Below, in pieces: positions 1 through 36,210 of a stretch of 36,210 nucleotides of DNA. Origin of the DNA: an uncultured Lachnospiraceae bacterium (GTDB taxonomy: Bacteria; Bacillota; Clostridia; Lachnospirales; Lachnospiraceae); the NCBI GenBank assembly GCA_947589095.1, contig CANQBX010000040.1, positions 1-36,210 of the forward strand, given 5' to 3'. The translations under genes were made by a program, and so were the position numbers. The notes beneath the pieces were generated by a model. That model searched no databases. It was not told the DNA's origin and saw only the letters and a list, made by a program, of their open reading frames with translations. How positions within the stretch are numbered: position 1 is the stretch's first letter; each line of letters opens with the position of its first letter.

Positions 1-206
1 ATGCGTCCGAATCCATAGGGCGAATGCCCGCGAGCGAGGAAACCGCAGGTTTCCGAGCCGCGCACTGCGGACTCGCGTCCCGCGCCCGTTCGTCGTGCTT
101 GCACGTAAGCCGGAACTCATGCGTCCGAATCCATAGGGCGAATGCCCGCGAGCGAGGAAACCGCAGGTTTCCGAGCCGCGCACTGCGGACTCGCGTCCCG
201 CGCCCG
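1..206. repeat. Two identical 88-bp direct repeats (1-88 and 119-206)
   Basis: Bases 1-88 and 119-206 are identical by eye, with a period of 118 bp and a 30-bp spacer. Each copy holds a perfect 7-bp inverted repeat with a 3-base loop (38-44 with 48-54; 156-162 with 166-172), plus further GC-rich inverted segments. The first copy starts at base 1, so the array may continue to the left. The second copy ends just before the ribosome binding site of the flippase gene. Open frames here only read through the repeat and have no ribosome binding site of their own. I see no transposase. It may be an intergenic repeat family or the end of a longer array. Confidence 0.9.
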
Positions 207-222
207 CGAAAGGAGCTCCATC

Positions 223-1563
223 ATGACCCATGTCCTCTCCCGCTGGCCGGCCCTTCTTATGGGGAGCGGCTCCCACAGGGAAAAACAGAATATCGTCTGG
301 AATATGGCGGGGAGCTTCTGCTATGCCTTTGCCAGTATGGTTCTCGCGTTTCTGGTCATGCGGATCGCCGGCGAGGATCAGGGGGGCGTCTTTGCTTTCG
401 GCTACAGCACGCTCGGGCAGCAGATGTTTATCGTGGCGTATTTCGGACTGCGCCCGTTCCAGATCACGGACGGCCGCGGCGAGTATCGTTTTGGCGATTA
501 TCTGCACCACAGGTTCCTGACCTGCGGGGCGGCCCTTGCAGGAGGGGCGGCCTGTCTTCTTCTGAGCGGTTACGCGCCGGCGAAGGCGGCGGTCGTGTTT
601 CTGTTAATCTGCTGGAAGGTGATCGATGGGTTTGCCGATGTGTATGAGTCGGAGTTTCAGCGGCAGGGACATCTTCATCTGACCGGCAAGTCCAATACGT
701 TCCGGACGATCCTGTCGGTGACGGTGTTTCTGACGGTTCTTGCGGCCGGCCGGCGGCTTGCGGCAGCCTGCGCGGCGGCCGTGGCGGCGCAGGCTGCCGG
801 TGTGCTGGTCTTCGATGTGGTGATGATCCGGCAGCTTCCGGCGGTGGATATGGGCTGGGAGTGGAGGCGGATGCGGCCGCTGACCCAAGCGGCGGCGCTT
901 CTGTTCGTATCGGTATTTTTGGATTTTTATATTTTTTCCGCCGCGAAGTATGCCATTGACGCGTATATGGATGATGCGGCGTCCGGGTATTTTAATCTGA
1001 TCTTTATGCCCACGTCGGTGATCAATCTGGCGGCGGGATTTGTTATACGGCCGGTACTTACCTATCTGACCGGCTATTGGACCGAGGGGAAATTTGAAAG
1101 GTTTAAAAAGATGCTCCTGCGCATTTCCGGCCTGATCGGCGTTTTGAGCTTCCTGGCGGTGGGTCTGGCCTGGTTTATCGGCCGTCCGGTACTGGGAATA
1201 CTGGAGATGCTTCTGGGCGGAGATTACGCGGGCAGCCTGACAGGGTATCATGTTCCGTTTGTTTTGGTTGTGCTGGGCGGCGGATTCTATGCATTGCTGA
1301 ATTTGTACTACTATGTTCTGGTGATTCTCCGCAGGCAGGATGTGATCTTTGCGATCTACGCGGTGATGACCGCAGCTGCGGTGTTCCTGGCGCCTGCGAT
1401 GGTGCGGCGGAGCGGAATTCCCGGAGCCGCGTATGCGTATCTGACGCTGATGACGGTTATGACCGCGGGTTTTGCGGTCTGCGCGTGGCTTTCGTACAGA
1501 CGGATGCGGAGGGAGACCGACCGGGAGGGAGAATACCGGCCCCGGACCGAGAGGGAGAAATAG
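223..1563 (+). CDS. Polysaccharide flippase, Wzx/MATE-like membrane protein
   Basis: The 446-residue product is strongly hydrophobic, with about 12 predicted membrane segments from residue 20 to 430, as expected of oligosaccharide flippases of the Wzx/RfbX type. These move lipid-linked sugar units across the cytoplasmic membrane. I chose ATG 223 because GAAAGGAGC lies at 207-215. The open frame extends back to 142, but that part only translates the 88-bp repeat. The C terminus is basic and charged. The next gene starts 11 bp downstream, so the two are co-transcribed. The family call rests on the membrane pattern, the length and the neighbours, not on a strict motif. A related PST-family transporter is equally possible. 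Confidence 0.85.
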   Translation: MTHVLSRWPALLMGSGSHREKQNIVWNMAGSFCYAFASMVLAFLVMRIAGEDQGGVFAFGYSTLGQQMFIVAYFGLRPFQITDGRGEYRFGDYLHHRFLTCGAALAGGAACLLLSGYAPAKAAVVFLLICWKVIDGFADVYESEFQRQGHLHLTGKSNTFRTILSVTVFLTVLAAGRRLAAACAAAVAAQAAGVLVFDVVMIRQLPAVDMGWEWRRMRPLTQAAALLFVSVFLDFYIFSAAKYAIDAYMDDAASGYFNLIFMPTSVINLAAGFVIRPVLTYLTGYWTEGKFERFKKMLLRISGLIGVLSFLAVGLAWFIGRPVLGILEMLLGGDYAGSLTGYHVPFVLVVLGGGFYALLNLYYYVLVILRRQDVIFAIYAVMTAAAVFLAPAMVRRSGIPGAAYAYLTLMTVMTAGFAVCAWLSYRRMRRETDREGEYRPRTEREK

Positions 1564-1574
1564 GAAGGAAAGAG

Positions 1575-2522
1575 ATGGATACTGTAAAAGCGACCATAGA
1601 TGTGATCATTCCGGTGTACCGGCCGGGTAAACGCTTTGCCAGGCTTCTGGCGATGCTGGAGCGGCAGACGCATCCGGTGAACCGGATCATTGTCATGAAA
1701 ACAGAGAGAGGCGGATGGAATGAAGCCAGCTACCGGCAGATCCCGAATCTGGAGATCCATTATCTGTCCAAGGCAGAATTTGACCACGGCGCTACCAGGA
1801 ACCGGGGGGCGTCCTGCTCGGAAGCAGATATAATAATCTTTATGACCGACGATGCAGTGCCGCAGGATAATGCGCTGGCAGAGCGGCTGGCGGCGGCGTT
1901 TGACCGGAAGGGTCCCGGGGGTGAAACGGTAGCCGCCGTGTATGCGCGGCAGCTTCCGGCCGGGGACTGCAGAGCGATCGAACGATACACGAGAAACTAT
2001 AATTATCCGGATAAGAGCCGGATCAAAACGATGAACGACCTGCCGGAGCTTGGAATCAAAACCTATTTTGCATCCAATGTCTGCTGCGCTTACCGCAGGG
2101 ATGTGTTTGAGAAGCAGGGCGGCTTCATAGACAGAACGATATTCAATGAAGACATGCTCTATATGGCGAAGGTGATGAAGGCCGGCTACGCCGTGGCTTA
2201 CGAGGCGGACGCGAAGGTGATCCACTCGCATAATATGACGTTTGCGCAGCAGTTTCGCCGGAATTTCGATCTGGCGGTATCGCAGGCGGATCATCCGGAA
2301 GTATTTGCCGGGGTGCCGTCGGAAGGAGAAGGAATCCGTATGGTGAAGCAGACGGCCGGATGGCTTTTAAGAACCGGCCGGGGATGGCTCCTGCCGGCGC
2401 TTGTCGCCGGCAGCGGGATCAAATTTCTCGGTTACCGGCTGGGGAAGATGTACCGGCATCTGCCTGAAAGGGTCGTCCTCCGGTGCACTGCGAATCCGGA
2501 CTACTGGACGGGCGGCAGATAG
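1575..2522 (+). CDS. GT2 family glycosyltransferase, rhamnosyltransferase-like
   Basis: The product is a 315-residue GT-A fold enzyme. The N-terminal strand VIIPVYRPGKR (residues 10-20) is the GT2 nucleotide-sugar start, TDDA (91-94) is the DXD-type metal site, and NED (191-193) fits the acidic catalytic motif. The segment FDHGATRNRG around residues 69-78 is typical of the rhamnosyltransferase branch of GT2 (RfbF-like). This fits rfbC 2.2 kb downstream, which makes the dTDP-L-rhamnose precursor. ATG 1575 follows AGGAAGGAA; the frame is open further upstream but overlaps the flippase gene. No clear membrane segment is seen, so it is probably a soluble or membrane-associated cytoplasmic enzyme. 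The donor and acceptor cannot be read from the sequence. Confidence 0.88.
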   Translation: MDTVKATIDVIIPVYRPGKRFARLLAMLERQTHPVNRIIVMKTERGGWNEASYRQIPNLEIHYLSKAEFDHGATRNRGASCSEADIIIFMTDDAVPQDNALAERLAAAFDRKGPGGETVAAVYARQLPAGDCRAIERYTRNYNYPDKSRIKTMNDLPELGIKTYFASNVCCAYRRDVFEKQGGFIDRTIFNEDMLYMAKVMKAGYAVAYEADAKVIHSHNMTFAQQFRRNFDLAVSQADHPEVFAGVPSEGEGIRMVKQTAGWLLRTGRGWLLPALVAGSGIKFLGYRLGKMYRHLPERVVLRCTANPDYWTGGR

Positions 2523-2581
2523 GAACGGGCTGTGGCCGGACTTAAGAAACGCAGGAAATACGAAAGGCGAGGGGATTGTTT

Positions 2582-2968
2582 ATGATGACGATAACGCTGC
2601 GGATCGCGCTGATTCTGGTATCGGTGGGGACTCTGTTTTTGATGATGCGCAGGATCCGCCAGTCAAAGATGCAGATCGAGAGCGCGGTTTTCTGGATCGT
2701 ACTGGCGCTGGTGCTGGTGGTTTTCAGCCTGTTTCCGGCGGTGGCGGATTTCGCCGCCCACTGTCTGGGAATCTATTCAACGGCGAATTTTCTGTTCCTG
2801 TTCGCGATTTTTGTGCTGATCGTGAAAGTATTTTATATGACGATCCATATCTCGCAGCTGGAGATGAAGATCCGGGAACTGGTGCAGCAGATGGCGCTTG
2901 ATGAAAAGAAGGCGCAGGAGGATAAGGCGCGTATTCAGGAGATTATGGCCCAGGAAGAGCCAAAATAG
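2582..2968 (+). CDS. DUF2304 small membrane protein
   Basis: The 128-residue product has hydrophobic segments near residues 3-22, 35-58 and 66-88, followed by a charged amphipathic helical tail. The motif around SKMQIESAVFW and the overall layout match DUF2304, a family often encoded beside GT2 enzymes in rhamnose-rich polysaccharide loci. Its biochemical role is unknown; a part in flipping or presenting lipid-linked sugars is a common guess. I prefer ATG 2582, six to seven bases after GGCGAGGGG (2566-2574). A TTG at 2576 would add two residues. It lies 59 bp after the glycosyltransferase and 33 bp before the DUF2142 gene, in the same operon. Confidence 0.8.
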   Translation: MMTITLRIALILVSVGTLFLMMRRIRQSKMQIESAVFWIVLALVLVVFSLFPAVADFAAHCLGIYSTANFLFLFAIFVLIVKVFYMTIHISQLEMKIRELVQQMALDEKKAQEDKARIQEIMAQEEPK

Positions 2969-3001
2969 AACGGAAACGAAATTCGGACAGCGGAGGAACG
3001 G

Positions 3002-4669
3002 ATGAGAGAAAAACATGAATGGAAACGGATCGTAACAGCGTCGGCGGTGGTGGGCGCGTTTGGCCTGTGGCATTTTATGGATGTGCGGGCGGGGGCGTCT
3101 GCCGTCGGCGACGGGTGGCTTACGGCGGGATATTTGTGCATGTGGGCGCTCGCGCTGGGGCTGGCGGTCGTTTTCGGATGGATGTTCATGAGACAGATCC
3201 GCGGCGGATGGAAGCTGGAGAAGATCTATCCGGCGGCTGCGCTTGCGCTGGGGCTTCTGTATATGTTTGTACTTCCGCCGATGTCGGCTCCGGATGAGAT
3301 CAGCCACTATATTACGGCTTACGAACTGTCGAGCCGTATGCTGGGGCAGCCGGCGCGCCGGATCGACGGCCGCGTGCTGGTCCGGGCGCAGGACTGGATC
3401 CTGGAAGATGTGTATGGCGATTATGCGATCTCTTTTGACGCCGGTTACTGGGCGGAAGACGACGGGAGCTTAAGCGGAGGCGCCGCGCCGGACAGCGTTG
3501 TCCTGGGGCAGCGGCTGAATGAGAGCACTTACCGCGCGATCCACGACATATGGACGGGGAAATTGCAGGGAAGACAGGACGTGGAGCCGCAAACGCCGGT
3601 TGTGACGTCCTTTCCGCCGGTGACTACGACGCCCGTGGCCTATGTGCCGCAGGCGATCGGGATTGCCGCGGCGAGACTCCTGCGTCTGAACAGCCTGTGG
3701 CTGGCGTATTTGGGAAGGTTCTGTAATCTTGTCTTTTTCACGTTTATGACGTGGCTGGCGCTTAAGCGGCTTCCTTTCGGGAAGGAGGTTCTTTTCGGAG
3801 TCGCGCTGCTGCCGATGACCCTTCATCTGTCGGCGTCCTTTTCCTACGACGTAATGATCCTGGCGTGTATGTTTCTGTTCACGGCTGTCTGCCTGGATCT
3901 GGCCTATGCCCGGGAACGCGTGCGGGTGCGGGACGTGGCGCTTCTTGCGGTGCTCATGGCGGCGGCCGGCCCGTGTAAGATGATCTACGCGCCGATGATG
4001 GGGCTCTGTCTTCTGATCCCGGTCCGCAAATTCGGCGGATGGGGCAGATGGCTGGCGTCGGCGGCCGCTGTATCCGGCGCATGGGCGGCTGCAATGCTGC
4101 TGGTGAATTCCCGGGTGGTGGGCGCGTACGCTGCGGCGGTAAATCCGGTGCTTTCTGCGACGGGGGAGGAGGGTTACAGCCTGCTGCTGCTCTTCCATCA
4201 TCCGATGCTTCTGATCCGTATGTTTTATAATACGCTGCTGCATCAGACGGACGAGTATCATCTGACGATGATCGGCGGCATGCTGGGGAATCTGGATCCG
4301 ATGCTGAATGTCCCGTACGTCCTTGTCATGTTTTTCACGGCGGGGCTGCTGCTTCTGGCGTTTCGGGTACCGGGGGAGAGCCTGACGGTTACGGGAGGAA
4401 AAAGGCTGTGGATCTTCGCGGTGTGCGCCGTGTGCGCGGCGGCTGCGCTTCTTTCCATGCTGATCGCCTGTACGCCCAGAACTTCCATGGTGATTGAGGG
4501 GGTTCAGGGAAGATATTTTCTGCCGTTTCTGCCGGCGCTTCTGCTGGCCTGCAAAAACGACCGTTTGGTTTTGACAAAGGATGGAAACCGTAGTATATTG
4601 TATTTAATGTGCTGCGCGAATCTGTATATACTGCTGAGGCTTTACAGCGTGGTGTGCCAGTGTATCTGA
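3002..4669 (+). CDS. DUF2142 membrane protein, predicted GT-C type glycosyltransferase
   Basis: The 555-residue product is a polytopic membrane protein with roughly 10-12 hydrophobic helices. The segment PPMSAPDEISHYITAYELS (about residues 93-111) carries the P-x-DE-x-x-H signature of DUF2142. These proteins resemble GT-C glycosyltransferases that use polyprenyl-phosphate sugars on the outer face of the membrane, with the acidic pair in the first loop as the likely catalytic site. ATG 3002 follows GCGGAGGAACGG. The context (flippase, GT2, DUF2304, rfbC) supports a role in building or decorating a cell-surface polysaccharide. The substrate is unknown. The GT-C role is family-level inference. 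Confidence 0.85.
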   Translation: MREKHEWKRIVTASAVVGAFGLWHFMDVRAGASAVGDGWLTAGYLCMWALALGLAVVFGWMFMRQIRGGWKLEKIYPAAALALGLLYMFVLPPMSAPDEISHYITAYELSSRMLGQPARRIDGRVLVRAQDWILEDVYGDYAISFDAGYWAEDDGSLSGGAAPDSVVLGQRLNESTYRAIHDIWTGKLQGRQDVEPQTPVVTSFPPVTTTPVAYVPQAIGIAAARLLRLNSLWLAYLGRFCNLVFFTFMTWLALKRLPFGKEVLFGVALLPMTLHLSASFSYDVMILACMFLFTAVCLDLAYARERVRVRDVALLAVLMAAAGPCKMIYAPMMGLCLLIPVRKFGGWGRWLASAAAVSGAWAAAMLLVNSRVVGAYAAAVNPVLSATGEEGYSLLLLFHHPMLLIRMFYNTLLHQTDEYHLTMIGGMLGNLDPMLNVPYVLVMFFTAGLLLLAFRVPGESLTVTGGKRLWIFAVCAVCAAAALLSMLIACTPRTSMVIEGVQGRYFLPFLPALLLACKNDRLVLTKDGNRSILYLMCCANLYILLRLYSVVCQCI

Positions 4670-4752
4670 CCGCGGACCGGAGGATACGGAAGGAAGGCAC
4701 GGAAAGCACCGCGGGCTGTATTGGCTCCCGGTACGGAAAAGGAGACGGAAGA

Positions 4753-5307
4753 ATGGGAAAGATAAAGGTAACGCCCTGCCACATCGAGGGGCTTTATGTG
4801 ATCGAGCCGGAGATTCATAAGGACGCCAGAGGGTATTTTGTAGAGACCTATAATCAGCGGGATTTTGAGGCGGCCGGACTGAATATGGTCTTCGTTCAGG
4901 ATAATCAGTCCATGTCCGTGAAGGGCGTGCTGCGGGGGCTTCATTACCAGAAGCAGTATCCGCAGGGGAAGCTTGTGCGGGCCGTCAGCGGCCGGGTATT
5001 CGATGTGGCGGTGGATCTGCGGGCGGATTCGGCTACTTACGGCCAGTGGTTCGGTGTGGAGCTGTCTGCCGAGAACAATAAGCAGTTTTATGTTTCTCCC
5101 GGCTTTGCCCACGGCTTCCTGGTCCTTTCGGATACGGCGGAATTCGCCTATAAGGTGACGGATTTCTATCATCCGGGCGATGAGGGCGGCCTGATCTGGA
5201 ACGATCCGGAGATCGGTATCGAGTGGCCCATCGAGGAGGGAATGGAACTGATCTTCTCCGAGCGGGATAAGAAATGGGGCGGGCTTAAGGATACGTTTAA
5301 GTTCTGA
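4753..5307 (+). CDS. rfbC: dTDP-4-dehydrorhamnose 3,5-epimerase
   Basis: This cytoplasmic cupin enzyme epimerises C3 and C5 of dTDP-4-dehydro-6-deoxy-D-glucose, the third step to dTDP-L-rhamnose. The product is 184 residues, the normal length. Family motifs are clear: RGLHYQ with catalytic His64, GKLVRAVSGRVFDVAVDLR (72-90), SPGFAHGF (115-122), the Tyr-rich stretch AYKVTDFYHPGDE (132-144) and WNDPEIGIEWP near 149-159. ATG 4753 lies 8 bp after AAAAGGAG (4737-4744); the longer open frame overlaps the DUF2142 gene and lacks a ribosome binding site. rfbA, rfbB and rfbD are not in the window, so the rest of the pathway is encoded elsewhere. Its presence suggests that the exported glycan contains rhamnose. 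Confidence 0.95.
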   Translation: MGKIKVTPCHIEGLYVIEPEIHKDARGYFVETYNQRDFEAAGLNMVFVQDNQSMSVKGVLRGLHYQKQYPQGKLVRAVSGRVFDVAVDLRADSATYGQWFGVELSAENNKQFYVSPGFAHGFLVLSDTAEFAYKVTDFYHPGDEGGLIWNDPEIGIEWPIEEGMELIFSERDKKWGGLKDTFKF

Positions 5308-5309
5308 GG

Positions 5310-5358
5310 CGCGCTTAACCGCTTTGGCGGGGAATGCACGCGCCCGGTTAAGGGCGCG
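5310..5358 (+). other. Hairpin between rfbC and the ABC permease gene
   Basis: CTTAACCG (5314-5321) pairs perfectly with CGGTTAAG (5345-5352). After a 2-base bulge, CGCG (5310-5313) pairs with 5355-5358, giving about 12 bp in total around a 23-base loop. There is no T-run, so it does not look like an intrinsic terminator. It sits in the 94-bp gap before the permease and could mark RNA processing or be incidental. Confidence 0.5.
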
Positions 5359-5401
5359 GACAGAGACGAATCGAAGATGGAGACAAGCGGGAGAGGCGTC
5401 G

Positions 5402-6214
5402 ATGAATTATCTTGTCACACTGGCGAAAGAAATGGTGAGACGGCGGAAGCTGATCTGGGACCTGGCGAAGTCCGATTTCCGGAAGCGCTTTGTAGGGTCC
5501 TATTTCGGCGTAGTCTGGATGTTCATCCAGCCGGTAGTCACGGTGCTGATCTATTTCTTCGTATTCCAGATGGGCTTTAAGAACGCGCCGCCGGTTCCGG
5601 GCTACCCTTACGTGCAGTGGCTGATCCCCGGGATTGTGCCGTGGTTCTATGTCAGCGAGGCGCTGAACGCAGGAACCGGATGCCTGCAGGAGTATAATTA
5701 TCTGGTTAAAAAAGTGGTCTTCCAGGTGGAGATCCTGCCGGTGATCAAGGTGATCTCCTGCCTGATGGTGCATGTGATCTTTGTGCTGATCATGGTGGCG
5801 GTGTTTCTGCTGTACGGTACCTTTCCGAAGGTCAGCTGGCTGCAGATCGCGTACTATTCGCTGGCGGCCACGGTTTTCTCGCTGGGGACCGTGTATTTCA
5901 CCAGCGCGGTCAATGTGTTTTTCAAGGATATGGCGCAGATCGTCGGAATCTTCCTGCAGGTCTGGATGTGGGTGACTCCGATCATGTGGGATCCGGCCAT
6001 GTTCGCGAATCATCCGGCCTGGCTCGATCAGGTGCTGAAGCTGAATCCGGTCTGGTATCTCGTCACCGGTTACCGGGACAGCATGCTGACCGGCGGCGCC
6101 TTCTGGGAGAGACCGGCGGTAACACTCTATTTCTGGGCGGTGACGGCGGCGCTGTTCCTGGCCGGGCTAAAGGTATTCAAGAGGCTGCGGCCGCATTTCT
6201 CGGACGTGCTGTAA
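5402..6214 (+). CDS. ABC-2 type polysaccharide export permease (Wzm-like)
   Basis: The 270-residue product has six predicted membrane helices. It opens with a charged amphipathic segment (WDLAKSDFRKRFVGSYFGVV, residues about 18-37) typical of Wzm/RfbA/TagG permeases. These form a dimeric channel with a nucleotide-binding partner to export finished undecaprenyl-linked glycans. The ATPase partner is encoded 116 bp downstream. ATG 5402 follows GGGAGAGG; the longer open frame has no ribosome binding site. Teichoic-acid export (TagG) is the alternative Gram-positive role. The C-terminal extension of the partner and the WbdD-like enzyme that follows favour O-antigen-type export. Confidence 0.92.
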   Translation: MNYLVTLAKEMVRRRKLIWDLAKSDFRKRFVGSYFGVVWMFIQPVVTVLIYFFVFQMGFKNAPPVPGYPYVQWLIPGIVPWFYVSEALNAGTGCLQEYNYLVKKVVFQVEILPVIKVISCLMVHVIFVLIMVAVFLLYGTFPKVSWLQIAYYSLAATVFSLGTVYFTSAVNVFFKDMAQIVGIFLQVWMWVTPIMWDPAMFANHPAWLDQVLKLNPVWYLVTGYRDSMLTGGAFWERPAVTLYFWAVTAALFLAGLKVFKRLRPHFSDVL

Positions 6215-6222
6215 GACGTAAG

Positions 6223-6292
6223 CCAGAGACTGACCGTGCGCGGATGCGCGGATAAAGCCGGAGTCTGATTGTGCGCGGATGCGCGGAAAGAG
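6223..6292. repeat. Imperfect 35-bp tandem duplication upstream of the ABC ATPase gene
   Basis: The 17-mer GTGCGCGGATGCGCGGA occurs at 6236-6252 and again at 6271-6287, exactly 35 bp apart. The flanking bases (CAGAGACTGA versus CGGAGTCTGA, and AAAGCCGG versus AGAGCCAGG) are also similar, so a unit of about 35 bp is duplicated. It fills most of the 116-bp gap between permease and ATPase genes. No terminator or promoter is evident in it. Confidence 0.75.
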
Positions 6293-6330
6293 CCAGGAGA
6301 CTGCCGTACAGGCGGTTTAGGAGGAGTTCC

Positions 6331-7761
6331 ATGGAGAATGCCATCATCGTAAAAGATGTGACAAAAATCTATAAGCTGTATGATAAGCCGATCGACAGGC
6401 TGAAGGAGTCTCTGAGTCCTTTCCATAAGGAGTACCACAGGAAATTCTATGCCCTGAACGGCCTTTCGTTTTCCGTGGAGAAGGGCCAGACAGTGGGCAT
6501 CATCGGCACCAACGGTTCCGGCAAATCCACGATCCTTAAGATCATCACCGGCGTTCTGTCGCCCACCACCGGAGAGGTGACGGTGAACGGAACGGTATCG
6601 GCGCTTCTGGAACTGGGCGCCGGTTTTAATATGGACTATACCGGCATCGAGAATGTCTATATGAACGGCAGCATGATGGGTTTTTCGCGGAAGGAGATGG
6701 ACGCGAAGCTGCAGGATATCCTGGATTTCGCGGAGATCGGCGATTTCGTGAATCAGCCCGTGAAGACCTATTCCAGCGGTATGTTTGTGCGCCTGGCTTT
6801 CGCGCTGGCGATCAATGTGGATCCGGAGATTCTGATCGTGGACGAGGCGCTGTCTGTGGGGGACGTATTCTTCCAGGCCAAATGCTACCGGCGTATGGAG
6901 GAGATTCGGCAGAAGGGAACCACGATCCTGATGGTGACCCACGATATGGGGAGTATCCTGAAGTACTGCGATAAGGTGGTGCTGCTAAATAAAGGCAATT
7001 TCATCGCCGAGGGAACCGCCGGCCACATGGTGGATCTGTACAAGAAGATCCTGGCGAATCAGATGGAATCGCTGGAGGAGGAGCTGGCGGCGGAGCGGCG
7101 GGCGGCGGCCGAATCCGGCGACCGGGCCGGGGAGAGGGCGGCGGACGGATCCGGCAGTGGGGCCGGGGAGAAGGCGGCGGACGGATCCGGCAGCGGGGCC
7201 GGGTGGAAGGCGGCGGCCGGCTCCGGCGACCGGATCGGTACGGAGGTGTCCCGCGGGCAGCGGAAACGTCCCGCGCTCATGAAGGACAGTCTGGCGGTCA
7301 ATCCAAACCGCACCGAGTACGGCGACGGAAGGGCGGAGATCTACGACATGGGTCTGTTTGACAGCCGTGGGAATCTGACGAATCTGCTTCTGAAAGGCGA
7401 ACAGTTCACTATCCGCGAGAAGATCCGTTTCCACGCGCCGATCCAGACGCCGATCTTCACGTATACGATCAAGGATAAGAAGGGAACCGAGCTGACCGGC
7501 ACGAATACGATGTACGAGGGGATGGACATCCGGCCCGTGCGGGACGGCGATGAGTACGAGGTCTCATTTACACAGAAGATGACGCTGCAGGGGGGAGAAT
7601 ACCTGCTGAGTATGAGCTGTACCGGCTTCGAGCTGGGCGAGCATGTGGTCTATCACCGGCTCTACGACGTGCTGAGCCTGACTGTGATATCGAACAAGAA
7701 CACGGTGGGGGTCTACGATATGGAGTCCGAGGTGAAAGCGGAGAAGAAAGGAACACAATGA
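6331..7761 (+). CDS. ABC transporter ATPase with C-terminal carbohydrate-binding domain (Wzt-like)
   Basis: The 476-residue protein powers glycan export with the preceding permease. Residues 1-230 are the nucleotide-binding domain: Walker A GTNGSGKST (59-67), signature YSSGM (147-151), Walker B ILIVDE (167-172) and switch His204. Residues 266-301 are three 12-residue Gly/Ala/Ser-rich repeats that act as a linker. About residues 320-470 match the Wzt C-terminal domain, which in E. coli O9a binds the modified end of the finished polymer. ATG 6331 follows AGGAGGAG (6319-6326). The stop codon overlaps the start of the next gene (ATGA, 7758-7761), which implies translational coupling to the putative chain terminator. 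Plain TagH-type exporters lack this C-terminal domain. Confidence 0.93.
   Translation: MENAIIVKDVTKIYKLYDKPIDRLKESLSPFHKEYHRKFYALNGLSFSVEKGQTVGIIGTNGSGKSTILKIITGVLSPTTGEVTVNGTVSALLELGAGFNMDYTGIENVYMNGSMMGFSRKEMDAKLQDILDFAEIGDFVNQPVKTYSSGMFVRLAFALAINVDPEILIVDEALSVGDVFFQAKCYRRMEEIRQKGTTILMVTHDMGSILKYCDKVVLLNKGNFIAEGTAGHMVDLYKKILANQMESLEEELAAERRAAAESGDRAGERAADGSGSGAGEKAADGSGSGAGWKAAAGSGDRIGTEVSRGQRKRPALMKDSLAVNPNRTEYGDGRAEIYDMGLFDSRGNLTNLLLKGEQFTIREKIRFHAPIQTPIFTYTIKDKKGTELTGTNTMYEGMDIRPVRDGDEYEVSFTQKMTLQGGEYLLSMSCTGFELGEHVVYHRLYDVLSLTVISNKNTVGVYDMESEVKAEKKGTQ
7126..7233 (+). repeat. Three 36-bp in-frame tandem repeats in the Wzt-like linker
   Basis: Units begin at 7126, 7162 and 7198. They encode AGERAADGSGSG, AGEKAADGSGSG and AGWKAAAGSGDR (residues 266-301), and a partial, diverged unit precedes them. 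The first two differ at only two bases; the third has diverged. Because the unit is a multiple of three, copy-number change would lengthen or shorten the linker between the ATPase and carbohydrate-binding domains without breaking the frame. Confidence 0.9.
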
Positions 7762-10700
7762 AACCAGAGAAAGAACGAACAGAGGTGGAACGCAGGCTGC
7801 TGGGTCTTATCAAGACCTACGGAGCCGACGGAAAGGCGATTCTGGGCGCCAATCCCAAGCTGGAATTTCTTTACGCGCTCTCTCCGCAGAGGGAGAATCT
7901 GCTGGAATGGTATCCGTTCCGCAGGGAGGGAACGCTTCTGCAGGTGGGGTCTGATTTCGGCGCCTTGACGGGGCTTTACGCCCGGAGGGTATCCCGGGTA
8001 GATGTGCTCGATCCCTCCTGGGCCAATCTTGAGATCAACCGCCTGCGCCACGGCGGGCAGGACGGATATAAGAATATCAATTATGTGCAGGGGACGCTTG
8101 CGGAATACCTTCCGCAGGCGAAAGGGCTTTACGATTACGTAGTGATCATCGGCGATCTGGAGCAGGACGAGCTGAGCGGGGAGGAGAGCGAGGCCCAGAT
8201 CGCGGCGGCGAAGTCCCTTCTGAAACCGGACGGTGAACTGATCGCGGCGGTATGCAATCCCCTCGGCGTCAAATATTGGGCCGGCGCGTCGAAGGACGTC
8301 CACAGCCTTTCGAAGGATTCTCTGACGCGATGGCTGATGGGCGGCGACGGCGGCAGTCTGGAGTTTTACTACCCGATGCCGGATTACAAGCTGCCGGTGA
8401 CGATCTATTCCGACGCGTATCTGCCGCGGGAGGGGGACCTGACCGATACGATCGCGGCCTATGATTTTCCGGATTATCCGTTTTTCGATATGGGAGCGGC
8501 CTTCGACCAGGTGGTGAAGGAGGGAAAGTTTGACCAGTATGCCAACGCCTATCTGGCGATCTGGCGCCGCGGCGGCCGGCCGATCCAAAAGGACGGTCCC
8601 CAGTTTATGAAATACAACAGCACCCGACGGGAGGAATTCCAGCTTAAGACGATGATCCTGGGCGGGACCGGCGGAGAGCGCCGGGTGGTGAAAAGCGCCC
8701 TGAACGCGGAGGGCAGAGGGCATATCGATCATTTTACAGCGCAGTATGAGGCGCTGTCCGCCCAGCATGAGCTGCTAAAGTATCTGCCGGGGGAGAAGGA
8801 TCCGGACGGAAGCGCGGTCACATTCCCGTATCTGACCGGCCGGACGCTGGCCGCGCGGCTCACGGACGAGATCGTAAGCGGACAGGCGCCGATCGAACTG
8901 ATCCGGCAGAGCATCGATGTGCTTTTGGCGGCGGAGGAAGGAGATATTGAGCCCTTCGCGCCGACGGAAGGCTTCGCGATCGTGTTCGGCGGGAAGGAAA
9001 TGAACATGCTGGCGGGATATACCGCGGCGCCGGCGGCGGATGAAACGGGAGCGGACGCCGGAACGGAACCGGACGGAGACGGAGCGGCGGCCGGCCGGCC
9101 GCGGGACGCCGGCTGGAACGTCCCCTGCTTCCATGTATCCAATATCGATCTGCTGTTTGAGAATGTACTGCTGACCGACGACGGCAATTACTGTCTGGAT
9201 TATGAATGGGTCTTTGATTTCCCGGTACCCATCGATTATATCCGTTACCGGATCCTGTTCTACGCCTACCGGCAGTTTAAGAGCCTGATGGACGGCTGCG
9301 GGACGCTTGGCGAGTGGCTTGGCCGGTTCGGCATTACGCCGGAGGCGGAAGCGCTTTATGATTCCATGGAGAGAAATTTCCAGTATTATGTCCATGGGGA
9401 GAACCAGGTTCTTTATCTGGAGAATTATCTGGTAAAGCCGCGGTCCGCGAAAGGCTTTACGGAGATGGACGAGGAGTTGCGCCGCCTGGAGGCGGAGCTG
9501 GCGCGTTCGAAGGAGAATGAAGGCCGTTTGAAGGCTCAGATCCATGACCAGAGCGCGGCGATCCGCAAGATGACGGAGGTCAAGCGGCTGACGGACAATC
9601 ATGTGACGAATCTGGAGATCATGATTAAAGACCTGCGCCATGAGATCGACGAGATGGGCAGGACTTTGACCTATCTGAACGGCCATGAAGCGGTTATTTT
9701 CAAGATCCGCCGCAAGCTGGGGGAGAAATTCAACGCGAAATACCCAAAGGGCTCGCCGCAGCGGAAGAAGTTTCATTATCGGAAGGAATATCTGGCCCAT
9801 CCGATCCGTTCCTGGAAATTCTATAAGACGGAGGAAGGGAAGAACCTGCGGGACGGCGACTTTGAGATCGGCGATCTGTACCGGGAGCACCGGAAGCTGG
9901 TATTTCAGCAGCCGGAGCAGCCGGAGGTGAGCATTGTGATTCCGGTCTATAACCAGATCGGATATACGTACGCATGCCTCGTCTCGATCCTGGAGCATAC
10001 GAAGGATGTATCCTACGAAGTGATTATCGCCGACGATGTGTCCACCGACGCTACGGAGCACATCGGCCGTTACGTGGAAGGCGTGACGGTCAGCCGGGGC
10101 GGGACGAACCAGGGCTTCCTTAAGAACTGCAACCAGGCGGCGAAGAAGGCCCGCGGCCGGTATATCATGTTCCTGAATAATGACACGCAGGTGACGGAAG
10201 GATGGCTCTCCTCGCTGGTGAGTCTGATCCGTTCCGATGCGTCCATCGGCATGGTGGGTTCCAAGCTTGTCTATCCCGACGGACGGCTGCAGGAGGCGGG
10301 CGGCATCATCTGGAGCGACGGCTCCGGCTGGAATTACGGCCGTCTGGATGATCCGGACAAGCCTCAGTACAATTACGTGAAGGACGTGGATTATATCTCC
10401 GGCGCGGCGATCCTTCTGCCCCGCGAGCTGTGGGAGCGGATCGGCGGATTCGACGAGCGCTACGCGCCGGCCTACTGCGAGGATTCGGATCTGGCTTTCG
10501 AGGTGAGAAAGGCGGGATACCGGGTGGTGTACCAGCCGCTGTCGAAGGTGATTCATTACGAAGGCATTTCCAATGGCACCGATGTACAGGGCGACGGACT
10601 TAAGCGGTATCAGGTCGAGAATTCGGAGAAGCTTAAGGAGAAATGGGCGGAGGAGCTGAAGAACCAGTGCGAGAATACCGGCAATCCGGATCCGTTCCGG

Positions 10701-11852
10701 GCACGCGAGCGCAGCATGGGCAAACCGGTCATCCTGGTGATCGATCATTACGTGCCTACGTTCGATAAGGACGCCGGTTCCAAGACCACTTTCCAGTATC
10801 TGAAGATGTTTTTGAAGCATGGCTACGTAGTCAAATTCCTGGGCGACAATTTCGCTCATGAGGAGCCCTATTCCACGGCGCTGGAGCAGATGGGCGTCGA
10901 GATCCTGTCCGGCGCGGAATACGAGGCGGGTATCTGGGACTGGATCTCCGCCCACAGGAAGGATATCGCCGTCGCGTATCTGAACCGTCCGCATATCGCC
11001 ATCAAATATGTGGATTATCTGCGGGAGAACACGGATATCAAGCTGATCTATTACGGTCATGACCTGCACTATCTGCGGGAAGGGCGCGAGTACGCGCTGA
11101 CCATGGATCCGGACCGGCGCAGGGCCGCTGATTACTGGAAGGGGATCGAGCTGTCCCTCTTCTATAAGGTGGATATGAGCTACTATCCCTCCTGCGTGGA
11201 GCGCGACGCGGTCAGGGCCGAGGATGAGAACATTCCGGTAAAGGATATCGTGGCTTATGTGTATGATGCGTTCCGGGATGATATTCCGCAGGATTTCGCG
11301 GAACGGGAGGGGATCCTGTTCGTGGGCGGCTTCGCGCATCCGCCGAACGCGGACGCGGTGCTGTGGTTCGCGAAAGAAGTCTATCCGCTGCTCTGCACCG
11401 GATTCAGGAGCGCGGGGGCCGAACCGCCGAAATTCTATGTGGCCGGTTCCCGGGTGACCGACGAGATCAGGGCTCTGGAGCAGACGGTGCCGGGCGTGGT
11501 AGTAAAGGGTTTCGTCAGCGATGAGGAGCTGGTACGGCTTTACGATACCACCCGCCTGGTGGTCGTGCCGCTGCGCTACGGCGCCGGCGTGAAGGGCAAG
11601 GTAGTGGAGGCGCTGTATAACGGAGCCGCAGTCGTTACCACATCCATCGGCGCCGAGGGAATCCCGCAGGCGGAGGATGTGATGGTGATCGCCGATCAGG
11701 CGGAAGCGTTCGCCGGGGCGGTGGCCGATATCTATCAGAGCCCGGAGAGCTGCCGGGCGCTGAGCGAGAGAAGTCAGGAGTTTGTGCGGAAGTATTACAG
11801 CATGGACGCGGCGTGGAGCGTGATCGCGGAGGATTTCCCGCGTGAACCGTAG
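7758..11852 (+). CDS. Multidomain methyltransferase-kinase-coiled coil-GT2-GT4 protein (WbdD-like fusion)
   Basis: The product has 1364 residues. Domains in order: a SAM methyltransferase-like fold (about 55-165; LLQVGSDFGALTG at 60-72, acidic VDVLD at 81-85, YDYVVIIGDL at 125-134); a kinase-like fold (about 283-550) with candidate Lys312, hinge-like FPYLTGRTLAARL (356-368), catalytic loop DLLFEN (464-469, the D-x4-N spacing of protein kinases) and metal-site Asp481 in LDYEW; a coiled coil (about 566-645); a GT2 domain (about 723-950; VSIVIPVYN, NNDT at 807-810); and a GT4 domain (about 990-1355; GAGVKGKVVEALYNGAAVV). The order methyltransferase, kinase, coiled coil is that of WbdD, which caps Wzm/Wzt-exported glycans and sets their length. 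The ATGA overlap with the Wzt-like gene supports that link. The capping role is inference; GT activity is well supported. Confidence 0.9.
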   Translation: MKPEKERTEVERRLLGLIKTYGADGKAILGANPKLEFLYALSPQRENLLEWYPFRREGTLLQVGSDFGALTGLYARRVSRVDVLDPSWANLEINRLRHGGQDGYKNINYVQGTLAEYLPQAKGLYDYVVIIGDLEQDELSGEESEAQIAAAKSLLKPDGELIAAVCNPLGVKYWAGASKDVHSLSKDSLTRWLMGGDGGSLEFYYPMPDYKLPVTIYSDAYLPREGDLTDTIAAYDFPDYPFFDMGAAFDQVVKEGKFDQYANAYLAIWRRGGRPIQKDGPQFMKYNSTRREEFQLKTMILGGTGGERRVVKSALNAEGRGHIDHFTAQYEALSAQHELLKYLPGEKDPDGSAVTFPYLTGRTLAARLTDEIVSGQAPIELIRQSIDVLLAAEEGDIEPFAPTEGFAIVFGGKEMNMLAGYTAAPAADETGADAGTEPDGDGAAAGRPRDAGWNVPCFHVSNIDLLFENVLLTDDGNYCLDYEWVFDFPVPIDYIRYRILFYAYRQFKSLMDGCGTLGEWLGRFGITPEAEALYDSMERNFQYYVHGENQVLYLENYLVKPRSAKGFTEMDEELRRLEAELARSKENEGRLKAQIHDQSAAIRKMTEVKRLTDNHVTNLEIMIKDLRHEIDEMGRTLTYLNGHEAVIFKIRRKLGEKFNAKYPKGSPQRKKFHYRKEYLAHPIRSWKFYKTEEGKNLRDGDFEIGDLYREHRKLVFQQPEQPEVSIVIPVYNQIGYTYACLVSILEHTKDVSYEVIIADDVSTDATEHIGRYVEGVTVSRGGTNQGFLKNCNQAAKKARGRYIMFLNNDTQVTEGWLSSLVSLIRSDASIGMVGSKLVYPDGRLQEAGGIIWSDGSGWNYGRLDDPDKPQYNYVKDVDYISGAAILLPRELWERIGGFDERYAPAYCEDSDLAFEVRKAGYRVVYQPLSKVIHYEGISNGTDVQGDGLKRYQVENSEKLKEKWAEELKNQCENTGNPDPFRARERSMGKPVILVIDHYVPTFDKDAGSKTTFQYLKMFLKHGYVVKFLGDNFAHEEPYSTALEQMGVEILSGAEYEAGIWDWISAHRKDIAVAYLNRPHIAIKYVDYLRENTDIKLIYYGHDLHYLREGREYALTMDPDRRRAADYWKGIELSLFYKVDMSYYPSCVERDAVRAEDENIPVKDIVAYVYDAFRDDIPQDFAEREGILFVGGFAHPPNADAVLWFAKEVYPLLCTGFRSAGAEPPKFYVAGSRVTDEIRALEQTVPGVVVKGFVSDEELVRLYDTTRLVVVPLRYGAGVKGKVVEALYNGAAVVTTSIGAEGIPQAEDVMVIADQAEAFAGAVADIYQSPESCRALSERSQEFVRKYYSMDAAWSVIAEDFPREP

Positions 11853-11892
11853 CATGCGCGGATAACCAGATTTCTGAATGAAACATGAAATA

Positions 11893-11934
11893 CCCCGGCC
11901 GATACTTATCCGGTACCGGCCGGGGCGTTTTTTT
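11893..11934 (+). terminator. Intrinsic terminator ending the polysaccharide operon
   Basis: CCCCGGCC (11893-11900) pairs with GGCCGGGG (11918-11925) around a 17-base loop, and is followed by seven T residues (11928-11934). It lies 40 bp after the stop of the 1364-residue protein gene. The opposite strand has only a weak T-rich flank, so it may serve the converging lepB gene less efficiently. Confidence 0.9.
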
Positions 11935-11951
11935 GTCGGAACTCCGTCGTG

Positions 11952-12605
11952 TTATTTCAGCAGGCTGATCTTCGGGAAATACCGGAACAGGACCTTGGCG
12001 ACCATCTGGTCCTCGTCGATGTAGGTGTAGCGCCAGAAGCGTGCGTCCAGGGAGTAGTTGCGGTTGTCGCCCAGCATCAGGTAGTGTCCCTCCGGAACCT
12101 CGAAATGCATCGCCTGGGGAGTGATCATCTCTTCGGAGAGATAGGGTTCCGCCTCAGGCGTTTCAGAACCGTTCAGGTAGACGTGGCCGTCGTGGATGTC
12201 CACCACATCCCCGGGCGCGCCGATGACGCGCTTTACGTAGTAAACGACTTTGTTACGGCTGTCCTTCCGGCCGCAGGAGGGGCAGACGCCCTCCGGCGCT
12301 TTCTGGTATTCGGCGCCGCACTGGCGGCAGGTGTAGCCGAACACGAAGATCGCGATGTCGCCCCGCTCCGGCTTTCCGAAGGTGTAGCTTAAGCGGGATC
12401 CGATGACGCGGTCGCCGGTCATGATCGTGGTTTCCATGGAACCGCTGGGAACGCGGCTGTTGGCGATGATAAATGTATCCAGAATGAACGCGGCGATAGC
12501 CGCGATCACGAGAATTTCGATCCAGCTTAAGAGTTCTTTTTTCCAGTCGAACGGTTCCTCTTCCTCGATCTGCTTTCTCCTGTCGGCGTTATCTTTATTC
12601 TTCAT
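11952..12605 (-). CDS. lepB: Signal peptidase I with inserted zinc-ribbon-like loop
   Basis: This membrane-bound serine protease removes signal peptides from Sec substrates on the outer face of the membrane. The product has 217 residues. There is one N-terminal membrane helix (about 27-48), then VPSGSMETT with nucleophile Ser56, YVKRVIGAPGD with general base Lys125, and box E GDNRNYSLDAR (179-189). The unusual part is residues 91-118, between the strand ending FVFG and the Lys125 motif, where CRQC (93-96) and CPSC (108-111) form a C-x2-C-x11-C-x2-C zinc-ribbon pattern. I chose the ATG at 12605, after AGAAGG on the minus strand and downstream of a good promoter. The frame is open for 44 more codons, but that extension crosses the promoter. 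Confidence 0.95.
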   Translation of the reverse strand: MKNKDNADRRKQIEEEEPFDWKKELLSWIEILVIAAIAAFILDTFIIANSRVPSGSMETTIMTGDRVIGSRLSYTFGKPERGDIAIFVFGYTCRQCGAEYQKAPEGVCPSCGRKDSRNKVVYYVKRVIGAPGDVVDIHDGHVYLNGSETPEAEPYLSEEMITPQAMHFEVPEGHYLMLGDNRNYSLDARFWRYTYIDEDQMVAKVLFRYFPKISLLK

Positions 12606-12642
12606 AAGTCCGTACTGACCTTCTTTCTCCCGTTTCCTTATC

Positions 12643-12671
12643 AGTGTAAATGAGTTTCGGGCAATCCGCAA
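12643..12671 (-). promoter_or_regulatory. SigA-type promoter of lepB
   Basis: On the minus strand, TTGCGG (12666-12671) is separated by exactly 17 bp from TACACT (12643-12648). The predicted start lies near 12636, giving a leader of about 30 nt before the lepB start codon. It lies back to back with the promoter of the DUF3810 gene. Confidence 0.7.
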
Positions 12672-12722
12672 GGGCTTTTTGAAAATGGTAAGAAAAAATT
12701 TATATGTGGCGGGGCTCGGATG

Positions 12723-12731
12723 TGGTATACT
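12723..12731 (+). promoter_or_regulatory. Extended -10 promoter of the DUF3810 gene
   Basis: TGG directly before TATACT (12726-12731) makes an extended -10 element. Upstream is A/T-rich (12686-12705), but no good -35 hexamer sits at 16-18 bp. This would start transcription near 12738, about 64 nt before the start codon. Confidence 0.6.
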
Positions 12732-12801
12732 TTTCATATAGACAGGAGAGGCGGCGGGACCGGCGGCGGAGCCGGACAGGAGAACCTGTGGGAAGCGGCG
12801 T

Positions 12802-13980
12802 ATGAAGAAGAATAGTTTACATAAAGATAAAAGACGGGATTCCCGGCGTCATGCCCGTATGGCGGCGGCAGGCGTTGTTCTGCTGGCGGCGGCGGGAGTT
12901 CTTCAGCTGGCGGCCCGCGGCGTACCCGGCGCAGACCGTCTTGCGGGAAATAACGCCGGCGGAATCTTTTCCGCGTTGCGTGCGCTCGCCGGCGGGACCG
13001 GCAGCGGATACACGGCGTTCGGAGAGTGGTACGCGACGACTGTGTATCCATGGATTGTGGGGATATATGGGAGGATTTGCGGGATATTTCCATTTTCAGT
13101 GGTGGAACTGCTGCTGTATTTAAGTATAATATGGCTGATTTTGTTTACCACGTCCCATATTCGCGCGGCTGTGACAAGGGCGGAACCTGTAACCGCGGCG
13201 GCGGGCGCGTGGTTCTCGGCCGCGTGTCTGATCCTGGGGCTTCTGGCGTTTCTTTATACGGCCTGCTGCGGCGTCAATTATTACCGGCGGCCATTTTCAA
13301 GCTATCTGGATCTGGAGGTGCGCAAGTCGTCGGTGGAGGAACTGACCGATCTCTGTGAATATCTTACGGATAAGGTGAACGAGACGGTGGATACGGCGCC
13401 TTACAGCCGGGCGTGGAATGAGGAGGGACGGCGGGCCATGGCGGCGCTGGCGGAGACGTATCCCCAGCTGGCCGGTTATTACCCGCGGCCGAAGCCGCTG
13501 GCGGTGTCATGGATCCTGTCGGTGCAGCAGCTGTCCGGGATCTATTCGCCGTTTACGGTGGAGGCCAATTACAACCGGGACATGACGGATTACAATATTC
13601 CCCATACGATCTGCCATGAGCTTTCCCATCTGCGGGGATTTATGCGCGAGGATGAGGCGAATTTCATCGGCTATCTGGCGTGTATCGGTTCGACGGATCC
13701 ATCCTTCCGCTACAGCGGTTATCTGACCGGCTGGGTCTATGCCGGCAACGCGCTGGCGGCTCAGGATATGGAGACGTACATGGATCTCTACGGGCGGCTG
13801 AATGAGCGGACGCGGGCGGATCTTGCCGCCAATAACGCGTTCTGGAACCGCTATGAGGGCAAGGTGGCCGAGGTGGCCAATCAGATGAACGATACGTATT
13901 TGAAGATCAACAGCCAGTCGGATGGGGTTAAGAGCTACGGGCGCATGGTGGATCTGATGCTGGCGTATTACAGAGAGTGA
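12802..13980 (+). CDS. DUF3810 membrane protein with HELSH zinc-peptidase-like motif
   Basis: The 392-residue product has an N-terminal membrane helix (about 18-38) and two more hydrophobic segments (about 95-120 and 130-155), followed by an extracytoplasmic or cytoplasmic domain. HELSH (272-276) is a perfect HEXXH zinc-binding motif. It is followed by the conserved stretch MREDEANFIGYLAC, whose Glu residues could supply the third ligand, as in gluzincin-type peptidases. This pattern is the DUF3810 family, whose substrates are unknown. The start at ATG 12802 is preceded by a modest GGGAAG. It is divergent from lepB, but I would not infer a shared pathway from that alone. Confidence 0.88.
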   Translation: MKKNSLHKDKRRDSRRHARMAAAGVVLLAAAGVLQLAARGVPGADRLAGNNAGGIFSALRALAGGTGSGYTAFGEWYATTVYPWIVGIYGRICGIFPFSVVELLLYLSIIWLILFTTSHIRAAVTRAEPVTAAAGAWFSAACLILGLLAFLYTACCGVNYYRRPFSSYLDLEVRKSSVEELTDLCEYLTDKVNETVDTAPYSRAWNEEGRRAMAALAETYPQLAGYYPRPKPLAVSWILSVQQLSGIYSPFTVEANYNRDMTDYNIPHTICHELSHLRGFMREDEANFIGYLACIGSTDPSFRYSGYLTGWVYAGNALAAQDMETYMDLYGRLNERTRADLAANNAFWNRYEGKVAEVANQMNDTYLKINSQSDGVKSYGRMVDLMLAYYRE

Positions 13981-13998
13981 AAATTCTGCCGGTAATGT

Positions 13999-14027
13999 TT
14001 GTATTTATCTGAAAATAATGGTAAACT
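13999..14027 (+). promoter_or_regulatory. SigA-type promoter of the branching-enzyme-like gene
   Basis: TTGTAT (13999-14004) and TAAACT (14022-14027) are spaced by 17 bp, and TGG just before the -10 gives an extended -10. It lies in the 96-bp gap between the DUF3810 gene and the glgB-like gene. The predicted start near 14034 leaves a leader of about 43 nt. Confidence 0.7.
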
Positions 14028-14076
14028 GGTAGATAAGAACAGATAAACGCGTATTTGCAAAAGGAGGGACTGCTCC

Positions 14077-16566
14077 ATGACAGACACACTGTATTCCCTG
14101 ATGGACTGGGCTGCGATCGAAGAGCTTGTTTATTCGGAAGCCTGCGATCCCCACAGGCTGCTGGGGCCGCATATCGTGCCCCAGGGTATTTTGATACAGG
14201 CGTTTATTCCGACCGCAGCGTCGGTAACGGTTCACACGGCGGAACCGGATCCGGTGAAGCAGCCTTCACGGGCGGGCAGTACGGGGCGGACGGAACCGGG
14301 TGAGACTTCGCATGCGGACGGTATGCGGCGGACGGAACTGCGGGAGGATCCGCGTGCGGGCAGAACGCAGGATGCGTCCTGGCCCATGGAGCTGGCGGAT
14401 GAGGCCGGGTTCTTCGCCGTTCTTCTGCCGGGAAAGACGGTTCCGAAGTATACGCTGGAGGTGACCTATGATAACGGCACAGTCCAGACGATCCATGATC
14501 CGTATGCATACGGTCCGCAGCTTTCGGAGGAGGACCTGAAGAAATTCGACGCGGGCGTTCTCTATAACGCCTACGAGAAGCTGGGCGCCCATCCGATGGT
14601 GATCGGCGGCGTGGCGGGAACATATTTCGCCGTGTGGGCGCCATGCGCCATGCGGGTCAGTGTAGTCGGCGACTTCAATCTGTGGGACGGACGGCGTCAC
14701 CAGATGCGGCGGCTGGGCAATTATGGCGTGTTCGAGATCTTTCTGCCCGGCGTCACGCAGGGGACGATCTACAAATATGAGGTGAAGGCGGCGAACGGAG
14801 CCGCGATGCTGAAGGCGGATCCATACGGGACCTATGCGGAGGTGCGGCCTCACGATGCGTCGATCGTGTGGGATGTGTCTCAGTTTACATGGCACGATCA
14901 GGAATGGATGGCCAGCCGGGCGGAAGGACGCGGCGCGGCGAAGCAGGCGCCGATGTCGGTTTATGAGGTGCATCTGGGATCGTGGATGCGCGCGGAGAGA
15001 GGGACGGATGCGGAGAATGCGGCGCAGTCCGCGGGCGCGGTTCCAGAGAAGCCGGAGGGTGCGGCGGCAAAGGTACAGTCCGCGGGCGCGGCTGCCGGTT
15101 TTCTGAACTACAGGGAGCTGGCGGTGAAGCTTGCCGCTTATGTGAAGGAGATGGGTTATACCCATGTGGAGCTGCTGCCGGTGATGGAGCATCCGCTGGA
15201 CGCGTCCCTTGGCTACCAGACCACCGGATATTACGCGCCTACCAGCCGTCACGGCTCGCCGGACGATTTCCAGTATTTTATGGATTATATGCACGGCCAG
15301 GGGATCGGGGTTATCCTGGACTGGACCCCGGCCCAGTTCCCGCGGGATCTGGCAGGGCTGGCCTGCTTTGACGGCAGCTGCGTCTATGAGCACAGGGATC
15401 CGCGGCAGGGGACCCATCCTCAGTGGGGGACGCTGATCTTTAATTACCGGCGGCTGCAGGTGGCGAATTTTCTGATTGCCAACGCTCTTTACTGGGCGGA
15501 GGTGTACCATGCCGACGGCATCCGCGCGGATTCGGTGTCGGCTATGCTTTATCTGGATTACGGCAAGGCGCCCGGCCAGTGGATCCCGAACATTTACGGC
15601 GGCAATGAGAACCTGGACGCGGTGGACTTCCTGAAGCGCCTTGCGGCCTGCTTCCATAAGAGAGAGGACGGCGCGGTGCTGATCGCCGAGGAATCTACGG
15701 CCTGGCCGCAGGTGACCGGCGGCGCGGATGAGGCGCTGGGGTTTGATTACAAATGGAACGGGGGCTGGCTGGAAGGGCTTCTCAGCTATATGCGGTACGA
15801 TCCGTATTTCAGGCATCAGCGGTACGGGGAGCTGACCTTCAGCATGCTTTACGCTTACAGCGAGGAATTCATTCTGGCGTTCCCTCACAATGAGATGGGC
15901 CATGGGCGCGGCTCCATGGTTTCGAAGATGCCGGGTGAGACGCTGGGGGCGAAGCTTGCCAATCTGCGGGCGGCCTATGGCTACTGGATGACCCATCCCG
16001 GCCGGAAACTGCTGTTTATGGGCCAGGATATGGGCATGACGGAGGAATGGGACGAGAACGCGAGCCTGCCGTGGAAAGTGCCGGAGGAGGCGGACGAGAC
16101 CGCAGGAGAGCCGGAGAAGCCCGCGGCGCAGGCAGCGGACGATTCGCCCGCCGCAAAGCGGGAATTCCGGGATTATGTCAGGGCGCTGCTGCATTTTTAC
16201 CGGTCTCATCCGGCGCTTTATACGCTGGACGGTCAGCCGGAGGGCTTCGAGTGGGTCGACTGTTTAAGCAGTCAGGAGAATATCCTGGTGTATCTGCGCC
16301 GGTCCGTATCTCCGGATGAGACGATTCTCGTGGTCTGCAATTTCGCGCCGGTGGCCCATGAGAAACGCCGGATCGGCGTACCGTTCCATGGGAAATATAA
16401 AGAGATCTTTAACAGCGGAGCGGCGGAGTATGGCGGGAGCGGCGTGCGCAACCCGCGGGCGGCCGTAAGCCGTCCGGTGGAATGCGACGGCCGGGAAGAG
16501 TCGATTGTGATCCGAGTCGCACCGCTGGGCGTGCAGATCTTCAGCTGTATCCGAAGTGAAGGATGA
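14077..16566 (+). CDS. glgB: 1,4-alpha-glucan branching enzyme-like protein (GH13) with altered active site
   Basis: GlgB makes alpha-1,6 branches in glycogen. The product has 829 residues against the usual 630-730. The CBM48-like N-terminal part and GH13 barrel align throughout by eye (YEVHLGSW, GYQTTGYYAPTSRHGSPDDF, WGTLIFNYRR, WIPNIYGGNENL). The extra length is Ala/Gly/charged insertions near residues 55-102, 308-340 and 670-690. Asp485 (GIRADS) and Glu538/539 (AEES) keep the nucleophile and acid/base. However, the family motif VPGHFP is TPAQFP (His to Gln420), and SHDEVVHGK is PHNEMGHGR (third catalytic Asp to Asn605). It may be an inactive or repurposed paralogue. AAAGGAGGG precedes ATG 14077. 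The mscS-like gene follows after 68 bp with no terminator. Confidence 0.85.
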   Translation: MTDTLYSLMDWAAIEELVYSEACDPHRLLGPHIVPQGILIQAFIPTAASVTVHTAEPDPVKQPSRAGSTGRTEPGETSHADGMRRTELREDPRAGRTQDASWPMELADEAGFFAVLLPGKTVPKYTLEVTYDNGTVQTIHDPYAYGPQLSEEDLKKFDAGVLYNAYEKLGAHPMVIGGVAGTYFAVWAPCAMRVSVVGDFNLWDGRRHQMRRLGNYGVFEIFLPGVTQGTIYKYEVKAANGAAMLKADPYGTYAEVRPHDASIVWDVSQFTWHDQEWMASRAEGRGAAKQAPMSVYEVHLGSWMRAERGTDAENAAQSAGAVPEKPEGAAAKVQSAGAAAGFLNYRELAVKLAAYVKEMGYTHVELLPVMEHPLDASLGYQTTGYYAPTSRHGSPDDFQYFMDYMHGQGIGVILDWTPAQFPRDLAGLACFDGSCVYEHRDPRQGTHPQWGTLIFNYRRLQVANFLIANALYWAEVYHADGIRADSVSAMLYLDYGKAPGQWIPNIYGGNENLDAVDFLKRLAACFHKREDGAVLIAEESTAWPQVTGGADEALGFDYKWNGGWLEGLLSYMRYDPYFRHQRYGELTFSMLYAYSEEFILAFPHNEMGHGRGSMVSKMPGETLGAKLANLRAAYGYWMTHPGRKLLFMGQDMGMTEEWDENASLPWKVPEEADETAGEPEKPAAQAADDSPAAKREFRDYVRALLHFYRSHPALYTLDGQPEGFEWVDCLSSQENILVYLRRSVSPDETILVVCNFAPVAHEKRRIGVPFHGKYKEIFNSGAAEYGGSGVRNPRAAVSRPVECDGREESIVIRVAPLGVQIFSCIRSEG

Positions 16567-16634
16567 TACGAAGGAGAGACGGAAGCGCCGCCTGACGGAG
16601 CGGGTCGCGGCGGGAAGACAGGAGATATCGGGAA

Positions 16635-18191
16635 ATGATCGGGAATCTGGAAGAGATTTTGACGAATATCGCGGGGGAAGGCGGAGCGGCAGGACCGGAG
16701 GAGACAGCCGGACAGCCGGACAGTGCGGGAACGGAAGGAACCGCGGGAGCGCCGGATCATACGGGAACGGAAGAGACCGGCGAAGCGCCGGACCATACGG
16801 GAACGGAAGAGACCGGCGGAGCGCCGGATCATACGGGAGCGGAAGAGACCGGCGGAGCGCCGGATCATACGGGAGCGGGAGAAACCGTGGCAGCGCCGGA
16901 TCATGCGGGAGAGGAAGAGACTGTGGGAGCGCCGGGGCATGCGGGGACGGAAGAAACCGCGGGAGCGTCGGGGCATGCGGGATCGGAAGAAACCGCCGGC
17001 GCGGGTACGGAAGAGGCCGCGGAAACATCGGATGGTGCGGGAACGGAAGAGAACGCAGGCTTGACGGGGAATCCCGGATCGGCGGGCGCGGGAGGACAGG
17101 CTGAGGCCGGTGACGCGCTGTGGTCCGGCGGCCCGTTGGGACTTGTTTTCGGAGAGACCGGAGCGGGTGAAGGCGTGAATGAGGAAATGACGGCGGACAG
17201 CTATGTCATTGGCGGGGACGGCGAGACGCAGTTTGTTTTTGACGCGGAACCGGAGACGGAGTATATCGTCAGCACTCCCGCTGTTTCCGATTCCGAAAAA
17301 ACAAGTACATTTTCCAAGACCTACCACGCTGCGGCGGGAACGATCGCGAAGACGGCCCAGAGTGCCGCCAAGAGCGCGGCGCCGGCGCTGAAAACCATAG
17401 CTTTCAATGTTGTGAACGCCGTTCTGATCGTGATCATCGGCGTTCAGATCGCCAGGCTTCTGCGAAAGACGCTGAATAAGACGTTTGAGAAGATTCATAT
17501 GGACGCGTCGCTGCGCACGTTCCTTTCCTCGGTGATTTACGTCCTGGTCTGCGGAGTAGCCGGGTTCATGGCGCTGGAGCGGGTCGGGGTAAGTTCGGCT
17601 TCGATCGTAGCCATACTGGGTTCGGCGGGACTGGCGGTCAGCCTTTCCCTTCAGGATTTCCTGGCGAATTTCGCGGGAGGCGTGATCATCCTGATCCTGA
17701 AGCCGTTCAGGCCGGGCGACTATATCGTCTGCGGATCGGCGGAAGGGACGGTTCTGTCCACGAGCCTGTTTTACACAACGCTGAATACGATCGATAACCG
17801 CCAGATGATCCTGCCCAACGGCGCGCTGTCCAACGCCAATCTCATCAATGTGACCGCGGAGCCGAGAAGGCGTCTGGAGATCCGGGTGGATATTTCTTAT
17901 GATTCGGACATCCGTACGGCCAAGGAGATCCTGCGGAGGCTGTTCGACGGGCATCCGGATATCATCCATGAGGAGGAGGTCGTGGTGTTTGTGGACAGCC
18001 TCGGAGAGAGCGGAATCACGCTGGTGTGCAGGGGCTGGATCGCGAAGGAGAATTACTGGAGCGCCAAGTGGAAGCTGACCGAAGATGTGAAGTATGCGTT
18101 TGACGAAGCCGGAGTCGTGATTCCCTACAGGCAGGTGGTCGTGCATATGCCGGATGGGGGGAACGAAGACGGCGGCAATATGGGAAAGTAG
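16635..18191 (+). CDS. MscS-family mechanosensitive channel with acidic repeat N terminus
   Basis: The 518-residue product ends in a standard small-conductance mechanosensitive channel core (about residues 250-510). Two helices are followed by the pore-lining TM3 segment GSAGLAVSLSLQDFLANFAG and then FRPGDYI, RQMILPNGALSNANLIN and a C-terminal beta/alpha cage. It releases solutes on hypo-osmotic shock. Before the core lies a hydrophilic region of about 240 residues that is absent from typical MscS. Residues 31-142 are 12-residue repeats rich in Glu, Gly, Thr and Ala, of the type GTEETGGAPDHT. No signal peptide is visible. ATG 16635 follows AGGAGA (16619-16624). Very long open frames on the other strands here come from the repeat composition. 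Confidence 0.9.
   Translation: MIGNLEEILTNIAGEGGAAGPEETAGQPDSAGTEGTAGAPDHTGTEETGEAPDHTGTEETGGAPDHTGAEETGGAPDHTGAGETVAAPDHAGEEETVGAPGHAGTEETAGASGHAGSEETAGAGTEEAAETSDGAGTEENAGLTGNPGSAGAGGQAEAGDALWSGGPLGLVFGETGAGEGVNEEMTADSYVIGGDGETQFVFDAEPETEYIVSTPAVSDSEKTSTFSKTYHAAAGTIAKTAQSAAKSAAPALKTIAFNVVNAVLIVIIGVQIARLLRKTLNKTFEKIHMDASLRTFLSSVIYVLVCGVAGFMALERVGVSSASIVAILGSAGLAVSLSLQDFLANFAGGVIILILKPFRPGDYIVCGSAEGTVLSTSLFYTTLNTIDNRQMILPNGALSNANLINVTAEPRRRLEIRVDISYDSDIRTAKEILRRLFDGHPDIIHEEEVVVFVDSLGESGITLVCRGWIAKENYWSAKWKLTEDVKYAFDEAGVVIPYRQVVVHMPDGGNEDGGNMGK
16725..17060 (+). repeat. 36-bp in-frame tandem repeat array in the mscS-like gene
   Basis: Units start at 16725, 16761, 16797, 16833, 16869, 16905, 16941 and 16977, then a shortened 24-bp unit leads to 17001, and a further unit starts at 17037. 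Each opens with a form of RCGGGAACGGAAGA and encodes variants of GTEETGGAPDHT. Units in the middle are nearly identical, and units at the 3' end have diverged. The spacing is exactly 36 bp apart from the one 24-bp step, so the reading frame is kept. Confidence 0.93.
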
Positions 18192-18214
18192 CGGTACGGA
18201 AGTACCGCTTTTTT
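18190..18214 (+). terminator. Intrinsic terminator after the mscS-like gene
   Basis: AGCGGTAC (18190-18197) and GTACCGCT (18202-18209) form a perfect 8-bp stem with a GGAA loop, followed by a six-T run that starts at the last stem base. The stem overlaps the stop codon of the channel gene. It ends the glgB-mscS transcription unit. Confidence 0.93.
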
Positions 18215-18631
18215 CGGTTTTTGCGGGAATTGCGGCCTGCGGGATAAAGCGCTCTGTGCGGGCGGAGGGATTTTCCGGAGCCTTTGCGGCGGAAGGGAGC
18301 GGAAAACTGTCAGACAAGCAAGAATATTAAGACTTTAAAAATGATGTTGACCGGGACGGGCGAATGACTTATACTGTAATTACGAATCTTGGCGGAGGAA
18401 TCACCGAAGCCGGATTTCTGGAATTTCTATAATTCCTGATTGGTATTTCACCATGGTTTCACAGCGTATTGCCAAAGGACAGTGCGGAAAAGCTGGGGGG
18501 TGATCTGTCTTCAAGTGTTGATTTGGCGGATATGGCGCAGCGGATGCGCAAAGGAGCGCGCGGCAGCATGGCCGCGGCAGGTGTATTAGTGCGCCCTTTT
18601 TCAGGGCGGAGAGGCAGGGAAGGAGCTGTTT
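18192..18631 (+). other. 440-bp gene-free region: promoter plus long untranslated leader
   Basis: After the terminator (to 18214) comes about 130 bp with nothing recognised, then the promoter at 18347-18375. From the predicted start near 18382 to ATG 18632 there are about 250 nt. They contain small inverted repeats: GGAATT/AATTCC (18420-18425 with 18431-18436), the palindrome ACCATGGT (18450-18457), and CGCCCT/AGGGCG (18592-18597 with 18603-18608, loop TTTTC, no T-run). A 16-codon frame at 18453-18503 lacks a ribosome binding site. I do not recognise a known riboswitch class. Confidence 0.6.
18347..18375 (+). promoter_or_regulatory. Near-consensus SigA promoter of the surface-protein operon
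   Basis: TTGACC (18347-18352), a 17-bp spacer and TATACT (18370-18375) differ from consensus by one base each. The stretch just upstream (18329-18342) is A/T-rich like an UP element. It is the best promoter in the window and has no terminator between it and the end of the window, so it could drive all three surface-protein genes. Confidence 0.88.
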
Positions 18632-19972
18632 ATGGGGGAAGGTATGCGAAAAATGGCCATTCTGGGCGGACTTGCCGCTGGAATGGTGCTTGGAGCCTGT
18701 TTCGCGGTGTATGGAACAGGGACAGATCCGGCGGCGCGAAAGGAGGCCGGGCGCGCAGGCGCGGCCGCTTTGGAAGGCGCAAGGGGGGAATCCTGCGCTG
18801 CGCTTACGCGGATTTGGGAAAAGGTGAAGGGCAGCGAAGCCGTGCTCACCGGCGAGGATCCGCTGATGATACCGGACAGCCGGTTTCTGGCAGGCGACAG
18901 GTCGGAGAATGATCTGCGCGTGATGTCCATTGCAGGACAATGCATGGCGGGAGACGGTGCGGATCGCGTATTCTATGTGGTCGGCAGGAACTATATGCCT
19001 GAGGGGAGCATTCTGCCGGCGCTGTTCGGCAGCTGTCTGGAGTATTCCTGCACGCCGGAGGAGCCAGTCTCATGGCAGGGGGATACGTATTGTGCCGTTC
19101 GGTTCGCGGTGCGGGAGGTTCCGGATGGAGGAACCGCGGAACCGGACGCGAAAGAGACAGGCCCGGAAGATCCGGATGCGGGAGCTTCCGGCGGCGCGGA
19201 CGAAGGTACGGCTCTTTGGAGCGACGGGAGCATTCCTTCGCTGCATCATTGGAATATCGGAGACGTGGTGACGCGGACGCTTGACGGCGTCAGCCGCCGG
19301 TTCCGGTGCATTGACCTGCATTACGGCGAAGGAGGATCGCGGCAGGGCCAGAGTCTGGCGCTGTTTCTGTGCGAGTCCGTGATTCCGGCGAATACCGGCT
19401 CGGAGTATGCCTATGAGCGGCTTGAGGACGGGAGCCGCGGCTGCGTCTATCATCCCGGGCCGGTGGTGAACTTCGGGGAAAGCTCTGAATATGCGGATTC
19501 GAAGATCCGCAGCTGGCTGGCGGCGCAGGAGGCCGCCGCGGATATCTTTCCGGCGGCGAGCGTCGGAGTGGAGAGCGGCTGTATGGGGCGCACCGCGCCG
19601 GGAAGCTTCAGCCGGTTCGCGGAGTCGGATCTTAAGCTTAACCGGCTGGGCAGCCAGATCCTGACGGACCGGTATTTCATCCTGTCGGTGGATGAGGCGC
19701 TGAAGTACAGGGAATACCTGTGGAATGTGGATGGCTGTGATGAAGAAGAGACGGCGGCGAACGCGGGAGCCTTCAGCAGCGGCTATTGGCTCAGGACGCC
19801 GATGGGAGACGGCAGCGGGGAAACCGGGTGCGTCTATGTGGTCGATCTTGTAAACGGGAATATCCATCCGCAGGCCGTCAGGCCGGACGCAGACGGGGAG
19901 ATGGATGAGGAGCTGGCTGTAACCGGCCCGATCGGGGTACGGCCGGCATTTGCGCTCAGGCAGAGGAACTGA
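18632..19972 (+). CDS. Secreted or lipid-anchored DUF6273 domain protein
   Basis: The 446-residue product starts with a short hydrophobic export signal (about residues 7-27). LGAC (20-23) within it fits a lipobox, so it could be a lipoprotein, but the basic region before it is weak. A low-complexity acidic linker (about 165-195) follows. The C-terminal part (about 205-445) looks like DUF6273, with ending motifs SGYWLRTPMGDG, GCVYVVDLVNGNI and IGVRPAFAL, as found in secreted Firmicutes proteins of unknown role, often beside cell-wall-binding proteins. ATG 18632 follows AAGGAGC; M5 or M8 are alternatives. The next gene starts 91 bp later without a terminator, so they are probably co-transcribed. 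Confidence 0.82.
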   Translation: MGEGMRKMAILGGLAAGMVLGACFAVYGTGTDPAARKEAGRAGAAALEGARGESCAALTRIWEKVKGSEAVLTGEDPLMIPDSRFLAGDRSENDLRVMSIAGQCMAGDGADRVFYVVGRNYMPEGSILPALFGSCLEYSCTPEEPVSWQGDTYCAVRFAVREVPDGGTAEPDAKETGPEDPDAGASGGADEGTALWSDGSIPSLHHWNIGDVVTRTLDGVSRRFRCIDLHYGEGGSRQGQSLALFLCESVIPANTGSEYAYERLEDGSRGCVYHPGPVVNFGESSEYADSKIRSWLAAQEAAADIFPAASVGVESGCMGRTAPGSFSRFAESDLKLNRLGSQILTDRYFILSVDEALKYREYLWNVDGCDEEETAANAGAFSSGYWLRTPMGDGSGETGCVYVVDLVNGNIHPQAVRPDADGEMDEELAVTGPIGVRPAFALRQRN

Positions 19973-20063
19973 GATGCGGGGAGCGGTGCTTGGGCCGGCG
20001 GAAGGACGGAACGGACGGCGCCGTGTCCGGAAGAATATGAATAGGGGAAAGGAGAAGATATTT

Positions 20064-23000
20064 ATGGAAAAGAAACGAAATCGCAGGATCAGAACGGAAG
20101 TGCAGACGGAGACTGTATTGGAGGAAATGAAAAGGGAGCCGGCAAGAAAGCCGAAACTGAAAAAAAGATCAATGAAACGCCGTGCGGTGTCCGTGCTGAT
20201 GGCGGCGGTCATCCTGCAGGGGGGATGGATGCCGGCGGACGCGGTATTTGGCTATGGTGCCAATGCGCGAGGGGGAGAGCCTGCGACGGCGGTGGCGACG
20301 GCGGGATCCGCGGATTGGTTCGGGGACGCCGGGATCGCTACGGCAGCCTCGGCGCTGCGCATGGTATCGCTTCCGGACATCTGGAAGGATTGGGACGGAG
20401 ACGCGGATTTTCCGGGGGACGGGACAGAGGAGCGTCCGTACAGGATCGGGTCGCTGGCCCAGCTGATGGGACTGTCCAGGGCCGTGGCGGAGGGAGAAAC
20501 CTTTGCCGGCGAGTATTTTGAACTTATCCGGGACATCGATCTGGGAGACCTGAATGTGAACGGCGGGAACTGGAACCCGATCGGCTGGTACCAAAGCAGC
20601 GTGGAAATGGAGGGAGAAGTGCGGCACCCGTTCGGCGGGAATTTCAACGGCTGCGGACACACGGTGAAAAACCTGAATATCGCGCCGGACGGGCCGGCGT
20701 TCGATTATGCAGGGCTGTTCGGAGTGATCGACGGCGGCAGCGTCACGAATCTGAATGTTCAGGCAGGAGATATCTGCGGCACCGGCCACGCGGCGGTCCT
20801 GGCGGCGGAGATCCGCGGAGGAGCTGTGATCCGCGATGCGACCGTGTCCGGATATGTGTCTGCGGAGGACGGCCATGCGGGCGGCATTACGGCTGTCGCG
20901 GACGGATTCGGCGGACGGGTGACGATCGAGAACTGTACGGCGAAAAATATCTCCGTTATCACCGATCAGCCGGAGGGATGCGTGGGAGGCATCGCCGGCG
21001 TCGTGAAGGCGTCGGATCTGGTGGACAGCGTCGTGGAAACGGGGAGCGTCAATTCCGTCCATATCCAGGGAGCCGGATACGTGGGAGGCATTGCCGGCCG
21101 CATGGAGGATGCGCGGATCTATAACTCCTACGTCAACGGACTGGTCGGCGGCCACAAAAGCCGCGCCGTCGGCGGTATCGTGGGAGAATATATAAGCGGC
21201 GACCTGGTGCTGGCCAGATTCGCGGGAGAGACCGCGTCCACTGGCATGGGTTCCGCCACCCGCAGGGGAACCTTTATAGGGACAAGGGATCTGAGCCATC
21301 CGTTCAGCTACGGTACGGCGCCGGGGGATAATCTGTCCTATCTGTACGCGGATACGGCATCTGAAGCGAAGCAGGCGGTGGGCTCCGGAATGGCGGAGGA
21401 TAATGTATTTTCATGGTCCGCCCACATAGGGTACTGGATGGATAACCAGAGAACCGTCAGCCTTCTGTCAGGCAACGCGGAAAAGAGCACGGCGGAGTAT
21501 TTTTACCAGGAGCTGGAGGACGGCGTGAGATTCATCGTCACGGGAAAGCTGCAGAATGAATTTACGGCTCCGGATGCTGCGCAGGGGCTGCGTTTCCGGG
21601 TGGATCATTTCGCGCCGGGGCAGCAGGGCCAGCCGGTAAAAGGATATCTTTTGTCGGTGCCGCGGATCGACGCGAGGAACGCAGGAGGGACCTATGATAC
21701 GGATGTGGCGACATTCACGGCTGTGCCGGAAGGACAGCTGTCCTATTACCGGCCGATCGACAAGAACCATCCCGCGGCGGTAGCGGCGGGTGTAACGGTG
21801 ACCGTAACGACATCCCCCAACAACAGGGACGGGAACCGTTATCAGATGGTAACGGATACATCGGAGCAGGGCGGCGTAAAGCCCCCGACCTATATTAATA
21901 ATGTGGGGCGGCAGGTTCCCATGACGTATGTGACAGGAGGAACCTACGCGTTCACGATGCCGGCGCGGGATACGCAGATCAATGCGGAATATGTGAAGGT
22001 AACGACGGAGCTTGCCATGACTCCTGCGGAGACGGTGATCACTGTGACTCAGACAAGAACCGGCGACCGGAAGGCACCGGACACGGTGACGGAGGTCCAT
22101 GATGCCAAAGGGACGCTGATCGCCAGATATATTGACGACGCGCCGGATACGTCGGTCCAGGTGCAGCCGGTCCGTATTCACAGTGAGCACAATGCCGACG
22201 GAGGCGCGGCAGACCGTACGGTACTTTGGTCGGTGGACGATGATGATCTGATCAGCCTGATCGCGGACGGAGCTTACACGGAGAAGGACGCGCAGATCAT
22301 GCCGGACTTAAACAGCGCGTTTATCCGGAAAAATCTGGAAAAGCAGGAGAAGGCGCAGGCGGACGGCGGATATCTGGAGGCGATCGCGCCGGTGATCTAT
22401 GAGAAACATGCTGTAGTAACAGCTTCCTCCAATCCGGCCACTTCGGCGGATCATGTGGCCGTGTACGGGAACTGCCGGGTGACGGTGCGGTTTCAGATCC
22501 GGGATTACACGACCAGAAGAGTGGAGGGACTGCAGTTAAATAAGAGCGATATTGTGCTGACGGTGACACGCAGGCTGAGCGGATCGCGCACCAGCCCGAC
22601 AGAAACGTATATCTGTTCCGAGCCGGCCGTGCTGGCGGCGTCGCTTTATCCGGAGCAGCCGTTCTATAAGAATGTAAGCTGGAGCGATCACGACGGAGGT
22701 GCGGTCATTGTCCTGGTCCCGCAGGGAGATAACGCCGTCCAGTGCGCGGTAACCGCCCGCTTTGATCCGGAGGGGAAGGCGAATCCGGCGTGGATCCAGA
22801 ATGTGATCAATGAGGATAACCAGAAGAAGAAGGAGGATCCGTATGCCCGCCTGGAGGGGAGCGCGGAGTATACGGAGACGGTAACGGCGGTATCCGAGGA
22901 TCAGACCCACGGGATCGTGTCGGCTGCCTGCCGCGTAACGGTGCGGTTCGAGACGCTGGATCAGACGGGCTACGGCAGTTATGGAACGTCTTATGGCAGT

Positions 23001-23501
23001 TCGGGCGGCTCCGGAACTTCGGGAGGCGGTTCCTCCGGCTCGTCCGGAAGCGGACAAAGCGCGGGAGCGGGTATCGTATTTACCGACATGCCTGTTCCCG
23101 GAGCGCCGGGGGTGGGCGCAGCGGGACCTTTGGGAGCGCAGGGAACGGCCGCATTGACGGGGACCTGGCAGCAGACGGCGGACGGCAGATGGTCCTTTAT
23201 GGCGGGACAGCAGGTTTTGCGGGACCGGTGGGCGTATATTTTCAATTCCTATGCGGATCCGCTGAAGGGACAGGCGAATGTGAGCTGGTTCTACTTTGAC
23301 GGCGACGGCTATATGGTAACCGGATGGAGATGGATTCCGGGTACGGATGGGATGGAGCGCTGCTATTATTTCAATGAACAGCCGGACGGGACGATGGGAG
23401 CCCTGCTGCAGAACGCGGCGACGCCCGACGGATGGCAGGTAGATGCGAACGGGGCATGGATCGCCGGAAACGCCGTGCAGGTGCGGAAACCGGTCTCATA
23501 A
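20064..23501 (+). CDS. Secreted beta-helix (GLUG-like) protein with cell-wall-binding repeats
   Basis: The 1145-residue product has a long basic N terminus and a signal-peptide-like helix (about 41-60). Residues about 100-370 begin with the EDGTxxxPYxI-type entry GDGTEERPYRIGSLAQLMGL. They continue with short repeats such as VGGIAGVV and AVGGIVGEY, typical of GLUG/right-handed beta-helix surface proteins. A middle part (about 480-960) looks like Ig-type beta domains. A Gly/Ser linker (about 969-1003) leads to C-terminal cell-wall-binding repeats (about 1034-1140; WFYFDGDGYMVTGW, DGWQVDANGAW), which bind wall polymers non-covalently. ATG 20064 follows AAAGGAG (20048-20054); ATG 20037 lacks a good site, and internal M37 would give a more compact signal peptide. 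Confidence 0.87.
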   Translation: MEKKRNRRIRTEVQTETVLEEMKREPARKPKLKKRSMKRRAVSVLMAAVILQGGWMPADAVFGYGANARGGEPATAVATAGSADWFGDAGIATAASALRMVSLPDIWKDWDGDADFPGDGTEERPYRIGSLAQLMGLSRAVAEGETFAGEYFELIRDIDLGDLNVNGGNWNPIGWYQSSVEMEGEVRHPFGGNFNGCGHTVKNLNIAPDGPAFDYAGLFGVIDGGSVTNLNVQAGDICGTGHAAVLAAEIRGGAVIRDATVSGYVSAEDGHAGGITAVADGFGGRVTIENCTAKNISVITDQPEGCVGGIAGVVKASDLVDSVVETGSVNSVHIQGAGYVGGIAGRMEDARIYNSYVNGLVGGHKSRAVGGIVGEYISGDLVLARFAGETASTGMGSATRRGTFIGTRDLSHPFSYGTAPGDNLSYLYADTASEAKQAVGSGMAEDNVFSWSAHIGYWMDNQRTVSLLSGNAEKSTAEYFYQELEDGVRFIVTGKLQNEFTAPDAAQGLRFRVDHFAPGQQGQPVKGYLLSVPRIDARNAGGTYDTDVATFTAVPEGQLSYYRPIDKNHPAAVAAGVTVTVTTSPNNRDGNRYQMVTDTSEQGGVKPPTYINNVGRQVPMTYVTGGTYAFTMPARDTQINAEYVKVTTELAMTPAETVITVTQTRTGDRKAPDTVTEVHDAKGTLIARYIDDAPDTSVQVQPVRIHSEHNADGGAADRTVLWSVDDDDLISLIADGAYTEKDAQIMPDLNSAFIRKNLEKQEKAQADGGYLEAIAPVIYEKHAVVTASSNPATSADHVAVYGNCRVTVRFQIRDYTTRRVEGLQLNKSDIVLTVTRRLSGSRTSPTETYICSEPAVLAASLYPEQPFYKNVSWSDHDGGAVIVLVPQGDNAVQCAVTARFDPEGKANPAWIQNVINEDNQKKKEDPYARLEGSAEYTETVTAVSEDQTHGIVSAACRVTVRFETLDQTGYGSYGTSYGSSGGSGTSGGGSSGSSGSGQSAGAGIVFTDMPVPGAPGVGAAGPLGAQGTAALTGTWQQTADGRWSFMAGQQVLRDRWAYIFNSYADPLKGQANVSWFYFDGDGYMVTGWRWIPGTDGMERCYYFNEQPDGTMGALLQNAATPDGWQVDANGAWIAGNAVQVRKPVS

Positions 23502-23535
23502 CAGGACTGCCGGGAACAGGAAATGGAGGTATTAA

Positions 23536-23559
23536 GGCCGCCTGCCGGCGCAGGCGGCC
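23536..23559 (+). promoter_or_regulatory. Perfect 10-bp GC hairpin just upstream of the adhesin ribosome binding site
   Basis: GGCCGCCTGC (23536-23545) pairs fully with GCAGGCGGCC (23550-23559) around a CGGC loop. The ribosome binding site GGAGGAGG (23561-23568) begins two bases later and ATG follows at 23575. No T-run follows, so termination is unlikely. The position suits RNA stabilisation, processing or translation control between the two surface genes. Confidence 0.75.
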
Positions 23560-23574
23560 GGGAGGAGGTATAGG

Positions 23575-26500
23575 ATGAAAAGAAGATATATTCTGGCGGG
23601 GCTGCTGGCCCTCGCCTGTTTCTGCGCGTCGGTCCTGCCCTGCTATCATGGGATCATCATCAGCCGGGCGGCGTCTTTTCGCGGTACGAATATATGGGGC
23701 GGGGGATCGGAGACGGTACTCGGTCACAGAAGAAATTATCTGTATCGGTGGTCGGACGGTTATCAGACGACCTTCTGCATCGCGCCGGGAAAGCATATGG
23801 GCTCCGATGTCACGTTTGAGATCCGCAATACGGCCATCGACGACGCGGATATTCCCTGTATCAGGAGCGATGCGGATTATGAGCTCCTGGCGGATATCTG
23901 CTACTGGCTTGAGCGGCGCGGCTCTGTCCGCGCGGATAACGCCTCTTACGCGGCGGCGCAGACAGCGGTGTGGGCGATCATGAGCGACGGCTGGGAAAGC
24001 GCCGGTGCGCTGGAGGACGTTGTAAATAAGCATGTGCCGGGGACTGCGGGCCGCTGGAACGAGCTGCGCGCGTATATTGACCGTTCGGACAGCGCTCAGG
24101 CGGGTATGCCCGCGTGGCTGGAGGTATCCCGCAGGGCGGCCCGGGAAGCGCCGCAGGCTATGAAGCGGGAAGACGGAGTGTGGCGGCTGGAGCTGGACAT
24201 CACATCGGCTCCCCAGCTGGCGGCCTGCACATGGGATTTCGGAGAGAACGCGGAGGGCTGGTCCGGGCAGATGTCCGGCGGTAAGCTGGTATTTACATAT
24301 ACCGGAAGCCGGGTGCCGGATACGGTTGTGTCGACCGCCGTGCCGGACAGCTTATCCGGCTGGTATCATAATACGGAGACGCTGAAGATCTTTCTGCCCA
24401 AAAAGGGCGCGGACAGGAATCAGGCCATGATAAGCGGCGGGGTTCCGCTGTACCGGTTCTATATCGGTCTGTCGGGGGACGGAGGGATGCCGGAGGAGCA
24501 GGACGGAGAGCTACAGCTTTCAATCTATGAGCACCGGGAAACATTTACGTCGCATTACCGGACAGGACTTCAGAAGGTGTGCGCGGAAACCGGACAGCCT
24601 CTGGCGGGATCGCGCTTCCGCGTGCTGGAAGCATTTGATGCGGCCCTGACAGAGGGGACGCTTGATACCGGCCGTATGACGCCCAGACCCGTGGTATGGG
24701 AGAATTACAAAATATGCGGCGAAGCGGAGACAGATGACGACGGACACATTACCCATACGGATACCAAAAGCTATGAATACGCGAAAACATACTGCGGCGG
24801 TCATCCGAAGCCGGAATATCCGTCGATGAGCGAGATGTTTCCCGGTCTGGACGAGGAAGGCGAAGGCTACGCGGAGAAGGCGGCGGCCCTGGCGGAACAG
24901 CAGGCGGCAATGGAACAGCAGTGGCAGGCGCTGGTAGATCAGTGCGCCGAATACAATAAAGGGAATCATTTTCATGACGAAACGCCCGGGGCGGCCCTGG
25001 AGGCGATGCTGGCTGACCGGGACGCGGCGTACGAGAGCTTTATCGGATTGGAATATAAGTATGCGTTTCAGGAGACGCAGGCCCGGTACGGTTATGCCAG
25101 ACATGGGCAGCACGGAGACGACCGTCCGATACCGGTGCTCCGGGTGAAATCCCTGGAGGCCGGAGGAGAAGCGGTGCCGGCCGAAAACGAAAATTCGGAG
25201 GATGTGATCGTCAATGAAAACGCCGGTTTCGATGATTCACAGCCGGAAGAGAGAGAAGACGGTCAAAACGCCCGGCCGGATGTAAGTACGGGCAGATTGT
25301 CCAGCGTCCGGACGGCTAAGGAGGTTAGCGGCGCCACGCCCGCCGAGGCTGCGGACGGAAGAGCGGCAGAAGCTTTGGACGGCGGCCCTGCGGGAGTGGA
25401 GACGGCGGACGGAAGAGCGGCGGAAGCTGTGGACAGCGGTCCTGCGGGGGCGGAGTCTGCGGACGGAAGAGTGGCAGAAGCGGAAGCTGTGGACGGCGGC
25501 CCTGCGGGGGCGGAGACAGCGGACGAAAGACCGGCAGGATCGGAGACGGCGTCCCCGGCGGAAGCGACGCCAGCTTCGGCGGAACGGTATGGCCTGCTTC
25601 GGTACCGCTTCGCGGGGCGGGGGCCGGAACAGAGGAGGATCGCTCTTACGGCTGATATCCCTATGGGAGAGCCGGAGCTTCCGGAGCCGGTGGAGGATGA
25701 TATCGAATGGATAACGCCGCGGCCCTGCGATCCGGCGCCGGTATATTCCGTGACAGTGGAGGATCACCGTACGGAGGGGGAGCTTCATATCAACAAGAGA
25801 GACATGGATCTGGCGGCAGGGGAAAGCGGCGATTATGAAAGCTATGGAGATACCCAGGGGGACGCGACGCTGGAAGGGGCGGTCTATGGACTCTACGCGG
25901 CCGAAGATATCATTCATCCTGATGGGAAGACCGGCGCAGTTTACCGGGCCGGGGAGCTGACGGCTGTCGCAGCCACGGACAAGAATGGAGACGCGTCATT
26001 TATGGCATATACGGAGGAAGGAAACGCTCCCGGACCGCTTTCGGGACCGTCCCGGGGCTCCTGGATCGGACGGCCACTGATCGCAGGCCGCTATCTGGTG
26101 AAGGAAATTGCCAGATCGGAAGGCTATGAGCTGACGGTGGATCCGGCGGCGGAGAAAACGGTCCAGGCCGCGGGCCGCGCCGGTGTGACTTCCGCCATGA
26201 GCCATCCGATCGATATGCACGACGGTTCCTGGCTGGAATTTGAGGTGACCTGTGAGGATACCGCGGAGGGATTCGACATTCTGGTAAACGGATTCCCGGA
26301 GGGGACTGCGTTCTACCGGTCGGATATGACGGAGACCTCCGTGAAAGAGGAGTCCGTCGTTGGCGTGAAGCTGGTTCCGACCGGGGAGTATGAACGGGCC
26401 CGGGCCGGCGAGTATCGTCTGGACGCGACAGGAAGCTATATCCCGCGGCGCGATGGACGCGGCGGTATTCTCTATGATACGGAAAATCCGGTGATGAAGA

Positions 26501-29500
26501 CCTGCTTCGTGACGCAGAGGATCGCTTATTATCCGGGCGGGGAGTATGAGATCACGGCCGATCCCTCAAAATGGGCGGATACCGGAGCGGCGGATAATGA
26601 TTATGTCCTGGAGGAGACCAACGCGATCCTGAAGCAGCTGGGATATACCGTGCCGGACCGGGCCGGCATGGCGGAAGCGCCGTGGACCGTGATACCGCTT
26701 ACGGGAAGGACGAATCAGGAGCTGGTGCGGGAGATCCTGAAATGGTTTGAGGAGAATTCCTTCTGGAGCAGCGCGCGGCTGGCCCGGATCTGGGAAGAGG
26801 GAGGAAGGCGGAAGGCAATGATACTTCATGACTATCCCAGAGGCAGCGCGGTCTATGAGGCGGCGACGGATACGCTGTATGTGAGGCAGACGGTGCGAAC
26901 CGAGACCGGCGTGAGACATATGTATGTGCGTTTCCCGGCCGGGACCTATACTTTAAAAAACGGATATGCCACATTGGTCTCCTTAAAGCAGAAGGATGGT
27001 ACGATCCCGCTCGGAGCGGTGATGGAGGATTATCTGGAGACGGAATATCAGCCGCTCTACGAACGTTATGAGGAAGGAGACCTCCGCCTGGACGGCAATG
27101 GCCGGCCGATCCCTGTATACAGGGAGGAGTATATCCGGGAGACCGGAACGAACACGACCAGCGATTATGCCCTTACGCCGCTTGCGGCCGTTTACGACGC
27201 GGCCGGCGGAAGCTACCGGATCCATGTGGAGAATACCGTGGACTGGAGCAGCGAAGAGGGGCCGGTGACGATGACGTTCCGCGCCGCCGCGCCGTATACA
27301 TCCTATGATTATAACGGGAATGAGATGTTTTACAGCGATTATCTGACGGATATCGCCGGCGTCGGGGCGGGCGCTTTCGCCTGCATCCGCGGAGACGAGC
27401 CGGAGGGGCTTGCGGAGCTGGTCTATCCGGGGCAGATCTCGCCCGTGCAGGACGGCGCGGGCAGCCCGGGCTCCGGAAGCCGGCTGACGCCTGTAAGTAT
27501 GCAGGAGAAGATCATTGCCCAGCGAATAAAAGTAATCAAGACGGTGCAGAAAGAGGCCGGCGCGTACGGAGCCGCGCCTGACGCCGCGGCCGGCGGCACA
27601 TCCGAAGGCGCGGCCGGCGGTGTGCCCGGGCGGGAACAGGTGCCGGGTTTCCGGTTTAAGGCTTATCTGAAGAGTAATCTGGAGCGGATCTACAGAGATG
27701 AGGAAGGCAGGATCGTATGGCTGGACCGCCGCGGCCGCGAGATCGACATCGCGGAGGCGAAGCGGGCGTATCCGGCGCCGGTTCCCGACATTTTCACGAA
27801 GGTTCCGCGGAAGACGGAAGTTCTTTACAGGCAGACGGAGGATGCGGTGACGGCCAATGAGGTGCTGTATCCGGAGGGGGAGGACGAGCCGCAAAAGGGA
27901 TATACGGCGGTTCTTGAAACGGTGGAGAAGCAGTTTGCGGACGGCGATGGCGTCCGGACGGTAAAGGTATTAAACTATGACAAGTTTTTTGACGCGCTGA
28001 CGGTGGCCAATTACGATTTGTGGGACGACGGGGAGAAAATGAGCACTTCCTTCAGGCCTTTCGGAAACGCGGTCAACCGGAGCGCCGCGGCGGAGCAGAA
28101 CGCGGAGTTCTCCGATATGGTCCGTCAGTTCGCCATCGACTGGTATCTGGACGGCGAGGCGGCGCAGATGGATCCGGAGGAGAGATCCGCCTACGGCGAT
28201 CAGTTTTATGATGAGGCGCTGCGGAGGGCGCTTCGAAAGGCGGACGACTATTTGAAACCGTTTTTCGCATACGATCTGGACGAGATCTACGCGGTTGCGT
28301 GGGACGGGGCTGCCGGCGGAGGGCCGGACGGGGATCCTGCTACGGTGAGCGCCGATGAAGCGGCGGAGGACTGTTATTATGGGATTTCAGCCGGACTGCC
28401 CTACGGAACCTATGTTATAGCCGAGCAGCAGCCTCATTATGCAAAACTGCAGGATTTTAAGAACAGGCATTACCGGATCGGCAGCCCGAAGGAGGTGCTC
28501 GTACCGTCGGTATATATGCAGACGGAGGCTGAAGACCCGGAGGATACGATGAGTGCGGAGTATCTCTACGACAGCGGTATGTCCATGGAGGATATGCAGG
28601 ACAGGTACGGGATCCGTTTCGGCGAGGAGACGCAGGACGCGGATGACGGAACGGAGAAGGCCTGTGTGACGGAGGCCCATAATCACAGCGGAGATTTTGA
28701 AATCTACAGATATGGCATGGATATCGGACTGCTCGGAAACGGCGTGAAAGCGGCGGGCGAAGGGGACTATTTCGCCCTGACGCAGGACGTATGGAAACCG
28801 TACCTGAATTATTATAACGACGCGGACGACCGTGCGGAAAAGGTAACGTACTATCTGGCGGAAGGAAAGTCGGGACGCGAGGCGGTCGGTCAGGTCTACC
28901 GATACAGTTCGGTGACGGAGGATGCGGCGGAAGCGGACGAAGTGCGCTTCGCCGGCGGGCCGGCGTCGGAAGAAAACCCGGAAGGGTATTATTTCCTCGA
29001 TCATGTGAGCGCGATGCGCGGCATGAAAACGGCTTATGAAGGACTGTACAGTCCCATGCTGGTGCCGTGGAGCCTGGCGGATGAAGAAGTGACGCGCGGC
29101 GCGGACGGAGCCGGGGACGGTTCGTATGCCCGCGTGCGTTTTACCAACACGCCTTATGGGGCGAAGCTCCGCATTGAGAAGCTGGATTCGGAAACAGGCG
29201 AAAATCTCCTGCACGACGACGCCATTTTCAATATCTATGCCGCGGAGAGGGATGAATCGCCGGACGGAGAGGGAAGCGTGCGCTTTTATGACAGGGACAC
29301 GACAATATATGGGAGCAGGGAGTTTCTGGAAAGCATGGGGGCTTCCGATATCCGCCCGTGGCTCGGCGTTCTGTATCGGGGCGTGGTTTTGGAGGGGACG
29401 CCGGTCTGTCGTGAAGAGGCGCGCGTGTTCCAGACGGATGCGAACGGTGCGAGGGTCGGACAGTTCCGCTCTTATACGACGGCCAGGGACGGTATGCTTG

Positions 29501-32500
29501 AGAGCGCCGGGGAGGATTTCGCCGGCGGATACGGGCAGCAGAACGCGGGCTGGCTTGAGACGCCGGAGCCGCTGGCGGCCGGGGCGTATGTGCTGGCGGA
29601 GGTAAAAGCGCCTGCCGGATATGTCAGGAGCCGGCCGGTCGCGATCGAGGTCTACAGCGACACGATCGCATATTATCGGAGAGGCAGCGCGGATAACCGG
29701 GTAGCCGCGACGGTATATGAGTCCGCAGCGGAAGGAATGGAAGCGGAGGACGCGGCAAGGATCTATGTAGAGAACGCGCCGACCCGGCTGCTGGTGGAGA
29801 AGCGCAAGGAGGCTGCGGCGGGAGCGGACGGCTCGCAGCCGCGGACGGTGACGTATAAGATCAGCGGACGAGTAGACGGGGGCCTGGCAGAGATCGGCGG
29901 CAGAGCAGAGTACGAATACGCTTTTAAGGACGGCGTGTATATGGGTTATGCCTGGCGGAAGGGGACTCTGGAATATCTGAAGGCGCTTAAAGATTCGGGA
30001 ATGGACATTCGGATCGTATACAATGGCGGGCTTTTCGCGGGATATGGGTATGCTATGCGGATCCTTGAGACGGCGGACGACGAGAACGGATATGTAACGG
30101 GAGCCCTGATGACGCTGTATGAAGGACTGGAGGTAACGCCGTCCGGGGACGGAGAGGATCTGGCGTATGAGGGCGTTTCCGTGGAGCGCGGAGGAAGCGG
30201 CAATGTGGAGCGGATGTATGTGAGAAAGGGATATGCCGGTTTCCGGACGGAATTCGTGAATAGCGGGAATGACCCTGACGGGCCGCTGCGGAACGTATGG
30301 AAGGCGGACAGGATAGAGCGGGAGGATACGGATATTCTCTTCTATGATCTGGGCGGGCTGGAGCTGTTTCGGACGGAAACCGTAGCCGGGCGAAAGGCGC
30401 TTTACGCTTATGACAGGGATCATAACAGGCTTGAGGTGAACCAGCTGGAGGAGGATAAGGAGCTGAGCCCGGCGACGGACGGAAGTCAGTCGATCTTTGC
30501 GTTCAGGAACGGTACGGCGGTCTTTGAACTGGCCGGAGGGGATTTTACGAAAATATCTTACTCCGCCGCTGACAAGGCATTCGCAGGCGAGTTCGCCCGT
30601 CCGGTGAAGCATGCCGACGGTTCTGTCCAAATGAGTGGAGGCGTGACGCTGTATCATCTGGATACGGAGGGCTGCAGGGACAGCCTGACGGATCCGTATA
30701 CGGGGATGGCGTACGCGCTGGCTGACGGAGGCGCCGGAGAGAATACGGGAGAAGGCGCAGGCAGCGCCGCAAGCGGCGCGGATTCCGGCAATATCCGGGT
30801 GTTTGTCTGGCCGGTTCATACCGCGCGGGGCAGCGCAGGACATCTTCTGGCCCAGGAGAAGATCTCGACCTCGAGGATTGCTACACTGGGGGATACGCCG
30901 GATACGGAATATCTGACGGGAACCTGGGAATCGGAGGACAGCGGGCAGAGCCACAGGATGACGGCGCTTACGCAGAACCGGTTCGGTCAGGATCTGAACG
31001 GGGAACCGGTTCTGACCGGGAACAATGGAAATTTCGATAAGTCGGTGGAGCCTGTTTACGATGCGCATGGGTTGGTTCGGTATTACCGCAGCAGCGGCGA
31101 GAGTTATGAAACGGATATTCCGCTCTACGACCGGAGCGGCCGCCCGGTGCGGGATAAGGCGTCGGATCTGGCCGGGGATTATGATAAGGCGTCTTATGTC
31201 ATGCAGGAAGACAGAGGCAGCGGTACGGCTGGCGGCAATGCGTCCGCGGACCGCGGAACCGGGGAGGATGCACCCGGAGGCGCCGGAGCCGTTCTTCACC
31301 GGGCCGGGGAAAGCTATATTTTGGAGAATACCTGGATCACGGGCGAGATCACGCCGGATGACCCGTTCTCCGGCAGTATGACGGAAGGCCGGGCGGACCT
31401 GCTCCGGCGGATACCGGCAGGAACTTATATCATGGAAGAGCTGGCAGCCCCGGACGGGTATCTGAAAGGGCTTCCCACCGGCGTGGCCGTAGAGGAGACG
31501 GCAGAGCTTCAGAAGACCGGAATGACGGACAGGACGACAAAGCTTCTTATCGGAAAGGCGGACGGAACGGCGGATTATACGTATAAAGTTCTGGACATGC
31601 TGCAGACGGACGCGTCCGGGGATCCGGCGGTCATTGGAACCGTTACGGAAGGTAAAGGGGCGTTTGGTCAGATGCAGGTATCCGGCGCCCGGCTGGCGCT
31701 TTTTGAGGCGTCCAGAGTATATACGTCTGATCTGGAGCGGTATCCGGGCGGGAGCTATCTAAAGAAGACCGGCAGCCGGCCGCTTGCCTATCATTCCACA
31801 GACAGCCGTACCGGGGCAGAGGAGGTATTGACTGCTTTGTGGGTCACGGGGACGGAGCCGGTCTATCTGGAAGGCATCCCCGAGGGCGAATATCTGCTGG
31901 AGGAGACAGAGACGCCTTCTGGTATGGTCAGCGCTCCCGCGATGGAGATTGCGGTCGCCGGAACCGGCCGTGTGCAGACGTATGTTCTGTATAACGACCA
32001 TACAAAGGTGGAGATTGAGAAATACGCCGGCGCCGGCTCCGGACGGGAGCTGGTAAACGGCGCGGAATTTACGGTTTATGAGGCGGTTACGGACGCAGGG
32101 GGGCAGGTTGTTTATGACGGGAACGGATGGCCGGTGTATGACCCGCAGAAGGCGGTGGACCATTTTGTCAGCAACGACGGAGAGAGATATGAAGGCTTTA
32201 TCCGGGCGTTCGAAGAGCAGTTCAGCCGTTACGGCACAAAGCTCAGGAGCATATCCTGGGAATATGACGGACAGAGCTGCACGGCGCATTATGTAGATCA
32301 TACGCAGATCGACGCGGCATCGGACGGCGGCGGAACGAGTCCGTTTCCGACGACCCTGCAGATGACGCTTTCGACGGAGGACGGCGCGGATATAAAGATC
32401 ACGGCCTACGGACAGGGAGAGAGCCTGTTGGGAAGAAACTGGGTATATGAATACCGGCTGGATTATCATGCGCTTCCGGAAGTGAATGAACGAGCGGCGT

Positions 32501-35500
32501 CTTATCTGACGGAGGATGGAATGAGGCGTTGGGATTACCTGCCGGCGGGAGCGGCGTATGTGGCGGTTGAGACAAAGCCGCCGGCCGGTTTCGCGGCGGC
32601 GGAGCCGCTGCTTATGGAGGTGAGGGACACGGCGGATGTCCAGCGGTACCGGATCCGCAATGAGGAAGGGAAGCTTCTTATCTCCAAAACCTTCCGCGAC
32701 GGCAGTGCAGAGCTTCCCGGAGCCCGTATGGCTCTGTACCGCGCGGCAGAAGGCGGCGGACTTGTACAGGAGGACGCCTATCTGGCGGCGGAGTGGATCA
32801 GCGGCCAGGACGGCGTCTATACGGAGGCGGACCGGATTAACGGAAGGATCCCGCGGGGATACCGGGAAGGCGACAGAAAGCCTCATACATTGAAACGGCT
32901 GCCGGAAGGGGATTACTGGCTGGTGGAGCTGGAGAGTCCGGATTATTATACGACCTTTCAGCCGGTGAAGATCGGGTATCATACAGACGATCCGGTACGG
33001 ATCGTGAGAGTATCCGATGTTCCGGCGGAGGGCAGGATAACGGTGACGAAGACGGATACGGAAGGAAATACCCTGACAGGGGCTGTATTTGAAGCGGCGG
33101 CGTACAGGCAGCCGGATCTGACAGATCCGATATTCACCAGAAGCTTCAGCGATTCCGGCGGTACGGCGGTGCTTTCCGGGCTTCCGGTGGGAGAGGTGCA
33201 GGAAGACGGAAGCATTATACCGTACTGTTACCGGCTGAAGGAGATCGTTCCGCCCGAAGGGTACGCCGTGGATCCGCAGGTATATTCCTTTGAGTTTGCG
33301 CCCGGCAGGGACAATGCGTCCTTCCGCTGGGGCGAGAGCGCGGAATATGAGCGGCGGATCATTGACAGAAAGACCAGGATCACCATAAGAAAGAAGGACT
33401 TCGGCGGGGACTTTGTCGCCGGCGCAAAGCTGGCGGTATATCGGATCACCGGAGCCGGTGCAGACGGCGGTTATCTCTATGATGCGGAAAAGCCGGTCGA
33501 GAGCTGGATTACGTCGGAAGAGGAACCGGAGCATGTGCTGGAAGGACTGGTCGCTGGAGGAAGTTACCTGCTGGCTGAAATATCCGTGCCGAACGGGTAC
33601 CGGAGAATGCCTCCGGCCGTCTTTACGATCTCGGCAGACGGACGGCGGATCTGTTCCATCGGCAGCCAGCCGGCCGTCATCGCGTTTCATGATCTGTACT
33701 CCGCGACGATCCGCGGAAGGTACGCGGTGAAAAGCGAAGTAGCCGTGACGGATCAAAACGGAGTTCTGGCTGCTTTGTGGACGGCTTCCGGCGACGGGCA
33801 TGTACTGACGGGTGCGGACGGAATCCGAGACGGCGGGCTTTATACTGTAACGGAGAGAACGTTCTACAGCGACGGTTCCGCAGAAGTGACGGGCAGGCAG
33901 ACAAGGCGGCTTTATCTGACGGACGGGGAATGCCGGATCGAAGACCGGCGGCCGGAGAGGGTGCATCTGAGCCTGCGGGAGACAGCCGGAGATCTGCCGA
34001 AAACGCCGGAGAAAGCGGTGGGGAATGAGACGGCTTCCTCCGACCCGCCGCAGGAAGCGTTGGGGGACGAACTGGCTTCCTACGATCCGACGGAGGAACA
34101 GCCGGAACTGTTGGTAGGAGATCCCGGATCGGAGAGGGAAATTTTCTCCAACCGGAAGACCTATGTGCTGGCGGAGACTACATTTTACGGCGACGGCAGC
34201 AGGCTGGAAAGCGGCCGGCTGGCATTTGCGATCGGCAGCGACGGCTCTGTTACGGCGATTGCCGGATATGACGGCCGGCGCCGGATGACGGTCAGCAAGC
34301 AGGATATTACCGGTGGGGAGGAAATCCCGGGGGCGAAACTGCAGCTTCTGGATGAAGAAGGAGAAGTGATCGAAGAATGGATATCCGGAGGGCAGCCGCA
34401 TCCGGTCGAAGCGGTTCTGACGCCGGGGCAAAACTACACGCTTCGTGAAATGCTGGCGCCGGATGGTTACGCTTATGCGCCGGAGATCCGGTTTACCGTG
34501 TCGGAGGACGGAATCGCCGAGCAGGTGGTTATGACCGACGGCCCGACCCGCGTGTCTGTGACGAAGACGGATATTACCGGAGAAAAGGAGCTTCCGGGAG
34601 CAAAGCTGCAGATTCGGGAATACGTCGAAGCGCCGGAAGGATCGGAGGAGCGGCCGGAGGGAGAGCTGGCGGAGGAATGGATTTCGTCCGGCGAAGCGCA
34701 TGAGATCGTCGGAAAGCTGAAGGCCGGAGGAAAGTATGTGCTTCACGAAGAGGCGGCGCCGGCCGGCTACGCGTATGCGGCGGATATCGTGTTTACAGTG
34801 TCTTTGGACGGGCGGATCGATCAGGTCGTAATGAAGGACGAAGCGCTTCCGGACCGGCCGCGCCGTCCGGAGGAACCGGATAAGCCTGCTCCCAGGATCC
34901 CCGGAACCGTTGAGGCCGAATATCCGATCCGGCTGATCGGCGATGGCGCCGTTCCGTTAGGGAGCCTTGAATATTATATGGCGCCGGAAACAGGCGACCG
35001 GAATGCCGCTGCGGCCATGGCGGCGCTACTTCTGATGGCCGCTTCGGCTGCGGCATGTATGCTTACGCGGAAATATCGGAAAGGAGAGGAGAAGGAAATG
35101 ACGCAGCAGTGTCCCAGGAAGGCCCGGGGCGGCCGGAAACGCCGCCTGCTTATCGCGATCATGCCGGTATCGGCCGTTATCCTGGCGGTTATGACGGCGG
35201 CTACAGTCCGGGCAGAGGAGACAGTTACCGTGACATCCGATGCGGAGATCACAGTCCGGTACGGTGTTTTCCGGGGATTGGGCGCTGGCGGACAGGAGGC
35301 GGCGCTCCCGCCGGATACATATGAGTGGCAGGATGCGGCGTATCGCCTGAAGGCTTATCAGCTGGTGACGGTTCCGCTTCCGGAGATCGTAAAAAACGTG
35401 CAGGAATCCGTGCGGTATGACGCTGTAGAGCAGGCTGCGGCGGTGCCTGAGACTTTGGAGACGGTGATCCGGGATGAGGACAGCGGACGAAGCGCGCCGG

Positions 35501-36156
35501 TTATGCTTCCCCTTAAGGGAACAGAAGCCTTCGGCTGGCGGTGGGAAGACGGCTTTGCGTTCCCTATAACGGTCTGGGGATATGATTCCGGAAGCTTTGT
35601 TCTGGAAAATGAGACCGTGGAAGTGCGGGAGGAGCAGCCGTTTGCGGGACACGAGGACGCGCTTCTCGCGCTGATCGGAGTGGATCCCGGGTATTACCGG
35701 ATCGACTCCGCAGAGTGGAGCGGCCCGCCGCAGACAGGAGAGGACGGCCTGGTATATCGGCAGGCCGTCGCCTCCGGGCAGAAATATGTGGCGGATATCG
35801 AAGCGGTCTACGGGGGAAGCGCGGTTATTCCGGAGCAGCCGGGAATGGCTTATGAGGCGGTCTATGTACTGGAGGAGCCGGAAACGGAGGCGGAGAGTGA
35901 GCCGGAACCGGCCGCCGAATCTTCAGAAAGCTATGTGGAAGTGACCGCGGCACCGGTACCGGCGGCTGCGGCGCGGGAAGAAAGGCCGCAGGAGTCAGAG
36001 ACGCCGGGAACTCTTCTCTGGATCCGGAATCTGCGCCGTGTGACTACGATAGTCGTAGGATTCGGAGTCCTGCTTGTTCCGCTGCTGCTTCTTCTGTCCG
36101 GCAGGCGCAAACGGAGAAAAAAGAAGAACGAAAACAGGAGTGAAGTGAAAAGTTAA
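23575..36156 (+). CDS. Giant thioester-domain adhesin with SpaA/CnaB modules, fused in frame to a second exported protein
   Basis: The frame has 4193 codons. A signal peptide (1-33) leads to a thioester domain (about 36-300): TTFCIAPGK with Cys68 and AAAQTAVWAI with Gln129 are the residues that form the covalent host-binding thioester in this family. A helical insert (about 430-505) and 18-residue repeats (593-658) follow. Next come about a dozen SpaA/CnaB-type beta modules, marked by E-x3-P-x-GY motifs (such as AEVKAPAGY, REMLAPDGY) near nt 26105, 29602, 31435, 31905, 32570, 33240, 33565, 34445 and 34750. A sortase-like tail APETGD (3803-3808), hydrophobic helix and RKYRK come next. Without a stop, the frame enters a second exported protein at Met3842. 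GGAGGAGG precedes ATG 23575. It is either one protein or two genes joined by a lost stop. Confidence 0.9.
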   Translation: MKRRYILAGLLALACFCASVLPCYHGIIISRAASFRGTNIWGGGSETVLGHRRNYLYRWSDGYQTTFCIAPGKHMGSDVTFEIRNTAIDDADIPCIRSDADYELLADICYWLERRGSVRADNASYAAAQTAVWAIMSDGWESAGALEDVVNKHVPGTAGRWNELRAYIDRSDSAQAGMPAWLEVSRRAAREAPQAMKREDGVWRLELDITSAPQLAACTWDFGENAEGWSGQMSGGKLVFTYTGSRVPDTVVSTAVPDSLSGWYHNTETLKIFLPKKGADRNQAMISGGVPLYRFYIGLSGDGGMPEEQDGELQLSIYEHRETFTSHYRTGLQKVCAETGQPLAGSRFRVLEAFDAALTEGTLDTGRMTPRPVVWENYKICGEAETDDDGHITHTDTKSYEYAKTYCGGHPKPEYPSMSEMFPGLDEEGEGYAEKAAALAEQQAAMEQQWQALVDQCAEYNKGNHFHDETPGAALEAMLADRDAAYESFIGLEYKYAFQETQARYGYARHGQHGDDRPIPVLRVKSLEAGGEAVPAENENSEDVIVNENAGFDDSQPEEREDGQNARPDVSTGRLSSVRTAKEVSGATPAEAADGRAAEALDGGPAGVETADGRAAEAVDSGPAGAESADGRVAEAEAVDGGPAGAETADERPAGSETASPAEATPASAERYGLLRYRFAGRGPEQRRIALTADIPMGEPELPEPVEDDIEWITPRPCDPAPVYSVTVEDHRTEGELHINKRDMDLAAGESGDYESYGDTQGDATLEGAVYGLYAAEDIIHPDGKTGAVYRAGELTAVAATDKNGDASFMAYTEEGNAPGPLSGPSRGSWIGRPLIAGRYLVKEIARSEGYELTVDPAAEKTVQAAGRAGVTSAMSHPIDMHDGSWLEFEVTCEDTAEGFDILVNGFPEGTAFYRSDMTETSVKEESVVGVKLVPTGEYERARAGEYRLDATGSYIPRRDGRGGILYDTENPVMKTCFVTQRIAYYPGGEYEITADPSKWADTGAADNDYVLEETNAILKQLGYTVPDRAGMAEAPWTVIPLTGRTNQELVREILKWFEENSFWSSARLARIWEEGGRRKAMILHDYPRGSAVYEAATDTLYVRQTVRTETGVRHMYVRFPAGTYTLKNGYATLVSLKQKDGTIPLGAVMEDYLETEYQPLYERYEEGDLRLDGNGRPIPVYREEYIRETGTNTTSDYALTPLAAVYDAAGGSYRIHVENTVDWSSEEGPVTMTFRAAAPYTSYDYNGNEMFYSDYLTDIAGVGAGAFACIRGDEPEGLAELVYPGQISPVQDGAGSPGSGSRLTPVSMQEKIIAQRIKVIKTVQKEAGAYGAAPDAAAGGTSEGAAGGVPGREQVPGFRFKAYLKSNLERIYRDEEGRIVWLDRRGREIDIAEAKRAYPAPVPDIFTKVPRKTEVLYRQTEDAVTANEVLYPEGEDEPQKGYTAVLETVEKQFADGDGVRTVKVLNYDKFFDALTVANYDLWDDGEKMSTSFRPFGNAVNRSAAAEQNAEFSDMVRQFAIDWYLDGEAAQMDPEERSAYGDQFYDEALRRALRKADDYLKPFFAYDLDEIYAVAWDGAAGGGPDGDPATVSADEAAEDCYYGISAGLPYGTYVIAEQQPHYAKLQDFKNRHYRIGSPKEVLVPSVYMQTEAEDPEDTMSAEYLYDSGMSMEDMQDRYGIRFGEETQDADDGTEKACVTEAHNHSGDFEIYRYGMDIGLLGNGVKAAGEGDYFALTQDVWKPYLNYYNDADDRAEKVTYYLAEGKSGREAVGQVYRYSSVTEDAAEADEVRFAGGPASEENPEGYYFLDHVSAMRGMKTAYEGLYSPMLVPWSLADEEVTRGADGAGDGSYARVRFTNTPYGAKLRIEKLDSETGENLLHDDAIFNIYAAERDESPDGEGSVRFYDRDTTIYGSREFLESMGASDIRPWLGVLYRGVVLEGTPVCREEARVFQTDANGARVGQFRSYTTARDGMLESAGEDFAGGYGQQNAGWLETPEPLAAGAYVLAEVKAPAGYVRSRPVAIEVYSDTIAYYRRGSADNRVAATVYESAAEGMEAEDAARIYVENAPTRLLVEKRKEAAAGADGSQPRTVTYKISGRVDGGLAEIGGRAEYEYAFKDGVYMGYAWRKGTLEYLKALKDSGMDIRIVYNGGLFAGYGYAMRILETADDENGYVTGALMTLYEGLEVTPSGDGEDLAYEGVSVERGGSGNVERMYVRKGYAGFRTEFVNSGNDPDGPLRNVWKADRIEREDTDILFYDLGGLELFRTETVAGRKALYAYDRDHNRLEVNQLEEDKELSPATDGSQSIFAFRNGTAVFELAGGDFTKISYSAADKAFAGEFARPVKHADGSVQMSGGVTLYHLDTEGCRDSLTDPYTGMAYALADGGAGENTGEGAGSAASGADSGNIRVFVWPVHTARGSAGHLLAQEKISTSRIATLGDTPDTEYLTGTWESEDSGQSHRMTALTQNRFGQDLNGEPVLTGNNGNFDKSVEPVYDAHGLVRYYRSSGESYETDIPLYDRSGRPVRDKASDLAGDYDKASYVMQEDRGSGTAGGNASADRGTGEDAPGGAGAVLHRAGESYILENTWITGEITPDDPFSGSMTEGRADLLRRIPAGTYIMEELAAPDGYLKGLPTGVAVEETAELQKTGMTDRTTKLLIGKADGTADYTYKVLDMLQTDASGDPAVIGTVTEGKGAFGQMQVSGARLALFEASRVYTSDLERYPGGSYLKKTGSRPLAYHSTDSRTGAEEVLTALWVTGTEPVYLEGIPEGEYLLEETETPSGMVSAPAMEIAVAGTGRVQTYVLYNDHTKVEIEKYAGAGSGRELVNGAEFTVYEAVTDAGGQVVYDGNGWPVYDPQKAVDHFVSNDGERYEGFIRAFEEQFSRYGTKLRSISWEYDGQSCTAHYVDHTQIDAASDGGGTSPFPTTLQMTLSTEDGADIKITAYGQGESLLGRNWVYEYRLDYHALPEVNERAASYLTEDGMRRWDYLPAGAAYVAVETKPPAGFAAAEPLLMEVRDTADVQRYRIRNEEGKLLISKTFRDGSAELPGARMALYRAAEGGGLVQEDAYLAAEWISGQDGVYTEADRINGRIPRGYREGDRKPHTLKRLPEGDYWLVELESPDYYTTFQPVKIGYHTDDPVRIVRVSDVPAEGRITVTKTDTEGNTLTGAVFEAAAYRQPDLTDPIFTRSFSDSGGTAVLSGLPVGEVQEDGSIIPYCYRLKEIVPPEGYAVDPQVYSFEFAPGRDNASFRWGESAEYERRIIDRKTRITIRKKDFGGDFVAGAKLAVYRITGAGADGGYLYDAEKPVESWITSEEEPEHVLEGLVAGGSYLLAEISVPNGYRRMPPAVFTISADGRRICSIGSQPAVIAFHDLYSATIRGRYAVKSEVAVTDQNGVLAALWTASGDGHVLTGADGIRDGGLYTVTERTFYSDGSAEVTGRQTRRLYLTDGECRIEDRRPERVHLSLRETAGDLPKTPEKAVGNETASSDPPQEALGDELASYDPTEEQPELLVGDPGSEREIFSNRKTYVLAETTFYGDGSRLESGRLAFAIGSDGSVTAIAGYDGRRRMTVSKQDITGGEEIPGAKLQLLDEEGEVIEEWISGGQPHPVEAVLTPGQNYTLREMLAPDGYAYAPEIRFTVSEDGIAEQVVMTDGPTRVSVTKTDITGEKELPGAKLQIREYVEAPEGSEERPEGELAEEWISSGEAHEIVGKLKAGGKYVLHEEAAPAGYAYAADIVFTVSLDGRIDQVVMKDEALPDRPRRPEEPDKPAPRIPGTVEAEYPIRLIGDGAVPLGSLEYYMAPETGDRNAAAAMAALLLMAASAAACMLTRKYRKGEEKEMTQQCPRKARGGRKRRLLIAIMPVSAVILAVMTAATVRAEETVTVTSDAEITVRYGVFRGLGAGGQEAALPPDTYEWQDAAYRLKAYQLVTVPLPEIVKNVQESVRYDAVEQAAAVPETLETVIRDEDSGRSAPVMLPLKGTEAFGWRWEDGFAFPITVWGYDSGSFVLENETVEVREEQPFAGHEDALLALIGVDPGYYRIDSAEWSGPPQTGEDGLVYRQAVASGQKYVADIEAVYGGSAVIPEQPGMAYEAVYVLEEPETEAESEPEPAAESSESYVEVTAAPVPAAAAREERPQESETPGTLLWIRNLRRVTTIVVGFGVLLVPLLLLLSGRRKRRKKKNENRSEVKS
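25351..25548 (+). repeat. 54-bp in-frame tandem repeats in the adhesin
   Basis: Units start at 25351, 25405 and 25459, exactly 54 bp apart. The third carries a 6-bp insertion, and a partial fourth starts at 25519. They encode 18-residue variants of ADGRAAEAVDGGPAGAET (residues 593-658). The segment is Ala/Gly/Glu-rich and probably unstructured, joining the thioester and helical part to the first SpaA-like modules. Confidence 0.9.
35081..35097 (+). promoter_or_regulatory. Strong internal ribosome binding site inside the adhesin frame
   Basis: The purine tract AAGGAGAGGAGAAGGAA (35081-35097) directly precedes ATG 35098 and includes GGAGAGGAG ending six bases before the ATG. It lies just after the sorting-signal tail of the adhesin, where an independent downstream gene would begin. 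Confidence 0.75.
35098..36156 (+). CDS. Probable independent exported membrane protein read from an internal start
   Basis: Translation from ATG 35098 would give 352 residues in the same frame as the adhesin. The product has all parts of a separate gene: a basic signal peptide (RKARGGRKRRLLIAIMPVSA, cleavage near TVRA-EE about residue 38), a beta-rich extracellular region without a family I recognise, a Glu/Pro/Ala-rich stalk (about 275-315), one C-terminal membrane helix (about 318-338) and a very basic tail RRKRRKKK. It could help assemble or anchor the adhesin, since such companion proteins often follow thioester/SpaA adhesins; this is inference. If translation also runs through, the combined topology still works, with three membrane segments and the basic loop inside. 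Confidence 0.5.
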   Translation: MTQQCPRKARGGRKRRLLIAIMPVSAVILAVMTAATVRAEETVTVTSDAEITVRYGVFRGLGAGGQEAALPPDTYEWQDAAYRLKAYQLVTVPLPEIVKNVQESVRYDAVEQAAAVPETLETVIRDEDSGRSAPVMLPLKGTEAFGWRWEDGFAFPITVWGYDSGSFVLENETVEVREEQPFAGHEDALLALIGVDPGYYRIDSAEWSGPPQTGEDGLVYRQAVASGQKYVADIEAVYGGSAVIPEQPGMAYEAVYVLEEPETEAESEPEPAAESSESYVEVTAAPVPAAAAREERPQESETPGTLLWIRNLRRVTTIVVGFGVLLVPLLLLLSGRRKRRKKKNENRSEVKS

Positions 36157-36210
36157 CTTCCACTTCTAAAGACCCCGGCAAAAAAGTTGCCGTTAGTGTT
36201 GCAGGAAAGG
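36157..36210 (+). other. Window end: short inverted repeat, no gene seen
   Basis: After the TAA at 36154-36156, CGGCAA (36176-36181) pairs with TTGCCG (36187-36192) around a 5-base loop. No T-run follows, so a terminator is not supported. The remaining bases are too few to show the next gene. Confidence 0.5.

Follow-up and report, generated by a model that had tools for sequence, protein, structure and literature searches.

The fusion of a chain terminator to a polymerase is a design already known from Klebsiella. ORF6 of Klebsiella pneumoniae O7 (ORF6-O7; from MN173773.1) has been proven to act as a methyltransferase-kinase terminator and carries polymerase modules in the same polypeptide, with the domain order methyltransferase-kinase-CBM-coiled coil-GT2-GT2 (PMC11231755). 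According to its description, phosphorylation and methylation were demonstrated in vitro and D441A stopped export; the published residues include a SAM site formed by Y28, Y66, G91, G93, E112 and Y158, and the catalytic Asp D441 (PMC11231755). In WbbB of K. pneumoniae O12, by the same account, termination consists of Kdo addition by a glycosyltransferase (GT) (PMC11231755), while WbdD of Escherichia coli O9a and K. pneumoniae O3 is described as an active methyltransferase that is without GTs and recruits WbdA (PMC3482155). Outside the Gram-negatives, WsaE of Geobacillus stearothermophilus is associated with a 2-O-methyl cap, with no kinase among the three active domains named in its description (PMC2943079), and the S-layer glycan of Clostridium difficile Ox247 carries a 2,3-cyclophosphoryl-rhamnose cap, for which the description names no capping enzyme (PMC6254364). 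These last two systems are precedents for capped ABC export beyond Gram-negatives, so the extension that the first-pass annotation suggested for the present locus is not new. Among the matches listed in the open-access literature, no Gram-positive terminator of the present type was reported beyond these precedents.

The locus and its products

The window (the whole 36,210-nucleotide stretch analysed, from an uncultured Lachnospiraceae bacterium) contains an operon of eight genes, encoding in order a flippase-like protein, a GT2, a DUF2304 protein, a DUF2142 protein, RmlC, Wzm, Wzt with a C-terminal domain, and a protein of 1364 residues whose frame is open from ATG to stop. The features are as follows.

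142..1563, + strand: flippase-like membrane protein, start uncertain, assigned by eye
1485..2522, + strand: GT2, presumed GacI-like polyprenyl-phosphate sugar synthase, start uncertain (Pfam)
2576..2968, + strand: DUF2304 small membrane protein, presumed GacJ-like (Pfam, 7.3e-32)
3002..4669, + strand: DUF2142 membrane protein, presumed GT-C, GacL-like (Pfam, 1.1e-47)
4753..5307, + strand: RmlC, dTDP-4-dehydrorhamnose 3,5-epimerase; ORF opens at 4609 (Pfam, 1.2e-72)
5402..6214, + strand: Wzm, ABC-2 permease; ORF opens at 5324 (Pfam, locus comparison)
6331..7761, + strand: Wzt, ABC ATPase with Wzt_C (PF14524, 1.1e-41); ORF opens at 6271
7758..11852, + strand: predicted multidomain terminator-polymerase gene, 1364 aa, last gene of the operon (ORF, Pfam, locus comparison)
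7857..8582, + strand: class I methyltransferase fold with eroded SAM-site signatures, residues 34-275 (Pfam, model, fold search; motif columns)
8598..9395, + strand: kinase-like domain, residues 281-546, with K312, D464, N469, D481 and E483 invariant (alignments, models)
9447..9704, + strand: presumed ruler, a continuous heptad-patterned helix, residues 564-649 (AlphaFold model, periodicity)
9921..10592, + strand: GT2 domain, residues 722-945, approximate limits (Pfam match at 725-847, E 1.2e-23 in the full protein)
10755..11837, + strand: GT4-type domain, residues 1000-1360, N-terminal limit inferred (Pfam Glyco_trans_1_4 match at 1185-1327, E 6.9e-19 in the full protein)
11892..11926, + strand: inverted repeat 3' of the gene, weak terminator candidate (scan)

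Matches to the first 650 residues were obtained in 24 of 26 genomes from the same genus (own genome counted), and the eight-gene order was the same in all 16 same-genus loci fetched, which together indicate that the gene is not a chance frame. A long antisense frame of 1026 aa (8775-11855) overlaps the gene and is read as a putative GC-rich shadow. The stop of Wzt overlaps the start of the gene, and the adjoining Wzt does have the expected C-terminal domain. Downstream, the scan identified a 6-pair stem at 11909-11924 with the + strand T run inside the stem; the scan of the region returned three sites where 1.4 were expected. RmlB and RmlD, which were searched for, were found in the same genome.

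In the full protein, a Methyltransf_11 match at 61-162 appeared below the Pfam cut-off only, while with residues 1-650 alone Methyltransf_25 barely passed its cut-off (28.1 versus 27 bits), and a methyltransferase model was matched by 49 of the 51 rows of the alignment termed A2. No kinase family was among the matches listed (the best 25 of 35 Pfam families) for residues 1-650 or the A2 rows. The AlphaFold model of residues 1-650 (mean pLDDT 84.3, pTM 0.78) consists of a methyltransferase-type domain, then a kinase-like domain, then one unbroken helix at 564-649, a region with a hydrophobic period of 3.5 residues; the kinase-only model reached pLDDT 87.4 and pTM 0.85. The GT2 and GT4 domains are in the same chain as the methyltransferase and kinase-like domains, and both the five-region frame and, in the model, the order of the two N-terminal folds proposed in the first-pass annotation were borne out.

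Relationship to described terminators

By sequence, the nearest known relative of the protein appears to be ORF6-O7 rather than WbdD, a link made by way of a 1457-aa protein of P. asturiensis and the published residue numbers. This P. asturiensis protein, which adjoins an ABC permease and ATPase, was homologous across methyltransferase and kinase in hhalign (499 columns, E 3.9e-52), as was a 649-aa protein of C. braakii (E 9.3e-47) whose gene lies among clustered rml and ABC genes. The P. asturiensis protein has Y28, Y66, G91, G93, E112 and Y158 at the published ORF6-O7 positions and its catalytic Asp at 443 compared to 441, and the C. braakii protein has the same letters in the SAM-site and catalytic columns. 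In addition to this homology, the locus shares with ORF6-O7 a coiled coil separating the terminator from the GTs, two C-terminal GTs, and Wzm/Wzt and rhamnose pathway genes alongside. Unlike ORF6-O7, it belongs to a Gram-positive host, has lost the SAM-site signatures of the methyltransferase, has a GT4-type rather than a GT2 second GT, includes a GacIJKL-like set in the operon, and leaves no room for a CBM, since in the model the last kinase-side helix ends at 557 and the coiled-coil helix starts at 564. Pfam, the model, the operon and this homology thus agree with the earlier proposal of terminator and polymerase in one protein, their activity being predicted.

The other systems share individual features. 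Like WbbB, the protein would have a terminator and a ruler in the same chain as two polymerising GTs, while the WbbB terminator is a GT adding Kdo. Like WsaE, as described, it is Gram-positive, joins a methyltransferase to two GTs and would be linked to Wzm/Wzt export and a terminal cap; it differs in having a kinase-like domain, and the WsaE cap is 2-O-methyl. It resembles the Ox247 locus, by description, in being Clostridial and ABC-exported with a phosphate-based non-reducing cap, which is predicted here and cyclophosphoryl in C. difficile. The upstream genes may correspond to streptococcal GacI-GacJ-GacK-GacL, where a GT2, a small membrane protein, a flippase and a multi-spanning presumed GT-C also lie by a rhamnan locus. 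This likeness is one of gene set, with GT2, DUF2304 and DUF2142 assigned from Pfam and the flippase-like protein giving no Pfam match; we take the DUF2304 protein to be linked to GacJ, and the DUF2142 protein is presumably a GT-C.

In the kinase-like domain, all 86 Clostridial rows have K312, D464 and N469. D464 and N469 (the catalytic Asp and the Asn five residues on) are also present in both Gram-negative rows, where the K312 column has H and R and just one of the two retains D481. When the kinase profile was searched against PDB sequences, no kinase fell below E 0.1; the best match (E 0.046) was a ribosomal protein, and JAK1 chains matched weakly at E 0.11-0.14, with the invariant Lys of the family paired with the lysine of JAK1 VAVKS.

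Signature loss and distribution among Clostridia

Proteins of classes A and B, the 1364-aa protein among them, join kinase, coiled coil, GT2 and GT4 in one chain and form a single clade (98/97). Lacrimispora xylanisolvens (L081) is a cultured relative of this clade. The GxxEY and EDH motifs were each present in none of the 37 proteins of this clade but in 48 and 46, respectively, of 49 Clostridial relatives outside it; likewise, the N-terminal Tyr motif (0/37) and [ED]xGxGxG (3/37) compare to 46-48 of 49 outside. Of the methyltransferase columns conserved outside the clade, 34 of 90 were lost inside it, compared to none of 23 kinase columns (Fisher p 1.8e-4). At the ORF6-O7 SAM-site positions, the 1364-aa protein keeps Y66 (as Y39) and G91 (as G64), has D85 in place of E112, and is without Y28, G93 and Y158, while class C and D relatives retain nearly all of these residues; the class C protein of Clostridium puniceum (L093) is an example with an intact methyltransferase. 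A missed upstream start supplying the N-terminal Tyr motif was rejected, there being no such motif in the 67 codons 5' of the start. The earlier methyltransferase claim therefore stands for the fold (model, Pfam) and not for the SAM-site signatures.

GT fusion alone does not accompany this loss, because the methyltransferase signatures are kept almost throughout both in the P. asturiensis protein, which is fused to two GT2s, and in four class D loci (L104, L113, L115 and L121) whose kinase gene has a GT2 match. Within the genus, mean identity is 66% for the methyltransferase domain and 59% for the kinase, a conservation that argues for some function of the former. The spacer from the kinase end to GT2 measures 171-185 residues in 37 of 39 class A and B rows. 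Spacers of about 175-181 residues contrast with one of 235 residues in L040 and L057, which so far comes from assembled genomes only. What is new here is a clade with an intact kinase site but a methyltransferase without SAM-site signatures. The loss makes a phosphate cap more likely than a methyl-phosphate cap, and we infer that the cap is a phosphate, that the ruler hardly varies in length and that the methyltransferase is degenerate.

In 76 of 80 related Clostridial loci the module is preceded by a Wzt that has a C-terminal domain, at most 330 bases away in 71 of these. Wzm was missing upstream in 17 of the 80; it lay outside the fetched stretch in four of five tested genomes of such loci, and C. 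symbiosum, among the five, had no Wzm. Ten neighbours of RmlC-less class A/B loci were scanned for nucleotide-sugar genes, of which six fell into other metabolic families or unrelated ones and four gave no match. The kinase was present in 155 of 299 sampled Lachnospiraceae genomes. A phylum scan with A2 matched 324 of 398 genomes, mostly through generic methyltransferases; by our reading of the table, 14 genomes reached at least 100 bits, and among the matches listed seven reached the kinase catalytic region. The literature search yielded no usable C. bolteae polysaccharide structure.

Mechanism, alternatives and implications

The best explanation, which we consider probable, is that this one polypeptide polymerises, measures and terminates the chains of a Lachnospiraceae cell-wall polysaccharide that is exported by an ABC transporter, probably contains rhamnose and ends in a phosphate cap. 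The C-terminal GT2 and GT4 would lengthen the lipid-linked chain in the cytoplasm while the coiled coil fixes how far away the N-terminal kinase sits; a chain end arriving at the kinase would be phosphorylated and growth would stop. The phosphorylated end would then be recognised by the predicted Wzt C-terminal domain and exported by Wzm/Wzt, and outside the cell the GT2-DUF2304-flippase-DUF2142 set may add a side sugar, as in streptococcal GacI-J-K-L. The methyltransferase domain would be kept in the clade with methyl transfer probably lost, giving a phosphate and not a methyl-phosphate cap.

There are several potential alternatives. The same machine may use an active methyltransferase with a rearranged SAM pocket, producing a methyl-phosphate cap as in K. 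pneumoniae O7. This reading, which we regard as possible but doubtful, is consistent with the 66% identity of the domain, the presence of G64, G68 and D126 in all 51 A2 rows, the Methyltransf_25 score slightly above cut-off, and intact methyltransferases elsewhere despite GT fusion; however, it has to account for the signature losses in the clade (the EDH motif lying in a loop) and for the absence of the Tyr motif upstream of the start. It is also conceivable, though very unlikely, that the kinase-like domain binds substrate as a pseudokinase, so that the protein would be only a polymerase with a non-catalytic tether. The classical kinase catalytic motif is HxD, and here the catalytic loop reads SNID, without the histidine; in addition, no kinase was among the Pfam matches listed. 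Against this, none of 65 rows departs from Lys, catalytic Asp, Asn and the second Asp, and ORF6-O7, as described, depends on the homologous Asp (PMC11231755).

Still more improbable is the first-pass view of the module as WbdD-like, that is, a true WbdD orthologue that gained two GTs in Gram-positives. The two share the methyltransferase-kinase-coiled coil order, the place after Wzt (the same as in E. coli HS) and similarity of fold, with WbdD structures at Foldseek ranks 4, 6, 12 and 15 over 542-614 alignment columns including gaps. However, TM-scores were 0.20-0.31, hhalign aligned 76 methyltransferase columns only, and the kinase profile gave WbdD a probability of 0.35%, whereas ORF6-O7-type proteins align across both domains (E 9e-47 and 4e-52). 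WbdD orthology was thus rejected for the kinase, which is not alignable by sequence, and the structural comparison gave high ranks together with TM-scores of this size; the presence of GTs in the same chain is a further difference, and the module is of the ORF6-O7 type.

There is about an even chance that, in this one Clostridial clade, a single branch saw both the terminator kinase join its polymerase (coiled coil, GT2 and GT4) and the methyltransferase lose its SAM site, leaving a kinase-only terminator. Its cap would be a phosphate, possibly cyclised (cf. the C. difficile S-layer glycan), and its conserved pseudo-methyltransferase would have taken on a different task, for instance keeping hold of the chain end or of the kinase. 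The clade would then be a natural experiment in which ruler length, polymerase and kinase are retained while the methyltransferase is apparently off. Roughly half of the sampled genomes from this large gut family carry the terminator module, usually directly downstream of a Wzt that has a C-terminal domain, and an enzyme of this type is a candidate for adding the phosphate cap to a clostridial S-layer glycan. Through the wider form, in which the methyltransferase is intact, phosphate or methyl-phosphate caps would be a common export signal in Lachnospiraceae.

Domain organization and predicted fold

The first-pass annotation had described the subject gene as a single frame joining a WbdD-like methyltransferase-kinase and a coiled coil to two glycosyltransferases. 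The gene is real and well formed, with the following features:

7758-11852, + strand: subject gene, open reading frame of 1364 residues
residues 725-847: GT2 (Pfam, strong E-value)
residues 1185-1327: GT4-type domain (Pfam, strong E-value)

The 1364-residue frame with GT2, GT4 and coiled coil was borne out by these Pfam matches and by residues 564-649, a single helix in the AlphaFold2 model whose hydrophobic period was strongest at 3.5 residues among six periods tried. Methyltransferase models matched weakly at residues 61-162 when the full-length protein was searched with Pfam, and Methyltransf_25 was barely above its cut-off when residues 1-650 were scanned alone. The families listed in the Pfam-type family scan of residues 1-650 included no kinase, and the kinase-like region is an unannotated domain, as is the kinase region of ORF6-O7, the Klebsiella pneumoniae O7 terminator fused to polymerase modules, in the account of Kelly et al. 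(PMC11231755).

The AlphaFold2 model of residues 1-650, built from a 51-row alignment, had a mean pLDDT of 84.3 and a pTM of 0.78, while the kinase-only model (65 rows) reached 87.4 and 0.85. In the latter, three strands, the third of which carries K312, are followed by a long helix, a strand, helices and short strands; D464 and N469 lie in the loop joining two short strands, and D481 lies right behind the following strand. This predicted order of elements fits a kinase.

Comparison of the 1-650 model with the PDB by Foldseek gave 1221 matches at E <= 0.001, with histamine methyltransferase in the top row and methyltransferases as the majority of the 50 rows listed. The E. coli terminator WbdD ranked 4, 6, 12 and 15 (E 1.1e-8 to 7.7e-8) in alignments of 542-614 columns including gaps, long enough for both domains; one other row of similar span among the matches listed was a Rickettsia protein named PKMT2 (634 columns). 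The proposed likeness to WbdD did not extend to the sequence of the kinase: the WbdD kinase gave no alignment to the kinase profile of the Clostridial family, and alignment of WbdD of E. coli HS (matching 4azs) to the Clostridial profile was limited to 76 methyltransferase columns. TM-scores against WbdD were low (0.20-0.31), so details or domain arrangement differ.

Relatives and O7-type terminators

One scan of a bacterial and archaeal genome collection yielded at least 578 relatives, the best 80 of which were analysed.

Architecture classes among the best 80 of at least 578 relatives
Class A: methyltransferase-kinase-coiled coil-GT2-GT4 in one chain (as in the window), 15
Class B: separate methyltransferase, then kinase-coiled coil-GT2-GT4, 15
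Class C: methyltransferase-kinase without these glycosyltransferases, 35
Class D: methyltransferase and kinase as two adjacent genes, GT2+GT4 pair absent, 14
Left unclassed: L079, truncated, 1

Four class D loci (L104, L113, L115, L121) also had a GT2 match in the kinase gene. Across the 80 loci a Wzt with a C-domain lay upstream in 76, within 330 bases in 71; Wzm was upstream in 63 and RmlC anywhere in the locus in 53. In the Wzt-less loci L087 and L100 the match begins less than 1 kilobase from the locus end, and in L086 about 2 kilobases; L120 had no Wzt despite complete flanks. In ten class A or B loci from C. symbiosum, Enterocloster and other taxa (L061-L065, L067, L068, L089, L110 and L118), Wzt and the terminator are present and Wzm was undetected upstream in the fetched stretch. 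Among five tested genomes lacking a neighbouring Wzm, four encoded one (64-69% identical) outside the fetched stretch, and none was found in C. symbiosum. The kinase domain occurred in 155 of 299 genomes of the same family, read as Lachnospiraceae, representing 298 genera (kinase profile A3, E <= 1e-10).

The spacer from kinase end to GT2 measured 171-185 residues in 37 of 39 class A and B rows and 235 in the remaining two, the fused proteins of L040 and L057, which are natural variants in the length of the presumed ruler. Coiled-coil identity within the genus was just 62%; near-fixed length with variable sequence is what would be expected of a ruler.

A tblastn search of the plasmid collection found two matching places, in P. 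asturiensis (L133:6809-11182) and C. braakii (L134:6809-8758), both O7-type terminators adjoining ABC exporter genes and suggesting mobile surface-glycan loci. Genes for an ABC permease and an ATPase precede both proteins, that of P. asturiensis (1457 aa) and that of C. braakii (649 aa), the latter being preceded by rml genes as well. The Clostridial profile spans methyltransferase and kinase in both (E 3.9e-52 and 9.3e-47, respectively). The P. asturiensis protein carries two GT2 stretches at its C-terminal end, has Y28, Y66, G91, G93, E112 and Y158 at positions identical to those published for ORF6-O7, and has its catalytic Asp at 443 (441 in ORF6-O7); judged from these residue numbers, it is probably an ORF6-O7 orthologue. 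The original description of the window protein mostly holds, but the protein's nearest known relative is one from Klebsiella and no new principle is involved.

Eroded methyltransferase signatures beside an intact kinase site

An alignment of 88 rows (22 A, 15 B, 35 C, 14 D and 2 Gram-negative) showed K312, D464 and N469 in all 86 Clostridial rows; the Gram-negative rows have H and R at the K312 column, and one of the two has D481. Methyltransferase signatures divided by class. Y28 and Y158 were each absent in 37 of 37 A+B rows; 31 of 37 had a substitution at G93 and, likewise, 31 of 37 had Q instead of E89. Alignment-free motif counts in A+B versus C+D were consistent with this, giving 0/37 versus 46/49 for the EDH loop, 3/37 versus 48/49 for [ED]xGxGxG, and 0/37 versus 48/49 for both GxxEY and the N-terminal Tyr motif; none of these four motifs is missing from either Gram-negative row. 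Among the 90 methyltransferase columns conserved in C+D, 35 were kept and 34 lost in A+B, compared to 21 kept and none lost of 23 kinase columns (Fisher p 1.8e-4 for the losses).

Classes A and B formed one clade in a tree of the kinase region only (98/97), with L071 and L075, both with intact methyltransferases, as a less well supported sister (98/76). In this sample, therefore, methyltransferase erosion and the joining of kinase to GT2-GT4 share one branch. Fusion per se was rejected as the cause of the loss, as the groups that retain the signatures include P. asturiensis as well as those class D loci with a GT2 match. Free decay was likewise rejected, with within-genus identity of 66% for the methyltransferase and 59% for the kinase (GT2, 85%; GT4, 76%). 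From these patterns we infer a degenerate yet retained domain in A+B; the main rival is that the methyltransferase is rearranged but still an active enzyme.

Operon context and proposed capping

The operon comprises eight + strand genes, beginning with a flippase-like protein and ending with the subject gene; a weak terminator-like site lies 3' of it near 11892-11926 (3 such sites in the region versus 1.4 expected). Gene order was identical in all 16 fetched loci of the same genus, and the N-terminal part of the protein was matched in 24 of 26 genomes of that genus. The operon Wzt has a Wzt_C domain (PF14524), and a 36-base repeat (7101-7233, 3.7 copies) lies in the linker joining its ATPase to this domain. 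A 36-base repeat (16692-17003, 8.7 copies) also lies within the region of an MscS-type channel gene that encodes the N-terminal part. Further along, a 1183-aa frame (19950-23501) has C-terminal choline-binding-like repeats scoring under Pfam cut-offs, and a 4193-aa frame (23575-36156) with four SpaA prealbumin-like stretches is probably a giant surface adhesin; we take its FCIAPG and AAQTAVW motifs to be reminiscent of thioester domains.

The operon encodes RmlC, and a different contig of this genome holds RmlB and RmlD, which lie together, so dTDP-L-rhamnose is likely available. DUF2304 is presumably the GacJ family and DUF2142 presumably GT-C. The operon's GT2, DUF2304 and DUF2142 were identified by Pfam matches; the set of GT2, DUF2304, flippase and DUF2142 resembles streptococcal GacI, GacJ, GacK and GacL, with which it may be equated. 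The streptococcal proteins add a side sugar extracellularly (PMC8035078, PMC10821137).

In ORF6-O7, O-3 of the terminal rhamnose is phosphorylated and the phosphate methylated afterwards, and the D441A mutant retains high-molecular-weight polymer, as unexported chains would give (PMC11231755). The best reading, by analogy, is that the window protein would follow this logic, with terminal phosphorylation ending the chain, and its cap is likely a phosphate. Precedents for Gram-positive capping exist in WsaE, a methyltransferase fused to two rhamnosyltransferases that gives a 2-O-methyl cap (PMC2943079), and in a C. difficile S-layer glycan, which has a 2,3-cyclophosphoryl-rhamnose end and an ABC exporter (PMC6254364). 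PMC11231755 places relatives in alphaproteobacteria, gammaproteobacteria, cyanobacteria and one archaeon, and the word "Gram-positive" is absent from its main text. What is new is the wide Clostridial distribution of these terminators and the finding that the A+B clade has apparently lost methylation.
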